A stretch of 64,000 nt of DNA from an uncultured Methanobrevibacter sp. (GTDB lineage Archaea > Methanobacteriota > Methanobacteria > Methanobacteriales > Methanobacteriaceae): contig NZ_CADCJB010000003.1 of assembly GCF_902801725.1 (NCBI RefSeq), positions 1 through 64,000 of the forward strand, read 5' to 3'. Positions within the stretch are counted from its first letter, which is position 1. The number at the start of each line of letters is the position of its first letter. A program made the translations under genes and the position numbers. This document shows positions 1-64,000 of the stretch, piece by piece. The notes under the pieces were generated by a model that was not told where the DNA came from, ran no database searches, and was given only the letters and a program-made list of their open reading frames with translations.

Positions 1-57
1 TTGACTCCAACTTCAGGAGATGCCATTGCAGATATTAAAACAATTATGGGGGAATAA
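1..57 (+). CDS. C-terminal end of a gene cut by the window edge
   Basis: The first 57 bases read as an open frame that ends in TAA three bases before the next start codon. Only 18 residues are visible, ending in a short alanine/isoleucine/lysine helix and GE. This is too little to identify. The pattern of a proline-threonine turn followed by an acidic helix is reminiscent of hybrid-cluster protein (hydroxylamine reductase) C-termini, and hcp genes are often followed by a small cupin gene, but that is only a guess. It is clearly co-transcribed with the cupin gene downstream. Confidence 0.5.
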   Translation: MTPTSGDAIADIKTIMGE

Positions 58-60
58 CTG

Positions 61-390
61 ATGAGTGAAGATATTAAAGCGAAAGCTTTAGATATCCAAT
101 CCATATTGGATTATCAGGCAGATAGTGTCGTAAGCCGTGAAGTAATCAAGAAAGAGTTGGGGACAGTAACATTCTTTGCCTTCGACCAGGGTCAGGGATT
201 GTCAGAACATTCCGCTCCTTTTGATGCAATGGTTCAAGTAATAGATGGTGAAGCTGAAATTACAATTTCCGGTGTAAAACACACTGTTGGGGCAGGTGAA
301 ATTATTATCATGCCTGCTAATGAACCACATGCTCTTCAGGCAGTAAACAGTCCGTATAAAATGATTTTAACCATGATAAAAAGTGATTAA
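61..390 (+). CDS. Small single-domain cupin protein
   Basis: A 109-residue protein that is almost entirely one cupin beta-barrel. Residues about 40-100 carry the two cupin motifs: an EHSAPFDA-like first motif, then GEAEITISG, a GAGEIIIMPANEPHAL second motif, and the closing strand. The EH of motif 1 and the H of PHAL could bind a metal, as in other small cupins, but substrate and reaction cannot be read from the sequence. It starts three bases after the stop of the preceding partial gene, so the two form one transcription unit. Family assignment is firm; function is unknown. Confidence 0.85.
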   Translation: MSEDIKAKALDIQSILDYQADSVVSREVIKKELGTVTFFAFDQGQGLSEHSAPFDAMVQVIDGEAEITISGVKHTVGAGEIIIMPANEPHALQAVNSPYKMILTMIKSD

Positions 391-395
391 ATTCA

Positions 396-410
396 TTTTA
401 TTTTTTTTTT
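396..410 (+). terminator. T-rich transcript end after the cupin gene
   Basis: A run of TTTTA followed by ten Ts lies just behind the cupin stop codon, between this gene and the convergent methyltransferase gene. No convincing hairpin precedes it. Oligo-T tracts are sufficient terminators for archaeal RNA polymerase. Confidence 0.5.
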
Positions 411-419
411 AAATATTAA

Positions 420-1232
420 CTATTTTTTCCACCAGACCATTATCCAGTCAGCTTTGTCTTTGACGTTATAATATTTCCCTGTGTCTTCATCAAAGCTGAG
501 AATTCTCTCAAGATATTTTCTCAGCAATTCTTTTTCTTCATCAGAATATAGGTCAAGCCTAAACTTGCCGTTATCCATAGCACTCTGGATGCTGTCATAC
601 ATGCGGTAATTATTCAAATCAAACCTTTCGACATTGGCATAGATGCCGAGATTGAATAATATGTTGAAAAGATAATTGTAATCTGGAAAATCTTCTGTTT
701 TTATTCCAAGTTCCTTATCGAAATCTTTTTCTATTTTTTTGTTTTCAGGTCCGAATACGGTTATGAAGACATATTTGTTGGCAATTTTGTCAAGTTCGGT
801 TAACACTTCACAAATAGGGACAATTCCATTAAGAGATCTTGAGCAGACCACAACATCGACATCTCCAATTTCATCATATGAAATTTCTTCAATCGGTTTT
901 AATATGGTCTTGATATTTTCAACGTTATTGTCACAAGCCCTCTTTTTTAAATATTCAAGCATTTTTGGTGATGAATCAATGCCTATGACTTTTTTTACTT
1001 TTTTGGCTAATGGTATGGTTATTGAACCTTCTCCACAACCCACATCCAGTACAGTGTCTGTTTCATTAAGAATCAGCTTCTCAAACAGTACCTTTTGATA
1101 ATCTTCGCCTCGGGTTCTTTTATAGAATCGTGGAGCGGCATCATCCCAGTTTTTATTTACTTTATTTTTAAGCCTTGATGCCCAAAAATCTTCCCATTTG
1201 ACTTCATCGGGGTTTTCAATGCACTGCTTCAT
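420..1232 (-). CDS. Class I SAM-dependent methyltransferase
   Basis: A 270-residue protein with a Rossmann-type methyltransferase domain. Motif I VLDVGCGEG lies near residue 60, followed by the acidic strand-2 end (VIGIDSS) about 20 residues later and a motif resembling DVVVCSRSLNGI after strand 4. The N-terminal about 45 residues (ENPDEVKWEDFWASR, tryptophan-rich) form an extra segment seen in several methanogen small-molecule methyltransferases. The substrate is not evident. AAGGTGTG precedes the ATG. The stop of the aldo/keto reductase gene lies only 3 bases upstream, so the two are probably one operon on the minus strand. Confidence 0.85.
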   Translation of the reverse strand: MKQCIENPDEVKWEDFWASRLKNKVNKNWDDAAPRFYKRTRGEDYQKVLFEKLILNETDTVLDVGCGEGSITIPLAKKVKKVIGIDSSPKMLEYLKKRACDNNVENIKTILKPIEEISYDEIGDVDVVVCSRSLNGIVPICEVLTELDKIANKYVFITVFGPENKKIEKDFDKELGIKTEDFPDYNYLFNILFNLGIYANVERFDLNNYRMYDSIQSAMDNGKFRLDLYSDEEKELLRKYLERILSFDEDTGKYYNVKDKADWIMVWWKK

Positions 1233-1235
1233 GTT

Positions 1236-2243
1236 TCACACCTTTGTCTTTCCGGACAGAATGTTTTTGTAATCCTCATAGTTTTCCTTGAGAAGCCTTG
1301 GGATGTCCAGTTCATAAGGGCAGTTGTCCACGCAGCTGTAACATTCGATACAATCTTCGCTTTTAGCCATTATCTGCTGCCATTCTTCAGTTAAGTGAGG
1401 TTCTGTTGGAAACCTTCTAACCCAAAGGGACATTCTTGCACATGTATTTATTTTAATTCCTTCAGGGCATGGCATGCAGTATCCGCAGCCTCTGCAGAAA
1501 TCTTCGCCCAGTTCATTTTTGTCTTTTTCAATTTCTGCTTTTAGGCTGTCGTTTAAAACTGTGTTTTCATCATAGGACAGGAATTCATCAAGCTCGGAGA
1601 TTTTTTGAATTCCCCAAATTGGCAATACATTGTCGAACTGATTTAAAAACGCATAGCTTGCTTTGGAATTTTTTATCAATCCTCCACCCATGGCTTTCAT
1701 AGCGATAAAACCAACGTCCAATTGTTTGCATTTGTTGACAAGATCTATTTCTTCACTGCCGCTTAAGTATGAAAACGGATATTGCAAAGTTTCATAAAGT
1801 CCGGATTCTATAGCTTCATGTGCAAATGTGATTTTATGGGTTGTAATTCCTATATGATTAATCATTCCATCTTCTTTTGCTTGAATCATTGCTTTAAATA
1901 GTTCATCATCATTCTTTGGGGTAAATGATATGTTATGGAACTGGTACAGGTCAAGGTAATCTGTTTTTAAGCTTTTAAGTGAAGTTTCCAAATCGCTCCA
2001 GAACACCTTGGGAGTTTCAGCTGCAGTTTTGCTTGCAAGATAAATGTTTTCACGAACATCTTCAAAGGCATTGCCCAGTTTCTCTTCGCTGTCTGTATAA
2101 AAATGTGCAGTGTCATAGAAATCAATTCCGTTTGCATAAGCTTTTTGAAGTATTTCAATTGATTCGTCCATGTTGCATCTCTGAATTGGCAGTGCGCCGA
2201 ATCCGTTTTTGTTCACTTCCAAATTTGTTTTTCCCAACTTCAT
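1236..2243 (-). CDS. Aldo/keto reductase with C-terminal iron-sulfur domain
   Basis: A 335-residue fusion. Residues 1 to about 235 form an aldo/keto reductase barrel with the usual tetrad: Asp and Tyr in DFYDTAHFY, Lys in LASKTA and His in YQFHN. Residues about 240-320 add ferredoxin-like cysteine clusters, CRGCGYCMPCP and CIECYSCVDNC, enough ligands for two [4Fe-4S] centres. This AKR subgroup is common in anaerobes and probably moves electrons between ferredoxin and a carbonyl substrate, but the physiological substrate is not known. GGAGAC precedes the ATG. It lies directly upstream of the methyltransferase gene and downstream of the TPR gene. Confidence 0.92.
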   Translation of the reverse strand: MKLGKTNLEVNKNGFGALPIQRCNMDESIEILQKAYANGIDFYDTAHFYTDSEEKLGNAFEDVRENIYLASKTAAETPKVFWSDLETSLKSLKTDYLDLYQFHNISFTPKNDDELFKAMIQAKEDGMINHIGITTHKITFAHEAIESGLYETLQYPFSYLSGSEEIDLVNKCKQLDVGFIAMKAMGGGLIKNSKASYAFLNQFDNVLPIWGIQKISELDEFLSYDENTVLNDSLKAEIEKDKNELGEDFCRGCGYCMPCPEGIKINTCARMSLWVRRFPTEPHLTEEWQQIMAKSEDCIECYSCVDNCPYELDIPRLLKENYEDYKNILSGKTKV

Positions 2244-2265
2244 TTTAATGTCTCCAATATTAATT

Positions 2266-3270
2266 TCAATAGCCGATTATTTTTAATATGATGTATAAGA
2301 TTATTATTACTATCAGTGCATAGATTGCATATTTTGATGAAATGAATTTTGTTTTCTTGAACTCTTCATCTTTGATGTCTCCCTGCCTCATTATCCTGTC
2401 TTTTTCAAATGAACATTTTTGATAGATTTTTTCCAGGTCATGGGGGAGGCGACCATGTTCGTTTAGCTTGTTTATGGTTTTATTTAAATGTTTGATGGCT
2501 TCCTGATTGTCTCCAAGCTCAACGCAACAGAATGCTGCTTTGTAATTAAAATTGGTTGTCAGCTCTAAATTGTCATTGGCTTCCTTTTCATACTGTATGC
2601 ATTGTCTGTAATCTTTTAATGCTTCCTTGTACTGTCCAAGTTCATATTCTGCATCAGCTTTTGCATTCAATGCTGTTAAAGTGGTCTCTTCATCCAATGA
2701 TTTTTCAAGGTATATCAATGCCTCTTTATTTTTGCCGTTCTTTTGAAGCATCTGGCCCTTGTAAAGGTTTAATTTTTTATCATCATCGTACTTGACCTCA
2801 TATTTGTCCAGTTCATCTAAAGCTTCTCTATATTTTTTAGCCTGTATTAGAAGTTCGATTTTGGCCATTTTAACTTCTTTTTTTGAGATTCTAGGCTCTT
2901 CAACTTTGCAGTATTTGTCATACCTGTTATAGGCAGTGTCCATATATTTCAATGATTCGTCAATTTTCGATTTATTGAAAAGGGACATTGATTTGTCGCA
3001 AAGGGCATTAATTGATTTTGGTTGTTTTTTAAGGTATTCGTCAAAGTATTTTTCGCCGTAATCTCCGTCATCATGACTGGGGTCATAATATTGATAATAC
3101 ATTCCCTTTTCTTCTAAGGCAGGCAGGTAATCTTTCTGGATTAGAAGGTCTAAAATAGTTAGATATGATTCGATATCATCTTTGCCATGCCTTTTTCTGG
3201 CAGTTTTTAATGCATCCTTATAATTGGCATCTTCAATTAGTTTTTTTGCTTTTTCAATTTCCCTGCCCAT
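2266..3270 (-). CDS. TPR-repeat protein with C-terminal membrane anchor
   Basis: About 334 residues made of helical pairs of tetratricopeptide type, for example the segments around NALCDKSMSLF, LNLYKGQMLQKNGK and ALNAKADAEYELGQ. The last about 20 residues (IYALIVIIILYIILKIIGY) form a hydrophobic anchor, so the protein probably sits on the membrane with its repeats in the cytoplasm as a scaffold. I place the start at the ATG preceded by GGTTGAT at a good distance, rather than at an in-frame ATG 30 bases upstream that has no ribosome binding site. TPR proteins with a tail anchor are frequent in Methanobrevibacter; partners are unknown. Confidence 0.8.
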   Translation of the reverse strand: MGREIEKAKKLIEDANYKDALKTARKRHGKDDIESYLTILDLLIQKDYLPALEEKGMYYQYYDPSHDDGDYGEKYFDEYLKKQPKSINALCDKSMSLFNKSKIDESLKYMDTAYNRYDKYCKVEEPRISKKEVKMAKIELLIQAKKYREALDELDKYEVKYDDDKKLNLYKGQMLQKNGKNKEALIYLEKSLDEETTLTALNAKADAEYELGQYKEALKDYRQCIQYEKEANDNLELTTNFNYKAAFCCVELGDNQEAIKHLNKTINKLNEHGRLPHDLEKIYQKCSFEKDRIMRQGDIKDEEFKKTKFISSKYAIYALIVIIILYIILKIIGY

Positions 3271-3440
3271 TATATCAACCGGTTTTTTTAATACTCTCAT
3301 TAATATTTAGGTTTTTATCTATAATATTTTTTTGATTCTAAAAACATTAACTATTTTTATATCTTGCATCAAAATTATAAACAAGTAAAGAATTTTTACT
3401 TGACGCTTATTTTTGTTAAATAATTAAATGTGATGATTAA

Positions 3441-5111
3441 ATGAATGATTTAGAGGAAATTATCTATAAACATGCTTTATTAAATGCAGCTAAACATAAG
3501 GGAAGTGCAAATCCCGGAGCTGTTATGGGTTCAATAATGTCAAATGAACCTGAACTCAGAAGCAAAGCAAAAGAAATCGGTCCGATGTCTGGTAAAATTG
3601 TAGCGAAAGTCAATGCGCTGTCTTTAGAAGAGCAACAGGCAGAAATGGAAAAATTCGGTGTTGAAGTTCAGGACAAAAAACCTAAAGCTAAGGAAGTTGG
3701 CCTTCAGGAACTCCCTGGAACTCATGAAAACATAGTTTTACGTTTCGCTCCAAATCCAAGTGGACCTTTACACATTGGACACTCTCGTGCAGCCGTTCCA
3801 AATGCGGAATATGTAAAAAGACATAACGGAAAACTGATTTTGAGAATTGAAGATACAGATCCCAAAAGAGTATATGAGCCTGCTTACGAAATGATTCCCG
3901 AAGATCTCGAATGGCTGGGAATCAAGGCCGATGAAGTGATTTATCAGTCTGACAGATTCGAAACATATTATGACTATGCCCGCCAATTAATCGAGAATGG
4001 TGCTGCCTATATGTGTACCTGTGACGGTGCAACATTCAAGGAACTCAAAGACAACTGCAAAGCATGCCCATGCAGGGACAATTCCATAGAGGAAAATATT
4101 GAATTATGGGAAAAATTCGACACTATGGAAGCCGGTGAAGCTGTTCTAAGAGTTAAAACCGATATTGCTCATAAGAATCCTGCAATTCGTGATTGGGTAG
4201 CCATGAGACTGGTTGACGAAACTCATCCTCGCCTGGGCAACAAATACAGGATTTATCCAATGATGAACTTCTCTGTGGCAGTGGATGACCATCTGATGGG
4301 ATTGACTCATGTTTTAAGAGGAAAAGACCATTTGGCCAACACTGAAAAGCAGAAATACTTGTATGATCATATGGGATGGGATGTGCCTGAATATATCCAC
4401 TATGGCAGGCTTAAAATGGAAGATATCGCACTCAGTACATCCAAGGCAATGGCAGGAATTGAGGATGGAACATATTCAGGATGGGACGACCCTAGATTGG
4501 GAACACTAAGGGCTATTGCAAGAAGAGGAATAAACCCAAGAACCATTTACAATTTGATTACCGAAATTGGTGTTAAGATGGCTGATTCCGCTATCAGCTG
4601 GAAAAAAATCTACGGATTAAACCGCAGCTTCCTTGAACCGGTTGCCAACAGGTATTTCTTCTGTGAAGAACCTCAACTTGTGGAAATTGATGGCTATGAG
4701 GGTGGTAAAGTGGATATTGAAAGGCCGCTTCATGCTGACCATTTGGATAGGGGAAACAGAGTTCTTCCTTTTGAAGGAACTGCTTATCTTGCAAAATCAG
4801 ACATTGGCGATGGAATATTCCGCCTGATGGATGCTGTCAATGTCAACATTGAAGATGGAAAAATATCTTATCATTCCACTTCCTTTGAAGATGCAAGGGC
4901 AGTCAAAGCAAGGATTATCCAATGGGTTCCTGCTGAAGACAATGTTGATGTTAAAATTGTCATGGATGATGCATCAATTAAAACAGGTCTTGGTGAAGGT
5001 GCACTTCGCGATTTGAAAGTTGGTGATATTGTTCAATTTGAAAGAGTGGGATTCGCCCGCCTTGATGAAATTTCAGATGGTGAATTGGTGTTCTACTTCG
5101 CACATAAATAG
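3441..5111 (+). CDS. gltX: Glutamyl-tRNA synthetase, archaeal type
   Basis: A 556-residue class I aminoacyl-tRNA synthetase that charges tRNA with glutamate. After an about 95-residue archaeal/eukaryal N-terminal helical extension, the catalytic core opens with APNPSGPLHIGH, the HIGH motif. The second signature appears as LSTSKAM around residue 335, a KMSKS variant of the archaeal GlnRS/GluRS group. A cysteine cluster (CTCDGATFKELKDNCKACPC) near residue 190 looks like a zinc knuckle. The C-terminal beta-barrel anticodon-binding part fills the last about 170 residues. In archaea this enzyme is usually non-discriminating and supplies Glu-tRNA(Gln) to GatDE. Full length. Confidence 0.97.
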   Translation: MNDLEEIIYKHALLNAAKHKGSANPGAVMGSIMSNEPELRSKAKEIGPMSGKIVAKVNALSLEEQQAEMEKFGVEVQDKKPKAKEVGLQELPGTHENIVLRFAPNPSGPLHIGHSRAAVPNAEYVKRHNGKLILRIEDTDPKRVYEPAYEMIPEDLEWLGIKADEVIYQSDRFETYYDYARQLIENGAAYMCTCDGATFKELKDNCKACPCRDNSIEENIELWEKFDTMEAGEAVLRVKTDIAHKNPAIRDWVAMRLVDETHPRLGNKYRIYPMMNFSVAVDDHLMGLTHVLRGKDHLANTEKQKYLYDHMGWDVPEYIHYGRLKMEDIALSTSKAMAGIEDGTYSGWDDPRLGTLRAIARRGINPRTIYNLITEIGVKMADSAISWKKIYGLNRSFLEPVANRYFFCEEPQLVEIDGYEGGKVDIERPLHADHLDRGNRVLPFEGTAYLAKSDIGDGIFRLMDAVNVNIEDGKISYHSTSFEDARAVKARIIQWVPAEDNVDVKIVMDDASIKTGLGEGALRDLKVGDIVQFERVGFARLDEISDGELVFYFAHK

Positions 5112-5119
5112 GTGATAAA

Positions 5120-5584
5120 ATGACAATGTTTTCAAATGGATTTTCAAATCTTCAGATGCCTGAAGACTTTGAGCCTATTGCCACTAAAGATGAATTCAAT
5201 GACATGTATCTGGTAAATACTAAGATACCAATGTCCATTAAGTTTTCCACCACTCCCACATTGGTAGGACTTCCGGATATTAGGGAGGATATAGAAAAAA
5301 ATATCAAAAATAACGATAAGATAAATCTGATAGCTTCTGATTTCATACCTATTAACGATGATATTTATTATATGATTGTATCTTCGTTTTCCGATGGAGA
5401 AAATGAGATTCGCCGCAATGAATTTTTATATGTGGAAGATAATAACCTGTATATTTTCGAATATACTTATCCTTATGCCGATAGGGAATTGGATGATTTT
5501 TATTTGAATGTTATTCGTTCTTTAAAAATAGTGGTTCCAAAATATATAGTTGAAAATGGCAGTTACAGATTGAATAATGAATAA
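5120..5584 (+). CDS. Hypothetical protein downstream of gltX
   Basis: A 154-residue soluble protein starting 8 bases after gltX at an ATG preceded by AGGTGAT. It is acidic, with alternating strand-like segments (MSIKFSTTPTLVGLPDI, IYYMIVSSFSDGENEI, LYIFEYTYPYADRELDDFY) and no membrane segment or cysteine motif. I do not recognise the family. The tight spacing means it is co-transcribed with gltX; no functional link to tRNA charging can be shown. Confidence 0.7.
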   Translation: MTMFSNGFSNLQMPEDFEPIATKDEFNDMYLVNTKIPMSIKFSTTPTLVGLPDIREDIEKNIKNNDKINLIASDFIPINDDIYYMIVSSFSDGENEIRRNEFLYVEDNNLYIFEYTYPYADRELDDFYLNVIRSLKIVVPKYIVENGSYRLNNE

Positions 5585-5613
5585 TAGATTCTAATTTTTT
5601 AAAAAAGTAATAT

Positions 5614-5634
5614 TTAAGGGGTTAATCCCCTTAA
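5614..5634. terminator. Bidirectional hairpin terminator between convergent genes
   Basis: TTAAGGGG-TTAAT-CCCCTTAA is a perfect 8-bp stem with a 5-base loop, centred between the end of the gene after gltX and the end of the adhesin-like gene. T-rich stretches follow it in both reading directions (TTTTTATTTTTA on plus; T6 from the A-rich flank on minus). Confidence 0.7.
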
Positions 5635-5652
5635 TGTATATTGTTTTTATTT

Positions 5653-6966
5653 TTATATCACATGATACCTTTCGGAACCGTGTGCATGTGAATATGTTTT
5701 TCCACATTTTATGAAGGGGTAAAGGCTTACTATAATTGGGCATTTGTAACGTACAGTGTATTTTAAGTATTTTACGCTGCTTTTATAGTTCTTGTTTGAT
5801 GGAGTGTATATGAGCTTGATGTATTTGGTTACAGACTTTTTGTAGTAATAGTCATTTCCTTTCTTGGTCACATAATTCCAATCAAAACCGTTTCTATATA
5901 GTTTTACTTTACCGTTTACATTTTCTTTTTCGCCAATGCCAACTACCTTAAGCACGCCTCCTTTGACATATTTGCCGCTTGCGGTAACTATTTTTGCATA
6001 GAATGCTTTGTTACTGGTGTCGCCCCTATAAACAGTTTGCGGTTTGACAAGGATCTTGGTTGCTATTCTGCCCCTAATCATTGCATAGCTTGTAACTTTT
6101 TTAGAAGCTTTATAGAATGTGTTTGCAATGTATCTGGCTGCATATACATATTTTTTGTTTTGTTTTACTTTCATATATTTGGTTGCCACACCGTTTTTAA
6201 CTTTGACCTTATAGTTTTTGCCGCTTATTCTAAATACGACATAACCTCCTGTAAGCTTTTTGCCTTGGCTTGTCACTGTTGCCTTAAGTTTTACAGTAGT
6301 TCCACCTCTTTTAACAAATTTGAAAGCTTTTATGGTTACTGAAGGTTTTTTAACTTCTAAACGTGCAGCATCCATGAATGTTCCTTCTGAATCATCATTA
6401 GCTACATATATGGCATATTTTCCAGGTTTAATCTCTTTTGGGTTAATAGTATAGGTATAAGTTACACTATTTCTATCTTTACCATTATTAGTAACAGTTT
6501 CTGATTCAGAAACTTCTGAAACTAAATTATTTTTACTATCCAGTTTGAATATGCAAACGTATAAATTAAATGCATTGTAATTTGTATTCTTACATGGATT
6601 AATATTAAATTCTATCACGGCACCATTTACAGCTGAAAACTGATAAACGTCTTTTGTGAATTTAACTGTGTACATGCTGGCAGGAGTTTTTTTGGCTGAA
6701 AGAACCTCATCGGACTCAACCACTGCCACTGAAGGATCATTCTCGGTAGCGGCCAATGTGTCTTCACTTGCAACATCCTCTTTTGTTTCTTTATTTGTAT
6801 CATCAGTCACATTACTTGAATCGTCAATAAAAACAGTTACTACATCGTCTGAAGCTGCATCATCAACTGTTAATGCATCAGTAACATTATCTACTGCACT
6901 TACTGTCGATATGGTACAAATACTAACTATTAATAATAGAAGTATATATATCTTTTTGTTAAACAT
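5653..6966 (-). CDS. Secreted adhesin-like protein with Ig-like repeats
   Basis: A 437-residue protein with a clear signal peptide (basic MFNKK, hydrophobic stretch, cleavage near ISTVSA). Next comes an Asp/Thr/Glu-rich spacer to about residue 90, then beta-sandwich modules of the kind found in Methanobrevibacter adhesin-like proteins: a segment like YTVKFTKDVYQF and Ig-like repeats with KLTGGYVVFRISGKNYKVKV and KYVKGGVLKVVG. No membrane or cell-wall anchor is visible at the C-terminus, which ends in an unusual Cys/His/Tyr-rich tail (CGKTYSHAHGSERYH). It probably binds the cell surface or is released. AAGGGGAAACT precedes the ATG. Confidence 0.8.
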   Translation of the reverse strand: MFNKKIYILLLLIVSICTISTVSAVDNVTDALTVDDAASDDVVTVFIDDSSNVTDDTNKETKEDVASEDTLAATENDPSVAVVESDEVLSAKKTPASMYTVKFTKDVYQFSAVNGAVIEFNINPCKNTNYNAFNLYVCIFKLDSKNNLVSEVSESETVTNNGKDRNSVTYTYTINPKEIKPGKYAIYVANDDSEGTFMDAARLEVKKPSVTIKAFKFVKRGGTTVKLKATVTSQGKKLTGGYVVFRISGKNYKVKVKNGVATKYMKVKQNKKYVYAARYIANTFYKASKKVTSYAMIRGRIATKILVKPQTVYRGDTSNKAFYAKIVTASGKYVKGGVLKVVGIGEKENVNGKVKLYRNGFDWNYVTKKGNDYYYKKSVTKYIKLIYTPSNKNYKSSVKYLKYTVRYKCPIIVSLYPFIKCGKTYSHAHGSERYHVI

Positions 6967-7225
6967 AGTTTCCCCTTAAATTATTTATTTCATATAAAGA
7001 AATGCATCTCTATGCTTAAAAGTCTAAAAATGAGAGTATATAAATATTAATTAAATTGTAAAATATTCTTGTCTTTATTTAGGATTTTTGAGATTTTTAT
7101 TTTTCTTTTAAAGTTCAAATCAAGTTAAATTTACTTCTTGAAATTGTTTAAAACAAGCATTAAAAAAATATATTGGATTGTAGGGTATGGTGAATAATTG
7201 TGGTGTTTTAAGTAAAAAAGATAAT

Positions 7226-8803
7226 TTAATATACCTTTTTTACATCTGACGGTTTGATAATGATATTTTTTCTTCTGTATCTTACAGAGATGTCGTCACC
7301 GTTTATTGCATAAACCTGGCTGGAATAGGTTTCTCCCTGATGATTGAAAATGATTTCATCACCTTTCTTAAGGACAACTTCATTATTGTTTAACTTTATT
7401 TTTATATTGTCTCTTGAAGGTTTTTCCTTAATTGCAGGTATTACTTTTTCTTCCTTATGTTCAGGTTTTGGAGCTGTTTCTTTTATGCTAAATACATTTT
7501 GTGAATTTCTCTGTCTTAATGAGTCATCCATCTCAGCCCTATGATACTCTTCATATGTTGCTTCATAATCTGCATGAGTTTCATTGATGATTGGTACAAA
7601 TTCATCTTCGTATTCGTTGACGTTTCTGATGAAATCCTCTTCAATGACATCTTCTTCAACAGGTGGCTCTGATATGAGCTTTTCCTTAACGTCCTGGAAT
7701 ATTTTTGAACCTTTAATTGTGTTTGTAATTTTAGCCAAATCTTTTCTGTAGTCCAAATCACTGTCATAGTCGCCAAATACATTTTCATCCTTGAGATCTG
7801 CTCCGAATTTGTAATCGTCTTTGACTTTTGTTGGAGTTTTAAGTATCGGTTCTTTTATGACTTCCTCTGTTTTTTCACTTTCTGTATTGTTAAGCAAAGC
7901 ATCAGTAATGTCTGTACTTTCGGAAATGCTTTCTTCGGTTTCTTCACTTTCTTCGCCGGCGGTGGTTATTGCCTCTTCAATGTCTTGTGAAGTAACTGTT
8001 GATGCTTCGAGTTTTGGTTCTTCTTCAACGGTTTTGGTAATTGTATCGCTTGCATTTTCCTTTTTGGTTGTTTCAGGGATTGCATCGCTTACCTTTTCCT
8101 CTTTAACAGGTTCTTTAACAGCATCTTTCTGTTCATCTTCATCTTCAGATTCATTGATGATGCTTCTGATTGTTTCTTCAGGCATTTCGTCAATAATCTC
8201 TTCAATGTTTTTCTCTTCTTGCTTTTGTTTGATGCTTTCTTTAAGTTCTTCTAATTCTTTGTCTTCATCATCATTTTTATGTGCTTCTTTTTCTCTTTCA
8301 CTATCTTTTCTTTTTGATTCTTTAATAAGTTCATCAATAGTGAATAAATCTTTTAACTCATGTTTTTCATTTTTAGGGTTGTTACTTTGGCTCATAATAT
8401 CCATCTGGCTTTGTTTAATTGGTTCTTGAAATTTTTCAACGGTATTACCATAATCCACAAGTACTTGATTTTGTGATTCGTATTCAATATTATTGTAATT
8501 AGCATTATTAACTTCTGAAACAACAGGTTCTTCATATATTTCATTGAATGAAGGTTGTTTGTTTAGGCTAGCAGGTTTAGATTGATTAAGAGTAGCTGGT
8601 TGATTGGAATTGGATTTATCTCCATTATTGGATAGAATATTTTTTCCTGCTGAAACTAGGTTACTTAAGGATCCTGTATCTTCAAGTATTGATCCATCAT
8701 CTTTCTCTAATTCTTCTCCTTTATAGTGCAATTTAACTAGTATTATTGCAATAATTGCTATAATGGCTATTGTAATCCAAATTATTATTGTTATTCCATT
8801 CAT
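7226..8803 (-). CDS. Membrane-anchored acidic protein with C-terminal SH3/KOW-like domain
   Basis: A 525-residue protein. Residues about 5-25 (IIIWITIAIIAIIAIILVKL) are a membrane anchor with no signal cleavage site. They are followed by an about 400-residue low-complexity stretch very rich in Glu, Asp, Lys and Ser, with coiled-coil tendency around ESKRKDSEREKEAHKN and EELKESIKQKQEEK. The last about 60 residues form a compact basic beta domain (KKGDEIIFNHQG, VYAINGDDISVRYR, IIKPSDVKKVY) resembling an SH3 or KOW barrel. The architecture suggests a tether that displays a small binding domain away from the membrane. No known family recognised. Confidence 0.7.
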   Translation of the reverse strand: MNGITIIIWITIAIIAIIAIILVKLHYKGEELEKDDGSILEDTGSLSNLVSAGKNILSNNGDKSNSNQPATLNQSKPASLNKQPSFNEIYEEPVVSEVNNANYNNIEYESQNQVLVDYGNTVEKFQEPIKQSQMDIMSQSNNPKNEKHELKDLFTIDELIKESKRKDSEREKEAHKNDDEDKELEELKESIKQKQEEKNIEEIIDEMPEETIRSIINESEDEDEQKDAVKEPVKEEKVSDAIPETTKKENASDTITKTVEEEPKLEASTVTSQDIEEAITTAGEESEETEESISESTDITDALLNNTESEKTEEVIKEPILKTPTKVKDDYKFGADLKDENVFGDYDSDLDYRKDLAKITNTIKGSKIFQDVKEKLISEPPVEEDVIEEDFIRNVNEYEDEFVPIINETHADYEATYEEYHRAEMDDSLRQRNSQNVFSIKETAPKPEHKEEKVIPAIKEKPSRDNIKIKLNNNEVVLKKGDEIIFNHQGETYSSQVYAINGDDISVRYRRKNIIIKPSDVKKVY

Positions 8804-8947
8804 TCTACCAACTTCTTTTATTAATTTTTAGTATTTTATATTTATGTAAACAAGTTAATTTAAATATTTTCATATTTGGGGTTCTATCAATATCATTATG
8901 AAATAAAATTTTTACTATTTTTCAATGATAATTATACTAATCATTCA

Positions 8948-8958
8948 TTTTATATATT
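8948..8958 (+). promoter_or_regulatory. TATA box of the dapL operon
   Basis: TTTTATATATT matches the methanogen box A consensus and lies about 50 bases before the dapL ATG. That allows transcription to start near 8980 and leaves a short leader containing ATGAGGTTTA just before the start codon. Confidence 0.55.
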
Positions 8959-9003
8959 GAAAAAATAAAATATATATTAGATTAATATTTATGAGGTTTA
9001 ATC

Positions 9004-10239
9004 ATGGTTGTTAAAATTAATGAAAACTATCTTAAGTTAAAAAGTAGCTACCTTTTCGTTGAAGTGGCAAGAAGAGAATCAGAATTCAGGAAAGCAAACC
9101 CTGATGCAGATATCATCAAAATGGGTATCGGAGATGTTACAAAACCTTTAGTTCCTGCAGTCATTGAAGCATTCCATTCTGCTGTGGACGATTTGGGAAA
9201 TGGTGAAACATTTGTGGGATATGGTCCTGAACAAGGCCATGACTTTTTAGCTAAAACTATTATTGAAAATGACTACACTGCACGTGGAATTGATTTGGAC
9301 ACTTCCGAAGTTTTCATAAGCGACGGAGCAAAAAGCGACACAGCTAACATACAGGAAATCTTTGGAATAGACAATAAAATCGCTGTAACTGACCCTGTAT
9401 ATACTGTATATGTGGACACAAATGTTATGGCTGGAAGAACTGGAGAAATGAAGGACGATGGTATGTATGAAGGATTAACTTACATCAAATGTAATTCAGA
9501 AAACGGTTTTGTTCCTGAACTTCCATCAGAACCAGTAGATATTATTTATTTATGTTATCCTAATAACCCAACAGGCACTACCCTTACAAAAGATCAATTG
9601 AAAGTATTCGTTGATTATGCCAAGGAAAATAAATCAATAATTTTATTTGATGCTGCTTACGAAGCATTCATAACTGAAGATAATGTTCCTCATTCCATTT
9701 ATGAAATAGAAGGTGCAAAAGAAGTAGCTATTGAATTTAAGAGTTTTTCCAAAACTGCTGGTTTTACCGGAACTCGTTGTGCATACACTGTTGTTCCTAA
9801 GGAATTGATGGGATACGACAGTCAGGGCAATGCAGTTGAAATCAATCCGTTATGGAATAGAAGACAAACCACTAAATTTAACGGTGCATCCTATCCTGTT
9901 CAAAAGGCTGCCGAAGCGGTTTATTCTCCTGAAGGTAAAAAACAAATCAGGGACACCATCGATTATTATATGGAAAATGCTAAAATCATCAGGGAAAGCC
10001 TAACTGACCTTGGCCTTGATGTATATGGCGGTGTAAGCTCCCCTTATATTTGGGTAAAAACTCCTAATGATATGGATTCATGGGCATTCTTTGATTTATT
10101 ATTAAACGAAGCCAATGTAATTGGAACTCCAGGTTCCGGATTTGGTCCAAGCGGTGAAGGATATTTAAGATTAACTGCATTCAATACTTTGGAAAACACT
10201 AAAGAAGCAATGGATAGAATTTCAAAATTAGAATTTTAG
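9004..10239 (+). CDS. dapL: LL-diaminopimelate aminotransferase
   Basis: A 411-residue PLP enzyme, full length for the DapL family. It converts tetrahydrodipicolinate directly to LL-diaminopimelate with glutamate as donor, the lysine route used by Methanobacteriales. The N-terminal [11 protein letters not shown], the PNNPTGTTL substrate-cofactor loop and the lysine in [12 protein letters not shown] (Schiff base) are all present. The C-terminal domain carries [16 protein letters not shown]. It is the first gene of a four-gene plus-strand run; the next gene begins about 9 bases after the stop. Confidence 0.97.
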
Positions 10240-10248
10240 GTGTTAATC

Positions 10249-10941
10249 TTGAAAGTAGTAGAAAAGCCAATTTCAGTTGAAGAAGAAGACTCCTTTAAAA
10301 TGGTTTTATCAAAGTATGGTGCTTTAGCTTTGGATAAACAGGAAAATCTTTCAGAATTGATTGGAGAAACAATTGGGGATTTGGATATCGAGAAGGGCAT
10401 AATCACTTTCGGCGACATCACATTCCCGGTTCAAATCCTGGGATTTTATTCTGAAGATTTGATGCAATGGTCATGGGCATGGGACAATGAAGAGATTTTC
10501 GGCGAAAATCTAATCAAATCAGCAAAACAGATTAAAGCTATTGGGGATGAATTCGGATTGTCTGAATTTAATTCTTCTCCACTCAACTCCAATTTTGATG
10601 ATTGTCACACTTTAGCAATGGCTTCAATAGCTATATTGGATATGGATGGCTATTATGCAGTATCTGAAGATGGATTGGACATATTTGTAGCAATCAAATC
10701 AGATTTAATTGAGGAAAATAATTCTGTGATAAAATTCAGGGATACCTATTACAACTTTCAGAAGAATTTCAATATATATCCAAAGGTTGCATTTGAAGCA
10801 TATACAAAACTTAAGGGTTATGGATATAAGCCTCATGACGATTTTTCACTGGCAAAGATTGGTGAAGCCCGGGTCATGGCAGGTTTCACTGAAAGGGGCA
10901 ACGTTACCCGTATCATAATCTTTGGTGATGAACAGGACTGA
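10249..10941 (+). CDS. Hypothetical protein, second gene of the dapL run
   Basis: A 230-residue soluble acidic protein. I chose the TTG at 10249 because TAGGTG lies 6 bases upstream. A GTG at 10240 directly on the dapL stop is the alternative and would add three residues. Visible features are an N-terminal helical region, LGFYSEDLMQWSWAWDNEEIF around residue 65-85 (aromatic-rich) and a strand-rich C-terminal half. The tryptophan-rich WSWAW motif also occurs in DUF6882-like proteins that sense or bind small ligands, but I would not assign it. Unknown function. Confidence 0.7.
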   Translation: MKVVEKPISVEEEDSFKMVLSKYGALALDKQENLSELIGETIGDLDIEKGIITFGDITFPVQILGFYSEDLMQWSWAWDNEEIFGENLIKSAKQIKAIGDEFGLSEFNSSPLNSNFDDCHTLAMASIAILDMDGYYAVSEDGLDIFVAIKSDLIEENNSVIKFRDTYYNFQKNFNIYPKVAFEAYTKLKGYGYKPHDDFSLAKIGEARVMAGFTERGNVTRIIIFGDEQD

Positions 10942-10945
10942 TAGT

Positions 10946-11536
10946 ATGGACCCAGATTTAGTTGAAGAAATTGAATACATGATTAATGCCCTTTCTAAAT
11001 CTGGTTTTTTTAACAAGGATGAAATTCTGGAAATATTGGAGGATGAATTTATTGGGGAGGATGTTGATTTTTCCCAATTCGACATCTCTTTAAATGAGTC
11101 TGATAATATTAATTTCGCTAAGTTGGAAAATGTTTTTGAACTGTTGGCAGGTAAAAATATTGTAGCTATTCACAATTGTGGCTATGATATCAAAGAAGGC
11201 GTTACTGATGCTTTTGAGCTTTATGTGCATTTAATGAATAATAAATATTCTCCGGATGGTTTTTGCTTCTACACCTTTGAGGATGTTGAAGAGGCAATTC
11301 TGGAAGAAAAACTGAAAATCACATTTGGGGACTTTGAGAACAATGAAGATAAAGCTTTAAAAATTGGTAAAATTGTTTTTGATTGTTTAAAATCATGTGA
11401 TTTTGAAATCAATTGGGATGGAACTATCAATAATCAAATAGAAATAAATCCATTCGGATGGGATAAATCTTATGATAATCAAAAGGAATATGAAATTGAA
11501 GGTGCATATGATAATTTTGTAGGAGCATTAAAATGA
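10946..11536 (+). CDS. Hypothetical protein, third gene of the dapL run
   Basis: A 196-residue acidic protein starting at the ATG four bases after the preceding stop. In-frame TTG/GTG/ATG codons upstream lie inside the previous gene and are less likely. The N-terminal third is helical with EEIEYMINALSK and many acidic residues. The middle contains FELLAGKNIVAIHNCGYDIKEG, and the rest resembles an alpha/beta domain of the DUF6891 type (HNCGYT-like motif and DGFCFYTFEDVEEAI). That resemblance is from memory and uncertain. Four-base overlap with the next gene. Confidence 0.7.
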   Translation: MDPDLVEEIEYMINALSKSGFFNKDEILEILEDEFIGEDVDFSQFDISLNESDNINFAKLENVFELLAGKNIVAIHNCGYDIKEGVTDAFELYVHLMNNKYSPDGFCFYTFEDVEEAILEEKLKITFGDFENNEDKALKIGKIVFDCLKSCDFEINWDGTINNQIEINPFGWDKSYDNQKEYEIEGAYDNFVGALK

Positions 11537-12126
11537 ATGGAAGATCACTTAAATTAATTAGGGATGTAATTATTAATTCAGGCAAATTGACTTCAATAGA
11601 AATATCTCAGGATTCGATTTATTTGGAGTTTATGGATGTAGAGCTTGGATCTCATAAGGAGACTGAAGATTTTTCATTAACTGTTCGTTTTGCACAGGAT
11701 TCTTTTATAACAGCCTTTTATAACAATATTTGGGATATAGATTTCTTATCTAAATACGACTTCAAAAATCAGCTTTTGAGTGAAGATGTTTTATTAGACA
11801 TAGATGATTTGAAATTTGTAGATTTTGAATATCTTAATGATTTATTCTATGATTACAAAAAGGAGAAAACAATTTCAGTTGTAGAGGATTTCAGTATTCA
11901 TAATATCAGAAATGACTTTTTTATGCTTTTGAAGACAAGAGAAATAGCAATTGCCGTTGGCGGTAATCAAATGGATTTCTTCACTAAGGAAGAAAGATTG
12001 GATGATGCCTCACTAAGGGAACTTTCAAATCAGTGGATGCTTTACTTTTTAAAATATCATCTGAAAAGAAATATTATAAAAGATCCTATGTGCGAAAATC
12101 ATCCTTTGATATATCCTAAAGAATAA
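11533..12126 (+). CDS. Hypothetical protein, fourth gene of the dapL run
   Basis: A 197-residue protein overlapping the preceding gene by four bases (ATGA), with AGGAG ahead of the start, so translation is probably coupled. It is acidic and predicted alpha/beta: strand pairs around IEISQDSIYLEFMDVEL and FSLTVRFAQDSFITAFYNN, then helices. No catalytic or binding motif is recognised. The run ends here; a T-rich stretch follows and no hairpin is seen. Confidence 0.7.
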   Translation: MNGRSLKLIRDVIINSGKLTSIEISQDSIYLEFMDVELGSHKETEDFSLTVRFAQDSFITAFYNNIWDIDFLSKYDFKNQLLSEDVLLDIDDLKFVDFEYLNDLFYDYKKEKTISVVEDFSIHNIRNDFFMLLKTREIAIAVGGNQMDFFTKEERLDDASLRELSNQWMLYFLKYHLKRNIIKDPMCENHPLIYPKE

Positions 12127-12244
12127 TTGTTGTTCTATTTTTACTTTTTCTTTTTTAATATTGATTTTAGGATTGATTAAAATATTATTTTTTAAAACAA
12201 GTATTATAATTTTTAGTTATATATTTAATTTAAAAAAAGTTAGT

Positions 12245-12865
12245 TCAAGGTATGTGGGATGTTACGAAATTGTAAGCATCTCTCACACCTGAAATAAATC
12301 CATTATATTCTGTGTTGTGAATATTGCTCATATCATCTTCAATACGGTCATCCACTTCCCTTAAGAAAGTTGAATTGTTGTAGTCATGTGATGTGAAATA
12401 ATGAACCTGTATTGCATAATTTGTGTCTTCTTTAGGGAAAACATAATTAACTCCAATATGGCTCCAAGTCACATTGTTGTTTCTTGAAGGATTTGAGAAA
12501 TATTGTTTTGATACTGGAACTCCGCTTGCAGTGGAATTTTCAGTTTTGAGAACTTGATAATCTCCTTTTTCCATATTTCTGAATTTGGCTTCCGAAATCG
12601 ATGTAATGTGATCTTCAGGCCAATCATCCCAATGGTCGATATAGACATATCTGTTTGTAATTGCATGTGGAGTTTTGGATTCGTTTGTTAAGTTTAATTC
12701 TTCAGTGCTGTTCCATGCTTGGGGCACAATGGTCACACTATGGTCAAAATCAATGGTTCTGTCTGTATTAACACTTAAAAAACTGTTTATTGCATTAATG
12801 TTGGTTGCAAAGAAAATAATGATTATTATAAGTACGACTCCACGAATTATATCTCCTCGCCTCAT
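12245..12865 (-). CDS. Small membrane-anchored extracytoplasmic protein
   Basis: A 206-residue protein with one N-terminal hydrophobic segment (GVVLIIIIIFFATNINAI) and an about 175-residue outer domain containing several Asn-X-Ser/Thr sites. It starts at ATG behind a strong AGGAGGTC and overlaps the upstream glycosyltransferase gene by four bases, so the two are translationally coupled. It is the last gene of the histidine kinase block and may be an accessory component of the polymer synthase encoded before it. No family recognised. Confidence 0.75.
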   Translation of the reverse strand: MRRGDIIRGVVLIIIIIFFATNINAINSFLSVNTDRTIDFDHSVTIVPQAWNSTEELNLTNESKTPHAITNRYVYIDHWDDWPEDHITSISEAKFRNMEKGDYQVLKTENSTASGVPVSKQYFSNPSRNNNVTWSHIGVNYVFPKEDTNYAIQVHYFTSHDYNNSTFLREVDDRIEDDMSNIHNTEYNGFISGVRDAYNFVTSHIP

Positions 12866-14613
12866 TCTTTTTGACCTCCTGTATGTTCGGTTTTAGACCA
12901 TTTTCTTTCTTTTCTTGTAAGCATTGTCATCATTGTCATGAAGAATAATGGTATCAAGTGGAAACAGTAAATATAATATTTTACAAGGTCTTTTATGTAT
13001 TCCAGAATTGTAGGTTTATCTCTTGAAAGAGCAAGTAAAATTCCAGGGAAAAATGCAATCATGGATAATACTCCAACAATGAACGGAGCTTCCATTCTAA
13101 TAATGGTTGGGCCATGGAAAATGAACCATGAAATTGCATTGACTATTGTGACAACAAATCCGAAGAAGATTAATAAGTTAAAACTATAAAAAGAAATGTG
13201 TTCGATAATATGGAATTTCTTTGAGATAGATATTTTTGACCTTAGAATCTGGGGTAAATAAACGAATAAAGTTTCAAAGTTACCTATAGCCCATCTGATT
13301 CTTTGTCTGAAGAATGCTCTCCATGATGTAACTGCTTCCTGATATACTGCACAGTCTCGGGCATAACGTATTTTTCCACCATTAAGAATAATTTTTATTG
13401 CAAGGTTCAAATCTTCAGTAACTGCAAAACCGTCCCAGCGACCGGAGTCTATGATTGCTTGTTTTTTTACAAATTGCCCATTTCCACCTAAAAATCCTGT
13501 GAAGTTAAAATTATCCTTTGCAATTAATGTATTTCCAAAACTTGCGAATTCTACATGTTGCATACGGGCTAAAAAGTTTTCATTTTTGTTCCACATTTTA
13601 ACTCTTGACTGAACTCCTTCAATGCCTTCTCCATTTAGATATTGGACGATTGTCATGAGATAATCTGTACTGATTTGTGTATCCGCATCAAATACTCCGA
13701 TAATTTCTCCTTTGGATAATGTTAAAGCATCGTTTAAAACAAAACCTTTACCTTTTCCGGATCGTGGCGGGTGTCTAGTAACAATTTTAAGTTCAGGAAT
13801 TTCCTTTTTTAAGCCGGATAATATTTCTCCGGTACTGTCTGTAGATCCGTCATTTACGACAATCACTTCAAAGTTGGATTCTCCATTTTTGGTATATTCT
13901 GATTCACAAACACTTCTGACTGTTGATTCAATAGTGTATTCTTCGTTGTGCGCCGGAATAAAAATGCTTATAAAAGGAAGGTCATCCTCTTCGTATGGGG
14001 TGACTGGTTTTTGTTTTTTTATGCTGACAATAGAGTTAAGGAGCATAGCTGATGTTGGAATTATAAGTACCCATTGAAGCCATGTTGCATTTCTACTTAA
14101 AATAGCTATGATGATTAATGCGATACAAAGAATCAAAAGAAAACTTGAGTCTGATTTTTCAATTAAAAGTTCTGTATTTTTTTCTTCTATTTTATGCTGG
14201 GCTGTTTGAACGCTTAATTTATTTTGTTCATGTTTTTTAAGGGAAACGGCCATTGCTCTTTGCAGTTCATCCTCTTCAAAAGGCTTAAGCAGATAGTTGT
14301 AGGGATTACTCATTAGTAATTTATCGATAGTGTTGTCAAAAAGAGCTCCTACAATAATAATGACTGGAACATCAAATATTTCCAAATCAGTTGCCAGTTC
14401 CAGCAAATCTAATCCTTGTATTTCAGTATCCAGAAATATCAAATGAGGTGATAAATTGTCTATCTTTTCGAAAATTTCATCTTTTTGTGAAGCTGATCCG
14501 ACATACTCATAATTGTAATCTTCAACATATTTCTCTATCAAAGATAACATTATCTCTTCAGAGCCTATGGCAAATATTTTTGGCCGACCTTTAATTAGTT
14601 GTAATTCCGTCAT
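12862..14613 (-). CDS. Receiver domain fused to processive family 2 glycosyltransferase
   Basis: A 583-residue fusion. Residues about 10-125 form a response-regulator receiver fold: the acceptor Asp lies in LIFLDTEIQG and the conserved Lys in LLKPFEEDEL, but the paired acidic residues normally at the end of strand 1 are replaced (FAIGSEE) and the switch Thr/Ser is Ala (VGALF). Two membrane segments follow near residues 155-200. The GT-A domain then has IPAHNEEYTI, VVNDGSTDSTG, GVFDADTQIS, the acid in TEDLNLA and the QRIRW signature of processive synthases. Three or four C-terminal membrane helices complete a cellulose/hyaluronan-synthase-like topology. The sugar and polymer are unknown. Phosphorylation could gate polymer synthesis. 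Confidence 0.88.
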   Translation of the reverse strand: MTELQLIKGRPKIFAIGSEEIMLSLIEKYVEDYNYEYVGSASQKDEIFEKIDNLSPHLIFLDTEIQGLDLLELATDLEIFDVPVIIIVGALFDNTIDKLLMSNPYNYLLKPFEEDELQRAMAVSLKKHEQNKLSVQTAQHKIEEKNTELLIEKSDSSFLLILCIALIIIAILSRNATWLQWVLIIPTSAMLLNSIVSIKKQKPVTPYEEDDLPFISIFIPAHNEEYTIESTVRSVCESEYTKNGESNFEVIVVNDGSTDSTGEILSGLKKEIPELKIVTRHPPRSGKGKGFVLNDALTLSKGEIIGVFDADTQISTDYLMTIVQYLNGEGIEGVQSRVKMWNKNENFLARMQHVEFASFGNTLIAKDNFNFTGFLGGNGQFVKKQAIIDSGRWDGFAVTEDLNLAIKIILNGGKIRYARDCAVYQEAVTSWRAFFRQRIRWAIGNFETLFVYLPQILRSKISISKKFHIIEHISFYSFNLLIFFGFVVTIVNAISWFIFHGPTIIRMEAPFIVGVLSMIAFFPGILLALSRDKPTILEYIKDLVKYYIYCFHLIPLFFMTMMTMLTRKERKWSKTEHTGGQKE

Positions 14614-14619
14614 TTGAAT

Positions 14620-15030
14620 CTATTGTGTAAATCCACTGGCGTCATCTATTTTGCTTTCTTCTAATTTTGCTCTATTTATGGTTATTTTAAGAGTTTTATC
14701 CAATTTGGTTATGTCGTATGGTTTGGATACAAATCCGTAGGATCCTTTCACATTGGATTTTTCAAAAGTATCAGTATCTGTGTTTGCGGTTAAATAGATT
14801 ACTGGGATTCTTAATTCTGATATTACTTCTGCAGCTTCAATACCTTCCATATCTCCTTTTAATTTAATGTCCATTAAAACAACGTCAGGCACTTTTTCTG
14901 CTGCTACATCAATTGCATCTTGACCAGTATCAACTGTATCGATTACTTCATAACCCAATTCCTCTAGACTGTATTTTAAATCTAATGCAGTGATTGCTTC
15001 ATCTTCAACAATTAATATTCTTTCATTCAT
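14620..15030 (-). CDS. Stand-alone response regulator receiver protein
   Basis: A 136-residue CheY-like protein. The acidic pair (ILIVEDEA), the acceptor Asp (VVLMDIKLKG), the switch Thr (IYLTANTD) and Lys (FVSKPYD) are all present, so it should accept phosphate. There is no output domain. I use the ATG preceded by AAGGTATAAAT rather than an in-frame ATG 42 bases upstream. It lies between the two kinases and the receiver-glycosyltransferase gene, so it is the likely phosphate acceptor or shuttle of this cluster. Confidence 0.92.
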   Translation of the reverse strand: MNERILIVEDEAITALDLKYSLEELGYEVIDTVDTGQDAIDVAAEKVPDVVLMDIKLKGDMEGIEAAEVISELRIPVIYLTANTDTDTFEKSNVKGSYGFVSKPYDITKLDKTLKITINRAKLEESKIDDASGFTQ

Positions 15031-15116
15031 ATTTATACCTTCTTTTAACAATTTATTACTTATATTTTTCATTTTATTTATATTTTTGTCGTCCTCTTTT
15101 ATTTTATTCAGAAATA

Positions 15117-16985
15117 TTATCCTTCAATTGTATGGTCCATATATATTGGGAATGTTAACTTGTATCCTGTTCCGTTTTCATGTTGGAACAGTTCGATATG
15201 GCCGTCCAATTGCTTTGTGAGATTTTTGATGATTTCACATCCGAGATTTTTGGTGATTTTGTCAGGATCTTCGATTCCAACACCATTGTCCTGAAGTATG
15301 ACTTCTGCAGTTTCAGTATCAATTTTTCTTATTTTCTTAGTTATTTTCTTGTTAGGTTTGCTTTTATCAGGGAATGCATGTTTAATTGCATTCATTGTCA
15401 ATTCATCTATAACCAATAATAATGGAGTGATTACTTCAATTGATAATACCAGATCTTCATCAACTTCTGATTCAAACTCAATACCATCTCTCAATCCAAT
15501 CAGGCTTCTTAATTGGATGTCTTGGTCTTCAATATATTCTTTCAGGTTAATGTTTTTAAAATCGGTAGTATTGTAGGTTTTTTCGTGAAGAATTGCAAGA
15601 GATGATAATCTGGACTGCATATGGTCAATGATTATATTAGGTTTGTTTCTATAAGCTCTTTTTTCAAGGTTCAGGAAACTGTTAAGTACCTGTAGGTTGT
15701 TTTTAACCCTATGGTGAACTTCTTTAATCAATATTTTTTGATGTTCGTTAGCTTCCATCAATTCCAGCTGTTTAGTTCTTTCTTCAGTAACATCTGTTAG
15801 GAAACCGATACTGTGTGTGTCGGAACCAAATTCAAATCTTTCAATGTAAATTTCACATATCTTTTGGTTATTTTCATTTCCTTTAACATTGTAAGTGAAT
15901 GTTTCATCAAGTTCATTGATTTGTCCGTCAATTAGTCTGAGAATATTATTTATCACATCCTCTTCCACAATGTTTTGAATAATAGCACGTGAATGATGAT
16001 ACTCTTCAGGAGAATCTTCAATGAGATGATAAAAACCTTGTGAGAATTCGTATTGCTTTGTATTCAACGGTTCAATAAGTAATGCTAATTTTTTATTGTT
16101 TTTAAATCCTTTAAGCAAGAAATCAACAGGTCTTGTCATTTGTCTTGTTGAATCAGTACTCACGTCTTTTATTAAACCGTAACGACTTATAAGGTATCCG
16201 TCTTCATTAAACTTGGAATAAAGATTAATTTCAACATATTTCAAAACGCCGTCATCTGTTCTTATTCTGATGACGCTTTCGTAGTTGCTTCTTCCGGAAT
16301 CCATTTCCTTTAGGATTTTTTCAAGCAACGGCTTGTCTTCAGGTATAACCAGGTCAAATACAATGTTGTAATATTCGTCGTTTGCTTCTATTCCACGATT
16401 GATGATGTTATATATACCTTGAGTCCAGGAGTAACGGTCATTGATTTTATAATAGCTTCCGGTCTGTGAGAAATATTCGATTAAATTTGCCTTTTCATTA
16501 TTTTCCTCATTGGAGACATGTAAGTTTGTTTCACGATTGTCCCTGTGGTCTGAAATTAGAATTAATTTGTCCATATCCCAAACAATCTTAACGTTTGAGA
16601 ATCGAGCTAATTTTTCATGGAAGTGATAGTAAAATCTCATTTTTTTAGTTTTATGGGTTTTATAAACTTCCTGAAAAGGTTCTTTTAAAATGTCATAAAA
16701 ACCTGGAGATGTTTTACTAAGTAAACGTCCTGCAACATCGCTTTGTTTAATGTCTCCCCTTGCAAGAGCACTTAAACCTAATCTGTGTATGATAAAGTCC
16801 TCTCCGTTGTTGTATGGTACGAAGATGTCCAAATCATTGTCAAGTTGATTTAATGTATTTTCAAAAGGTGTATAGAACATCTCAAATTCTTGGGGAACCT
16901 GCTGATATAGTTCGCTTTCTGAAATGTCATAGATACTAATCTCTTCGGTATCCTCCAATTTCCGGTATGTTTTTTCAATTCTCAT
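15117..16985 (-). CDS. Cytoplasmic PAS-containing HisKA_2 histidine kinase (kinase 1)
   Basis: A 622-residue soluble kinase without membrane segments. Residues about 1-150 form a conserved N-terminal sensory module. A PAS domain (YFSQTGSYYKINDRYSW to SRYGLIKDV) covers about 190-305, and a second PAS-like unit ending in HSIGFLTDV covers about 310-420. The HisKA_2 phospho-acceptor box VHHRVKNNLQ follows near 440, then an ATPase domain with N-box ELTMNAIKHAF and G1 box LQDNGVGIEDPD. I chose the ATG behind GGAGGGTGAG, which aligns with the start of kinase 2. It overlaps the end of kinase 2 by 11 bases, indicating coupled translation. Confidence 0.92.
   Translation of the reverse strand: MRIEKTYRKLEDTEEISIYDISESELYQQVPQEFEMFYTPFENTLNQLDNDLDIFVPYNNGEDFIIHRLGLSALARGDIKQSDVAGRLLSKTSPGFYDILKEPFQEVYKTHKTKKMRFYYHFHEKLARFSNVKIVWDMDKLILISDHRDNRETNLHVSNEENNEKANLIEYFSQTGSYYKINDRYSWTQGIYNIINRGIEANDEYYNIVFDLVIPEDKPLLEKILKEMDSGRSNYESVIRIRTDDGVLKYVEINLYSKFNEDGYLISRYGLIKDVSTDSTRQMTRPVDFLLKGFKNNKKLALLIEPLNTKQYEFSQGFYHLIEDSPEEYHHSRAIIQNIVEEDVINNILRLIDGQINELDETFTYNVKGNENNQKICEIYIERFEFGSDTHSIGFLTDVTEERTKQLELMEANEHQKILIKEVHHRVKNNLQVLNSFLNLEKRAYRNKPNIIIDHMQSRLSSLAILHEKTYNTTDFKNINLKEYIEDQDIQLRSLIGLRDGIEFESEVDEDLVLSIEVITPLLLVIDELTMNAIKHAFPDKSKPNKKITKKIRKIDTETAEVILQDNGVGIEDPDKITKNLGCEIIKNLTKQLDGHIELFQHENGTGYKLTFPIYMDHTIEG
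15662..15707. repeat. Copy 1 of a 46-base identical run shared by the two kinase genes
   Basis: Read by eye, this segment is identical to 17556-17601. It encodes the region just behind the phospho-acceptor histidine on the minus strand. Flanking sequence is similar but diverges at third positions. Confidence 0.8.
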
Positions 16986-18885
16986 TCTTCTCACCCTCCC
17001 AAAGTTCGCGATGGTATTCAACGCTGTGTTCAAAGTTCACTGGGAAAATTATTCTAAATCCAGTTCCAACTTTGCAGTCTAAAATTTCAAGTTCTCCGTT
17101 AATCTGTTTTGTTAGATTGTTGATTATTTCCCAACCAAGATTATGGTTAGTCAATGCGTCAGGGTCCTTAAGTCCAACTCCATTGTCCCTTAATATTAAT
17201 TCGCAGATATACTCATTAATAAAGTCAATTTTCTTGGAAATTGTTTTATTGGTCATGTCAGGGTCTGGAAATGCATGTTTGATTGCATTCATTGTTAACT
17301 CGTCAACTATTAAAAGCAATGGTGTTATCACGTCTATAGACAAATGAATTTTAGGGTCTACTTCGGAAGTGAAATTAATGTTTTTTGCCCTGAATAGCAT
17401 GTGCAATGTTTCATCTTGATCTTTCATGTAATCTTCAAGATTGATGTTGATAAAATCTTCAGTATTGTATGTTTTTTCGTGAAGTAATGCAAGGGAGGAC
17501 AATCGTGCTTGCATATTATCCAATATGCGGTTTGGATTGTCTCCATATTCTCTTCTTTCAAGGTTCAGGAAACTGTTAAGTACCTGTAGGTTGTTTTTAA
17601 CTCTGTGATGAACCTCTTTAATCAATATGTTTTTGGTTGCATTTGATTTTATTAATTCCTGTTGTTTTTTGCGTGAAAGTGTGATGTCAGTTAAAAATCC
17701 TATGCTATGATCCTGATTACCATATTTAAAACGTTCAATGAATAATTCGCATATTTTACAATTGTCCATATCTCCATTTACTTTATATGTAAATACGCAG
17801 TTAATTTCATTAATTTCACCATCAATTAATTTTGTAATTTCGTTTCTAACCTCTTCTTCAATGATGTTATCAATAATGTCTATTTTGTGTATGTACTCGT
17901 TTTTCGGTATCTCAATCATTTTATAGAACCCTTCGCTAAATTCATATCTTTTGCTTAGTGGCTCTACAAGCAATGATAGCTTCGAATTATGATTAAATCC
18001 GTTCAGCATGAAATCAACAGGTCTGGTCATGTGCTTATTTGAATCGACACTGATGTCTTTAAATAATCCATAATGGCTTATTTCTTCTCCGTTTTCATCA
18101 AATTTGGAGTAAAGATATGTGTCTAAATACTTAATACTTCCTCCAGGTGTTTTTATACGAATGATATTCTCGTATGAATCAGTTTCGGGGCTCATGGTTT
18201 TCAGCAATTCTTCAACCAGAGGCTTGTCTTCAGGAATCACCAAATCAAAAATGATGTTGTAAAAGGAGTCATTAACCTCTTTTGAACGGTTAATGATATT
18301 ATAAATTCCCGGAGTCCAGGCGTATTCATTATTGGTTTTGTAATAACTTCCTGTCTGTGAGAAGTATTCAATTAATGTAGCTTTATTTTCATCTTCTTCC
18401 TGCTGCTGTTCCTCTACACTTTTATTTTCAGTTTCTGCTTTTTTCAAATCAGAAATTACATAAATTTTTCCTTCATCCCGTAGAATATTGATATTTGCCA
18501 GTGTTGCAATCTTATCGCTAATATAATAAAATATTCTCATCGGCTTTGTCTCTCCAGTTTCAAAGACTTCTTCAAATATGTCTTTAAAGATATCATAGTA
18601 AAACGGAGAACATTCACTAAATAATCTTCCTTCAACTTCATCTGGTCTGATATTTAATCTTCCCAGCATATTCCAGCCTATCCTTTCGACAAGATAATCA
18701 TCACTGCCTTCGATAGGCGTGAAAACATTGATGTCTGAAGGGACGTGTCTCATAATATTGTTAAAACGAACATTGTCTATTTTTTTAAATTGCTTGACCT
18801 TGTGGAACATTTTGTTTTTATCAATATTATAAACCCGTATCTCCTCTATGTTTTCCAATTTTCTGTATTTTTTTTCAACATGCAT
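16975..18885 (-). CDS. Cytoplasmic PAS-containing HisKA_2 histidine kinase (kinase 2)
   Basis: A 636-residue paralogue of the adjacent kinase with the same order of parts: an N-terminal sensory module opening MHVEKKYRKLENIEEI, a PAS domain around YFSQTGSYYKTNNEY, a second PAS-like unit, the phospho-acceptor box VHHRVKNNLQ and an ATPase domain with ELTMNAIKHAF and LRDNGVGLKDPD. It lacks membrane segments. It differs by a charged glutamine/glutamate insert near residue 155. AAGGTAAT precedes the start. It is the first gene of the minus-strand signalling operon, and the 245 bases upstream hold its promoter and that of purA. Confidence 0.92.
   Translation of the reverse strand: MHVEKKYRKLENIEEIRVYNIDKNKMFHKVKQFKKIDNVRFNNIMRHVPSDINVFTPIEGSDDYLVERIGWNMLGRLNIRPDEVEGRLFSECSPFYYDIFKDIFEEVFETGETKPMRIFYYISDKIATLANINILRDEGKIYVISDLKKAETENKSVEEQQQEEDENKATLIEYFSQTGSYYKTNNEYAWTPGIYNIINRSKEVNDSFYNIIFDLVIPEDKPLVEELLKTMSPETDSYENIIRIKTPGGSIKYLDTYLYSKFDENGEEISHYGLFKDISVDSNKHMTRPVDFMLNGFNHNSKLSLLVEPLSKRYEFSEGFYKMIEIPKNEYIHKIDIIDNIIEEEVRNEITKLIDGEINEINCVFTYKVNGDMDNCKICELFIERFKYGNQDHSIGFLTDITLSRKKQQELIKSNATKNILIKEVHHRVKNNLQVLNSFLNLERREYGDNPNRILDNMQARLSSLALLHEKTYNTEDFININLEDYMKDQDETLHMLFRAKNINFTSEVDPKIHLSIDVITPLLLIVDELTMNAIKHAFPDPDMTNKTISKKIDFINEYICELILRDNGVGLKDPDALTNHNLGWEIINNLTKQINGELEILDCKVGTGFRIIFPVNFEHSVEYHRELWEGEKNEN
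17556..17601. repeat. Copy 2 of a 46-base identical run shared by the two kinase genes
   Basis: Direct repeat of 15662-15707, in the same orientation and at the equivalent codons of the second kinase gene. It is compatible with tandem duplication followed by purifying selection or gene conversion. Confidence 0.8.
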
Positions 18886-19130
18886 GCGAATTACCTTGAG
18901 TTTATAATTTATATGATAATATCTTTATGGGATATATTATTTATATTATATGAAAAATCTTCAGATTGAAGTTGCAAAAACTTTTTTAAACAGTAATGAT
19001 ATAATATTATTGTTACGGAAATTTTTAATTTTCATATTTTTATATTAATAGTGCATTAATATCACAAGCTATTTTATGTTTGTCAATTTATTGTACAAAA
19101 TTCAATAATAAATATTTAAGGAGTTATTAA

Positions 19131-20150
19131 ATGACTTGTAGTATTTTAGTTGGTGGAGCATGGGGGGATGAAGGTAAAGGAAAATGCATTACCTACCTTT
19201 GCGATGCTGATAAACCGGACATTATTGCTCGTGCAGGAGTTGGACCAAATGCAGGGCACTCCGTTGAATTCAATGGTGAGAAATATGGTTTAAGGTTAAC
19301 CCCATCAGGATTTGTACATACTGATGCTAAACTCATGATTGGTGCTGGAGTTTTAGTGAATCCGGATGTTTTATTTAAAGAATTTGAGGATTTAAAGAAA
19401 TATAATGTAAAAGAAAGAATGTGTGTTGACCCTAGATGTGCAATAATTAATGAAGAGCACATGTCAAGAGATAAAAACTCTGAATATTTGGCTAAAAAGA
19501 TAGGCAGTACCGGTTCAGGTTGTGGACCGGCTAATTCAGACAGAGTATTGAGAACTATTGATTTAGCACGTGATGTTCCTGAACTTGAAGAATACATTAC
19601 TGATGTATCTCTTGAAGTTAATGAAGCTATTGATGAAGGTAAGGACGTATTCATTGAAGGATCACAAGGTTTCGCCCTTTCACTTTACTATGGATCATAT
19701 CCTTTTGTAACAAGTAAAGACACTACCGCATCCACATTTGCTGCTGATGTCGGTGTCGGACCAACTAAAGTTGATGAAGTGATTAATGTATTCAAATCAT
19801 ACATTTCTCGTGTTGGTGAAGGTCCATTCCCAACTGAAATGACCAAGGAAGAAGCGGAAAGTAGGGGATTGGAAGAATATGGTGTTGTAACAGGAAGACG
19901 CAGAAGAATTGGTCACTTTGATATGGAACTTGCAAAGGAATCATGCAGAATCAACGGCGCAACCCAAATTGCTTTAACCTGTGTTGACCGATTGTTCGAT
20001 TGTGCACGTGTTCAGGACTACAGTGAATTGTCTGCTGAAACAAAAGCTTTCATTGAGGATATTCAAACCGAAACCGGTGTGCCGGTAACCATTATCTCCA
20101 CTGGTCCTGATTTAAAAGACACAATTGACTTGAGAAAAGAATTATTGTAA
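19131..20150 (+). CDS. purA: Adenylosuccinate synthetase, short archaeal form
   Basis: A 339-residue GTP-dependent enzyme that joins aspartate to IMP in AMP synthesis. The P-loop [11 protein letters not shown] and GPNAGHSV are at the N-terminus, [12 protein letters not shown] lies in the middle and [12 protein letters not shown] towards the end. It is about 90 residues shorter than bacterial PurA, as is usual in this archaeal group. AAGGAGTTATTAA precedes the ATG. Single gene with its own promoter; a T-rich stretch follows the stop. Confidence 0.97.
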
Positions 20151-20172
20151 TTCTTTTTTTTCCTTTTTTTTA
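20151..20172 (+). terminator. T-rich terminator of purA
   Basis: TTCTTTTTTTTCCTTTTTTTT follows directly after the purA stop codon. There is no hairpin; oligo-T is the expected archaeal termination signal. Confidence 0.55.
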
Positions 20173-20207
20173 TAAACTGCTAGTTTTGATTAGATTAATG
20201 ATTTTTC

Positions 20208-20762
20208 ATGTTCACTTATCCGAAAATATTGAGGAAGAAAGATTTAAAGAAAATTGACAAATATTCATGTGATAATCGCATTAAGGATGCTTATCTTAAA
20301 TATCTCACTTATTACTCTTTTAATGAGTTTGTTAAATTTTGTGAAGATAATGCTGGCAGTGATTTAGAAAAACTGATTTTTAAATTTGCTGATTTGCAAT
20401 TGGAGAAATATGAGCCCAATTCCATAATTTGGATTTCTCATGTATTAATCAATTTCATGATTTACTTTGATGTTAATCTGGATTATGGGGAGTATTATGA
20501 TGCCTATGCTTCAGCTCTTCAGTTGGCGGTTCTTGCAATTGCCGTGAAAATGAGTGTGGAGAAAATCCCTTTCAATGAAGTTCCTTTCCCTGAACTGTCT
20601 GAAAATTGTTTTCAAAAACTATTCGATAAATGTCCTGATTTCAAATTTGATTTAAATAAGGATTGTGATTTGGCATACAAATCTTTTAATGAGAATTTTG
20701 ATTTTTCCAGTGAAGAATTTTACCAAAAAACAAGAAATCACTTTGAGGACAAAGGCTATTAA
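20208..20762 (+). CDS. Hypothetical helical protein after purA
   Basis: A 184-residue, mostly alpha-helical soluble protein rich in Asp, Phe and Tyr, with repeated helices such as KYLTYYSFNEFVKF and YASALQLAVLAIAVKM. No ribosome binding site stands before the ATG, and a TTTATAAA element lies about 30 bases upstream, so its message may be almost leaderless. No family recognised and no functional hint from the neighbours. Confidence 0.65.
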   Translation: MFTYPKILRKKDLKKIDKYSCDNRIKDAYLKYLTYYSFNEFVKFCEDNAGSDLEKLIFKFADLQLEKYEPNSIIWISHVLINFMIYFDVNLDYGEYYDAYASALQLAVLAIAVKMSVEKIPFNEVPFPELSENCFQKLFDKCPDFKFDLNKDCDLAYKSFNENFDFSSEEFYQKTRNHFEDKGY

Positions 20763-20851
20763 TTTTATGGGCTGAGGGATTATATTTTTGAATTTGCCTT
20801 CTGTATGATTTTTCCTGATATTTTTAAAAATATTTATATAACATAAGTTAT

Positions 20852-20885
20852 ATAACAATAGTTATCATAATATAACTATTGTGAT
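20852..20885. promoter_or_regulatory. Tandem palindromic operator before the amidotransferase operon
   Basis: Two copies of an ATAAC-N4-GTTAT-type palindrome, ATAACAATAGTTAT at 20852-20865 and ATAACTATTGTGAT at 20872-20885, are spaced 20 bases centre to centre. Together they also form an 11-bp inverted repeat around CATAAT. A TATA box (TTTATATA, 20833-20840) lies just upstream, so a bound protein would cover the transcription start. This suggests repression. The same 14-mer recurs at 27586, with a variant at 28335. Confidence 0.6.
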
Positions 20886-20908
20886 AATCAATAATGGGAG
20901 GATAATAT

Positions 20909-21706
20909 ATGTGTGAAATTTTTTGTTTTAATTCAAATACGCCAAAACAAGTTAATGAATGTTTAGAATGTTTTTATAATCACTCTGAGGAACATCCGCA
21001 CGGATGGGGATTGGCTAATATGCACTCTAATGAATTTGTTATAGATAAAGAGCCTATAAAAGCAACATGTAGCCAACACCTTAAAAATATATTGTCCCAT
21101 CCTGTTGTTGGGAAAAATGTATTCGCTCATATTAGATTGGCTACCATGGGTGAAATTATATCTCCCAATTGTCATCCGTTTACGGAAGCTGATGATAATA
21201 ACAGATCCTGGATGTTAATCCATAACGGTACTATCTTTGATTATCCACCACTTAATCAATATGCTGAGAAGGGGGATGGAAGTACTGATTCCGAGCGAAT
21301 ACTTTTATATATAATTGATGAAGTCAATCAATTTGAAAAGGAAAATGGGAGATTATCAACTATCAAGGAACGTTTCAATTTATTATACGAAATTGTATCT
21401 GATTTATCTAAAAATAATAAACTTAATCTGATGATTTATGACGGTGATTTAACTTACATTCACTCCAACATGAGGGACTCCCTGTATTATCTTAAAAGTG
21501 ATGAAAGCTTTTTAGTCGCTTCCAATCCTCTGACGGATGATGAAAATTGGATGCCTGTTGAATTGAATAAGCTATTTGGTTTGATTGATGGAAATATCAT
21601 TTTCGAAAGTGAAGAACATGACAATGAATTCATATTAACTCCAGAACATGAAAAAATTATAGAAGAATTCTTAAAATCAATAAATCGGGATGATATTAAT
21701 GATTAA
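20909..21706 (+). CDS. Class II glutamine amidotransferase
   Basis: A 265-residue Ntn-type amidotransferase. After Met removal the catalytic Cys is residue 2 (MCEIFCF). HPHGWGLANM, AHIRLATMGE, NCHPF and the HNGTIFDY loop are the conserved glutamine-site elements. It belongs to the YafJ/EgtC-like single-domain group rather than to a biosynthetic synthase, so it may hydrolyse or transfer the gamma-glutamyl amide of a small molecule. It is followed, with an 8-base overlap, by a GCS2-type ligase and then a GshA-type ligase, which supports a role in gamma-glutamyl thiol metabolism. GGGAGGATAAT precedes the ATG. Confidence 0.88.
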   Translation: MCEIFCFNSNTPKQVNECLECFYNHSEEHPHGWGLANMHSNEFVIDKEPIKATCSQHLKNILSHPVVGKNVFAHIRLATMGEIISPNCHPFTEADDNNRSWMLIHNGTIFDYPPLNQYAEKGDGSTDSERILLYIIDEVNQFEKENGRLSTIKERFNLLYEIVSDLSKNNKLNLMIYDGDLTYIHSNMRDSLYYLKSDESFLVASNPLTDDENWMPVELNKLFGLIDGNIIFESEEHDNEFILTPEHEKIIEEFLKSINRDDIND

Positions 21707-23099
21707 TGATGAAGTAATAAAAAATAGGTTGTTTGAGGAGTTTATAAAGCCGACAAGTCAAAAGAAGAACTATGTTGGTATAGAAATTGAAATTCCGATT
21801 ATCAATCTCGACAAAAAGGCTGTTGATTTTAATGTAGTTCACAAAATCACTGACAGATTTCATAAGCATTTCAATGATTTTGAAAGAGACGGAATAGATT
21901 ATGAAGGGAATGTGTTTTCACTGAAAAATCCTAAAACTGACGATATTGTTTGTTATGATTGCTCATATAATAATATAGAATTTGCTATGGGTCGTGAAAC
22001 TGAGTTGTTTACTATCAATAAACGTTTTTGCGAGTATTATGAATTTACAAAAGAGTCTTTTGAGGAATTTAATCATACTTTAACTGGAATGGGAATCAAT
22101 CCACACAGAAAGTACAATAATCATATTCCAATTCCTTCAGAGAGATATCTGATGCTTTATCATCATCTAAAATCTTTCAAAAACTATGATGACATTCAAT
22201 TTCCATTTCATGACTACCCTGAATACGGAATGTTTTCGTCAGCTTCCCAGGTTCAATTAGACGTTTATAGGGATAATCTGGTAAAAACCATAAATGTATT
22301 TTCCAAAATCGAACCGATTAAAGCATTATTATTTTCTAATTCTGTCCTGTTCGAAGAAAATAAACATTTGACATGCTTTAGGGACATTTTATGGGAGTAC
22401 TCAACTCATGGTGTAAATCCTCATAACATTGGGATGTATGATGTGGATTTCAAGAATATCAAAGACCTTCAGGCATATCTTGAATCCCTAAATATGTACT
22501 GCGTAATGCGCGACGGAGCATATATCAGTTTTCCGTCAATCAATATTCTAGATTATTTCGGTCAGGAAAATATTCGCGGAGATGTCTATTGCAATGGAGA
22601 ATACAAAAATGTTGACATAAATCCTTCAATTGATGATATTGAATATTTAAGACCGTTCAAATTCATCAATTTGACATTCCGGGGGACCGTTGAATTTAGA
22701 AGTGTATGCACCCAACCTATCAGGGATTCAATGTCAGTTGCGGCATTTCATTTGGGCCTTAAGGATAAGCTTGATGAACTGAGCAATCTGATTTCAGATG
22801 ATGAGGTTATTTATCATAAGGGATATACTGCAAGCGAACTTAGAAAACTATTCATTCAGGATGAACTTCCTGCATTTGTTGATAAAAAGGATTTATGTAG
22901 ATTATGCAAAGATGTTGTGGATTTGGCATCAAGCGGACTTGAAGAAAGAGGAATCGGTGAGGAAATATTTTTAAAACCGTTGTATGCCCGTATTAAAAAA
23001 CATACAAATCCAGGAAAGGACCTGATTGATGCATTAAATCAAAATATAAACCTGGAAAAACTTATTGAAGACTATGGCAAACCTTGCAAGGTCTATTGA
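21699..23099 (+). CDS. Glutamate-cysteine ligase family protein (GCS2 type)
   Basis: A 466-residue ATP-grasp-related ligase of the GCS2 (plant/actinobacterial EgtA-like) superfamily. The metal and ATP site residues lie in YVGIEIEIPI near the N-terminus, GRETELFTI follows, then the substrate segment FSSASQVQLDVY around residue 185-195 and RGTVEFRSVCTQPI near 330. The likely reaction is ATP-dependent joining of glutamate through its side chain to an amine such as cysteine. The ATG at 21699 is chosen because CGGGATGAT precedes it; an ATG nine bases upstream is the alternative. Overlaps the amidotransferase by 8 bases. Confidence 0.82.
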   Translation: MINDEVIKNRLFEEFIKPTSQKKNYVGIEIEIPIINLDKKAVDFNVVHKITDRFHKHFNDFERDGIDYEGNVFSLKNPKTDDIVCYDCSYNNIEFAMGRETELFTINKRFCEYYEFTKESFEEFNHTLTGMGINPHRKYNNHIPIPSERYLMLYHHLKSFKNYDDIQFPFHDYPEYGMFSSASQVQLDVYRDNLVKTINVFSKIEPIKALLFSNSVLFEENKHLTCFRDILWEYSTHGVNPHNIGMYDVDFKNIKDLQAYLESLNMYCVMRDGAYISFPSINILDYFGQENIRGDVYCNGEYKNVDINPSIDDIEYLRPFKFINLTFRGTVEFRSVCTQPIRDSMSVAAFHLGLKDKLDELSNLISDDEVIYHKGYTASELRKLFIQDELPAFVDKKDLCRLCKDVVDLASSGLEERGIGEEIFLKPLYARIKKHTNPGKDLIDALNQNINLEKLIEDYGKPCKVY

Positions 23100-23108
23100 G
23101 GTGATTAA

Positions 23109-24497
23109 ATGAATTTATCATATTTATCTAAATTATCTCCTGATGACATATTGTCAGGATTATTTGGGATAGAATGGGAGTCGTTAAGAGCTAAAGGCGA
23201 TGGCAAATTATCTTTAACCCCTCATCCTGAAGTATTTGGAGATAAACTAACTAATCCATTGGTAACCACCGACTTTTCTGAAAGTCAAATAGAAATAATA
23301 ACTCCAACATTCGACACAATCGACGATGCCTTTGGCGCGTTTTCACTGATATCCGATTTGGTAAACGTGTCTCTTCCTGATGATGAATATCTTTGGTTTC
23401 AATCAATTCCATGTATTTTGCCTTATTGGGATCAAATTCCAATAGCTCAATACTCAGAAGAAGGCAAATCATCACAAAAATATCGTGAAGACTTGGCTAA
23501 GAAATATGGGGTTAAAAAACAGATGATTTCTGGAGTCCACTTTAACTTTTCATTTTCAGACAGTCTGTTGAAAAAGTTATATGAATTTGAAAATGCAGAT
23601 TTGAGCTTTAGGGAGTTTAAGGACAATGTTTATTTGAAAATTGCGAGAAACTATCTTAGATATTGCTGGCTAATTATTTATTTGACAGGTTGTTCGATAG
23701 GTTCTCATAAAACATTTTCCAATGATTGCATTCATTTGATGGATGCTAAGGATAACTATGGTAGTTATTATTCGACCAGAGGCCCTTCATTTAGAAACGC
23801 TTCTTGCGGATATAAAAATTTAAAAGAGTTATATCCATCTTATGCCTCTGTTGATGGCTTTGTAGAGGATATCAACAATTTTATAGAAAGTGGAGATTTG
23901 TCTGAAGCCAAGGAGCTGTACACTCAAATCAGGCTCAAACCAAAAAATCCTAAAGATGTATTGAATTCTTTAAAAAAAGATGGAATTGATTATATTGAAA
24001 TAAGAACTTTGGATATTAATCCATTTTATAAATGTGGTCTTGTAAAACGTGATATGAAGTTTTTACATTTATTTTTAATATATCTCCTCATTAAAGGAGA
24101 ATCTGACTATGTTGGCTGGCAGAGAGAAGCCAAAATAAATGAAGAAAACACTGCCGAATGTGCTTATGTTGAATCAATGAGATTAATTAGGGACGGTCAG
24201 AAAGTAACTATTGAAAGTTGGGCAAATGAAATTATAAACGAGATGTATATAATGTGTGATGTATTGGGAATTGATGACGACCACACTTTAAATTTAATGC
24301 TTAATCGTATTTTAAATCCTGATTTGACCTATGGAAAAAGGCTTTTAAAATTAATTAGGGAAAATGGTTATATCAATACTCATATTGCTCTGTCTAAAAA
24401 TAATAAGCAGACCAGTATCAGCAGTCTGAAAAACATTGATTTGGCTGAGTGTGACAACGTTAAGAAATACGCAAGCATTGCATTGATTGGAAAATGA
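23109..24497 (+). CDS. gshA: Gamma-glutamylcysteine ligase, GshA type
   Basis: A 462-residue protein that follows the bacterial type-1 glutamate-cysteine ligase along its length. It has GIEWESLR (metal site), LTPHPEVFGDKL, TTDFSESQIEIITP, IPIAQYSEEGKSSQKYR, ISGVHFNFSF, STRGPSFRNASCGY and DYIEIRTLDINPF. These match the glutamate, ATP and cysteine binding elements of E. coli GshA, though the protein is about 55 residues shorter. It should make gamma-glutamylcysteine, the first step of glutathione-like thiols. It lies 9 bases after the GCS2-type gene, behind TTGAGGTGATTAA. A GshA of bacterial type is unexpected in a methanogen and suggests acquisition from bacteria. Confidence 0.88.
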   Translation: MNLSYLSKLSPDDILSGLFGIEWESLRAKGDGKLSLTPHPEVFGDKLTNPLVTTDFSESQIEIITPTFDTIDDAFGAFSLISDLVNVSLPDDEYLWFQSIPCILPYWDQIPIAQYSEEGKSSQKYREDLAKKYGVKKQMISGVHFNFSFSDSLLKKLYEFENADLSFREFKDNVYLKIARNYLRYCWLIIYLTGCSIGSHKTFSNDCIHLMDAKDNYGSYYSTRGPSFRNASCGYKNLKELYPSYASVDGFVEDINNFIESGDLSEAKELYTQIRLKPKNPKDVLNSLKKDGIDYIEIRTLDINPFYKCGLVKRDMKFLHLFLIYLLIKGESDYVGWQREAKINEENTAECAYVESMRLIRDGQKVTIESWANEIINEMYIMCDVLGIDDDHTLNLMLNRILNPDLTYGKRLLKLIRENGYINTHIALSKNNKQTSISSLKNIDLAECDNVKKYASIALIGK

Positions 24498-24532
24498 ACT
24501 GCTTTTTCTAATTTGAATTGGAGGATGATAAA

Positions 24533-25363
24533 TTGGAATTTTTAAGACAAACTGATGTTATTCAATGGAAGGATGGTGAGTATAGAACAATTAAGGAAAA
24601 CAGTGTGGATGATGAATATACATATCTGTTCATTGATTACTTGCCTCCCCGTAAATTTTCAACATATCCAAAGGATTTGGAGGATTTTGCAGTAGGATAC
24701 TGTCTTGGAGAGGGATTGATAAAAAATTACTCTGATATTGAATCTATCAAGCTGGACGGAACAAATGTTCTGGTTTCCACAAACTTAAATCATGATCCTG
24801 AAGAGGACTTGGAACAGGAAGGCATAGTTCAGGAGAGAAAGGGAAACTGTGAACATGCTTGTGTATGCAGATTATTGGAGTATCAGGGAGTAAATTCTGA
24901 TAATGCAGGAGGAATAAGATCAGAATTAAAAACAATAGAATCCAATAATTCAGATTTAAAAATCAATGCGACTCAAATTATTAAAGATATCAAACATTTG
25001 ACAGATGAGGCGAAAATTTGGCAGAAAACGGCTGGGGTTCATGTTGCTCAGCTAAAATTTGAAGACCAAATAATCATTCGTGAAGATGTCAGCCGTCATG
25101 TTGCAGTTGATAAGGTGATAGGGGCTGCTTCAAGGGAGGGCTATGATTTTTCTAAATGTTACATTTCATATAGTGGAAGAATGCCTGCTGATATGTTAAT
25201 TAAAGTGATACGGGTTGGAATCCCAATCATTATTTCAAATGCTGCCCCTGCTTCATCAGGTATTGACGTTGCGCGTGCAGGCAATATCACAATGATTGGT
25301 TTTGTAAGGGATAGTAGATTTACAATTTACACTGCTCCAGAGCGTGTAGATTTACAAAAGTAA
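24533..25363 (+). CDS. fdhD: FdhD-type formate dehydrogenase sulfurtransferase
   Basis: A 276-residue FdhD-family protein. FdhD moves sulfur from a cysteine desulfurase to the Mo/W-pterin of formate dehydrogenase. Recognisable parts are LPPRKFSTYP, DFAVGYCLGEG, AGVHVAQL, RHVAVDKVIGAA, SYSGRMPADM and the C-terminal APASSGIDVA...GFVRDSRFTIY. The sulfur-carrying loop is unusual: NCEHACVC (CX3CXC) in place of the common CX2C. The TTG at 24533 behind GGAGGATGATAAA is chosen over an in-frame TTG at 24518. It lies 35 bases after gshA, so it may share its transcript. Methanobrevibacter grows on formate, which fits. Confidence 0.9.
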   Translation: MEFLRQTDVIQWKDGEYRTIKENSVDDEYTYLFIDYLPPRKFSTYPKDLEDFAVGYCLGEGLIKNYSDIESIKLDGTNVLVSTNLNHDPEEDLEQEGIVQERKGNCEHACVCRLLEYQGVNSDNAGGIRSELKTIESNNSDLKINATQIIKDIKHLTDEAKIWQKTAGVHVAQLKFEDQIIIREDVSRHVAVDKVIGAASREGYDFSKCYISYSGRMPADMLIKVIRVGIPIIISNAAPASSGIDVARAGNITMIGFVRDSRFTIYTAPERVDLQK

Positions 25364-25379
25364 TCCTTTTCTTTTTTTC
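25356..25379 (+). terminator. Probable terminator of the gshA-fdhD unit
   Basis: A weak 5-bp hairpin (AAAAG-TAATC-CTTTT) overlapping the fdhD stop runs into CTTTTTTTC. Confidence 0.45.
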
Positions 25380-25492
25380 ACATTTCTGCTTTTTTCATAT
25401 GGTCGCACTTCAATAATTAAAAAATATAAGTTAAACTAATTTGTTATTAGTAATATTTGGATTGTAATCGCTTGCCACATCAAAATATAAAT

Positions 25493-25696
25493 ATGTTTTT
25501 CAAAGTTGCAGCAATACTTTTCGGACAATTTCATCAGATATTTGGAATATTCGGTTTGGAACAGGGTAGAAAAGAAGGTGAAAATAAAAATCTCCGGGAG
25601 AATATTATTTCTTTGTTGGAATTTGGAATGAGTGATGAGGAAATTTCAAAAGCTTTAAAAATTGATATTAAATTTGTTAAAAGTATAGTGAATTAA
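25493..25696 (+). CDS. Small protein or remnant with an Rpn/PD-(D/E)XK-transposase-like C-terminus
   Basis: 67 residues from the ATG at 25493; a TTG further upstream in frame has no support. The second half (GRKEGENKNLRENIISLLEFGMSDE, then EEISKALKIDIKFV) resembles the C-terminal helix-turn-helix tail of Rpn/PD-(D/E)XK family transposase-like proteins, which typically end this way after a nuclease domain that is absent here. There is no clear ribosome binding site. It may be the leftover end of such a gene or a small DNA-binding protein. Confidence 0.35.
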   Translation: MFFKVAAILFGQFHQIFGIFGLEQGRKEGENKNLRENIISLLEFGMSDEEISKALKIDIKFVKSIVN

Positions 25697-25718
25697 ATAG
25701 ATGCTTTTCGCATCTATT
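25696..25718. terminator. Shared hairpin terminator between convergent genes
   Basis: AATAGATGC-TTTTC-GCATCTATT forms a perfect 9-bp stem with a 5-base loop. It touches the stop codons of the small gene on plus and the ThiF-like gene on minus, so it can end both transcripts. Confidence 0.65.
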
Positions 25719-26472
25719 AAATTTCATCTAAACTGAATGAGCTCAAATCGAGCAAGTCAAATGTTAAAATTTTTGGAGCAACAGTAACTTTTCCAACTCC
25801 AGTTATTATTTTATAAGCTTCAAATGCTTCAAGACATCCAATTAAGTTTGGTGTTGGTCCAATAACCGGCGGAACTCCTGATGTCACATTTTTCAATGCA
25901 TCAATGACATCATCATCTAGTTTTTTACTTAATGATGGTAGATTAAACATTTCTTCATATGTTTTTTCGCTGTTTGGTAGGAATACGGTAATCTGCCCCA
26001 TTGTTCCATGAATTGCTCCATGAATGTATGGAATTCCAATTTCTTTTGCTTTTCTAGAAACGATAACTCTTGTCAGGACATTATCAAGTGCGTCGATTAC
26101 AATATCTGAGTCACCAATGACCTTGTCAATGTTAGTTTGATCGATATGTTCATTAAAAATGGTTGTTTTTACATAGGGATTTATTAATCTGACTTTTTCA
26201 GCTGCAACACTGCTTTTTTCAAGACCTAAATCGGCAATTGAAGCTAATGTCTGTCTGTTTAAATTGGACAAATCGAATGCATCTTTATCAACTAAAACCA
26301 GTTCTCCGATTCCCATTCTTGCAAGCATTTCAATGGTTTCTCCACCAATTCCTCCACAGCCAATAACTGTTACTTTTGCATCTTTAAATCTTTCCTGCTC
26401 ACTTCTTGTAACTATACTCATTTGACGGGAAGCTATTTCCCAGTATCCATCACCTATGTATCTTGTTGGCAT
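25717..26472 (-). CDS. ThiF/MoeB/HesA-family adenylyltransferase
   Basis: A 251-residue E1-like enzyme. The nucleotide site VIGCGGIGGETIEML and the downstream acidic and Arg elements (LVLVDKDAFDLSNLNRQ), then DALDN, are all present, so it should adenylate the C-terminus of a small ubiquitin-like sulfur carrier such as ThiS or MoaD. The CX2C zinc pairs of MoeB are missing and only two cysteines remain, one in the P-loop and one in LIGCLEAFEAY. It lies 8 bases after the LarE-like gene on the same strand, which points to a joint sulfur-transfer job. Confidence 0.88.
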   Translation of the reverse strand: MPTRYIGDGYWEIASRQMSIVTRSEQERFKDAKVTVIGCGGIGGETIEMLARMGIGELVLVDKDAFDLSNLNRQTLASIADLGLEKSSVAAEKVRLINPYVKTTIFNEHIDQTNIDKVIGDSDIVIDALDNVLTRVIVSRKAKEIGIPYIHGAIHGTMGQITVFLPNSEKTYEEMFNLPSLSKKLDDDVIDALKNVTSGVPPVIGPTPNLIGCLEAFEAYKIITGVGKVTVAPKILTFDLLDLSSFSLDEI

Positions 26473-26480
26473 TTTTTCAC

Positions 26481-27491
26481 CTAAATATTTCTTCTTAGTT
26501 TTTGCAATATTTCCATAAATGTATCTAGCGCTATTTCTTTTGTTTTTAAATTGTTTCCTTCTATTAATCCAGTTTCAAAAATAGTAATGTTGTCTAATAC
26601 TATTTTTTCATCGGTTATTGAATTGATCTTGCCAGTAATCTGTCTTGAAGTCTCTTCGAGATTGATGGTGAACGGAAGCTGATATGAAAATGAGCCCTCA
26701 TTATAATCAATATTAATGAACTCGTCATCATCAATTTGCGATAAATTTAATGCAATCTTTCTATAACCTTTGCCTTTTAATTCATCGTTGATTTGTCTGA
26801 ATTTGTCATTGGATAAAATTTCGTCAATGTCATCAACTTCAATAATACCAATTTCTCCAAAGTCTCTAACTTTCACTATTTTGCAGTCAGTAGTATCTAA
26901 AATATAGTCTTCTGATTGACTTATCCTTTCGATTTTTTCCTTATTTGTTTTGGTATTTGTAGGAATTCTTGTTGCAAGGCATGTAGTCGATTTTGAATAT
27001 GGGATGTTGTTTTTATCAAGATATTCATGAATTTCCTTGGATGTTAATTTTGCTTTAATCAGGGGTGTTTCAAACCTTTGTTTATAGGTAATCAGGATTC
27101 CTGGCCTGTCATTAACAAGATCACTAATGTTGTTTCCATCGCAGATATAATCAAAACCTTTTTTTAGGGCAGTACTCTTTATCTGTGAATACATCATGTC
27201 ACGGCAGGTATAACATCTGCTTGGAGAATTCTGAAGAAATTCCTGGTCTTCATAAAAATTAATATCGATAATCTCATGTTTTATTCCAAAAGAATCGCAC
27301 ATGCTTTTGGTGTGGCTGATAAAATCGGTTGGCATTAAGTGATTATCAATAGTAATAGCTATTGTGTCTTTTGCAACTTCTGAAGATAAATATGCCATTA
27401 ATGTTGAATCGGCACCACCTGAAAATCCGATGGCTACTTTTTTATCTTTTAAAAGACTTTTGACAATATTGATTTTATCTTCCAAGTTCAT
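26481..27491 (-). CDS. larE: LarE-like ATP-dependent sulfur transferase
   Basis: A 336-residue PP-loop ATPase of the LarE family. The P-loop is GFSGGADSTLMAYL, the second signature is SPSRCYTCRDMM, then DGNNISDLVNDRPG, and TTCLATRIP holds the cysteine that in LarE donates sulfur or binds a cluster. LarE converts carboxylates of a pyridinium cofactor to thiocarboxylates; whether this protein serves nickel-pincer cofactor synthesis or another sulfuration is open, since no LarB or LarC is in the window. The last about 75 residues are an extra C-terminal extension. AAGGGATAAT precedes the ATG. A palindromic operator lies about 95 bases upstream. Confidence 0.85.
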   Translation of the reverse strand: MNLEDKINIVKSLLKDKKVAIGFSGGADSTLMAYLSSEVAKDTIAITIDNHLMPTDFISHTKSMCDSFGIKHEIIDINFYEDQEFLQNSPSRCYTCRDMMYSQIKSTALKKGFDYICDGNNISDLVNDRPGILITYKQRFETPLIKAKLTSKEIHEYLDKNNIPYSKSTTCLATRIPTNTKTNKEKIERISQSEDYILDTTDCKIVKVRDFGEIGIIEVDDIDEILSNDKFRQINDELKGKGYRKIALNLSQIDDDEFINIDYNEGSFSYQLPFTINLEETSRQITGKINSITDEKIVLDNITIFETGLIEGNNLKTKEIALDTFMEILQKLRRNI

Positions 27492-27585
27492 ATTATCCCT
27501 TAATCAGTTAATGAGTTTTCTCATTAATATTATGTTTTATTATATATTTTAGATTTTGGAGTTGCCGCACTGGCAATCATGGAAT

Positions 27586-27599
27586 ATAACAATAGTTAT
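27586..27599. promoter_or_regulatory. Palindromic site upstream of the LarE-ThiF pair
   Basis: ATAACAATAGTTAT is identical to the site at 20852-20865. Reading on the minus strand, a TATA-like ATTTATA lies about 22 bases upstream (27621-27627), so the site could overlap the transcription start of the larE-thiF transcript. Confidence 0.55.
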
Positions 27600-27654
27600 T
27601 TTTTCCATAAATAAACATTGTATAAATTAATATTTAAATGTTTTGAAAATTCAA

Positions 27655-28269
27655 TTATTTTTGGGCAATTACAACTAAAATATAATCGTTTTCTTTTTTA
27701 AAGCTATTCACGCTACTAAAACCAGCATTCAATAGATATTTTTCAAGTTGGGCAGAAGTATAAACACTCATGCCCTCAACAGAAGCCAACCACTTTTCAT
27801 CATCAGGGTGGTTGCCGTCAGTTCCCTGAGCAATCATGAATTGTCCATTTGTTTTAATAATTCTTAAAACTTCTTTAAACGTATTTCCAATATCTGGCCA
27901 AAAGTATATTGTTTCAAATGCGGAAACCAAATCATAACTTTCATTTTCTATAGGCATATCGCTGACATCCGCTTGAATGATGCGGCATCTTCCTTTTTCA
28001 ACTGAACTCTTGTTTCTTTTTAGTGATTCAGCAACTGAAATTTCTGAATAATCAAGTCCATCGACATTTTTGTCGGTTAACTTGAGGAACTTCTCGATAT
28101 TTACTCCTCCTCCGCATCCAATATCAAGTATTTTATCGTTTTTTGTGATGGTGATGCATTGAAATGCAAATTCGGAAATTTCTTTGTGGTTCTCATTCAT
28201 GTTTTTGATGGTTTGAATACCTTCCTCGCCATGAGGTTTCATACATTGATCAATTTTTTTAGCTACCAT
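27655..28269 (-). CDS. Class I SAM-dependent methyltransferase
   Basis: A 204-residue methyltransferase with ILDIGCGGG (motif I), VDGLDYSE (motif II acid), IQADVSDMP and YDLVSAFETIYFWPDI (post-I and motif IV). It resembles UbiE/COQ5-type small-molecule methyltransferases; the substrate is not known. AAGGTTGAAACA precedes the ATG. It is divergent from the substrate-binding protein gene, and the shared 160-base region contains a palindromic site, so both may be controlled together. Confidence 0.88.
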   Translation of the reverse strand: MVAKKIDQCMKPHGEEGIQTIKNMNENHKEISEFAFQCITITKNDKILDIGCGGGVNIEKFLKLTDKNVDGLDYSEISVAESLKRNKSSVEKGRCRIIQADVSDMPIENESYDLVSAFETIYFWPDIGNTFKEVLRIIKTNGQFMIAQGTDGNHPDDEKWLASVEGMSVYTSAQLEKYLLNAGFSSVNSFKKENDYILVVIAQK

Positions 28270-28334
28270 TGTTTCAACCTTGTATAGTTAATGTTTATAT
28301 TGGATGAGTTATAAAATATGTTTAGGGATTCAAT

Positions 28335-28348
28335 ATAACAATTGTTAA
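28335..28348. promoter_or_regulatory. Palindromic site between divergent methyltransferase and SBP genes
   Basis: ATAACAATTGTTAA matches the ATAAC-N4-GTTAT palindrome of 20852 and 27586 in 12 of 14 positions. It lies between the two TATA-like boxes of the divergent genes, about 15-17 bases from each, which is suited to controlling both. Confidence 0.5.
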
Positions 28349-28430
28349 TATTCTTAAGTAATATATTTATAATATACTTATAATAATTAATAATTGTAAT
28401 AAATTTAAATTTATTAAACGGTGATTATGA

Positions 28431-29402
28431 ATGAATAAAAAAATAGCATTTGTTTTAGTGTTAGCACTTGCAGCATGTTTAGTTATGGGTGCAGCCAGTG
28501 CAGGTTTCTTCGATTTTTTAGGTGGAGGAAATGACACTGTAAAGATAGGATATTTACCTTCTGACCATGATGCTGCATTATTTGTAGCTGATAAGCAAGG
28601 TTTATATGAGAAAAAAGGAATTAAAACTGAACTTGTTCAGTTTAATAATGGTGGAGACTTAATGACTGCTATGGCTAGTGGTGAAGTCGATGTTGGATAT
28701 GTTGGAATCGCTCCGGTATTGTCTTCCGTTGCAAAAGGAGTTCCTGTAAAAGTTATTTCTTCTGCTCAAACTGAGGGTAGTGGAATTGTTGTAACTAAAG
28801 ATTCTGGAATTACTTCTGCAGCTGATTTAAAAGGCAAATCAATAGCAACTCCTGGTGAAGCTTCTATTCAATATGTTCTTCTTTCATATTACTTGGACAA
28901 AAACGGTTTATCTACTAAAGATTTAAACATTTCAGCAATGAAAGTTCCATCTATGAATGACGCTTTAAAAACCAAACAAATTGACGGTATTATTACTTTC
29001 CAACCTTATGTAAGTATCGCAGCAAATGATACCAATAATGTTGTTTTAGAAAACTCATCCGAAATTTTACCAAACCACCCATGTTGTGTGGTTGTTGCAT
29101 CTGACGACTTCATTAAAAACCATGAAAACGAAACTAAAGATATCATTGCAATTCATAAAAACGCAACTAATTTCATCAATGATAAAATTAAAGAGGGCAA
29201 TTCCTCTGAAGTTGTAAAACTCTTGCCTGAAGATATTGTTGCTAATTCTGATTTGGAAACTAATTCATTACAAAGTTTCCCATTCATTTCTGGTCTTAAT
29301 GATACCTTCAAAGCAGATGTGGATTCATTCCAAAATCTTGAAGTAAAAGTAGGTATTTTAAACAGTACTGTTTCAAAAGATAAATTGTACTGGCCGGCAT
29401 AG
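28431..29402 (+). CDS. NitT/TauT-family ABC substrate-binding protein
   Basis: A 323-residue secreted binding protein. The signal segment has basic MNKKIA, a hydrophobic core containing LAAC (a possible lipobox) and an ASA cleavage site. The mature part shows the SsuA/TauA/NMT1 pattern: KIGYLPSDHDAALFVADKQGLYEKKGI, TAMASGEVDVGYVGIAPVL, ADLKGKSIATPGEAS and IDGIITFQPYVSIA. Such proteins capture nitrate, sulfonates, taurine, thiamin precursors or similar small ligands. No permease or ATPase gene lies next to it, so it must share a transporter encoded elsewhere. GGTGATT precedes the ATG. The regulatory palindrome suggests co-regulation with the sulfur genes upstream. Confidence 0.85.
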   Translation: MNKKIAFVLVLALAACLVMGAASAGFFDFLGGGNDTVKIGYLPSDHDAALFVADKQGLYEKKGIKTELVQFNNGGDLMTAMASGEVDVGYVGIAPVLSSVAKGVPVKVISSAQTEGSGIVVTKDSGITSAADLKGKSIATPGEASIQYVLLSYYLDKNGLSTKDLNISAMKVPSMNDALKTKQIDGIITFQPYVSIAANDTNNVVLENSSEILPNHPCCVVVASDDFIKNHENETKDIIAIHKNATNFINDKIKEGNSSEVVKLLPEDIVANSDLETNSLQSFPFISGLNDTFKADVDSFQNLEVKVGILNSTVSKDKLYWPA

Positions 29403-29438
29403 TTCTTTAAACTATGCTTTTATTTTTTCTTTTTTTTG
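29397..29438 (+). terminator. Intrinsic-type terminator of the SBP gene
   Basis: GCATAGTT-CTTTA-AACTATGC, an 8-bp stem that includes the stop codon, is followed by a T-rich tract of about 20 bases. Confidence 0.7.
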
Positions 29439-29439
29439 A

Positions 29440-30066
29440 TTAATTTTTTTCGTATTCCCTTTTGATTATTTGCATTGCGTCTTTTGTTTGCTTATCGCCT
29501 ATTCTTCCAATCATTCTTTCATTTTCAATTACTCTGTCCATATATGCCGCTCTTTTATCATCATCAACTATCTGATATCTTGAAAAATTAACCAAACATT
29601 CGATTAGACCTGATAATCCTCGGTTAAAAGCTTTAACATTATCATCATTGATGATTACATCTTCAATTTTACCCTTAATAAGAAATATGCTTTGGTCATT
29701 GTCAATTGGAGTATTTTCAGGTTTTGTTTCCTGGATATCGACAACATTAACAATTATATATGATCCGGCATCTTTCAGAATGGCCATGTCTTTATCATTG
29801 GTGTAATATTCGTCGGGAAGTTTGCTGATTGTTGATTTGGTAAAAACCAGAGGGTCCTGTGTAATGTTTACAACATATTTTCCGGTTTTTTGGATGTTTT
29901 CTAATGTTTTTGATCCTTCAAATATTCTGCATCCGATATTGTCTCCGCCAAAGTATTTTAAACCGATTGCTGCTGAGTTTTTATTTCCTTTATCATCTAC
30001 AGTAGTATAAATGCATTCATATCTCTCTTCTGTGTTGATTCCAATTTTTTCCAAATCAAAATTCAT
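29440..30066 (-). CDS. DUF447-family flavin-binding-like protein
   Basis: A 208-residue protein of the archaeal DUF447 family, whose members adopt a split-barrel FMN-binding fold like flavin reductases. The N-terminal strand pair (RYECIYTTVDDKGNKNSAAIGLKYFG) and KYVVNITQDPLVF are typical; the C-terminal helix bundle carries RAAYMDRVIENERMIGRIG. The reaction is unknown. GGGGTAGGATATA precedes the ATG, and the stop of the small upstream gene falls within that ribosome binding site, so the pair is co-transcribed. Confidence 0.8.
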   Translation of the reverse strand: MNFDLEKIGINTEERYECIYTTVDDKGNKNSAAIGLKYFGGDNIGCRIFEGSKTLENIQKTGKYVVNITQDPLVFTKSTISKLPDEYYTNDKDMAILKDAGSYIIVNVVDIQETKPENTPIDNDQSIFLIKGKIEDVIINDDNVKAFNRGLSGLIECLVNFSRYQIVDDDKRAAYMDRVIENERMIGRIGDKQTKDAMQIIKREYEKN

Positions 30067-30072
30067 TATATC

Positions 30073-30426
30073 CTACCCCTGTTGGCTTGGAAAAGCTTCA
30101 GCTATTCTGTTTAAATTTTCAAATATGTTAATTAATGAGTTTATGTAATCATTAATTTCTTCATTTTCAATGCTTTTAAGGTTTTCAATGTATTGGGGAA
30201 ACATCTGTTTTCCGTTTTGAAAAAACATATAATAATCATTGAATTGTATTTCGTCCTGATTTAAATCGTTGACAATGTCATCGTATAATTCCTGGAAGTT
30301 ATTGCAGCTTTCTTTAAACATTTCTTTTATTTCATCATTCATTTGTGAATTGTCTAATTTGTTTAAAGCATTGTTTAATCCAATGATGGAAATAGTGTAA
30401 AGTTCTAAATCAAGTTCACCATTCAT
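30073..30426 (-). CDS. Small helical hypothetical protein before the DUF447 gene
   Basis: A 117-residue acidic, almost entirely helical protein (ISIIGLNNALNKLDNSQMND, FQELYDDIVNDLNQD, LINIFENLNRIAEAF). No membrane segment or motif. The next gene starts 6 bases after its stop. Family not recognised; it could be an archaeal partner of the flavoprotein. Confidence 0.65.
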   Translation of the reverse strand: MNGELDLELYTISIIGLNNALNKLDNSQMNDEIKEMFKESCNNFQELYDDIVNDLNQDEIQFNDYYMFFQNGKQMFPQYIENLKSIENEEINDYINSLINIFENLNRIAEAFPSQQG

Positions 30427-30454
30427 ATAATCACTATATTAAATGATTCTATAA

Positions 30455-30494
30455 AAAATATAAAAAAAGGGGAATTTCTCAGTTAAGAGAAATT
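30455..30494 (-). terminator. Intrinsic-type terminator of the acyl-CoA synthetase gene
   Basis: AATTTCTC-AGTTAA-GAGAAATT, an 8-bp stem overlapping the stop codon, is followed on the minus strand by CCCC and a run of seven Ts. Confidence 0.65.
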
Positions 30495-32589
30495 ATAATT
30501 TGATTTTGATATCGAGTGCGCTTGAACCTTCTTCGTATACGAAGATTGGGTTGATGTCCAACTCAGATATTTCTGGGAAGTCAAGAGTTAATCTGGCTAC
30601 TCTTTTGATAGCTTGTTTAACCTCTTCAACATCGCAAGGTGCTTCTCCTCTGTATCCTTCAAGTAATTTTGATACTTTGGTTGATGCAATTTGTTCGTCA
30701 ATTTCTTGGGAACTCATTCCTTTTGCAAGGTTGAATGAAACGTCTTCAATAAGGTTTACATAGATTCCACCCATACCGAATGCAATCATAGGACCGAATT
30801 GTTTGTCACGAATCATACCTACAATGACTTCTTCACCGGAATCCATCATTTTTTGCACTTCTACACCATCAGGAACAATATCTGGGTGTGCTTTATTAGC
30901 ATTTGCAATAATTTCTTCATAGGTTGCTTTTGCTTCTTCAGCTGAGGAGATTCCTACTTTTACACCGCCGATATCTGATTTGTGTAAAATTTTATCTGAT
31001 GCAATTTTAAGCACTACTGGGAATTCCATTTCTTCTGCTAAACTTGCTGCTTCATCAGCACTTGTGGATAATTTGATCGGTGCTGCGGAAATTCCATAAG
31101 CTTCAGCTACTGCATAAGCTTCACTACCAAGTAATGTGTCTCTTCCATCGGCTTTGACTTTATCAAATATTGCTTTAACGGCATCTTTGTCAACATCATC
31201 TACTTTTTCAACTACATCATCATAGGTTCTTTCTTCTAATCTTTTGAATCTAACCATTGCTTCAAGAGCAGTTACAGCAGTTTCAGGGAATACGTAGGTT
31301 GGTATACCGTTTTCTCTTAAAACATCATTTGCAGCTTCAAATGATGGACCTCCCATATTAACGACAATAACAGGTTTTTCAAATTTATTTTTCTCTTCAA
31401 TGATTGCTTCTGCAATTCCATCCGGATCAGCAGATGCTGTAGGACATACCATAACGATTAAACTGTCAACATCCTCATAACCTAAAACAAGTTCTAATGA
31501 TTCTTTGTATCTGATTACTGGTGCATCACCTAATACATCGATAGGGTTTTTAGCACTTCCTTCTTCAGTTACGCATTCTTTTAGTTTTGCAGTGGTTTCT
31601 TCATCAAATTGCACGAGGTTTAAGCCAGCTTTTTCCATTGCATCTACGGTTAATACTCCTCCACCACCAGCGTTGGTAATAATTGCTACATTATCCCCTT
31701 CTGGAAGTGGTGCTTTGGAGAATGCTAAACCTAGGTCAAATAATTCAGCCATGGTTTCTACACGCATAATTCCGGATTGATGGAATGCTGTGTCGAATGC
31801 AAGGTCACTTCCTGCAAGCGCACCTGTGTGTGAAGATGCAGCTGCTGCTCCAGCTGAACTGGAACCTGATTTAAGAACAATAATAGGTTTTTTGTGAGCT
31901 GTTTCTCTCATGGTTCTTACGAAGTCGTCGTCATCGGAAATTGATTCTAAGTAACAGATGATTACATTGGTTTCGTCATCGTCTGCCAAGTATTGTAATA
32001 ATTCAATTTCAGTTACACCAGCTTTGTTTCCTAAACTGATTACTTTACTGAATCCAATTCCTGAAGTTACACTCCAATCGATAATAGCTACCATCATAGC
32101 TCCACTTTGGGAAATGAATGCCATGTTTCCTTTTGGTGGCATCATTTGTGAAAATGATCCGTTTAATGGAGTGTGTGAATCAGTTATTCCTAAACTGTTT
32201 GGTCCAATAATGTTTATACCGTATTCTTCACCAAGTGCTGTTAATTCTGCTTCTAATTTAGCACCTTCTTCGCCTACTTCTTTGAAACCTGCAGTAATAA
32301 CCACCATGTTTTCCACGCCTGCTTCACCACATTCTTTAACAGTCGGGTTAACAAATGCAACAGGGATGGTAATTATTGCTAAGTCTACTTTTTCAGGAAT
32401 GTCTTTTATATTAGCATATGCTTTTTTACCTAAAATCTCTCCACCTTTTGGATTTACTGGATAGATTTTACCTTCGAATCCATCATTGATGAGATTATCT
32501 ACAATAATGTGTCCAACTTTTCCCGGAGTATTGGAAGCACCAATAACTGCCACGGATTCAGGTTTAAACATTTTGTTGAGATCTTTCAT
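30493..32589 (-). CDS. ADP-forming acetate/acyl-CoA ligase, fused alpha and beta parts
   Basis: A 698-residue nucleoside-diphosphate-forming acyl-CoA synthetase that interconverts acyl-CoA + ADP + Pi with acid + CoA + ATP. The CoA-binding Rossmann part (SVAVIGASNTPGKVG) is at the N-terminus, the ligase-CoA part follows with the phospho-histidine in SHTGALAGSD, and the C-terminal about 230 residues are the ATP-grasp beta part (PVVLKIASDKILHKSDIGGV, MIAFGMGGIYV, ELDINPIFVY). Alpha and beta are fused in one chain. In a methanogen it may serve assimilation of acetate or amino-acid-derived acids. GGAGAGAAACC precedes the ATG. Confidence 0.93.
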   Translation of the reverse strand: MKDLNKMFKPESVAVIGASNTPGKVGHIIVDNLINDGFEGKIYPVNPKGGEILGKKAYANIKDIPEKVDLAIITIPVAFVNPTVKECGEAGVENMVVITAGFKEVGEEGAKLEAELTALGEEYGINIIGPNSLGITDSHTPLNGSFSQMMPPKGNMAFISQSGAMMVAIIDWSVTSGIGFSKVISLGNKAGVTEIELLQYLADDDETNVIICYLESISDDDDFVRTMRETAHKKPIIVLKSGSSSAGAAAASSHTGALAGSDLAFDTAFHQSGIMRVETMAELFDLGLAFSKAPLPEGDNVAIITNAGGGGVLTVDAMEKAGLNLVQFDEETTAKLKECVTEEGSAKNPIDVLGDAPVIRYKESLELVLGYEDVDSLIVMVCPTASADPDGIAEAIIEEKNKFEKPVIVVNMGGPSFEAANDVLRENGIPTYVFPETAVTALEAMVRFKRLEERTYDDVVEKVDDVDKDAVKAIFDKVKADGRDTLLGSEAYAVAEAYGISAAPIKLSTSADEAASLAEEMEFPVVLKIASDKILHKSDIGGVKVGISSAEEAKATYEEIIANANKAHPDIVPDGVEVQKMMDSGEEVIVGMIRDKQFGPMIAFGMGGIYVNLIEDVSFNLAKGMSSQEIDEQIASTKVSKLLEGYRGEAPCDVEEVKQAIKRVARLTLDFPEISELDINPIFVYEEGSSALDIKIKL

Positions 32590-32948
32590 TGGTTTCTCTC
32601 CTTTAAATTTTTGTTAACATTATAAACACTACATGACTTATAATGATAAATGATTAACAACTATTATAATTATAAATATCGTTATATTAATATTTAAATA
32701 TATTGTTTATTTAATTAGTTTTTAACCCATTTTAATCATTATGAAACTATTATTACTTTCTAAAATTGTTCAATACTTTTTTTTTAAAAATAACACATTT
32801 TAGATTTAAAAAAATCATGTTAATTTTTGCATGTAAAGTTCATGTTTCTTAAACTATATAATATAGGATAATTATAATTATATATAAATAATAAACTTTT
32901 GATATTATAATTTTTGAAATTATGATATATGATGACATGGGGAATTAT
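32590..32948. other. Divergent AT-rich promoter region, no gene
   Basis: 359 bases between the divergent acyl-CoA ligase and DUF2121 genes, very AT-rich. A TATA-like ATATATAAAT at about 32879-32888 fits the plus gene. TATA-like sequences around 32665-32680 on the minus strand fit the ligase gene. I see no RNA gene, repeat or short gene with a ribosome binding site. Confidence 0.5.
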
Positions 32949-33869
32949 ATGAGCTTAATTATTGCTTACATTGGAAAAAAAGGATGCGTAATGGCAGCAG
33001 ATAAAAGAAAAATTGGTTATTTCGGTGATAAGGAAAATTTGGAAAGGTTAGAAAAAGAATTGTATAGTGGTGAAATTAGCTCTGACGGTGAATTTAAAAG
33101 AAGAGCTGATGAATTGGGCATTTCTGTAAAAATTACTGATGATGCCAGTAAGCTAAAGATTGTTGGCAACTGTGTTAGGGGTGAAGTAAGCACAAAAGGA
33201 ACTTTTGAAACAAAACGCAGAAGAATTTACGGAACCACTGCAGGTTATCAATTGGTTGAATTATTGGGTTCAGAAGTAACTTCCAGAAAATCCGGTGAAG
33301 CGGGAATAGTAATTTTCGGTAACAATTTTGCTAAAAAAATGGCTGAAAATTTAATTAAAAGAAAATTGAAACCTTCATCCAGTTTAAAATCAAAAGGTGA
33401 AGCTTTTGAGGAAATTTTAAGAGAAGTTGCAGCTAAAACTCCTACAGTCGGTATTAACTGTGATGTTTTAAAGCAGGAACCTAATTTTGATAAATCACAA
33501 GCCCAAAGACACCTTAACATAACTATCGATAATGATGTTAAGGTATTGGCGAAATTCAGACAGACTTTAACCGAACAAATCGTTCAGCAAAGTATTGAAA
33601 TTGAAATGGCAAATAAAATTATCGATAAGGGCGATGTCGGAAAAGTTGTTTCAGTTGATGGCAACATTTTGTATGTCCAGTTAAATGAAAACATTCAGGC
33701 ATTGGATGGAAACTGGAAACAGCTTGCAGCGCCTGGTCAGAATGTCATAATGTTTACGCAAAGCGATGATGTCGAGATTGGGGATAAAGTCACTATTGAA
33801 AATGAGGATTTATGCCTTAAAAAGAATAATTCTCCTCTCAAATGTGACGTTATTTTATGTTCGTTATGA
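32949..33869 (+). CDS. DUF2121 family protein (proteasome-like fold)
   Basis: A 306-residue protein of a family restricted to methanogens. The N-terminal SLIIAYIGKKGCVMAADKRKIGYFG resembles the first strands of proteasome-type Ntn hydrolases, but the family's activity is unknown. A KRRRIYGTTAGYQLVELLG segment follows, and the last about 90 residues form a beta domain (GKVVSVDGNILYVQLNENIQ). I chose the ATG at 32949 preceded by GGGGAATT, not an in-frame upstream ATG. An MBL-fold gene follows 13 bases downstream in the same operon. Confidence 0.8.
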   Translation: MSLIIAYIGKKGCVMAADKRKIGYFGDKENLERLEKELYSGEISSDGEFKRRADELGISVKITDDASKLKIVGNCVRGEVSTKGTFETKRRRIYGTTAGYQLVELLGSEVTSRKSGEAGIVIFGNNFAKKMAENLIKRKLKPSSSLKSKGEAFEEILREVAAKTPTVGINCDVLKQEPNFDKSQAQRHLNITIDNDVKVLAKFRQTLTEQIVQQSIEIEMANKIIDKGDVGKVVSVDGNILYVQLNENIQALDGNWKQLAAPGQNVIMFTQSDDVEIGDKVTIENEDLCLKKNNSPLKCDVILCSL

Positions 33870-33882
33870 TATGGGGATTTAA

Positions 33883-34812
33883 ATGAAATTAACGTTTTTA
33901 GGAAGTGGTGGTGGAAGATTTTCCGCTATCTCTCAAAGAAGGATGACTGGAGGGTTTAGGATTGATAATATTAACGGAAAGAATTATCATATTGACCCCG
34001 GTCCAGGAGCTCTTATAAGGACTTATCAGTTCGGTTTCGATCCCCGTAATTTGAATGGAGTATTTGTTTCTCATGCACACACTGACCATTATAACGATGC
34101 GGAAATTCTCATTGAAGCAATGACTAGGGGAATGACTAGAAGATATGGAACTATTTTTGGAAGCACCAGTGTTTTAAAAGGTTATGAAAAATGGGGTCCA
34201 TGCATTTCTGATTATCATCAATCCCGGTCTGATACTGTTCTTTTAAAACCTGATGAAATTCAGGAAGTTGACGGTATTAAAGTGAAAGGAACCAAAACCA
34301 TTCACGGAGACCCGGCAGGTGTTGGATTCCAGCTTGATTATAACGGATTCAAATTGTCATATACTTCAGATACGGGTTATTTTGATGAGCTGCCTGAGTA
34401 TCATGAAGGTGCGGACATTTTGATAGCCAGCGTTTTGAGACCTGGAAACAGATCCATCAATGGCCATATGTGTTCTCGTAATTTCGTTGATTTAATTAAT
34501 AAGGTAAATCCTAAAGTTGCGGTAATGACACATCTTGGGCTTAAAATGATTTCTTCCAATCCGGTTACTGAAGCTAAAAAAATTTCTAAAGAAACAGGTG
34601 TTAAGGTAATAGCGGCATTTGACGGATTGTCATTTAATGTAAATTACAATAATCCTAAAAGATTCAGATTAATTTCTCTTAAGGATGTTGAATCTCAAAA
34701 TCACAGTACAACCCATTCATTATATAATAGTGAAAGAAAGAATTCATACCAGCTTTCATTTAAAAATAATGAGTTCGATGAGCTTTCAATAATTAAAAAA
34801 AGAAAAAATTAA
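33883..34812 (+). CDS. MBL-fold metallo-hydrolase
   Basis: A 309-residue metallo-beta-lactamase-fold hydrolase. The zinc signature [10 protein letters not shown], the preceding HIDPGPGAL, the aspartate in [11 protein letters not shown] and the final histidine in MTHLG are present. It resembles RNase Z-like and phosphodiesterase MBL proteins but has a divergent C-terminal about 60 residues, basic and serine-rich. The substrate is unknown. GGGGATTTAA precedes the ATG. It is paired with the DUF2121 gene and its stop overlaps the convergent aroC stop by four bases. Confidence 0.85.
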
Positions 34813-35903
34813 GGTTTTAAGTTTGTCGGATGGACAAATCCTGAACGAATCATGTGGTCAGCTAAGACAATTGCAGTGCTGGATTCGGCCACAACGGTAA
34901 CTCTTGGACAGATGCAAGGGTCGTGTCTGCCTTTAATTTCTATTTTTTCATTTTCCATTCTTTCCAGATTTATAGAATTCTGACATTTGGAAATCGATGG
35001 TGTAGGCTTTACTGCAATTCGTGATACTATTGGCATTCCATTGCTCATTCCACCAATGATTCCGCCGGAATTGTTGGTTTTTGTGGTTATCTTCTCATTG
35101 TCAATTTGGTATTCGTCATTGATTTGGGATCCGCAATGTTTCGCAACATCAAATCCAAGTCCTATTTCAACTCCTTTAACAGCGCCAATGTTCATCAATA
35201 TCCTTGCAAGGTCACCATCCAGCCTTTCAAAAATAGGTTCACCAAGACTTGCCGGAACTCCAATGGCTATTGTTTCAACAATGCCTCCAACGGAATCTCC
35301 TTCTTCTTTTTTAGATATTATGAACTCTTCCATTTCTTTTGCAGCTTTAAGGTCACCGCATCGGATTGGGTTTTTCTCAATATTCTCTTTTATTGTATTG
35401 AAATCAAGTTTTTCGGCTTTGATATTTCCGATTTGGGTAACGTGGGAAATGATTTCTATTCCTTTTGTTTTTAGGAGCTTTTTAGCTATTGCTCCTCCAA
35501 TAACGTGGCCAATTGTCACTCTTCCACTGCCTCTTCCGCCGCCGTTATAATCGTAGTTTCCGTATTTCATCATCCAACCGAAATCCCCATGGGAAGGGCG
35601 AGGGGTATTTTTAAACATAGAATAATCTTTTGAATGCTGATTTTTATTAAATACAACTCCTGTAATTGGTGTTCCATCAGTTTTTCCTTCAAAAATTCCG
35701 GATAGGATTTGAACTTCATCTGATTCTTTTCTAGGGGTTGTAACATTGCTTGTTCCTGGTTTTCTTTTATCCAACTCTTTTTGGATGTCTTCTGCAGTCA
35801 GTTCTAAGTTTGCAGGACATCCATCAACAACAGCGCCAACTGCCTTTCCGTGGCTTGACCCGAAACTTGTTATTCTAAATTTTTCTCCTATTGAATTTGA
35901 CAT
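34809..35903 (-). CDS. aroC: Chorismate synthase
   Basis: A 364-residue flavin-dependent enzyme making chorismate from EPSP, last step of the shikimate pathway. Signature segments are [65 protein letters not shown] and the C-terminal [16 protein letters not shown]. Full length. AGAGGCC lies before the ATG. Single gene with convergent overlap to the MBL gene. Confidence 0.97.
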
Positions 35904-36012
35904 TTTTGGCCTCTTTTTGATAATTATAGGTTTATTATATTTTTTAAATTTTATATAAGTTTAGTAAAAATTTTAAATAATCTCAAATTAAATAATAAAA
36001 TAAGTGATTATT

Positions 36013-37017
36013 ATGGAATTTCCAACTACAAGAATGAGAAGATTGAGAAAAAATGCTAAAATCAGAAATATAGTTCGTGAAACTAAGCTTGAAAAGGAAG
36101 ACTTAATTTATCCAATTTATTTTAAAGAAGAACTTCAAGGAGATGAAAAAGAGGAAATCTCATCACTTCCTGGTGAATACAGATATTCTTTGGACAGTGG
36201 TGTTGAATTTGCAAAACAACTTGAAAGCAAAGGCTTAAAATCAATTATTGTATTTGGAATACCAAAAGAGGATACCAAAGATGAAATTGCCTCACCTGAT
36301 TACTCCGCAACAGGTATTGTTCAAAAAGCGGTTAGAAGACTTAAAAAAGAAACTAATCTTGTTGTCATTACAGATGTGTGTCTATGTCAATACACGTCCC
36401 ATGGTCACTGCGGCATGATTGTTGAAAATGAAGACACTGATGATGGAATTGAAATTTTAAACGATGAATCCCTGCCATACATAGCTAAAGTTGCATTGTC
36501 TCATGCACAGGCCGGTGCAGATATTGTAGCTCCTTCCGATATGATGGATGGCAGAGTTAAGGCAATTCGTGAGGTTCTGGATGAAAACGGATATGTGAAT
36601 GTGATGATCATGTCATATTCTGCCAAGTATGCTTCTGCATTTTACGAGCCATTTAGGGTTGCCGCATGCTCTTCACCTCATGAGGGAGACAGAAAATCTT
36701 ATCAGATGGATCCTGCCAATGCAGTTGAAGCTATAAGGGAATGTGAGCTTGATGTAATTGAAGGTTGCGACTTTCTGATGGTTAAACCTGCACTTCCGTA
36801 TCTTGACGTTGTTCGTATGGTTCGGGATGAATTCATGCTTCCATTAGTCGCATATAATGTAAGTGGAGAATATGCGATGCTTATGGCAGCTATTGAAAAG
36901 GGATTTTTAACAGAACGGGCAATAGCAGAATCTTTACTTTCAATCAAAAGGGCTGGAGCAGACTTAATAATCACTAACTTTGCACCATATTTACTTTTCA
37001 ATGATGTGATAGAATGA
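36013..37017 (+). CDS. hemB: Porphobilinogen synthase (5-aminolevulinate dehydratase)
   Basis: A 334-residue enzyme condensing two aminolevulinates to porphobilinogen, the route to F430, cobamide and siroheme. The zinc-binding loop [14 protein letters not shown] has all three cysteines. The two active lysines lie in [14 protein letters not shown] and [11 protein letters not shown] prefer the ATG at 36013 over a GTG nine bases upstream because AAGTGAT precedes it. Four-base overlap (ATGA) with the following CitG-like gene, so the two are coupled. Confidence 0.96.
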
Positions 37018-37889
37018 ATCCAAACGAAATAGCTAAAATTGCTCAAATTGCCTCTGCACTTGAAGTAAGCGGATGTCCAAAACCGGGAAATGTTCACAGA
37101 ACCCGTGACTATGATGATATGGTCTTCGAAGACTTCATTATTAGCGGCATCGTAATTGGAGATACAATCCGTGAAGCATGCTCTGATGTTGATATTGAAA
37201 ATCCTCAATTAGGTAAATATATTCTTCAGGCTGTGGCCGAAACCGACAGGTGGATTAAAAATAACACCAATCTGGGCATCGTCATGATGACAACTCCAAT
37301 TGCAATTGCAGCTGCAATCAGTGATTCATTTGATGATATCCGTGAAAATGTCAAATTGCTGATGGGAAATACCTCTGTTGATGATGCATGTGATTTGTAT
37401 GATGCAATCAATATAGCCGATGCCGGCGGAATGGGCGATCAGGATGAATATGATGTGGCAAGCGACAATGCAAAAAATGAATTGAGGGCAAACGGCCAGA
37501 CCATGTTTGATGTATTAAAAATTTCAGCTCCATGGGATATGCTTGCCAGAGAAATGACCAGCGACATGCCTGCTGTTTTTGAGTTGGGTTATCCCACTTA
37601 TCATGAGCTAAAAGATAAAAAAACTCTTAACGAAGCTTGTCTATTGACATTTTTAACCATACTGTCACAGGTTCCAGATACTCTGATTTCAAGAAAATAC
37701 GGCAATGATGAGGCCTTAAAGATATCAATGATGACTCGTGATTTGCTTAAAATGAAAGATTCAAATGACTTTTTAGACCAAGTTGGAGAATTTGATGATT
37801 ACCTGTTTGCAAATAAATACAATCCTGGAACAACTGCTGATTTAACAGCGGCATCAATTTTTGTAAGTTATCTAAAATCTAACTTTTAA
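37014..37889 (+). CDS. CitG/MdcB-like triphosphoribosyl-dephospho-CoA synthase family protein
   Basis: A 291-residue all-helical protein of the CitG family ([27 protein letters not shown]). In bacteria CitG makes the prosthetic-group precursor of citrate lyase; methanogens lack that enzyme, so the role here is probably the transfer of a phosphoribosyl-like group in coenzyme biosynthesis, an open question. It is translationally coupled to hemB through the ATGA overlap, which hints at cofactor metabolism. Confidence 0.85.
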
Positions 37890-37892
37890 ATC

Positions 37893-37915
37893 AAGGAATT
37901 TACTCCTTTTTTTTT
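37893..37915 (+). terminator. Hairpin plus T-tract terminator of the hemB operon
   Basis: AAGGA-ATTTAC-TCCTT, a 5-bp stem, is followed by a continuous run of Ts, directly after the stop. Confidence 0.6.
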
Positions 37916-38102
37916 ACTATTTTTTTACATAATCCAATGCCAATGAAATCTTTTCATGTTTTATTTTAAACTTTCAAGGCATTTTTTTTTGATTTTAAAA
38001 AAATTTTTTAATTTTTACTTTTTTCAATGATTTGGCATTATATTTATAAATTAATTCAAACATATATTATCATATTATTAATCTATAAATTATGGTGTTT
38101 AA

Positions 38103-39644
38103 ATGAGTGAGGATATTAAAAAAACCATTAATGAATTGCATATATATGAAAAGAAACTTTTAAAAGAACTGGAATCAAATCCGAATGCAACTCCTGAGGA
38201 AATAGCTGAAAACACAGGCATGGATATTAAATCTGTCATGAGTGCTGCAGGTTCACTTGCTTCAAAAGATATTATCGAAGTGGATAAGGAAGTTCAGAAA
38301 ACCTATTCCTTAACTGACGATGGAATGGAATATGCCCAAAAGGGGCTTCCTGAAAGGAGAATATTGAACGTTCTGGCTAACGAAATTGAAATCCACATGA
38401 AAGATTTGTCATCTTCAACAGGTGTGGATAAAAAAGAGGCAAATATTGCTCTTGGTTGGTTACGCCGTAAAAATTGGGCTCAAATAGATAAAGGTGTTGT
38501 TAACATCACTGATGTAGGTAAAGACTTTATAGATAAATCCGGCGTTGACGAACAGGTTCTTGATTATCTTAAAGCCAATAGTGATGGAGTTAAACTTTTC
38601 ACTGATGATTTGGTGGAAGGATTTAAAAAATTAACTGGTAGGAAAAATATTTTAAGTATTAAAAAGGAGACCTCACATTCTTTTAAAATCCTACCTAAAG
38701 GTGAAGCTATTCTAAAGGAAGGTTTCATTATCCAGGAACAGGCTACTCAATTAACACACCAACATTTAAAGGAGGGGGAATGGAAAAGTTTACAATACCG
38801 TCCTTATGATATTAATGCAGAAGCTCCAGTTGTATTCGCAGGTAAAAAACACCCATTAAGAGTAATTATAGATGAAATAAGAGAAATTTTCCTGAACATG
38901 GGTTTTTCAGAAGACAATGGTGAATATGTTGAATCAGCATTCTGGAACTTTGATTCACTTTTCCAGCCACAGGACCATGCCGCCCGTGAAATGCAGGACA
39001 CTTTCTACCTTAAAAATCCTTTGACTTGTGATTTGCCAGATGATGATTTGGTAAAGCTCACTGCTGAAACTCATGAAACCGGTGCGGATACAGGTTCAAT
39101 TGGTTGGCAATATGATTGGAATGAGGATATTGCACGCCAAAGTGTTTTGAGAACACATACTACTGGAATATCTACAAAACATTTGTATGAACACGATCAA
39201 CCAATAAAAATGTTTTCTGTCGGAAGGGTATTTAGAAGGGAAACTTTTGATTACAAACATTTGCCTGAATTCCATCAGGTGGAAGGACTTGTTTGCGGTG
39301 ATGGAATAAGCTATCAAAATCTGTTGGGTACCTTAAAAGAATTCTATAAGAAATTAGGATTTGAAGTAAGGTTCAGACCGGCTTACTTCCCTTACACATA
39401 TCTTTCTACAGAGTCCGAAATATACTTGGAAGAAAAGGAAAGCTGGATTGAACTCGGTGGTGCCGGAATGTTCAGGCCTGAAGTATTAAAACCGTTGGGA
39501 ATCGATCAGCCTGCTTTGGCTTTTGGTATGGGTATTGAAAGACTTGCTATGATAAGATACGGTGTGGAAGACATTCGTATGCTTTACAAAAGTGATATTA
39601 ACTGGCTTCGTGAAGTTCCTCTTGATAGTGGGGTTAGATTATAA
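38103..39644 (+). CDS. pheS: Phenylalanyl-tRNA synthetase alpha subunit
   Basis: A 513-residue archaeal/eukaryal-type PheS. The N-terminal about 200 residues are winged-helix DNA/tRNA-binding repeats ([38 protein letters not shown]). The class II catalytic core carries motif 2 [19 protein letters not shown] and motif 3 [14 protein letters not shown]. It charges tRNA(Phe) together with PheT, which is not in this window. The stop and the next ATG overlap (TAATG), so exonuclease III is co-translated. Confidence 0.97.
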
Positions 39645-40417
39645 TGTCAATCAAGCTAGTTTCTTGGAATGTGAATGGTATTAGGGCAGTTTCTAAAAAA
39701 GACGAGTTTTGGAACTGGTTTGATAATACTGATGCAGATATCATTAACTTTCAGGAAGTAAGGGCTGATAAAGATAAGATTCCCAAGAAATTAGCAGATG
39801 TTGATGGTTTTTCTTCTCATTTTAACGAGGCTGAAAAGAAGGGATACAGTGGGGTTGGAACATACTCTAAAATTGAGCCTGTTGATGTTGTAAGAGGTCT
39901 TGGAATAGAAAACCTCGACAGTGAAGGTAGGGTTTTGAGAATCGAGTATCCTGATTTTATATTATACAATATCTATTTCCCGAATAGTGGAATGAATGCT
40001 AAAAGGCTTGACTTTAAAGTGGATTTCTGCAATGCTCTGCTGGAACAGATTGTCGAGTTGAAAAATCAGGGAAAGAATATTGTTATTACAGGCGATTACA
40101 ATATAGCTCACAATCCGATTGATGTCTATAATCCTAAAAATTGTGAAGGAAAGTCAGGGTATTTGCCTGAAGAACGCGCATGGCTGGATGAACTTGAAAA
40201 AGCCGGATTCATAGATACTTTCAGAATGTTTGATGAAGGGGAAAATAATTTCACTTGGTGGAGTTACAGAACCCGCGCACGTGAGAGAAACGCCGGATGG
40301 AGACTTGACTATTTCTATGTCAATGAAGAGATGAAGGATAATGTGAAGTCTGCAGAAATTTTAAATGAAATTTATGGTTCAGACCACTGTCCGGTAACTT
40401 TGGAATTGGAATTTTAA
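39644..40417 (+). CDS. xth: Exodeoxyribonuclease III / AP endonuclease
   Basis: A 257-residue EEP-family nuclease that cuts at abasic sites and removes 3' blocks. SWNVNGIRAV, NFQEVRADKDK (metal Glu), YFPNSGM, GDYNIAHNPIDVYNPK (Asp/Asn) and GSDHCPVTLEL (Asp-His) are all conserved, so it should be active. It starts on the last base of the pheS stop codon. Full length. Confidence 0.96.
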   Translation: MSIKLVSWNVNGIRAVSKKDEFWNWFDNTDADIINFQEVRADKDKIPKKLADVDGFSSHFNEAEKKGYSGVGTYSKIEPVDVVRGLGIENLDSEGRVLRIEYPDFILYNIYFPNSGMNAKRLDFKVDFCNALLEQIVELKNQGKNIVITGDYNIAHNPIDVYNPKNCEGKSGYLPEERAWLDELEKAGFIDTFRMFDEGENNFTWWSYRTRARERNAGWRLDYFYVNEEMKDNVKSAEILNEIYGSDHCPVTLELEF

Positions 40418-40436
40418 AAAAAGTCGTGATTGGTGA

Positions 40437-41129
40437 TTATAGTATTGTTATTACATCACCAATGTCATCTGCAATTGCGATATCTAATTTTTCTTTTTTA
40501 ATGTACTCTCTGTCTTCTTCAGTAATGTCTGAATTTACAAGAATAGCACTCATTCCGGCATTTACAGCACCTAATGCATCTTCTTTAAATTTATTTCCAA
40601 TCATCACTGATTTTTCAGGGTTACCGTTCATTTTTCTAAGGGCAACGTCATAAATCAGTTTGTTAGGTTTGTCTTTGCCTACCTCTTCAGAAGTTATTAC
40701 TGCATCGAAAAATGAGTGCACATTAAGTCTTACTAATTTTTCCCATTGTTTGATGGTTATACCATTGGATATTACTGCTAAGCGGTAACCTTGGCTTTTA
40801 AGATAAATTAATGTATCGATTGTATCTGGAAATGGTCTTAAAAGTGCCATTTTAACATTATGGTATGTAATCATTCCAAGTGCAACGAGCATCGGATCTT
40901 CATGACCCAAAACGACCTGGGTAAGGACATTAAAGTGTCTTCCATAGTTGGATCCTTTCTCTCTAATGATGGTTTTTAAAACACCATATGCTTCATCTTT
41001 ATCTAATGGCAATCCATTATCTACCATTAATCCAATAGCTGCTTTTCTTGCAGTTTCAGCAAAATCAGATGTGTCAAGCAATGTGCCGTCAACATCAAAG
41101 AAAACTACACGTTCATCATTATTTATCAT
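40437..41129 (-). CDS. HAD-superfamily subfamily IA phosphatase
   Basis: A 230-residue HAD hydrolase of the archaeal TIGR02253-like group. VVFFDVDGTLLDTS holds the nucleophile and acid, VISNGITIKQW motif II, and GKDKPNKLIYD with MIGNKFKEDALGA motifs III and IV. The physiological phosphate ester is unknown. There is no ribosome binding site; a TTTATAAT element about 25 bases before the ATG suggests a leaderless message. Confidence 0.88.
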   Translation of the reverse strand: MINNDERVVFFDVDGTLLDTSDFAETARKAAIGLMVDNGLPLDKDEAYGVLKTIIREKGSNYGRHFNVLTQVVLGHEDPMLVALGMITYHNVKMALLRPFPDTIDTLIYLKSQGYRLAVISNGITIKQWEKLVRLNVHSFFDAVITSEEVGKDKPNKLIYDVALRKMNGNPEKSVMIGNKFKEDALGAVNAGMSAILVNSDITEEDREYIKKEKLDIAIADDIGDVITIL

Positions 41130-41166
41130 ATAATCTTATTTATGTTATAATGTATTATAAATTTTT

Positions 41167-41850
41167 TTAGAAAAATGCATCCAAACTTTGTTGGACTTCG
41201 CCCCTTGCCATGTCCTGAAGGTCCTTTCGGGAATATCCAAATGAATACATAATCCTTTCAATGGCCGGTATCATTTGGTTGTTGATGTAATATTCTTTGT
41301 CATATGCATATCCTTCGCTGTACTCATATGGAACGGCACGTTGGCTGATGGATCCCTTTCCTTTTACAATTATGTATTGCACGATAGTTCCTCGTGTAAC
41401 TTTAATGCCATGTTCCTCTATTTTTTTTGCAGCGACAACATGAGGTCCAACCTGCTTGTATTGGTCAAGTGGCTTTGTGATTTGTGTGTGGATAACCAAT
41501 TCTTTATTGTCCACATCACCGTTTTTAATTCTTTTGAATACTTTTTTAACTTCTTTAATTGCTTTATCGGAATTTCCTTCCTTTAAAATTGCCATCAAAA
41601 CGGCTTCTTGAGTATTTTTAACTATTGGTGCCCAATCTCTTCTGACTAATTCTAATCCTTTGGCTATAATTTCCCCATCTTCAATGACAGCATATCTTTT
41701 TTTACTTACAAAAAATCCTCTTCTGTAAAATCCTTCATATTCAAGTTCCATGCTTTCCGGAAGGGTTGAATTGAGATATGTAATGAATTTTTGGGCCTGG
41801 AATTTGATTTCCTCTTCAAGTTCTAGTTGCTCTTTTGTCTCTTGAACCAT
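41167..41850 (-). CDS. polB2: Small subunit of split family-B DNA polymerase
   Basis: A 227-residue C-terminal piece of family-B DNA polymerase. In Methanobacteriales PolB is encoded by two distant genes, the small one of about 225 residues (PolB2). [29 protein letters not shown] contains the KKRY motif of the palm; [25 protein letters not shown] and [15 protein letters not shown] are thumb elements of PolB. The large subunit with the exonuclease and the catalytic aspartates is not in this window. TTAGGTGTCGAA precedes the ATG. Confidence 0.9.
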
Positions 41851-42039
41851 TTCGACACCTAATTAAAGTATATTTTATGTTGTTATAATATTTTTCTAAT
41901 GCATTTTTTCAAGTCAAGGTCAATTTTATTTCCTTCATATTGCATTATTTCCTCTAAAAATTCTTGTTATTACTTTTCAAATGCTCTTGGACATTAATTA
42001 TATCTTATGTTTAATATAATATGTTTGAGGTTTGATATT

Positions 42040-42384
42040 ATGGAAAAAAGATTGATTTCAAGCTATGATGAAGAAAATGACACTTTTGTTGGAAAAATAG
42101 GTGATGAAAATGGATATGTTGCAGATTATGGTATAAGCAAAGGCATATATTTGGGAATAAACGATTCCAATTTGCCGGCGGCAGTTTTAATTCCAAATGC
42201 ATCAAAGGTCTTGAACACTTCAAAAAGTGTTTTGGAAAGTTCTGATGTCAGGATTGGTATAGATTGCGATAATTCCTGTCTGACTTTTAGGATGTGTATT
42301 GAAGGATTGTTGGTTTTTTCAACCAAATGTAAAAACAACTTTGGAATTCCCGATTTGAACTATCTGATAGACTGTAACCTTTAG
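42040..42384 (+). CDS. DUF2283-like protein, orphan antitoxin homologue
   Basis: A 114-residue small beta-rich protein. It shares YDEENDTF, GIYLGIND...PAAVLIPNASKVL and a C-terminal NNFGIPDLNYLI with the second gene of the toxin-antitoxin-like pair at 55.1 kb. The fold is of the DUF2283 type, associated with small antitoxin-like proteins. No partner toxin gene is adjacent. The ATG with GAGGT upstream is chosen; an earlier ATG in frame lacks support. Confidence 0.6.
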   Translation: MEKRLISSYDEENDTFVGKIGDENGYVADYGISKGIYLGINDSNLPAAVLIPNASKVLNTSKSVLESSDVRIGIDCDNSCLTFRMCIEGLLVFSTKCKNNFGIPDLNYLIDCNL

Positions 42385-42400
42385 GTTACGTCTTTTTTTT
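42374..42400 (+). terminator. Intrinsic terminator overlapping the stop codon
   Basis: GTAACC-TTTA-GGTTAC hairpin (7 bp if the loop is drawn with TT only), then CGTC and eight Ts. The stem includes the stop codon of the preceding gene. Confidence 0.7.
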
Positions 42401-42469
42401 ATTTTTTTGTCAACGTTTAAATATGAGTTAAGGTTAATTATTATTAAAAATAATTTATTACGTGATAAT

Positions 42470-42751
42470 ATGGATGAAGAGAAAATCAATGTTAATTCTG
42501 CTGATGAAATAATTATCGTGGTGCCTGAAGATGCAATCAAAGACGGTGAGCTGGAAATAGATTTGGATGAACTGGGAATTGATATTGAAGAACTGGGCGA
42601 GGATGTTAATATTGTCATTCAGGTTGAAGGTGAAGATTTCGAAGAAGGCACACTTTTGGAGTGTGACGAGGCCGTTGAACCTAATGAATGGCGTTTTGAT
42701 GATGACCCTTATGATGTAGTTTATTATGAATTTGTTAATGATGAGGATTAG
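42470..42751 (+). CDS. Very acidic small protein
   Basis: A 93-residue protein with about 40 percent Asp and Glu and a regular hydrophobic pattern (EIIIVVPEDAIKDGELEIDLDELGIDIEEL). ACGTGATAAT precedes the ATG; an ATG 63 bases upstream has no ribosome binding site. It is followed by another small acidic gene after two bases. No family recognised. Acidic surface may mimic nucleic acid or bind metals, but this is only a thought. Confidence 0.6.
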   Translation: MDEEKINVNSADEIIIVVPEDAIKDGELEIDLDELGIDIEELGEDVNIVIQVEGEDFEEGTLLECDEAVEPNEWRFDDDPYDVVYYEFVNDED

Positions 42752-42753
42752 TC

Positions 42754-42990
42754 ATGAAAGAAGTTCCATATTACATATTGGATGAAGATGGGAATTCACA
42801 ATCAATCACATCAAACAATGAAGCTTATATTGATGATGAGGATTTAAGAGAACTACTGATTGATTTTTTAGGAGATTCGGTTTCTGAAGATGAAATTCAA
42901 AAGATACTGGATGCCGCTTCGGATGAAAATCTCAGTGAAGAGGATTTCGATAAGCTGATTGATAATTTTATTTTAAAAAATAAAAAATAA
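42754..42990 (+). CDS. Small acidic hypothetical protein
   Basis: A 78-residue acidic helical protein (LRELLIDFLGDSVSEDEIQKI, LSEEDFDKLIDNFIL). It begins two bases after the preceding stop, so the two acidic proteins form a pair, possibly a complex. No known family, no motif. Confidence 0.6.
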   Translation: MKEVPYYILDEDGNSQSITSNNEAYIDDEDLRELLIDFLGDSVSEDEIQKILDAASDENLSEEDFDKLIDNFILKNKK

Positions 42991-43020
42991 AATTCCTATT
43001 TTTTCGCTAAAAAATAAAAC

Positions 43021-43060
43021 ATTTATATATAATGATAAAGTAATATTTTATTATCATTAT
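43021..43060 (+). promoter_or_regulatory. rps8e: TATA box and inverted repeat before rps8e
   Basis: ATTTATATATAAT is a strong box A. Immediately behind it, ATAATGATAA (43029-43038) and TTATCATTAT (43051-43060) make a perfect 10-bp inverted repeat with a 12-base spacer. If transcription starts near 43050 the leader is about 130 bases, long for this organism. The repeat could be an operator or part of a leader structure. Confidence 0.5.
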
Positions 43061-43183
43061 TCTTTAGGGCTCTTTATTGCTCTCTATAATTAGACTGTTA
43101 TTTTTTCTTGCTTGCAGTTTTAATTGAAAGAGTCTTATTGACGCGATTATTAATTTATATATTATATTTATTTAGGTGAAATA

Positions 43184-43558
43184 ATGGCAATTTCTCAAGG
43201 AAAATCAACTAGAAGTCCATCCGGTGCAAGAAATGTTGCAAACCGTGGAAAAAGAAAAGCTGAATTAGGAAGAGATCCAGCTGAAACTAGAGTAGATGAA
43301 AAAAGATTAAGAAAAATCAGAACCCGTGGTGGAAATGAAAAACTCAGATTAGCTACCGCTAACAAAATCAATGTTACTGATGCTAACGGAAAAACTCAAG
43401 TGGTAGACATTCTTGGAGTAATTGAAAACACCGCAAACCCTAACTACGTAAGAAGGAACATCATTACCAAAGGGGCTATTGTCGAAACTCCTGAAGGTAA
43501 TGCTAAAGTAACATCAAGACCTGGTCAAGACGGTGTTATTAACGGAATTTTAATTTAA
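43184..43558 (+). CDS. rps8e: 30S ribosomal protein S8e
   Basis: A 124-residue basic protein of the archaeal/eukaryal S8e family. [22 protein letters not shown] at the N-terminus, GRDPAETRV, the [11 protein letters not shown] stretch and the C-terminal [24 protein letters not shown] are diagnostic. Full length. TTTAGGTGAAATA precedes the ATG. Single gene with its own terminator. Confidence 0.97.
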
Positions 43559-43587
43559 AGATTACTCTTTAAATTCTCTTTTTTTTA
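43552..43587 (+). terminator. rps8e: Intrinsic-type terminator of rps8e
   Basis: AATTTAAAG-ATTACT-CTTTAAATT, a perfect 9-bp stem overlapping the stop codon, is followed by CTCTTTTTTTTAT. Confidence 0.72.
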
Positions 43588-43664
43588 TAATTTTTTTAAC
43601 CAATAATTATATACTTGTTTTTACAAATATTATTTCATTAAATATTATTTATTTAGGAGATAAA

Positions 43665-44684
43665 ATGTCAGATGATAAAATTAATATGAATCATGGTGCT
43701 GGTGGGGAAGTAATGGCTAACTTAATAGCTAGCACAGTTTTAGATAATATCACTAAAAAGAGTGTAAATGGTGGTATTAGCTTAGATGATTTGGATGATG
43801 GCGCATCTATTCCATTAGGAGATTATGAAATTGTCGTAACAACTGATGGTCATACTATTGATCCATTGTTCTTCCCCGGTGGAGATATTGGTAGAATTTC
43901 AGCTGCAGGAACCATTAATGATGTTTCTGTAATGGGTGCTCGTCCATTAGCTATTTCCAATGCAATTATTATGCAGGAAGGATTTCCTATCGATGATTTA
44001 GATAGGATAATGAAATCCCTAAATGAAACCTGCGAAGAAGTTGATGTTGCAGTGATTACCGGTGATACCAAGGTGATGCCTCAAGATAAGCTTGAAGGAA
44101 TCGTGATGGTAACTACTGGAATTGGAATTGCCAAGAAAGGTGAAGTGATTCGTGATTCAACTTTGGAGGTTGGAGACAAAATTATCGTTACTGGTAGTTT
44201 AGGAGACCATGGGATGAGTTTAATGTCTTTTAGAGAAGGTTTTGGTTTTGAAACTGATTTGAAATCTGATGTTGCTCCAATGTGGAATATTATTAATAAA
44301 GCATTAGAAATTGGTGGAGTTACAGCAATGAAAGACCCTACCAGAGGGGGTTTTGCTAATGCAATTAATGAAATGGCTTCAAAATCCGGAAATGGAATTA
44401 TTCTTGAACAGGATGCAATTCCAGTAAGGGATGAAGTCCATGCAGTATCTGAAATGTTAGGCATTGACCCATTTGAAGTAGCTAATGAAGGAAAAGTTGT
44501 GATGGGTGTTAAGGCCGATAAGGCTGAAGCAGTCCTTGAAGCTATTAAAGGCGAAAAATATGGTGAAAATGCAGCAATAATTGGTGAAGTAGTCGAAGGG
44601 GATTATGTAATTGTCAACACACCTATTGGTGGTGAAAGAATTCTTGAAGCACCGATTGCTGATCCAGTTCCAAGAGTTTGTTAG
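43665..44684 (+). CDS. hypE: Hydrogenase maturation protein HypE
   Basis: A 339-residue AIR-synthase-like protein that dehydrates the carbamoyl group on its C-terminal cysteine to make the cyanide ligand of NiFe hydrogenase. NMNHGAGGEVMANLI opens the chain, VVTTDGHTIDPLFFPGGDIG and DPTRGGFANAINEMA are the metal and ATP elements, and the chain ends in PRVC, the essential terminal Cys. GGAGATAAA precedes the ATG. Methanogens need it for their NiFe hydrogenases. The RDD gene follows within the same unit. Confidence 0.97.
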   Translation: MSDDKINMNHGAGGEVMANLIASTVLDNITKKSVNGGISLDDLDDGASIPLGDYEIVVTTDGHTIDPLFFPGGDIGRISAAGTINDVSVMGARPLAISNAIIMQEGFPIDDLDRIMKSLNETCEEVDVAVITGDTKVMPQDKLEGIVMVTTGIGIAKKGEVIRDSTLEVGDKIIVTGSLGDHGMSLMSFREGFGFETDLKSDVAPMWNIINKALEIGGVTAMKDPTRGGFANAINEMASKSGNGIILEQDAIPVRDEVHAVSEMLGIDPFEVANEGKVVMGVKADKAEAVLEAIKGEKYGENAAIIGEVVEGDYVIVNTPIGGERILEAPIADPVPRVC

Positions 44685-44692
44685 GTGATAAA

Positions 44693-45100
44693 ATGGCAAG
44701 TGTATTTACAAGGAGAATTTTTGCATATATTCTTGATTTCTTTGTTGTTTCAGCGTTCATGTGGATTGTATCTTATTTATGTTCTCTCATTATGAATCCA
44801 TATGACTCTTCTGCAGTATATCAGTTTTTCCCAACAGTATTGCCTATTTTAATATTAGTCTACTTCATAGTCCTTGAAAAGACTAAAGGAGCTACAGTTG
44901 GTAAAGCTTTAATGTATCTCGAAGTTAGGTCAAGAAACGGAGCTAGAATTAATTGGGCTCAATCTATTGTGCGTAATTTATCTAAAGTTTATTGGGTTCC
45001 TATAATTTTCGATTGGCTCATTGGTAAATTCCTAGGAGCTAATAACAATAGGTTGCTTGGAAGCATTACCAAAACTGTTGTAATTGATGAGCTTAGATAA
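44693..45100 (+). CDS. RDD-family membrane protein
   Basis: A 135-residue RDD-domain protein with two or three membrane segments (ILDFFVVSAFMWIVSYLCSLI, VLPILILVYFIVLEKTKGATVGKALM). RRIFAYILDFF holds the Arg and Asp of the family name. I chose the ATG behind TAGGTGATAAA, overlapping nothing but starting 8 bases after hypE. RDD proteins are implicated in ion transport or as accessory membrane factors; function here unknown. Confidence 0.82.
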   Translation: MASVFTRRIFAYILDFFVVSAFMWIVSYLCSLIMNPYDSSAVYQFFPTVLPILILVYFIVLEKTKGATVGKALMYLEVRSRNGARINWAQSIVRNLSKVYWVPIIFDWLIGKFLGANNNRLLGSITKTVVIDELR

Positions 45101-45123
45101 GCTCTCTTCTTTTTTATTTTTTG

Positions 45124-45768
45124 ATGGTTATGATTCGAAAGATTCAGGTTTTGTGGTATTTGAACAAGGAAGATTTGGAGAATTATTGCATTGATTTTAA
45201 GGAATACAAGTCCCATAAGCTTGAAGGATATGAAATCTGCGATGTAGATGAGGATTTGATTTACGATTTGTGCGATATTGATTCTGATAGGCTGGAGCCT
45301 ATAGGTTACTTTAAAAATCAGAAGGAAATTGAAAATTATGTCGTTGACTTTGTAACAGACAACGAATATGAATTAAGTCTCGATTCTCCAGAGCTTAAAG
45401 CCAAAATAGATGATGCGATTGCTTCTATTGATTTTTCAGGAGAGGACTATTATATTTCCATTGGTGGCGGAATTGGCTGTGAGGGAAATAAGGTTGTCAG
45501 TTGGTTTGATTCACTTAAAAATGAATACAAGACTTTAACCCGTGAAAAATTATGGGTTTTGGCAGTGACAGGATATGATCCCTATGATTTGTCATTGACT
45601 GGAAAGACTTTATCGTATATCCTTGCAGATATCTTAAATTTAAATGAATCTTCACTGGATAACCTGATTCCAAACAAGGGCCATATAACTGCTGAAGAAT
45701 GGAATGAAATTTTGGACAAAGTTTATAAGAAAAATAAAATATATTTAGGTTTAAATAGGGTTGTTTAA
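45124..45768 (+). CDS. Hypothetical protein downstream of the RDD gene
   Basis: A 214-residue acidic soluble protein. The start is uncertain: ATGs at 45124 and 45130 are both possible and neither has a clear ribosome binding site. A glycine-rich YYISIGGGIGCEGNKVV strand-turn in the middle and YDLCDIDSDRLEPIG near the N-terminus stand out, but no family is recognised. The DSPELKAKIDDAIASID helix is typical of intracellular helical domains. Confidence 0.6.
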   Translation: MVMIRKIQVLWYLNKEDLENYCIDFKEYKSHKLEGYEICDVDEDLIYDLCDIDSDRLEPIGYFKNQKEIENYVVDFVTDNEYELSLDSPELKAKIDDAIASIDFSGEDYYISIGGGIGCEGNKVVSWFDSLKNEYKTLTREKLWVLAVTGYDPYDLSLTGKTLSYILADILNLNESSLDNLIPNKGHITAEEWNEILDKVYKKNKIYLGLNRVV

Positions 45769-45941
45769 GTTATTTTTCTCCTTTTAAATTCTTTGGTTCG
45801 AAACAGGAAATTTTAGCCAGTTTGCTGTAGATTAGTACTTTTTTTATTCATTGCCAAATTCTCAAAACATATTTTAAAAAAAGACATTCATCACATTTTT
45901 TTGTGGCGTTTTAACCTGTGTCAATTGAATTTTTCAGATTC

Positions 45942-46111
45942 TTAAACAGGTATTGCATTTCCATCAATTACTTCAATGTATTCTCGGCATTTTCATAGTT
46001 GATTGTTGCTGTTTCCGTTTTGTTTTCAACAGTGTATTTTCGCTAGTAAATGAATTAGCTGCCGTAAGTCAAATGCCAACTAAAAATATTGTCTGCAGGA
46101 TTATTGAATTT
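45942..46111 (-). pseudogene. Decayed gene remnant
   Basis: This part of a 358-base gap without an intact gene reads on the minus strand like a broken protein: KFNNPADNIFSWHLTYGS, then a stop, FIY, a second stop, RKYTVENKTETATINYENA, a one-base shift, and EYIEVIDGNAIPV before a stop. The segments are coding-like and consecutive. No family is recognised. The rest of the gap (45769-45941, 46112-46126) shows no further coding pattern, and I see no RNA gene there. Confidence 0.45.
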
Positions 46112-46126
46112 TCTGTCCGTTCCTAA

Positions 46127-46816
46127 TTATCCTTTTTTGTGTTCGCAGTATCTTTTATATCTGCAGGATCTGCATTTATTAGGATTTTTGGTTGGTATGA
46201 ATGGCTTTGAACCATCAAGCAAGCCTTGCATTCTTTCAATTGTAAATTCAATTTCCTTTTCGATTTCAGGTGTGAATATTTCAATCCAAAAGAGGTTGCT
46301 TGTTCCACGTTCTCTTAGGGCTGCTTTGATAGGCCTTGAATCATTTGTCATGTCTTTGAAGGCAAGACAATATGCTCTTACCTGGTTCATTGTTGATTGG
46401 TAAGGTGTTCTTCCCGGTTTGTCATCGATTATTACAATTTTTTCCGGTGTCATCCAGATTTCATCGATGTATCCTCTAATGCCATAGCGGGGTGATATGA
46501 CAAAACATTCCCTTGACATGCTTGCTTCACTTTTTGATATTTCAACGGCTTCTTCAAATGTTGTGGGTGTTGCATCCTGTTTGAAGATGGTTTCAAGCTG
46601 GTTGTGGATTTCACTTCCGTGGGTCATTGCACTTGTAGGTGCAGTTTCAATGCCTTTCATGTATTCGAGATATATCTGGTATTCACAATATCCTTGCTGA
46701 TTTAACCAGCTAATGGGGAAATTGTTTTTACCTTCGATAATTTGAATACCTTTTATGTCAGGATGCTCTTTAATTTCATATTCTTTTCCATATCCTGTAA
46801 TGTTTTTTTGTTGCAT
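46127..46816 (-). CDS. Cas4-like PD-(D/E)XK nuclease with iron-sulfur cysteines
   Basis: A 229-residue nuclease of the Cas4/RecB-type family. One Cys stands near residue 40 (GYCEYQIYLEYM) and three at the C-terminus (CRSCRYKRYC), the arrangement that binds a [4Fe-4S] cluster in Cas4. Catalytic residues are the His in THGSEIH, Asp in GYIDEIWM and the D-X-K in IIDDKPGR, near residues 65, 115 and 130. No cas genes or repeats are in the window, so it is a stand-alone homologue of unknown DNA-repair role. Divergent from the radical SAM gene 86 bases away. Confidence 0.85.
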   Translation of the reverse strand: MQQKNITGYGKEYEIKEHPDIKGIQIIEGKNNFPISWLNQQGYCEYQIYLEYMKGIETAPTSAMTHGSEIHNQLETIFKQDATPTTFEEAVEISKSEASMSRECFVISPRYGIRGYIDEIWMTPEKIVIIDDKPGRTPYQSTMNQVRAYCLAFKDMTNDSRPIKAALRERGTSNLFWIEIFTPEIEKEIEFTIERMQGLLDGSKPFIPTKNPNKCRSCRYKRYCEHKKG

Positions 46817-46902
46817 AATTGTATTTAGTATTTTTTAATACTTATTATTTTACGAATGCTCTCTCGCTTTTTTTAAATAGTATTTTGGATATATTAAAAT
46901 TC

Positions 46903-47763
46903 ATGCACTATGTTTCATCAAAATCTATCCTTTCAAAAAATAATGGGATGAATCTGTATAGAGGCTGTACTCATGGCTGCATATACTGTGATTCCAGAAG
47001 TGAAGTTTATGGAATGGACCATAAATTTGAGGATATTGAAGTAAAGGAAAATTCCATTGAATTGCTTAAAAAAGAATTGATTAAAAGGCCAAAATCAATG
47101 GTTGGAACAGGGGCGATGACTGACCCATACATTCCCCTTGAAAAACATTTGGAATATGTAAGGCATGCATTGGAGCTGATTGACAGATATGGGTTTGGTT
47201 TTACATGCATTACAAAGTCTGATCTTGTATTAAGGGACTTGGATTTGCTTAAAAAAATCAACTCAAACACAAAGGCAGTTGTTCAGATGACATTGACAAC
47301 TTCTGATGATGATTTGTGCAGTATCCTTGAGCCTAACGTTTGCAGCACTTCCAGACGCATTGAAGTGCTTGATGTTTTGAGGGATGAAGGAATTCCAACC
47401 GTTGTTTGGTTGTGTCCGATTTTACCTTACATTAACGATACCAAAAGAAATATCACTTCGATTTTGGATTCCTGCATTGAAGCGGAAGTGAAGGGAATAA
47501 TATGCTTCAATATGGGGCTGACCTTAAGAAGGGGCAACAGGGAATACTTCTATGAAAAACTGGATGTGAATTTTCCAGGTTTAAAAGATAGGTATATTGA
47601 AGAGTTTGGAGACAGCTATTCGATTCCATCACCTAAAAACGATGAGCTGATGGAAATATTCAGACAAAAAACTTCAAAAAACAATATCCTAAACCGTCCT
47701 CAGGAAATATTTGAATATCTTCATGATTTTCCTCAAAAGTCCTATCAGACTAAATTAATTTAA
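46903..47763 (+). CDS. Radical SAM protein (photolyase-like/Rv2578c-type group)
   Basis: A 286-residue radical SAM enzyme. The cluster motif RGCTHGCIYCDSR (CX3CX2C) follows KNNGMNLY near the N-terminus; GTGAMTDPYIPLEK and TCITKSDLVLRDLDLL match the group of spore-photoproduct-lyase-related radical SAM proteins. The substrate is unknown. I use the ATG giving MHYVSSKS, because the longer open frame upstream is hydrophobic and lacks a ribosome binding site. It is divergent from the Cas4-like gene, which may share its promoter region. Confidence 0.88.
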   Translation: MHYVSSKSILSKNNGMNLYRGCTHGCIYCDSRSEVYGMDHKFEDIEVKENSIELLKKELIKRPKSMVGTGAMTDPYIPLEKHLEYVRHALELIDRYGFGFTCITKSDLVLRDLDLLKKINSNTKAVVQMTLTTSDDDLCSILEPNVCSTSRRIEVLDVLRDEGIPTVVWLCPILPYINDTKRNITSILDSCIEAEVKGIICFNMGLTLRRGNREYFYEKLDVNFPGLKDRYIEEFGDSYSIPSPKNDELMEIFRQKTSKNNILNRPQEIFEYLHDFPQKSYQTKLI

Positions 47764-47787
47764 ATAACTGTTTTTTTAAATATTAAT

Positions 47788-49071
47788 ATGATGAATTTTG
47801 ATGATTTAAATATTTCGGATGAAATCAAAAAAGCGATTGTTGAGATGGGTTTTGAAAAAGCAACGCCCATTCAAAAAAAGGCAATTCCTATAGGATTGAA
47901 GGGAATGGATATAACTGCTCAGGCACAAACTGGAAGCGGAAAAACCCTCGCATTTTCAATTCCAATTCTTCAAAAGATTTTCGTTCCCGACAGGTCTCCG
48001 CAGGCCATTATATTATGCCCCACAAGGGAGCTGTGCATTCAGGTTGCAGGTGAGATTGAAAAACTGGCAAAACACATTAAAAAGCTCAAAGTTTTGGCGG
48101 TTTATGGGGGTCAAAGCATTGGAAAGCAAACAAGAGTTCTTAAAAAAGGTGTTCATATTGTTGTTGGAACTCCCGGACGTGTCATTGACCATATTCAAAG
48201 GAAAAATCTTGATTTGATTGGTGTTGAAAGCGTTGTTTTGGATGAAGCGGATGAGATGCTTGACATGGGCTTTAGGGAGGATATAGAAACAATTCTAAAG
48301 AATACTCCTCACCAAAGGCAAACTTTACTTTTCTCGGCTACAATACCTCGCCAGATTAGAAGGATTGCTGAGAATTATCAAAAAAATCCGAAATTTATTA
48401 AAATAGGGTCCAATAAAAAAACTATTCCAAAAATCACCCAATATTCATTTAAAACAAATCCGAAATATAAGTTTGATGATTTATGCAATTTGTTCGAGGC
48501 ATATGACGTTAAATCTGCATTGATATTCTGCAACACTAAAAAGGGAGTTGATTTCGTATTTAAAAATCTGAAGAAGAATGATTATTCCTCTGATGCGCTC
48601 CATGGGGACATGACCCAAAAAATACGTGACAAGGTAATGAATAAATTCAGAAACGGTAATGTTCGCTTTTTGGTTGCAACCGACGTTGCTGCAAGGGGAT
48701 TGGATATTTCTAATTTGGATGTGGTTGTTAATTATGATGTTCCTCAAAATTTCGATGATTATACTCACAGAATCGGAAGGACTGCCAGAGCAGGAAATGC
48801 AGGTTTTGCATTTACTTTAGTCACCTCCCGAGATTCAAATTTGTTTGATAATATCAAAAAGCAAAGTAAAGTAAGAATCATTGAAAAGGATATTCCAAGC
48901 GATGATGAAATTGACATGCTGAAAAGCAAGGTGATTTTGGAGAGAGTAAAAAATTCAATTAAGAATGATGATTTGGACAAATATAAAAAGCTGATAAAAA
49001 ATAGTTCTTCTAAAACTTTTTCAAGTGATGATATTGCTTCGGCGTTATTAAAGATGATGAGGGAAAATTAA
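47788..49071 (+). CDS. DEAD-box RNA helicase
   Basis: A 427-residue helicase. The Q motif (FEKATPIQKKAIP), Walker A AQTGSGKT, PTRELCIQV, TPGRVIDHI, DEAD in VVLDEADEMLDMGF, SATIPRQI, IFCNTKKG, DVAARGLDI and HRIGRTARAG are all present in order, so it should be an active ATP-dependent RNA unwinding protein, related to DeaD/CsdA. The last about 60 residues are a short charged tail. It ends exactly where the convergent regulator gene ends (no gap). Confidence 0.96.
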   Translation: MMNFDDLNISDEIKKAIVEMGFEKATPIQKKAIPIGLKGMDITAQAQTGSGKTLAFSIPILQKIFVPDRSPQAIILCPTRELCIQVAGEIEKLAKHIKKLKVLAVYGGQSIGKQTRVLKKGVHIVVGTPGRVIDHIQRKNLDLIGVESVVLDEADEMLDMGFREDIETILKNTPHQRQTLLFSATIPRQIRRIAENYQKNPKFIKIGSNKKTIPKITQYSFKTNPKYKFDDLCNLFEAYDVKSALIFCNTKKGVDFVFKNLKKNDYSSDALHGDMTQKIRDKVMNKFRNGNVRFLVATDVAARGLDISNLDVVVNYDVPQNFDDYTHRIGRTARAGNAGFAFTLVTSRDSNLFDNIKKQSKVRIIEKDIPSDDEIDMLKSKVILERVKNSIKNDDLDKYKKLIKNSSSKTFSSDDIASALLKMMREN

Positions 49072-49875
49072 TTATTTTCCGCCATCGATAATATTAAATT
49101 TGATTTTTTCATTTTCAAGCTCACGGATAAATGCTTTACTCATATCCCCAACACATATGGCAATAACATTCAATCCTTTACGGGCTGCATTTGCAGTTGC
49201 CTGAGGAGCTGCAAATTCAATGTCTATTGGAATATTAAGTTTGTTTGCAACAGCACGTGCAACAGTACCTGCAATGGCAACTTTATCTATTTTTTCGCCA
49301 CTGTTGGTTCCATTTTTGTAAATGTTGCCGATTAATTCCAAATCACAAACTTTTGAACCGCCGTCCTTGATTGTCGGAACATTGATGACAGTAACTTCAC
49401 CAACACTCATATCAATCATTCCTGTGAGATTGGTCAGTGATACATCGCATTCTGCTTCAGCATCTTCTAAAACGACTCCAGTTGCATTTTCTTCTTTTTT
49501 ATGTGCGTATAAAACTCCATCTTCCATATAAAGTCCAACGATATCATCTTTTTTCAAGTTTTCAGTAGCTATGGCTGGCCATATGGTCTTGTAATGGTTC
49601 ATAGTTTCTAAAACAGAATCAGTATATTTTCTTAAACTTATTGCATCTCTTTTAACTTTATCAATACCTGATTGAGTTATTTTATAAGGAGACCTGCCGT
49701 CTTTGGAAGTTATATATCCTAATTCCATTAATGTTTTTATATTTTCGGAAACCGCCTGTATGGTAATTCCCAAACTGTTAGCCAAATCTTTTTGTTTAAG
49801 GTGAGGGTCTTGCTTGGATATTTCACTTAATATTTGAAAGTGAGTAAGCGCACCTCTTTTTTTAAATGCCTTCAT
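49072..49875 (-). CDS. HTH transcriptional regulator with C-terminal ligand-like domain
   Basis: A 267-residue protein. Residues about 1-75 form a winged helix of MarR-like type (THFQILSEISKQDPHLKQKD, SLGITIQAVSENIKTL). The long C-terminal part has a hydrophilic strand-rich segment (LENLKKDDIVGLYMEDGVLYAHKKEE) and an alpha/beta end (DKVAIAGTVARAVANKLNIP, LNVIAICVGDMSKAFI), resembling an archaeal regulator family conserved in Methanobacteriales; the ligand is unknown. The ATG nine bases after AGGGGA is preferred to two in-frame ATGs upstream. Confidence 0.75.
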   Translation of the reverse strand: MKAFKKRGALTHFQILSEISKQDPHLKQKDLANSLGITIQAVSENIKTLMELGYITSKDGRSPYKITQSGIDKVKRDAISLRKYTDSVLETMNHYKTIWPAIATENLKKDDIVGLYMEDGVLYAHKKEENATGVVLEDAEAECDVSLTNLTGMIDMSVGEVTVINVPTIKDGGSKVCDLELIGNIYKNGTNSGEKIDKVAIAGTVARAVANKLNIPIDIEFAAPQATANAARKGLNVIAICVGDMSKAFIRELENEKIKFNIIDGGK

Positions 49876-49933
49876 AATTTTCATTCCCCTAATTGCTATG
49901 ATTATATATTTATTCAAGTATATTTAAATATAT

Positions 49934-51340
49934 TTAGTTTGTAAGTTGACCTGTTAATTTTTCATTGAATAATTCAATAAATTGACATTTATTTTCAACA
50001 GGTATGTATGCTCCGCATGCCATTGCATGCCCTCCACCTGTGCCGCCAACTTCTCTTGAAATTTCACGGATTATGTTTCCGAAATGTATTCCATCATAGG
50101 AAAGTAATCTGGAACATCTGAGTGAAACTTTAAGTCCTTCATCATCGGTTTGCGTAAAGCCTATAACTGGTTTTTTCCAGTTGCAGTATCCTAAAATCAT
50201 TCCGGTAACTGTTCCAACAATTTCAGGCTTGATTCCTGTTCCGTCAAAGTATTGGAGATTTTCCAGTTCAATGATATTTGTTTCATCGCTTTCTGCAATC
50301 TGTGAAATTGAAGTTGCCAGATTATATCGGTGGGTTTTGCTGATTGCCTCCAATTGATCCAAAGCTTCGATTCTGTCTCCCTTTAGAACTTCCATTGCCA
50401 CTTTTTCTTCATGATTCCTGCCGCATGCATTCATAGCAGTTGAAAATTCAGAACCATCCCTTAAAAAACTGTCTTCATCCTCTTTTAGGAATGTATATGA
50501 GTCTCCAATAATCAATTGGGGGATATATTTGATATATCTTCCTGGAACGACTTTGGAAATCATTTCAACCAATTTTTGGTACAGTTTAACCTTTTCATCC
50601 ATGGTAAGTTCATTTAATGTTTTCCTCTTGTGTTTTTCATCTATGCCCAATTCTTCTAGAATAGCCATGGTTTCAGCGGTGTTGTTTGTGATTGGCAGTT
50701 TGACGTCGCTGAAATATGAAAGTGCGACGAATAGTGGGCGGGTATTTCTTCCATAGATGTTGATGTCGTTTTCAGTTAGTTCAAGATATCCTCCATCGAC
50801 AGCATCCTTTTGAATAATCTTGTTTAGGCCTTCAAAATGTCCTGTTTTTGTATTTTGCATATCTCCGATGGCTGAAAGAACTCCAATCCAACTTAAGTCA
50901 TAGTAACCGAATTCTTTAGCTAAAAAGTAACATAGTCCGCCACCGCAGACATAATATGACCCGTCAATGCCGTGATGAATAGGATTGATTTCAAGATATG
51001 TGTAATCTTTGTTGTCCTTGTAGTCAAGGTCTCTTAATGGGGGGTGGTGGTCCAGTATAATTATTTTTTGACCTTCTTTGGCTTTCGTATCAATTCTCTG
51101 ACCTGATCCCAAATCTGAGAAGATTGTCAGCTCATGGTCCAATTCTATATCGTCCAAAACATCAAGATTAACAAAATCGATGTCATGAACTTTATTTTGT
51201 CTGTCAAGGATGGTTGATAATATTGCGCCTGAACAGATACCGTCACAGTCAATATGTGAGTATATCTTAATGTCGGAGGAGTTTTCAATAATTTCCTTTG
51301 CATTTTTGTACTGTTCAGACATTGATTGTGGTATTTCCAT
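49934..51340 (-). CDS. DHH-family nuclease, archaeal RecJ-like
   Basis: A 468-residue DHH/DHHA1 phosphoesterase of the archaeal RecJ/GAN type. IYSHIDCDGICSGAI is the first motif, the second metal site is the aspartate in FSDLGSG, the DHH motif lies in ILDHHPPLRDL near residue 100, and the C-terminal DHHA1 signature is GGTGGGHAMACGAY. Archaeal members bind GINS and digest single-stranded DNA, so a replication or repair role is likely. It is transcribed behind SRP19 with a five-base gap. Confidence 0.88.
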   Translation of the reverse strand: MEIPQSMSEQYKNAKEIIENSSDIKIYSHIDCDGICSGAILSTILDRQNKVHDIDFVNLDVLDDIELDHELTIFSDLGSGQRIDTKAKEGQKIIILDHHPPLRDLDYKDNKDYTYLEINPIHHGIDGSYYVCGGGLCYFLAKEFGYYDLSWIGVLSAIGDMQNTKTGHFEGLNKIIQKDAVDGGYLELTENDINIYGRNTRPLFVALSYFSDVKLPITNNTAETMAILEELGIDEKHKRKTLNELTMDEKVKLYQKLVEMISKVVPGRYIKYIPQLIIGDSYTFLKEDEDSFLRDGSEFSTAMNACGRNHEEKVAMEVLKGDRIEALDQLEAISKTHRYNLATSISQIAESDETNIIELENLQYFDGTGIKPEIVGTVTGMILGYCNWKKPVIGFTQTDDEGLKVSLRCSRLLSYDGIHFGNIIREISREVGGTGGGHAMACGAYIPVENKCQFIELFNEKLTGQLTN

Positions 51341-51345
51341 AGTAA

Positions 51346-51615
51346 TCAGTTTCTTATTTCTTTAATTTTCAAGCTTATTTCACGGATAAGTTCCAATTTG
51401 GTCTTATCCCATTCTACCAGTACTCTTCCGGATTTTTCATACCATTTTCCAGGATATGAAAATTCCTTTTGCACACTATATTTTAAATTGAGTCTTTTAA
51501 GTGCAGTTTCAATGTCTTTGACTGTCGGTTCGCTAACGCAATCGTTTTTGGCGATTTTGCGGCCTTCAGAAAGACTTAAGTTTTTATCTATATATTGTGG
51601 CCATACAGTAATCAT
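51346..51615 (-). CDS. srp19: Signal recognition particle protein SRP19
   Basis: An 89-residue RNA-binding protein. VWPQYIDKNLSLSEGRKIAK near the N-terminus and the C-terminal EKSGRVLVEWDK are the family marks, length matching other archaeal SRP19. It binds helix 8/6 of 7S RNA and lets SRP54 bind. It is followed after five bases by the RecJ-like gene; upstream is glf with a short gap, but its own start has AGGTGAAAAT. Confidence 0.95.
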   Translation of the reverse strand: MITVWPQYIDKNLSLSEGRKIAKNDCVSEPTVKDIETALKRLNLKYSVQKEFSYPGKWYEKSGRVLVEWDKTKLELIREISLKIKEIRN

Positions 51616-51623
51616 ATTTTCAC

Positions 51624-52718
51624 CTATTTAATTTGATTTTCAAAGATGTCCAATGCATCTCTGACAACTAAATCCATATTGTAATATTTATATTTGGCTA
51701 ATCTTCCTGCAAATATTACATTTTCTTCTTTTTCCATTTCAGCTTCATATAATTTGAATTTATCAAGATATTCCTGTGTCGGATAAGGATAACATTTCTC
51801 ACCGTTGAATCCAGGATATTCTCTCATGATGGCAGTTTTTCCTTCCACATCCTGCCAGGTCAATTTCTTGAATTCTGTAATTCTTGTAAAGTAAGGGTCA
51901 TTTGGGTAGTTGACTACAGCAACATCCTGGAATGAATCTTTATCTAAAATTTCATATACAAAGTTCAAGCATCTATATAACAGTTCTCCGTATTTGTAAT
52001 CGTAAAAGTAATCAATTGGACCGGTATATATTAGGGTTTCATAATTTATCTTATCAATGTAATCCTTATAATCTGATTTGAGACCTATGTGGATATTGTC
52101 GCTTTTTGCCATATTTTCACACATTTTGGTGAAACCCTCTTTAGGCATTCCCTGATAGGTGTCTGCAAAGTATCTGTCGTCATGATTGAATCTGAACGGA
52201 ATTCTTGAAATGACGCTTGAGCTTAAGTTGGCGGCTGATGTTCCCCATTGCTTTTCGGTGTAGTTTTTAAATAATTTTTCGTAAATGTCACGACCAGCAT
52301 TTTTCAAAACCACGTCTTCTGAGGATTTCACCTCATCGATATCTTCTTTGTGGTCATCAATCCATTTGCGCATTGAGTCTTCATCCAAATCCAAATCGTA
52401 TAACGCATTTAGGGTATCGATGCAGATTGGCATAGGCACGAGTTTTCCATCAACGCAGCTTAAGACCCTGTGGACATAATCGTTCCATTCAGTAAATTGT
52501 GAAAGGTAATCGTGGACTTTCTTGTCGTTTGTATGGTAAATGTGAGGTCCGTATTTTTGAATTAAAATTCCGTTGTCATAAAAATCATATACGTTTCCTC
52601 CGATGTGGTCTCTCTTTTCAATGACAAGGACTTTCTCATCCAACTCATTTGCAATTCTTTCAGCTATTGTCAGTCCTGAAAGGCCGGCGCCTACAATTAC
52701 ATATTTATAATCAGCCAT
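51624..52718 (-). CDS. glf: UDP-galactopyranose mutase
   Basis: A 364-residue FAD enzyme that interconverts UDP-galactopyranose and UDP-galactofuranose. The dinucleotide fold is VIVGAGLSGLTIAERIA, with VIEKRDHIGGNVYD; YGPHIYHTNDKKV, the substrate site in WGTSAANLSSSVISRIPFRF, and the C-terminal FAGRLAKYKYYNMD are all typical. I chose the ATG behind AAAGGAGTGAAAAG. It stands 4 bases after a family 2 glycosyltransferase gene, which suggests galactofuranose in a surface polymer. Confidence 0.94.
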   Translation of the reverse strand: MADYKYVIVGAGLSGLTIAERIANELDEKVLVIEKRDHIGGNVYDFYDNGILIQKYGPHIYHTNDKKVHDYLSQFTEWNDYVHRVLSCVDGKLVPMPICIDTLNALYDLDLDEDSMRKWIDDHKEDIDEVKSSEDVVLKNAGRDIYEKLFKNYTEKQWGTSAANLSSSVISRIPFRFNHDDRYFADTYQGMPKEGFTKMCENMAKSDNIHIGLKSDYKDYIDKINYETLIYTGPIDYFYDYKYGELLYRCLNFVYEILDKDSFQDVAVVNYPNDPYFTRITEFKKLTWQDVEGKTAIMREYPGFNGEKCYPYPTQEYLDKFKLYEAEMEKEENVIFAGRLAKYKYYNMDLVVRDALDIFENQIK

Positions 52719-52722
52719 CTTT

Positions 52723-53826
52723 TCACTCCTTTGAAAGCTGTATTTTTGACTCAATTGCAGTTGTCATTGAGCTTAACAGCATTCTTGTTTTAAAATCTGT
52801 TTTGTGAATCTTTTTAAGTTTATTTACCTTGCTCAATAATAGTTTATTCTCTTCTTTTGTAAACGGTGAAGTCTTCCAGGTGTGCATCCAGTGAAGCAGA
52901 TGCGGATTGACGGATACGTTTTGCACATCCTTTGAAAAACCTTCAGTACATTCTCTGCAGTAAATGTATGACTCCATAAGCTCATCGAGAAGCCTTACAT
53001 TGACGTTATTTGTAATGGACTTGTCATCAGGCAAATCACGAATGTAATAGTCATAGGATATGAAGTTGTTTAAATATACGATTCCTTTTGAGTTTAAAAG
53101 GGCTTCTAATGTAAATGCTAGGTCATCTCCGGAAACGAACTTCTTGAAACGGATATTGTTGTCCATTATCAGTTCTCTTCTATAGATTTTGCACCATACT
53201 GAAGGCTGCATTTTCAGCATGTCCGGTTCCTCTTCGATATTGTCAACATGGATTATGTCGATTGGCTTGTCTCTCGGATATGTCTTTTCTATTGTTTTTC
53301 CGTAAAGGACCCTTTCGACAACATTGTCCCAAATGACGTCAGGAATGTCCAGAAAGTTTGCACTTTCAAACTTTTCGCCGGGATATGCACTTTCCAGATT
53401 ATCCAAATACGGGGAATATGATTTTTGAACATATCCTCCATATTCAAATATTCTTCTAAACCTTCCGAATGCCATATCTGCGTCGTATTTTTTGATGGCA
53501 TTGTATAATGTTTCACATGCATCCAGTGTGTATCTGTCATCGGGATCTAAAAACATTATGTAATCGCCGGTAGATGCTTCAATGCCGGTGTTACGTGGTG
53601 TGTGAGCACCGCCGCTGTTGGTTTCATGATGGATTGCAACACAGCAATCATATTTTTCAGCATATTCGTCGATTACCTTATCTGATCCATCTGTAGAGCA
53701 ATCGTTAACCATGATTATTTCCAGGTTTTCATTTCCAATTGTTTGGTTTATAAGAGAGTCGATTCCACCTCTAAGATGGTCTCCAACATTAAAAATTGGC
53801 AGGATAATGCTTATTTTTTCATTCAT
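52723..53826 (-). CDS. Family 2 glycosyltransferase
   Basis: A 367-residue inverting GT-A enzyme. The nucleotide-sugar site is ISIILPIFNVGDHL, VNDCSTDGSD and the metal motif FLDPDDRY; NSGGAHTPRNTGIEAS is also typical of this group. The C-terminal about 130 residues are the helical extension common in these enzymes. Donor and acceptor are unknown; adjacency to glf makes a galactofuranosyl- or similar transfer plausible. GGAGGGAAGAA precedes the ATG. It shares family and layout with the GT gene at 61-62 kb. Confidence 0.9.
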   Translation of the reverse strand: MNEKISIILPIFNVGDHLRGGIDSLINQTIGNENLEIIMVNDCSTDGSDKVIDEYAEKYDCCVAIHHETNSGGAHTPRNTGIEASTGDYIMFLDPDDRYTLDACETLYNAIKKYDADMAFGRFRRIFEYGGYVQKSYSPYLDNLESAYPGEKFESANFLDIPDVIWDNVVERVLYGKTIEKTYPRDKPIDIIHVDNIEEEPDMLKMQPSVWCKIYRRELIMDNNIRFKKFVSGDDLAFTLEALLNSKGIVYLNNFISYDYYIRDLPDDKSITNNVNVRLLDELMESYIYCRECTEGFSKDVQNVSVNPHLLHWMHTWKTSPFTKEENKLLLSKVNKLKKIHKTDFKTRMLLSSMTTAIESKIQLSKE

Positions 53827-54589
53827 TTTCTTCCCTCCAAGTCTTAAATAATAATTCCATCATGTCTGGAACTGTGTAAGTGTCTGGGTAAATGTAGGCA
53901 ATATTATATTTTTCAAGGACTTTTGCTGTAATCGGGCCAATGCAGACAACTAACAGATTGTCATTTAACAGTTTTGCAAGTTTTTCTTTGTCATCGGCTA
54001 TCTGGAAGAAATTTTCAACAGTCAAGGGGCTTGTAAAAGTGATTGCATCAATTTCCTTATTCTCAATTTTTTGTATCAGTTCCTGCACCGCATTTTCATC
54101 CATGGGGAACAATGATTTGTATGCTTCAGCTAAAATTACTTCATTTCCAAGTTTTTCAAGTTCCTGCGGAAGTATTGGCCTTGCAGATGCGGTTCTTGGA
54201 ATGCCGATGATTTTATCGGTGATTTCACGTTTTTTGAACTCTTCAATCAGACCTTCAGCTGTAAAATCATTTGGCATCAAGTCAACAGTTAATCCATTTT
54301 TTTCAGCCAACTTTCCGGTTTTATTTCCAATTACTGCTAATTTGCAGTTTAAAGTCTGAATAAAATCAGGATAGAATTTATTCAATGAAACGATGGTTGT
54401 TGGAGATGTAAATATAATCCAGTCAAGTTCATCTTTTTTGGATACCAGATATTTTAGAGATTCTGTGTTGACAGGCTCCAAATCAAGTGTCGGTGCAAGT
54501 ATTGCACTTCCACCTAGTTTTTCTACAATCTCACAAGCCTTTTTTGCCCTATCCTTTGGCCTTGTTATTGCAACAACAGGTTTTGACAT
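53819..54589 (-). CDS. hemD: Uroporphyrinogen-III synthase
   Basis: A 256-residue HemD-type protein that closes and inverts ring D of the tetrapyrrole on the way to siroheme, F430 and cobamides. Both alpha/beta domains are visible: VAITRPKDRAKKACEIVEKLGG, then IFTSPTTIVSLNKF, and the second half with FTSPLTVENFF and VCIGPITAKVLEKYNI. AAGGTAATATAAA precedes the ATG. It overlaps the following glycosyltransferase start by eight bases, an unusual partner for a tetrapyrrole gene. Confidence 0.92.
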   Translation of the reverse strand: MSKPVVAITRPKDRAKKACEIVEKLGGSAILAPTLDLEPVNTESLKYLVSKKDELDWIIFTSPTTIVSLNKFYPDFIQTLNCKLAVIGNKTGKLAEKNGLTVDLMPNDFTAEGLIEEFKKREITDKIIGIPRTASARPILPQELEKLGNEVILAEAYKSLFPMDENAVQELIQKIENKEIDAITFTSPLTVENFFQIADDKEKLAKLLNDNLLVVCIGPITAKVLEKYNIAYIYPDTYTVPDMMELLFKTWREENE

Positions 54590-54834
54590 TTTATATTACC
54601 TTCATTAATTTATAATATTATATGTTTTGTTTTTATTTGTTTATAATGTTTGTTACTTTGGTTTATTTTTAAAATTGATTTGACATTGTAAAATTGCTTT
54701 GATTTTATTAAATTGATTATATATTAGTTAATTTAAGTTATAACTGTAAAAAATTATATATTTATGGAAATACAAACTATAATTTGCCTTTTAAGAAATT
54801 TTGAGGTGAATATATTGATTATGATATTAATTAT

Positions 54835-55125
54835 TTGATCGAAGTTTTAAATAAAATAAAGAATAATCCATATGGGATAAGGCATACCAACCATTATTTA
54901 AAAAAATCAGCATATCGTGGTGTTGATTTGAATTGTGTATCTAAAAAATTATTGTCTGAAGTCCCAGTTGGTATTCAAAAGACTTTAGGATATGGTAATA
55001 GATTCGAATTAATTTTTGAATACAAGAAATATGAGGATTTATATATTGTTGTGGATATAATTAATTTTAATGAAGTATCTATTATTACTGTAATTCCTAA
55101 AGACATTCAACGGAGGAAGCATTAA
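54835..55125 (+). CDS. Small toxin-like protein (DUF4258-like), first of a two-gene module
   Basis: A 96-residue basic protein (from the TTG at 54835; an ATT at 54814 closer to the GAGGTGA site would add seven residues, MDYDINY). The core HTNHYLKKSAYRGVDLNCVSKKL, LGYGNRFELIFEYKKYEDLYIVVDI and ISIITVIPKDIQRRKH resembles DUF4258-type small toxins in layout. The stop overlaps the next ATG by one base (TAATG), typical of toxin-antitoxin pairs. Confidence 0.55.
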   Translation: MIEVLNKIKNNPYGIRHTNHYLKKSAYRGVDLNCVSKKLLSEVPVGIQKTLGYGNRFELIFEYKKYEDLYIVVDIINFNEVSIITVIPKDIQRRKH

Positions 55126-55487
55126 TGAAATCTAAATTGGATTATGTATATGATTATGAATATGATTTAATGGATATTACTATTGATGAATCTTTTAGAT
55201 ATGATAAATCAATAGATATAACTAATGGAATTATATTGGATTTAGATGTAAATGGTTTTCCTGCTGCATTAGAAATAATTAGCGCTTCAAAAATATTTGG
55301 GATTGATAAACAAAATCTTATTTCTCCTAATATTGATTTGGCCATTATTATTAGTGATGATTTAATTTGTATTGAATTGAAATTTACTTATTTTGTTTCT
55401 AAACACGAACAAGATGTCTGTTTTAAGCATAATCTTGCTAATAATTATGGGATTCCGGCAATGGAGACAGTTTTTTCTACTGCTTAA
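55125..55487 (+). CDS. DUF2283-like protein, second of a toxin-antitoxin-like pair
   Basis: A 120-residue protein. YDYEYDLMDI, GIILDLDVNGFPAALEIISASKIF and the C-terminal NNYGIPAMETVF are shared with the solitary gene at 42.0 kb, so the two are paralogues. It starts on the last base of the toxin-like stop codon. Antitoxin role is inferred from gene pairing and from the DUF2283-like pattern; no DNA-binding domain is visible. Confidence 0.6.
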   Translation: MKSKLDYVYDYEYDLMDITIDESFRYDKSIDITNGIILDLDVNGFPAALEIISASKIFGIDKQNLISPNIDLAIIISDDLICIELKFTYFVSKHEQDVCFKHNLANNYGIPAMETVFSTA

Positions 55488-55575
55488 TTTTTTTTAACGT
55501 CTATTTAATTAAAGCTATTTTCCATTTAATTGGCTCAAATATTTTACCATAAACAGTAATTGTTGCATATGTAAA

Positions 55576-55596
55576 CAATTATATAATATAATTGTC
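55576..55596. promoter_or_regulatory. Perfect palindrome over the TATA box of the flavodoxin operon
   Basis: ACAATTATA-TAA-TATAATTGT, 9-bp arms around a 3-base centre, contains the TATA-like TTATATAAT about 31 bases before the flavodoxin ATG. A protein bound here would block the pre-initiation complex. Confidence 0.55.
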
Positions 55597-55618
55597 TTAT
55601 TTTTAAATAGGTGATAAT

Positions 55619-56083
55619 ATGAGCAATGTATTGATAACATATTTCTCAGCAAGTGGAGTAACAAAAAGCGTAGCGGAAAAGATAGCAGATGAAAACGGCT
55701 ATGATATTTTTGAAATAACTCCTGTGGAAAAGTATACTGCAGCAGATTTGGATTATATGGACAAAAATTCAAGGTCAACAATTGAAATGAACGATAAGAG
55801 TTTCAGACCTCCAATTGCCGAAACATGTGATGTTTCAGGCTACGATGTTGTAGCTATAGGTTTTCCTGTGTGGTGGTACACCGCTCCGACAATAATCAAC
55901 ACATTCATAGAAAGTGTTGACCTGAAAGGAAAGACAATTAAGGTTTTCTGTACATCAGGAGGATCAGGCGTTGACAAGTGCGTAAGCGACCTTCAGGATG
56001 CATATCCAGAGCTTGACTTTGCAAAAGGTATGAGATTCATGGGAAATGTCTCTAAAGCAAGGGAGTGGATTGAGGATGAGTAA
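55619..56083 (+). CDS. Flavodoxin
   Basis: A 154-residue FMN-binding electron carrier. The phosphate-binding loop ITYFSASGVTKSVAEKIA is at the N-terminus, with GFPVWWYTAPTIINTFI in the middle and CTSGGSGVDKC near the isoalloxazine site; all are typical of long-chain-type flavodoxins (the DUF flavodoxin_4 or _5 group). TAGGTGATAAT precedes the ATG. Its last eight bases overlap the iron-sulfur flavoprotein gene, so the two work together. Confidence 0.93.
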   Translation: MSNVLITYFSASGVTKSVAEKIADENGYDIFEITPVEKYTAADLDYMDKNSRSTIEMNDKSFRPPIAETCDVSGYDVVAIGFPVWWYTAPTIINTFIESVDLKGKTIKVFCTSGGSGVDKCVSDLQDAYPELDFAKGMRFMGNVSKAREWIEDE

Positions 56084-56591
56084 AAAAGTAGTAATCATAA
56101 GTTCATCTCCCAGAAAAGGCCAAAATTCAGATACATTATGCGATGAATTTTTAAGGGGCGCTCAGGATGCAGGCCATGATGCAGTCAAGTATTTCCTTGA
56201 AGACATCGAGTTTTCATCATGCAAGGCATGCTACAAATGCAAGACTCCCGAAATGAAGTGCTTTCAGGATGACGGCATAGCAAAAATTCTGGACGACATG
56301 ATGGATGCTGATGTGATAGTCTATGCGACTCCAGTATACTACTATGAGATGTGCGGAACACTAAAAATGTTTTTCGACAGGTGCTATCCGATATTTAGAC
56401 ATTTGGAAAACAAGGATTTTTATATAATTTTGGCTGCAGGAAGCAGTTGTGGGGATGCACTCACAGGACTTAAGAGTTTCATAGGGTTTGCCAAAAATCC
56501 AACAATAAAAGAAGTGTTTGAAGTCTTGGGAAATGCAAAATCACAAAAAGATATTTTGAAAAAAGTATATGATGCAGGTTTGAACTGCTAA
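56076..56591 (+). CDS. Iron-sulfur flavoprotein (NADPH-dependent FMN reductase fold)
   Basis: A 171-residue flavodoxin-like FMN protein. ISSSPRKGQNSDTLCDEF is the FMN phosphate loop, and CKACYKCKTPEMKC is the compact CX2CX2CX6C cluster motif of iron-sulfur flavoproteins (Isf). YATPVYYYEMCGTLKMFFDRC follows. Such proteins move electrons from ferredoxin to O2 or peroxide, or serve as diflavin reductases in methanogens. The ATG inside the preceding gene end (8-base overlap) is chosen. Confidence 0.9.
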   Translation: MSKKVVIISSSPRKGQNSDTLCDEFLRGAQDAGHDAVKYFLEDIEFSSCKACYKCKTPEMKCFQDDGIAKILDDMMDADVIVYATPVYYYEMCGTLKMFFDRCYPIFRHLENKDFYIILAAGSSCGDALTGLKSFIGFAKNPTIKEVFEVLGNAKSQKDILKKVYDAGLNC

Positions 56592-56601
56592 AAATAAAAA
56601 T

Positions 56602-56625
56602 TAGGAAAGATATCAATCTTTCCTA
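56602..56625 (-). terminator. Hairpin terminator of the beta-helix-like protein gene
   Basis: TAGGAAAGAT-ATCA-ATCTTTCCTA, a perfect 10-bp stem including the minus-strand stop codon, is followed on the minus strand by TTTTTATTTTT. It may also serve the convergent flavoprotein operon. Confidence 0.65.
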
Positions 56626-58161
56626 TCCTTTAAATGGATTTGAACTGTCATAAGTCTTGCCGTTGACGGTTAGCTTGTAGCTGCCGTAGTCAATTTTGCC
56701 GGATACTGCTAGGGATGATAGTGAACTGTCACCAGTCAGTGTCCAAGTGGATCCGTCAGCAACATTGACAGTAGTGTTTCCGGTTGAGTTGACGGCGCCT
56801 TTGAATTCGGTATTTTTCATGGTCCAGTTCAGGGAACTGATATTGTCAACAATAACATTTCCATCTATTTTTTCATTGTCTGTGTTTAACTCAGCAGTTC
56901 CTCCGTTGGAGCCGGTTGTTCCCCATTGGTTTTGGCTTGAAACTTCTAAAAATGTTTGGCTTCCAAAGCTCAATTCAGTATTTTTCAAATCAATTACACA
57001 GGCTGTATTGGTTACATGAAACATAGGAGCTTCTTTGTAAACTGATGATTCCTTTGGAATTGTGAGCTTTGAGTTTTCAGAGCTGAAGTGGGATGTTCCG
57101 ACATCAGCGTCACCGCTCATTGATTGATAGATGAATATTCCGCCTAAATCAACGTAAGCATCACCATCTTTTCTGTTACCTTCACCATAACCTGTCAAAT
57201 CAGAGTTTTTCACTTCAATTGAGTTTTTACCTTCGATACACGCTATTTGTGATACGTAAGATGTTCCTTTGGTATTGTCAACGGTAATGTTTCCTGTTGA
57301 GTATATTAAAGGTGATCCTCTGCCGCTGGTTTTGCTAACTCCTGTATTGATGTCTGAGTTTTTGACATGCACCTGGCCTTCGCCACGGTCAGTTGCAATG
57401 GCAGCGCAACTTTGCCCGTCGGTATTGATTATTACGTTTTCGGCATTGATTTTACCTTTGTATGTTGCATCAAGACCTCTTGACTTGTCTGAATGGGTTG
57501 TAATTTTAACATTTTTAATGGTTGCTTGTGTATTTCCGCTCACATCACTCGCACCTGATGGGTCTCCGCCACCGTTTCCAGGAGCTTGGCTGCCTTCACC
57601 TGAGGGCATTTCAGGAGGTTGTCCTCCGGCTCCACCTTGTGAGTTGGCACTGCCATTTCCGGTTGCTTCTGGAGGTTGTCCTCCGGCCCCTCCCTGTGCG
57701 TCAGACGGTTGGCCACCTTGGGATGAGCCTCCACTGCTTGAGGCATTGGCATTTGTAACAAAAATACCGTTTGAACCTTTTGAATTTGTATTTATTTCAG
57801 CATTTGATATGTCGAGAGTACCGTTGGTATTTACCAAAACAGCAGAATTGGCACCATAAAAGTCAGCATCATCACCAGAAGTTGCAGTATCACCTGTTTT
57901 GTTGATGATGGAATCGGCTAATTTCAAGGCACCTCCATTTTTAACAAGAATCGCATTTGTGTCTGCAGCATCTGTGTGATATAATCCTTTATTTTCGTCT
58001 AAGCTTTTAGAATCAACAACAAGATTTCCTTTGTCTTTGAGTCCATTTGCATCAATACTTACTGAACCGGCAGTTGCCTGATTTGAATTTGTAAAAGCAA
58101 ATGCTCCAGCACAGATAAGTATTATGATGGCTATGGCTACAATAATTAGCTTTTTGTTCAT
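56623..58161 (-). CDS. Secreted beta-helix-like adhesin with Gly/Pro/Gln-rich repeats
   Basis: A 512-residue extracellular protein. The N-terminal hydrophobic segment (KLIIVAIAIIILICAGAFAF) is a signal or anchor. The body is a right-handed beta-helix-like series of short strands (GALKLADSIINKTGDTATSG, NGTLDISNAEINTNSKGSNG, INAENVIINTDGQSCAA). An inserted low-complexity stretch near residues 150-215 repeats GGAGGQPPE-type units. The strand pattern resembles Gram-positive gut proteins carrying a CBM-like DUF4353 domain, hinting at transfer from bacteria. It probably faces host or substrate surfaces. The start has no clear ribosome binding site. Confidence 0.75.
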   Translation of the reverse strand: MNKKLIIVAIAIIILICAGAFAFTNSNQATAGSVSIDANGLKDKGNLVVDSKSLDENKGLYHTDAADTNAILVKNGGALKLADSIINKTGDTATSGDDADFYGANSAVLVNTNGTLDISNAEINTNSKGSNGIFVTNANASSSGGSSQGGQPSDAQGGAGGQPPEATGNGSANSQGGAGGQPPEMPSGEGSQAPGNGGGDPSGASDVSGNTQATIKNVKITTHSDKSRGLDATYKGKINAENVIINTDGQSCAAIATDRGEGQVHVKNSDINTGVSKTSGRGSPLIYSTGNITVDNTKGTSYVSQIACIEGKNSIEVKNSDLTGYGEGNRKDGDAYVDLGGIFIYQSMSGDADVGTSHFSSENSKLTIPKESSVYKEAPMFHVTNTACVIDLKNTELSFGSQTFLEVSSQNQWGTTGSNGGTAELNTDNEKIDGNVIVDNISSLNWTMKNTEFKGAVNSTGNTTVNVADGSTWTLTGDSSLSSLAVSGKIDYGSYKLTVNGKTYDSSNPFKG

Positions 58162-58384
58162 AAAAGTAATAACTCGCAAGTCATATTTAAGTATTTGGAA
58201 TATTTTTTATACAGTATCATTATGTCATTAAATTATCAGTATTTTAACATATTCAATGTATTATTGCAGTGGTGTTTCAATCAGACAGTTTAAATATAAT
58301 TGTTTTGGAGTTAAATGAAAGGTAGCATTGATTCTTTAGTTAAGTTGAAAATGCTACTAATTCATTTATAATGAAATAATATTT

Positions 58385-59380
58385 TTAAACTCCGCTGAAT
58401 TTTTTAATATATGGAATTTTGCTGAATACATATGGCAGCAGCCATGATAGGAAAATTGTCAATGCGAACATTACTGGGAATAATAATGTGGAGTGGGGAT
58501 TATATTTGGCTAAAAACTTAATTACAATCAGATGTGAGAAATACATTCCATAACTGCAAAGACTTATTGAAATAATTATCTTTCCAATGATATTATTTTT
58601 CACATGTTTGAATGAGGTTATGTTATCAAGATATTTGATAAACAGATACATTCCAATTCCCATAAATACAATAGGAATATTCTGGTAAATTTCAGAAATG
58701 AAATTAATGTTGTTGTAATCGAAATATACGAAAACTGCTAATGAAATTATGAGAATAACAAATCCGATAACACACATCTTTTTGTCATCCAAATCGAATT
58801 TTTTAGTGGTTAGATAATAACCTAAAACAGGATATCCTATATAACTTGCAAAGTAATCCAGATTAAAATCGGGGAATAGAGGATATGAATTAAATGTTTT
58901 CAGTGCTATTGTAAAAAACCAAATGACTAAGAAATATTTACAGCCTTCCTCTCCGTATTTTTCAATGAATGCATTAATAACGGGAATGAACAGATAAATT
59001 CCGATTAAAGTCCAGAAGTACCATGTAATGGACGGATTTCCAATAAATGTGTTCCAAACTTGTGTATAATTCCCATGCATATAAAGAATTTGAGCGGAAA
59101 TTAAGATAATCCAAAAGATAAACGGATAAATAATCCTTGTAAACCGTCTTTTTAAAAAATCAGAAAGATTATATTCACGATTTAAAAGCAGAGCTCCGCT
59201 GATCATTAAAAATATTGGCACACCGATTCTTCCGATGTCGTGGAATGCCATCTGTGCAATTACCTGAGTTTGGGTTGTTAATGGTCCAAAAAAGAAATCA
59301 ACATGGCATATGATGACTGCGATTATGGCAAATGCTCTTAAAAAATCGTAGTAGAAAATTCTTTCTTTTTTATTTTTCAT
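58385..59380 (-). CDS. Acyltransferase family 3 membrane protein
   Basis: A 331-residue integral membrane O-acyltransferase (OafA/WecH group) with about ten membrane helices. The catalytic His is in AVIICHVDFFFG; DIGRIGVPIFLMISGALLL matches the family's second signature. It would add acetyl or other acyl groups to sugars of a surface polymer. It is co-directional with the flippase gene 6 bases upstream of it, which is in the same minus-strand polysaccharide group. Confidence 0.9.
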   Translation of the reverse strand: MKNKKERIFYYDFLRAFAIIAVIICHVDFFFGPLTTQTQVIAQMAFHDIGRIGVPIFLMISGALLLNREYNLSDFLKRRFTRIIYPFIFWIILISAQILYMHGNYTQVWNTFIGNPSITWYFWTLIGIYLFIPVINAFIEKYGEEGCKYFLVIWFFTIALKTFNSYPLFPDFNLDYFASYIGYPVLGYYLTTKKFDLDDKKMCVIGFVILIISLAVFVYFDYNNINFISEIYQNIPIVFMGIGMYLFIKYLDNITSFKHVKNNIIGKIIISISLCSYGMYFSHLIVIKFLAKYNPHSTLLFPVMFALTIFLSWLLPYVFSKIPYIKKFSGV

Positions 59381-59386
59381 TGTATC

Positions 59387-60814
59387 TTATTTTCCTATAA
59401 TTTGTTTTATAATTAATTTATCATCCTGATCAATTGTTCTTAAAAGGAATATCGCACTAAAGTAGACTATTATGGATACTATCATTGCTATCCATAAATT
59501 TAAGTTAAGAGCATATAATGCAATTCCTAAAATTGCTGATGCTGCACATATTTTGATAATATCGTAAATCAGATGTCTATTTGGGAGTTGATTAATCTTT
59601 CTAAGCATATATAATTCTAAAAGTAAAATTAAAATTTCACTTAGTACTGTTGAAAAGGATGCTCCGTAAACGGAATACTTCGGAATTAAGAATATATTTA
59701 ACACTATATTGAAAAGGGCGGCTATTGTATAGATTTTTGTCACGGAATATTCTTGATGAGAAGCATTTAACACCAAAGAGCATGCTCCATTTATAAATAG
59801 GAAACAGACAGTCCAAATCAATATCTTTAAAACCCCTCCTGCTTCAATGTACTCTGCTCCATAAATTCCAATCAAATCATATCCGTAAAACATGGCGAAT
59901 ACTGAAATTGGAATTGTAACTAATGTTAAATATTTGATTGATTTGTTAAAGCTAAAGTTTAACATGTCTTTTTCGTTTTTGAATAATTTGCTCATCACAG
60001 GGAAAACTACTGATGCATAGATTGTATAGAATAATGTTAAAACGGTAATCAGTTTATATGCTGAGTTATAAAGTCCTGTAGCATATGTTGTTGAAAATTG
60101 GGTAATCATCACTAAATCAATTGAATAATAAATAGTGTAGAATAGACCTGTTAATGCAAATGGAAGTCCACCTTTTAATAAAACTTTGTAGAAACTAAAG
60201 TCAAAGGATAGTTTAGGAAGTATGGTGTGTTTTTCAAGTGCATAAAGCTCATAAATTAAAGCTATAAAATTGGCGAGAATGTATGCAATTGCAATTCCAG
60301 TTAATGCAAAGTCTGTAAATGTAACTATAATGATGAAAATCAATGTCAGTATGTTTATAACTGTATTTGTTATTGCTTGATATTTCAGTTTCTCATGGGC
60401 TTGGAATGATGTAAATAAAAGTGAATGGTAAGATTTAATTAAATTTTCAAAAGAAATCAGTAAGGTAATAGTTATTAGTTTACTGTTCCATCCAAGAATT
60501 ATCAGAGCGAAAAACACTGTTAATATATACAATACAGATAAAAACAACTTTAATGATACTGCATTATCCAAATATTTATGTTCACTCTCAAAATCAGTAG
60601 AAATTGCACGAACCAATAATGTTGGAAGTCCAAAGTCAATTATGATTCCAAAAAGAGCGGCAAATGAAACTGCTGAACCAAAAATACCATAATCTGAAGG
60701 GCCTAAGTACCATGCAGTAACAATTGTCCAAATAAATGCACAAATGCTAGCAATGATTTGTGAAATCATCATCCAACCCATATTTGCAAATGCCGTTTTA
60801 ACTTTATTAGCCAT
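59387..60814 (-). CDS. Polysaccharide flippase (Wzx/MurJ-like MATE group)
   Basis: A 475-residue protein with 12 to 14 membrane helices and the pattern of oligosaccharide flippases (WMMISQIIASICAFIWT, YLGPSDYGIFGSAVSFAAL, GLYNSAYKLITVLTLFY, ASFSTVLSEILILLLELY). It would carry lipid-linked oligosaccharides across the membrane. AAGGTTAAATA precedes the ATG. It lies directly before the acyltransferase gene and after glycosyltransferase genes. Confidence 0.92.
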   Translation of the reverse strand: MANKVKTAFANMGWMMISQIIASICAFIWTIVTAWYLGPSDYGIFGSAVSFAALFGIIIDFGLPTLLVRAISTDFESEHKYLDNAVSLKLFLSVLYILTVFFALIILGWNSKLITITLLISFENLIKSYHSLLFTSFQAHEKLKYQAITNTVINILTLIFIIIVTFTDFALTGIAIAYILANFIALIYELYALEKHTILPKLSFDFSFYKVLLKGGLPFALTGLFYTIYYSIDLVMITQFSTTYATGLYNSAYKLITVLTLFYTIYASVVFPVMSKLFKNEKDMLNFSFNKSIKYLTLVTIPISVFAMFYGYDLIGIYGAEYIEAGGVLKILIWTVCFLFINGACSLVLNASHQEYSVTKIYTIAALFNIVLNIFLIPKYSVYGASFSTVLSEILILLLELYMLRKINQLPNRHLIYDIIKICAASAILGIALYALNLNLWIAMIVSIIVYFSAIFLLRTIDQDDKLIIKQIIGK

Positions 60815-60936
60815 TATTTAACCTTTATTTTTCATGTTTTAAATTTATTAGGGAATTAATTTAATTATAAACATAATCTATAATTTTTTTAATTATTTAT
60901 TAACTATCTTTATAAATTTATTTTTTTATAGTTATT

Positions 60937-61971
60937 TTATCTGGTTTTTCTATACAATCTTTTTATTGTAGCATTATTATATAATTTAGAATAGATTTCT
61001 GAAATGATTATTGCTCTAGTGAAATGGTGTTTTAATATTTGATCATTCATTATTTTTATTTCTTTACGGGGAATATAAATTTCTTCTGGAATTGATTTTT
61101 CAAATTCGTATAATTTTTGTATATTGTCCTTTTTGTCTTTTAATTTTAAGTTAGAAAATAATAAAAGTAAACTATATAGGCTAGCTCTAACAGGATGCTT
61201 ACATCCATATTCACAATCATTAAATAAATTTATAACTTTTTTAGCTCCTTTTAAGAAGTTATTAAATGTTTTTAAATTATGGGTGTGGATTATTGAGTTT
61301 TTTGATTCAATAATATTATATTTATATAATATTTCATTTGGGAGTAAAGTAATCCTTTTAGTATTTAATATTAGTTTATAATAAAAATATGCATCTTCAG
61401 ATAATGAATCTTCCAGGAATCTAATATTTTTATTAATTATGAATTGTTTATTGAAAATTTTTCCCCAAGGTGCAACATTATAATATGTAGTCATATTAAA
61501 TGTTTGTTTATTCAATTGGGGGTTAATGTTTATTAAATCTGATGTATCATCGCATTCATGTAAAATTCTTACTTTTACCATTTCATTATCTAAGTTCCAA
61601 TGATGAGAAGCCATGACCATGTCTGAATTTTCATTTGTTATCGTTTTATAGTAAATTTCGAATGCATGCGGGTAATACTCGTCATCAGCATCTAAAAATA
61701 TTAAATAAGGTGTTGTTGCTTTTTCTATACCAATATTTCTTGGCTTTCCAGGAAATCCAGAGTTTTTATCAAGATGAATACCTATGATATTTTTGTATTT
61801 GTGGCAGTATTCTTCAATTATACTTTTAGAGTTATCAGTTGATTTATCATTAACAATGATAACTTCAATATTTTCAAAACCAATGCTTTGGTTGATAATA
61901 GAATTAATTGATGTTTTTAATGTTGATTCAGCATTATAAACGGGAATAATTACACTAATTTTATAGTTCAT
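60937..61971 (-). CDS. Family 2 glycosyltransferase
   Basis: A 344-residue GT-A enzyme: VIIPVYNAESTL, VNDKSTDNS, NSGFPGKPRNIGIEKATTP and the metal site FLDADDEYYP, then a helical extension of about 130 residues. It is related to the glycosyltransferase next to glf (the same NSGxxxxPRNxGIE pattern). Donor and acceptor unknown. Base composition here is clearly more AT-rich than in the housekeeping part, hinting at transfer. No ribosome binding site before the ATG. Confidence 0.9.
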   Translation of the reverse strand: MNYKISVIIPVYNAESTLKTSINSIINQSIGFENIEVIIVNDKSTDNSKSIIEEYCHKYKNIIGIHLDKNSGFPGKPRNIGIEKATTPYLIFLDADDEYYPHAFEIYYKTITNENSDMVMASHHWNLDNEMVKVRILHECDDTSDLININPQLNKQTFNMTTYYNVAPWGKIFNKQFIINKNIRFLEDSLSEDAYFYYKLILNTKRITLLPNEILYKYNIIESKNSIIHTHNLKTFNNFLKGAKKVINLFNDCEYGCKHPVRASLYSLLLLFSNLKLKDKKDNIQKLYEFEKSIPEEIYIPRKEIKIMNDQILKHHFTRAIIISEIYSKLYNNATIKRLYRKTR

Positions 61972-62079
61972 TCAAATCATCTTAAATATATTTAAAACTT
62001 ATTTTTTTAAATTTTCTAAGCGTTTTACAACTAATTTTCTAATAATCATTAAAAAATTGGATTTCTTACTTGGAATATT

Positions 62080-63120
62080 TTATTTAAAATTATCGTTAAT
62101 TTCTTTTAAGTAGTTAATGGCATGCTTAAATGATTCATCCATCTCTTCTTTTGAATTGAATAAAGTTGAGTTATACTCGCCATATCCATGAATTCTAATG
62201 TTTCCAGGTATATCCATGAAATTGGTTCCATATAATCGTTTGATAAGTTCTTCGGGTTTATTTGGACATTTAATGTCATATCCTTCAAATTTCATAGTTT
62301 TTGTAGGGAAAAAAATATCTTTTTCAAAAACACCCATATCATCAGATGATGATGCGTCAATTCCTTCCGCTATAAAATCTGTTTCATCTAAAGTCAACCC
62401 TAACTTTTCAAATCGTTCATTGAATTCTTTTTCAAAAGAAAAATCGGGTTCATGATATAGTTTTCTAAAATAATATTTGTGCCCTAAATAATTTTTGGTG
62501 TAATAATCTATGGAATCTTTTTTAATATAATCAAATGGAAAAATATCTAATTTCACCATAGGTTTTAACCATCCTAATTGTAAAAATGTTGATTTTCCTA
62601 ATTTTGGATCACTACTAAAGTATTGGTCGTGACCTAATTTTTCATCATAAATATTGTTAAAATCTTTAAAATAATTATCTTTAGCATTAATTAAACGGGT
62701 AAGAGCACAGTTTTCTTTAAAAAATTCATATTTATTTATTTCTTCTGGAAGAACTTCAATTAATTTGTTATAATCTTCCCTTATCATAATAATGTCAAAA
62801 TCATCATCCCAAGGTATAAACCCTTCATGTCTAACAGCACCTATTAAAGTTCCATATGCAAGACAGTATTCTAAATTATATTTTTTACAAACATTGTCTA
62901 TGAATCTTAATAGTTCTGTGTATAATAATTGAATGTCTCTAAGTGTTCCTTCTGTTTGGATATTTGTAGATTTTATTAAAAAGTTTAACATTTCATTTGG
63001 TTGGGAAGGAGATGATTTTTTTCTATAAATAAATTTTGATAGTCTCATTGAATATAATAAAATTTTTTCTGATTTTTGAATTATTTTAGGAGATTTTTCA
63101 TAAAGTTTACCCAAATTCAT
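62080..63120 (-). CDS. LicD family protein
   Basis: A 346-residue LicD protein, of a nucleotidyltransferase-fold family that attaches phosphocholine or other phospho-groups to surface sugars in bacteria. CLAYGTLIGAVRHEGFIPWDDDFDI holds the GT/S...R and DDD site. KLDIFPFDYI is also usual. The N-terminal about 60 residues are helical and basic. Role: likely decoration of the surface polymer made by neighbouring genes. GGAAGCGTTATA precedes the ATG. Confidence 0.9.
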   Translation of the reverse strand: MNLGKLYEKSPKIIQKSEKILLYSMRLSKFIYRKKSSPSQPNEMLNFLIKSTNIQTEGTLRDIQLLYTELLRFIDNVCKKYNLEYCLAYGTLIGAVRHEGFIPWDDDFDIIMIREDYNKLIEVLPEEINKYEFFKENCALTRLINAKDNYFKDFNNIYDEKLGHDQYFSSDPKLGKSTFLQLGWLKPMVKLDIFPFDYIKKDSIDYYTKNYLGHKYYFRKLYHEPDFSFEKEFNERFEKLGLTLDETDFIAEGIDASSSDDMGVFEKDIFFPTKTMKFEGYDIKCPNKPEELIKRLYGTNFMDIPGNIRIHGYGEYNSTLFNSKEEMDESFKHAINYLKEINDNFK

Positions 63121-63564
63121 TATAACGCTTCCATTTTTTTTTATTTTAATTTACTATTATTCCAATTAAGGATAGTTTAATCTTTTAGAAAAATAATCTT
63201 GTTAATTATATATTGTATTTCATGTATATTATCCTAATGTATATGAGTAATAGTTTTAATCTTTTGGCATATTATTAATAAGTATGTGGAGCATCATGAT
63301 ATTTTTTTGAGGTGTGTTGTTATCATAGCTCCTTTGGATTATTATTATAATATTGCAAAATATCCATGGATATACTATGTCTATGTAATATAAAAATAAC
63401 TATTCTTTATGATGAAGGATATCAAAGAAAAATTGGGAGAAACATTTGTTTAAATTAAATATTGCTCAGATTACTTATTGGATTAAAAATCAAATAATAC
63501 AATTTTAATCGTGTAATTAACACAGAAATAATATTTATATATGATTTTAAATAGATTATAATAC
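63121..63564. other. Divergent AT-rich region between two licD genes
   Basis: 444 bases without a recognised gene. A TATA box ATTTATATA at 63533-63541 lies about 24 bases before the ATG of the plus-strand licD, which then may be leaderless. I find no repeat, RNA gene or ribosome-binding-site-supported short gene; several stop codons interrupt all frames. Confidence 0.5.
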
Positions 63565-64000
63565 ATGCGCGTGGGTGAATTTAGGAAATATAGTGATGAA
63601 GAAATAAAACATTTACAAGATGTTGAATTAATGATTCTCAAAGATGTTGTAAAAATTTTAAATAAACATAATTTAAACTATTATATGTATGGAGGTTCTC
63701 TTTTAGGAACTATAAGACATAAAGGTTTTATACCTTGGGATGATGATATAGATATTATTCTATTTAGAAAAGACTTTGATAAAGCTTTAGATATTCTAAA
63801 TAATGAATTATCTGATAAATATGATCTTGTTCAAATGGATTATGTTGAGGATTGTTTTGCTTCTTTTGCGAAAGTTTCTCTTAGAAACACTATTTTTAGT
63901 CGTTGGTATACTCATTATACAGATTTTGATTTAGGAATTCACATTGATATATTTACATTAGATAATGTTCCTAAAAGCGATTTTTTAGGTAAATTGCATC
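63565..64000 (+). CDS. LicD family protein, 5' part, cut by the window edge
   Basis: The visible 145 residues are an open frame to the window end. MYGGSLLGTIRHKGFIPWDDDIDI is the LicD active-site segment, and GIHIDIFTLDNV the second family motif. It is divergent from the other licD gene, with which it shares the family but not close identity. There is no ribosome binding site before the ATG; the TATA box is 24 bases upstream. Function as for the neighbouring LicD. Confidence 0.85.
   Translation, partial: MRVGEFRKYSDEEIKHLQDVELMILKDVVKILNKHNLNYYMYGGSLLGTIRHKGFIPWDDDIDIILFRKDFDKALDILNNELSDKYDLVQMDYVEDCFASFAKVSLRNTIFSRWYTHYTDFDLGIHIDIFTLDNVPKSDFLGKLH

Follow-up and report, generated by a model that had tools for sequence, protein, structure and literature searches.

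The window analysed here comprises 64,000 nt (contig positions 1 to 64,000, forward strand) of contig NZ_CADCJB010000003.1 from an uncultured Methanobrevibacter sp. (assembly GCF_902801725.1), and the island under study is located at positions 20852-29402. Its eight genes are all intact ORFs at the coordinates assigned to them by an earlier sequence-only reading, and profile matches, or the predicted fold in the case of the GCS2-type gene, agreed with the families that had been proposed. The genes and their promoter elements are the following:

20829..20838, + strand: putative archaeal TATA box of the GAT operon, ATTTATATAA (read directly from the sequence)
20838..20851, unstranded: operator copy 1, ATAACATAAGTTAT (exact ATAACNNNNGTTAT)
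20852..20865, unstranded: operator copy 2, ATAACAATAGTTAT (position kept in relatives)
20872..20885, unstranded: operator copy 3, degenerate, ATAACTATTGTGAT (motif scan)
20909..21706, + strand: GAT, class II Ntn amidotransferase / gamma-glutamyl amidohydrolase-like (PF13230, 2.7e-31; active site; model)
21690..23099, + strand: GCS2-like ligase, plant-type glutamate-cysteine-ligase fold (Foldseek 2gwc; motifs)
23109..24497, + strand: GshA, glutamate-cysteine ligase, GshF N-terminal type, no GshB domain (PF04262, 9.6e-89; PDB 3ln7, 2.3e-64)
24518..25363, + strand: FdhD sulfurtransferase (TIGR00129, 198.5 bits, cut-off 140.9)
25717..26472, - strand: ThiF/MoeB-like E1 adenylyltransferase (PF00899, 1.6e-58)
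26481..27491, - strand: LarE ATP-dependent sacrificial sulfur transferase (TIGR00268, 173.2 bits, cut-off 150)
27586..27599, unstranded: operator of the LarE-ThiF unit, ATAACAATAGTTAT (motif scan; LarE 6/8 relatives)
27655..28269, - strand: SAM-dependent methyltransferase (PF08241)
28335..28348, unstranded: operator of SBP, perhaps of the methyltransferase too, ATAACAATTGTTAA (motif scan)
28431..29402, + strand: SBP, SsuA/TauA-type substrate-binding protein (TIGR01728, 178 bits, cut-off 163.5)

In this genome the GAT operon likely ends with the FdhD gene. The earlier FdhD and LarE calls were both borne out by scores over the curated cut-offs. No permease or ATPase gene was seen adjoining the SBP gene; an SBP paralogue is located immediately upstream of GAT in many relatives.

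GAT was assigned by profile search to the GATase_4 family, and comparison of homologues showed C2, R76, N106-G107 and D127 to be invariant. The protein thus displays the N-terminal catalytic Cys, substrate Arg, Asn-Gly oxyanion pair and Asp of class II Ntn amidotransferases, and the fold agrees, the predicted model matching 1te5 and the EgtC structure 4zfk. The likeness of this model to the GlmS and PurF glutaminase domains is about equal to its likeness to EgtC, and GAT scored 67.5 bits against the EgtC equivalog TIGR03442, far under the cut-off of 218.65.

The GCS2-like ORF overlaps the GAT ORF by 17 bases. Its designation as GCS2-type held for the fold but not for the sequence profiles: the protein has no Pfam match at E<=0.01 and matches the plant GCL equivalog TIGR01436 weakly (43.2 bits vs a cut-off of 463.15), whereas its model shares the fold of plant/EgtA-type glutamate-cysteine ligases (Foldseek against plant glutamate-cysteine ligase 2gwc, E about 1e-15, TM 0.72/0.77). 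Conserved motifs of this protein are GIEIExP, DCSYNNxE, SASQVQLD and FRGTxEFRS. The second ligase, GshA, scored 298 bits against PF04262 (Glu_cys_ligase; cut-off 27), and its PDB 3ln7 match is to the N-terminal ligase domain of GshAB. The presence of a GshA-type ligase in Methanosphaera and Methanobrevibacter was previously noted (PMC7278568).

The palindrome that had been described as shared between units is real and precedes the GAT, LarE and SBP units, but it consists of a 14-bp operator, ATAACNNNNGTTAT (typical and best form ATAACAATTGTTAT), located just 3' of the TATA box, and not of one long inverted repeat; a single 11-6-11 inverted repeat was rejected, the sequence being composed of tandem 14-bp operators. 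Upstream of GAT, most Methanobrevibacter relatives carry a TATA-like AT-rich element and, after it, the operator, the second tandem copy usually being ATAACAATTGTGAT; ATAACAATTGTTAA is also present at about -90 to -120 in seven SBP loci. Exact copies of ATAACNNNNGTTAT number three in the window vs 0.09 expected, all three inside the island. When up to 2 mismatches were allowed, the window alone yielded 4 sites vs 1.7 expected, which is not significant, and the whole-genome count of 17 for ATAACNNNNGTTAT was not above that of a reversed-pattern control (21). Raw motif counts were therefore dropped as evidence, and only operator placement is informative.

Placement was found to be conserved. In relatives the operator is located upstream of GAT (16/20), LarE (6/8), SBP (8/13) and ThiF (3/12), as well as of FdhD in six of the ten loci where this gene stands alone, its own operator as a separate unit being at -18 to -24. 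The flanking control genes (DUF447/acyl-CoA synthetase/purA) carry it upstream in 0/19 cases, and the shuffle expectation is at most 0.05 per gene set. It stays with GAT, FdhD, LarE, ThiF and SBP through gene rearrangements, and GAT-GshA pairs that have no linked GCS2-like gene carry it too (L235, L236, L237, L238). It is missing from the 130 bp before GAT in some GCS2-like loci (L044-L046, L049, L050), and it precedes the methyltransferase in only 1/8 loci, so that this gene would be a weak regulon member.

Elsewhere in this genome the operator precedes cysK-cysE, metY-nifS, rnc-metX, a second gshA (gshA2), moaE and the pyridoxamine kinase gene pdxK. The same targets were found again in three relatives (G039, G043 and G037), relatives add thiI, a ThiS-like gene, nifS-nifU and feoB, and in a genome of another genus (G019) the operator is located before thiF, fdhD, larE, thiI, a ThiS-like gene, nifS-nifU, moaE and pdxK. 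The proposed co-regulation of the island units is thus supported by a common, conserved operator whose reach extends well beyond the island, and its placement constitutes strong comparative evidence for a putative sulfur/cysteine regulon. The location of the putative thiol genes behind the same operator as cysteine, methionine and sulfur genes points to an undescribed sulfur-response system. As regards the thiol module and cofactor sulfuration, the data indicate that control is shared, not that the two belong to one pathway.

The GAT, GCS2-like and GshA core is conserved across Methanobrevibacter and related genera; neighbourhood conservation had been set beforehand as a refutation test, and the gene set does recur in relatives. 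Among 139 genomes of the family, GAT was never found without any ligase and was found with either ligase alone. With phylogeny ignored, the counts (both/first only/second only/neither) were 76/5/2/56 for GAT and GCS2-like, 77/4/8/50 for GAT and GshA, and 72/6/13/48 for GCS2-like and GshA. Nearly all loci have the GAT and GCS2-like genes overlapping or directly adjacent; in six genomes (G007, G008, G032, G018, G029, G056) GAT is accompanied by GshA only and no GCS2-like gene is linked, and in one genome (G109) GAT is located away from GCS2-like. The three genes also make up an operon in gut Clostridia, where an adjoining gene is often cysK or encodes an Rrf2 regulator or a Cys/Met PLP enzyme. 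Methanosphaera-type loci have GAT downstream of a glutathione-peroxidase homologue, a weak link because such homologues are often thioredoxin-dependent.

Ergothioneine is an unlikely product of the island, because EgtD (PF10017) is absent from the six genomes searched (0/6) and GAT lies far under the EgtC cut-off, in line with the sequence-only reading, which had set ergothioneine itself aside. The GshF-type ATP-grasp glutathione-synthetase domain PF18419 was likewise found in 0/6 genomes. A gamma-glutamyl thiol is a plausible product on sequence grounds: as GAT always occurs with at least one ligase and pairs with either alone, the likeliest chemistry would be a module that makes and cleaves gamma-glutamyl(cysteine), and the gene cluster probably both synthesises and cleaves a small thiol built from cysteine and glutamate. 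Against a gamma-glutamyl thiol counts the survey of Newton and Javor (1985), which, as cited in PMC7278568, reported neither gamma-Glu-Cys nor glutathione from five unidentified methanogens.

For the regulator, no Rrf2 protein (PF02082) over the cut-off was found in this genome, which has weak matches only. Rrf2 was rejected as the methanogen regulator: the over-cut-off matches in relatives are HrcA-type winged-helix proteins with CBS domains, and no operator within 1 mismatch is present upstream of their genes. A single HxlR gene with an operator site, in one relative (L087 of G039), was kept as a lead.

Based on the observed identity, conservation and co-occurrence of the genes and on where the operators lie, we favour the reading (probability about 0.6) that the island is part of an operator-defined sulfur/cysteine regulon with a gamma-glutamyl thiol module in Methanobrevibacter and its relatives. 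A putative DNA-binding protein would recognise ATAACNNNNGTTAT, which frequently occurs as two or three tandem copies immediately 3' of the TATA box, and we infer that the protein is most likely a repressor, lifting when cysteine or sulfide is short. The regulon would comprise the thiol module together with genes for cysteine and methionine synthesis, cysteine desulfurase and sulfur transfer. In the thiol module GshA and GCS2-like may catalyse the ATP-driven joining of the glutamate gamma-carboxyl to an amine, the simplest acceptor being cysteine to give gamma-Glu-Cys. GAT, as an Ntn amidohydrolase, would cut the gamma-glutamyl bond, whereby cysteine may be stored, protected or exchanged, and later recovered. 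A bolder version is tentative: that GshA, GCS2-like and GAT represent a three-enzyme route to an undescribed gamma-glutamyl thiol of low molecular weight, shared by gut methanogens and gut Clostridia via old gene transfer and placed under a new archaeal sulfur regulator binding ATAACNNNNGTTAT.

We consider it rather improbable that the module instead breaks down gamma-glutamyl peptides taken up from outside (gut glutathione, gamma-Glu-Cys) to obtain cysteine in sulfur starvation. GAT would then act like Dug3, a subunit of the complex that degrades glutathione in yeast, and the ligases would serve only to balance pools. Control in common with cysteine synthesis, the SsuA-type binding proteins flanking the triad in relatives and the gut habitat are consistent with such a role, but every GAT genome keeps one or two ATP-consuming ligases, and neither a linked peptidase nor an ABC permease adjoining the binding protein was seen. 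Somewhat more doubtful still is a glutamine-dependent amide ligase, in which GAT would release ammonia from glutamine and GCS2-like amidate a carboxylate, for example on gamma-Glu-Cys, to yield an amidated thiol that recalls glutathione amide. The tight coupling of the two genes, the resemblance of GAT to GlmS/PurF glutaminase domains and the relation of the GCS2-like fold to glutamine synthetase speak for it; a dedicated two-protein, ammonia-channelling enzyme is weakened by the six GAT-GshA genomes and the separate GAT of G109, neither of which it predicts. That gene order reflects descent alone and the palindromes are either coincidental or general promoter elements of a very AT-rich genome with no common regulator, as the unenriched raw count might suggest, is very improbable given their absence from the flanking genes, their persistence at unit heads through rearrangements where at most 0.05 is expected per gene set, and the recurrence, in five genomes of two genera, of cysteine, methionine and sulfur-transfer genes as the targets outside the island.

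Little is known of the low-molecular-weight thiols in gut methanogens and in many gut Clostridia, and no description of a Methanobacteriaceae cysteine/sulfur regulon or of a Clostridia/methanogen thiol was found in the literature. The supply of cysteine and sulfide bears on how methanogens grow in the rumen and the human gut. With a defined operator and a target list, the regulator can be sought by pull-down (e.g. with ATATAACAATTGTTATAT as bait) and the response tested by RNA-seq, and the naming of a three-gene module allows the thiol to be looked for by LC-MS.

Compared with known systems, the favoured regulon and its thiol module resemble EgtA/EgtC of mycobacterial ergothioneine synthesis in encoding a GCS2-fold ligase together with a gamma-glutamate-removing Ntn amidohydrolase, but add a second ligase of another type, GshA, in a methanogen that lacks EgtD and whose GAT scores 67.5 where EgtC requires 218.65. 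With the GshF/GshA route to gamma-glutamylcysteine and glutathione the island shares its GshAB-type N-terminal ligase domain; unlike that route, it has no PF18419 in the six genomes, and its GshA is linked to GAT and GCS2-like. The CymR (Rrf2) regulon of Firmicutes similarly places cysteine and sulfur genes under one operator, and the Clostridia triad adjoins an Rrf2 gene, whereas the methanogen operator ATAACNNNNGTTAT appears different and this genome has no over-cut-off Rrf2 protein. The SurR regulon of Thermococcales is likewise an archaeal, sulfur-responsive transcriptional control, but it uses another operator (GTTn3AAC), and its targets belong to sulfur respiration rather than cysteine assimilation.

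The window lies on contig 3 of a 2.16 Mb assembly (G000), and all eight genes named in the sequence-only reading are intact and present at 20909-29402. Because the class II Ntn amidotransferase gene (GAT) overlaps by 17 bases the gene for a plant-type glutamate-cysteine-ligase homologue (GCS2-like), whose nearest named relatives are from Methanobrevibacter, and because the genes for a GshF-N-type ligase (GshA) and FdhD follow closely behind, the stretch 20909-25363 reads as a single operon.

20838, 20852, 20872, 27586 and 28335: copies of the operator, a 14-bp palindrome
About 20829-20838: putative TATA box of GAT
20909-25363: GAT, GCS2-like, GshA and FdhD genes
Minus strand: ThiF and LarE genes, as a pair
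Divergent orientation: genes for the methyltransferase and for an SsuA/TauA-type substrate-binding protein (SBP)
Contig 10 of G000, 43566-44948: second GshA gene (gshA2)

A 79-aa short frame between FdhD and ThiF (25457-25696), with an HTH-like stretch at its end, looks like a gene remnant. Elsewhere in the window, a response-regulator receiver domain and a family 2 glycosyltransferase are fused in one protein (12862-14613) near a HisKA_2 histidine kinase (15117-17033), and 32922-33869 encodes an MJ0548-like homologue of connectase, a methanogen family of protein-ligating enzymes.

The GAT upstream regions of relatives display ATAACAATTGTTAT directly behind the TATA box, in many cases together with a further copy, ATAACAATTGTGAT, and the exact ATAACNNNNGTTAT is present in 31 of 38 non-duplicate regions. 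GAT transcription would start near 20862, within operator copy 2, and this predicted position suggests that operator occupancy may repress GAT by occlusion. The palindrome, first noticed before three transcription units of the window, was searched for in 21 loci, which are related to each other and hence non-independent, and was found upstream of GAT (16/20), LarE (6/8), SBP (8/13), FdhD (6/10), ThiF (3/12) and the methyltransferase (1/8), with an expectation from mononucleotide shuffles of at most 0.05 per gene set; the flanking DUF447, acyl-CoA-synthetase and purA genes had it in 0 of 19 cases. FdhD possesses an operator only where it heads a unit, and ThiF has one mainly in loci that do not place LarE upstream of it. 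The sites travel with transcription units. Three standalone gshA promoters of genus g12 (L216, L219 and L220) carry a one-base-shorter variant, ATAACAATGTTAA.

Exact ATAACNNNNGTTAT sites number 17 in G000, which is not above the reversed control (21); their placement alone is informative. Thirteen are located in promoter regions, those of GAT (2), LarE (1), cysK-cysE (2), metY-nifS (3), gshA2 (1), rnc-metX (1), a pdxK-like gene (1), moaE (1) and an MFS transporter (1), while of the remaining four, three fall within an ORF or at its end, and the last is close to an adhesin-like ORF. When four relatives (G039, G043, G037 and G019) were scanned with at most one mismatch, sites were found before cysK, metY-nifS, metX, moaE, pdxK, FeoB, FdhD, LarE, ThiF, ThiI or ThiS-like operons, nifS-nifU and standalone gshA, besides several chance-looking ones. 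We take the operator-linked genes as a putative cysteine/methionine/sulfur-transfer regulon.

The switch would be a repressor sensing cysteine or sulfide. An Rrf2 search of G000 and relatives found no regulator of the operator; an HxlR-family gene of G039 (L087:2478-2940), a single case with an operator-like site 57 bp upstream, is a possible lead. For the coupling of a thiol to FdhD, LarE and ThiF, as proposed from the sequence alone, the data show common control, not a common pathway; a supply of cofactor sulfuration by the thiol is hypothetical.

The GCS2-like gene is present in 78 of 139 Methanobacteriaceae genomes. In 20 of the 21 long loci GAT lies immediately 5' of the GCS2-like gene, with GshA as the next gene after these two in 12, and the linkage of FdhD, ThiF, LarE, methyltransferase and SBP genes recurs in Methanobrevibacter in variable order, as the island hypothesis had anticipated. 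Across the 139 genomes GAT is always accompanied by one ligase or both (counts without phylogenetic correction): GAT-GshA stands alone in G007, G008 and G032, and G018, G029 and G056 combine this pair with a separate GCS2-like locus. GAT is thus the partner common to both ligases, which favours cleavage of their common product, e.g. gamma-Glu-Cys, which both may produce, over the channelling of ammonia to one ligase, since GAT pairs with either. In Methanosphaera-type loci a flavodoxin-like gene and one for a glutathione-peroxidase homologue stand 5' of GAT, whether or not GCS2-like is there too; each of nine genomes examined has peroxidase homologues, which in G000 are not linked to GAT.

The GAT protein retains the complete active site of a class II amidotransferase (C2, R76, N106-G107 and D127, invariant in ten sequences), and its model (mean pLDDT 86) shows the best likeness to 1te5 and EgtC. 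The GCS2-like protein matched no Pfam family at E<=0.01; it has invariant ligase-type motifs, and its AlphaFold model, built from 18 relatives (mean pLDDT 79, with low confidence in some active-site loops), matches the plant glutamate-cysteine ligase 2gwc at an E of about 1e-15. GshA belongs to the GshF N-terminal type and lacks the glutathione-synthetase half, as previously reported for these genera (PMC7278568). Six genomes were searched for EgtD and the GshF ATP-grasp domain, and neither was found, so that on these two markers neither ergothioneine, which the sequence-only reading had discounted for lack of EgtB and EgtD, nor GshF-type glutathione synthesis is expected.

In a GTDB genome scan, members of the GCS2-like family (51-60% identity) turned up in gut Clostridia, where they belong to a GshA-GAT-GCS2 operon, several loci adjoining an Rrf2 regulator, cysteine synthase or Cys/Met PLP enzyme. 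Methanogen and Bacillota groups are apart in the tree, except for L050, a long branch of unsure position, and L172, filed as uncultured Bacillales, which is nested among methanogens, shares the synteny of the Methanobacteriaceae contig L175 and is probably misbinned. One old transfer, in either direction, would be the simplest reading of this distribution.

Follow-up and report, generated by a model that had tools for sequence, protein, structure and literature searches.

The thiols of methanogens are usually accounted for by coenzyme M and coenzyme B. In other organisms, gamma-glutamyl thiols are handled by a ligase together with a hydrolase of the class II amidotransferase fold, as with EgtA and EgtC in ergothioneine synthesis and Dug3 in yeast glutathione degradation; the amidotransferase-like protein described below (GAT) is presumably homologous to Dug3. 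For methanogens, the available text of a 2020 review (PMC7278568) lists homologues of the glutamate-cysteine ligase GshA with the ligase domain only in Methanosphaera stadtmanae (Msp_0528) and in Methanobrevibacter including M. ruminantium M1, and it proposes gamma-glutamylcysteine as a methanogen thiol. A 1985 survey cited there reported gamma-glutamylcysteine and glutathione to be absent in five unidentified methanogens, which counts against a thiol module of the kind proposed here. The reviewed proteins belong to the same protein family, and to the same archaeal family, as the GshA analysed in the present work. The occurrence of GshA in a methanogen, which headed the first-pass annotation of this DNA, had already been published for both Methanobrevibacter and Methanosphaera. 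The available text of the review mentions no GCS2 partner, amidotransferase or operator along with GshA, and the open-licence literature gave no description of a GAT-GCS2-GshA cassette or its putative operator. What is new relative to the searchable literature is this cassette with its divergent ligase and the shared palindromic putative operator.

The window, that is the whole stretch of 64,000 nucleotides analysed (contig NZ_CADCJB010000003.1 of an uncultured Methanobrevibacter sp.), carries the following features.

20838..20885, no strand, putative operator array 5' of GAT: ATAACATAAGTTAT (20838), ATAACAATAGTTAT (20852), ATAACTATTGTGAT (20872)
20909..21706, + strand, GAT: class II glutamine amidotransferase-like Ntn hydrolase, EgtC/YafJ-like, with predicted Cys2 nucleophile
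21690..23099, + strand, GCS2-type ligase: divergent protein of the glutamate-cysteine ligase superfamily
23109..24497, + strand, GshA: type-1 glutamate-cysteine ligase of GshF descent, lacking the glutathione synthetase domain
24518..25363, + strand, FdhD sulfurtransferase (TIGR00129, E 1e-58), 20 bp 3' of GshA
25717..26472, - strand, ThiF/MoeB-like protein, in the downstream neighbourhood of the cassette
26481..27491, - strand, LarE sulfur transferase (TIGR00268, above cut-off)
27586..27599, no strand, putative operator site 5' of LarE
27655..28269, - strand, methyltransferase gene
28335..28348, no strand, putative operator site ATAACAATTGTTAA, between the methyltransferase and sulfonate-binding protein genes
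28431..29402, + strand, SsuA-family aliphatic sulfonate substrate-binding protein (TIGR01728, 178 bits, cut-off 163.5)

Conservation and descent of GshA

The gene had been placed at 23109-24497, and an open reading frame of 462 aa with an ATG start and no internal stop codon was found there. The protein belongs to the Pfam family PF04262 (Glu_cys_ligase; E 9.6e-89, 298 bits against a cut-off of 27). Its best profile was the N-terminal half of the bifunctional GshF (E 2.8e-118), and the solved structures it matched were of GshAB/GshA, including 3ln7 and 3ln6. Both TTDFSESQIEIITP and DYIEIRTLDINPF are present in the protein. The earlier statement that every segment of type-1 GshA is retained is in accordance with these results. 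Twelve positions of the E. coli enzyme, comprising metal and glutamate ligands and the cysteine pocket (E27, E29, D60, E67, Y131, L135, H150, R235, Y241, Y300, E328 and R330; roles as we take them to be), are identical in the window GshA and in 39/39 archaeal copies, so that no loss of catalytic residues was seen. Judged by its sequence, the window GshA is catalytically intact. The dN/dS values between the window and its nearest relative were ~0.10 for GshA, ~0.08 for GCS2 and ~0.07 for GAT, and such values of about 0.1 or lower indicate purifying selection on all three genes. A second GshA copy, 72% identical and adjoining a NifX-like gene (locus L005), lies elsewhere in the source genome.

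The C-terminal ATP-grasp glutathione synthetase domain of GshF is absent from GshA, the protein stopping at 462 aa with a score below the PRK02471 cut-off. Searches for the C-terminal counterpart of GshF gave only short partial or generic ATP-grasp matches in the Methanobacteriaceae genomes and none in the source genome, where a GSH-S_ATP search also had no match. Glutathione as the product was rejected on these searches.

Phylogenetic analysis placed the archaeal GshA sequences in a single clade (support 100/100) nested inside the N-terminal halves of bacterial GshF. The sister of this clade was the GshF of Ligilactobacillus salivarius (99/97), and proteobacterial GshA stood apart; the bacterial sequences in this tree were a small sample of plasmid-borne genes. 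The identity of GshA was 47% to Ilyobacter GshF and 44% to that of L. salivarius. On this tree GshA is bacterial in origin, as the label 'bacterial-type' had suggested. The converse idea of a vertically inherited archaeal clade holds in so far as one clade was inherited within Methanobacteriaceae, but fails in that this clade sits within the bacterial GshF sequences. The parsimonious reading is that one gshF-type gene would have been transferred into an ancestor of Methanobrevibacter and Methanosphaera, followed by loss of the synthetase half and then by inheritance with losses.

The second ligase, the amidotransferase and their linkage

The adjoining gene had been described as a second member of a glutamate-cysteine ligase family. 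A second ligase in tandem was indeed found, but it is a distant GCS2 member that lies below the cut-offs. The window protein reached E 1.7e-11 and 43 bits with TIGR01436, whose equivalog cut-off is 463. It had no match in Pfam, staying under the curated score of PF04107 (the GCS2 family), a profile that matched 3/38 GCS2 members with a best E of 0.0036. In the reverse direction, a profile built from GCS2 found plant glutamate-cysteine ligases (1.2e-13), and the structure model (pLDDT 85.6) had the plant enzyme 2gwc as its top PDB match (TM 0.75/0.80, 18% identity). The metal/glutamate motif residues E32, E34, E97, Q187, E335 and R337 were invariant in 38 diverse sequences. Within the phylum sample GCS2 was restricted to 78 genomes of Methanobacteriaceae, the only match outside the family being a spurious one of 40 residues, and a search of bacterial plasmids gave none. 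GCS2 is predicted to be a second ligase, independently evolved, of the same superfamily as GshA, with cysteine or a closely related sulfur amino acid, for instance homocysteine, as the most likely acceptor.

GAT matched PF13230 (E 2.7e-31) and has the N-terminal Cys, the Arg, the Asn-Gly oxyanion hole and the glutamate-binding Asp of class II glutamine amidotransferases; the residues M1-C2, R76, N106-G107 and D127 were invariant in 27/27 GAT sequences. The nearest PDB structures to its model (pLDDT 90.6) were EgtC with bound glutamine (4zfk) and 1te5. The closeness of this fold to EgtC brings in a protecting-group route as in ergothioneine synthesis, where GCS2 and GshA would add gamma-glutamate, another enzyme would modify the product, and GAT would then remove the glutamate to give an unknown thiol. 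EgtC is the hydrolase of just such a pathway, EgtA is likewise a glutamate-cysteine ligase, and an unassigned methyltransferase gene and sulfur-transfer genes are often near the cassette. However, the operon holds no EgtB-like or EgtD-like gene, the conserved cassette neighbourhood holds no ergothioneine genes, and the neighbours shuffle while GAT and the ligases alone stay together. The score of GAT with the EgtC profile TIGR03442 was 67.5 bits against an equivalog cut-off of 218.65. Taken together, such a route is considered unlikely.

The operon has the order GAT, GCS2, GshA, so that the two ligases are led by an EgtC/YafJ-like amidotransferase as first proposed. The 3' end of GAT overlaps GCS2 by 17 bp and GCS2 ends 9 bp before GshA; the median gaps in the fetched loci, a redundant set, were -17 bp for GAT-GCS2 and +10 bp for GCS2-GshA. 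Among 139 Methanobacteriaceae genomes, many of them metagenome bins, GCS2 was present in 78, GshA in 84 and GAT orthologues in 81. A GAT orthologue was counted as a strong match, which leaves aside the remote class II amidotransferases of G157 and G162 and the GAT pseudogene of G097. GAT was accompanied by at least one ligase in 81/81 genomes (both in 72, GCS2 alone in 4, GshA alone in 5), and ligases without GAT were seen in 9 genomes. Neither these counts nor the Fisher p values, such as 2e-19 for GCS2 with GshA, allow for shared ancestry. At the level of loci, GAT-GCS2 without GshA was found at L131, L132 and L114, and GAT-GshA without GCS2 at L141, L142, L119, L144, L158 and L159, while G089 and G078 each have both kinds, as two separate loci. 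This pairing of GAT with either ligase alone argues that GAT acts on the products of either, and argues against GCS2 needing GshA. The same pairing, and the absence of any genome with GAT but no ligase, add weight to the suggestion that a gamma-glutamyl bond is formed and subsequently removed.

The linkage data also bear on two other functions. GAT might be a glutaminase subunit feeding ammonia to GCS2, which would then form an amide (as in an amidated thiol peptide, for instance) and not a peptide bond. Such ammonia supply is classic for class II amidotransferases, and GAT with GCS2 is the tightest pair, with the 17-bp overlap and GAT in 76/78 GCS2 genomes. The several genomes pairing GAT with GshA alone speak against it, as GshA-type ligases take cysteine and not ammonia, and so does the hydrolase nature of EgtC, the nearest solved homologue of GAT; we regard this function as quite improbable. 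The other is that GCS2 acts after GshA and extends gamma-glutamylcysteine as a substitute for glutathione synthetase. The conserved GCS2-GshA gene order and the lack of an evident glutathione synthetase in the searches given above would fit, but GAT-GCS2 is kept in genomes without GshA, including the 99% complete G036, and the glutamate-cysteine ligase superfamily activates the gamma-carboxyl of free glutamate. This order of action is very unlikely.

The presence of the cassette is patchy. It is often missing in close relatives, and G033, which we take to be M. smithii, has none. By similar assumption G147 is taken as M. stadtmanae, G079 as M. ruminantium M1, G013 as M. millerae SM9 and the genus g26 as Methanosphaera. 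In G154 the genes of CysK and homocysteine synthase adjoin GAT-GCS2. Some individual loci showed further features. At L163 (G097:C55) the GAT beside GshA has decayed to a pseudogene with stop codons, GshA still being open. In L185 (G079), positions 7649-9021, a frameshift splits GCS2 between intact GAT and GshA, and is either a real lesion or a sequencing error. The 6526-bp contig C11 of G066 (L117) has an exact 77-bp direct repeat at its ends and closes into a circle containing GAT-GCS2-GshA and two more genes, which points either to a cycle in the assembly graph (tandem copy) or to a small element that is circular. On a Lactiplantibacillus plantarum plasmid (L183, 1435-3653) a stand-alone glutamate-cysteine ligase-like gene is directly followed by a gene of the gamma-glutamyl-GABA hydrolase family, a possible bacterial parallel of the ligase/hydrolase pairing.

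The palindromic putative operator and neighbouring genes

The palindrome ATAAC-N4-GTTAT was analysed as a putative operator. Allowing at most one mismatch, ATAACAATTGTTAT occurred 3 times in the window, before GAT, before LarE and at 28335, compared to 0.06 expected from shuffles. The equivalent site was found 5' of GAT in 48/66 non-redundant loci (~1.3 expected). In a comparison of genes from other loci, the palindrome stood 5' of GAT (47/65), SsuA-like (17/24), FdhD (13/25) and LarE (8/15) genes, against 22/739 for other ORFs. In G093 and G013 the palindrome precedes the genes for cysteine synthase (CysK), O-acetylhomoserine sulfhydrylase, SufC, ThiI, YcaO-McrA thioamidation and MoaE, as well as ThiF, FdhD and a NifD-like gene, and in the cassette-free G033 it precedes an SsuA-like gene. 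The unlinked GshA genes of Methanosphaera carry TAACA-(A/T)1-2-TGTTA at -44 to -50 in 10/10 cases, a pattern found in 0.08% of shuffled upstream regions, and the second GshA of the source genome has ATAACGCAAGTTAT at -40. The enrichment is thus seen both 5' of the cassette and 5' of functionally related unlinked genes, as for an operator shared by a regulon. The palindrome marks a candidate archaeal sulfur regulon that takes in the cassette, a feature absent from the first-pass annotation, and the gene of the window for the sulfonate-binding protein is predicted to belong to the same regulon. FdhD, ThiF, LarE, the methyltransferase and the sulfonate-binding protein were rejected as cassette members; their genes shuffle among loci, the position of FdhD relative to the cassette being variable, though the putative operator is common to them. 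As a separate observation, exact copies of the palindrome stand in front of a nitrogenase component 1-like protein (PF00148) at L223, 536-2209 on the - strand, possibly a nitrogenase-like reductase freeing sulfur.

Most Methanosphaera GAT-GCS2 pairs are without this palindrome and stand beside peroxidase, flavodoxin, Sir2 and macrodomain genes, which points to oxidative stress and not to sulfur storage. The cassette might accordingly serve against peroxide or disulfide stress, its thiol being chiefly the reductant for glutathione peroxidase-like enzymes in oxygen-exposed gut archaea. Peroxidase is present in 71/84 GshA genomes (Fisher p 3e-15, shared ancestry ignored), and the order Sir2-CDF-GPx-flavodoxin-GAT(-GCS2) recurs in Methanosphaera. 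However, the Cys in the EACRLNFLVEYPIF segment, presumably the resolving Cys of thioredoxin-dependent peroxidases, is kept in 20/20 peroxidases checked, so that a small thiol is not required. The Methanobrevibacter peroxidase is unlinked and has the palindrome in 0/18 cases, and ten genomes have peroxidase without GshA. A stress function of this kind is judged rather unlikely. Peroxidase as an obligatory partner of the cassette was weakened by the resolving-type cysteine and the absent palindrome. In the Methanosphaera loci L129, L115, L127, L136, L155-L157, L164 and L165 a conserved operon comprises genes for GNAT, macrodomain, Sir2, cation efflux, glutathione peroxidase (one or two copies), flavodoxin and GAT, often also for GCS2, and it resembles oxidative-stress-linked sirtuin/macrodomain operons.

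A proposed gamma-glutamyl thiol module and the known systems

In the reading preferred here, to which we give a probability of about 0.6, the cassette belongs to a sulfur/thiol regulon and both synthesizes and releases a gamma-glutamyl thiol, with gamma-glutamylcysteine as the likeliest compound. GshA would use ATP to join glutamate and cysteine to gamma-glutamylcysteine, and GCS2 would be a second ligase for cysteine or a closely related sulfur amino acid, so that the ligases could store cysteine or a close analogue in gamma-glutamyl form. Since no glutathione synthetase partner was found, the product is proposed to stay as gamma-glutamylcysteine. GAT would then cleave the gamma-glutamyl bond, thereby returning cysteine and glutamate. 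The palindrome would tie the operon and the unlinked GshA to genes of cysteine synthesis, Fe-S assembly, thiolation and sulfonate binding, and by this tie the module would buffer cysteine. The presence of ligase and hydrolase in one operon carries the risk of a futile cycle unless it is controlled. A more specific form of this proposal is a three-enzyme gamma-glutamyl thiol cycle, with two ligase families, one of them new, and a releasing hydrolase, serving gut methanogens as a regulated cysteine reserve within an undescribed archaeal ATAAC-N4-GTTAT sulfur regulon; this form is put forward tentatively, at a little less than even odds.

If the proposal is true, methanogens also keep a glutamyl-thiol pool beside the thiols of coenzyme M and B. 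With the cassette, its patchy presence and the palindrome, this can be tested directly in cultured species, M. millerae or M. stadtmanae for example. The palindrome would also provide a starting point for studying how rumen methane producers control sulfur, among others at the genes for thioamidation of methyl-coenzyme M reductase, for Fe-S assembly and for tRNA thiolation.

Compared with the known systems, the archaeal GshA shares sequence family and catalytic residues with the N-terminal ligase half of bifunctional GshF (GshAB), whereas the glutathione synthetase half of GshF is missing from it and was not found elsewhere in the genomes. GCS2 has the fold and the active-site motifs of the plant/proteobacterial ligase (TIGR01436, 2gwc) but differs from it by its 18% identity, its scores below the Pfam and NCBIfam cut-offs and its restriction to Methanobacteriaceae within the phylum. 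EgtC is the closest solved structure to GAT, although GAT scores below the EgtC cut-off and its operon has no ergothioneine genes. Haloferax GshA is just 15% identical to that of E. coli, and in the available text of the review no cassette like GAT-GCS2-GshA is described for it (PMC7278568). The haloarchaeal GshA system (HVO_1668) is nevertheless the parallel within archaea, being likewise one of gamma-glutamylcysteine without glutathione.
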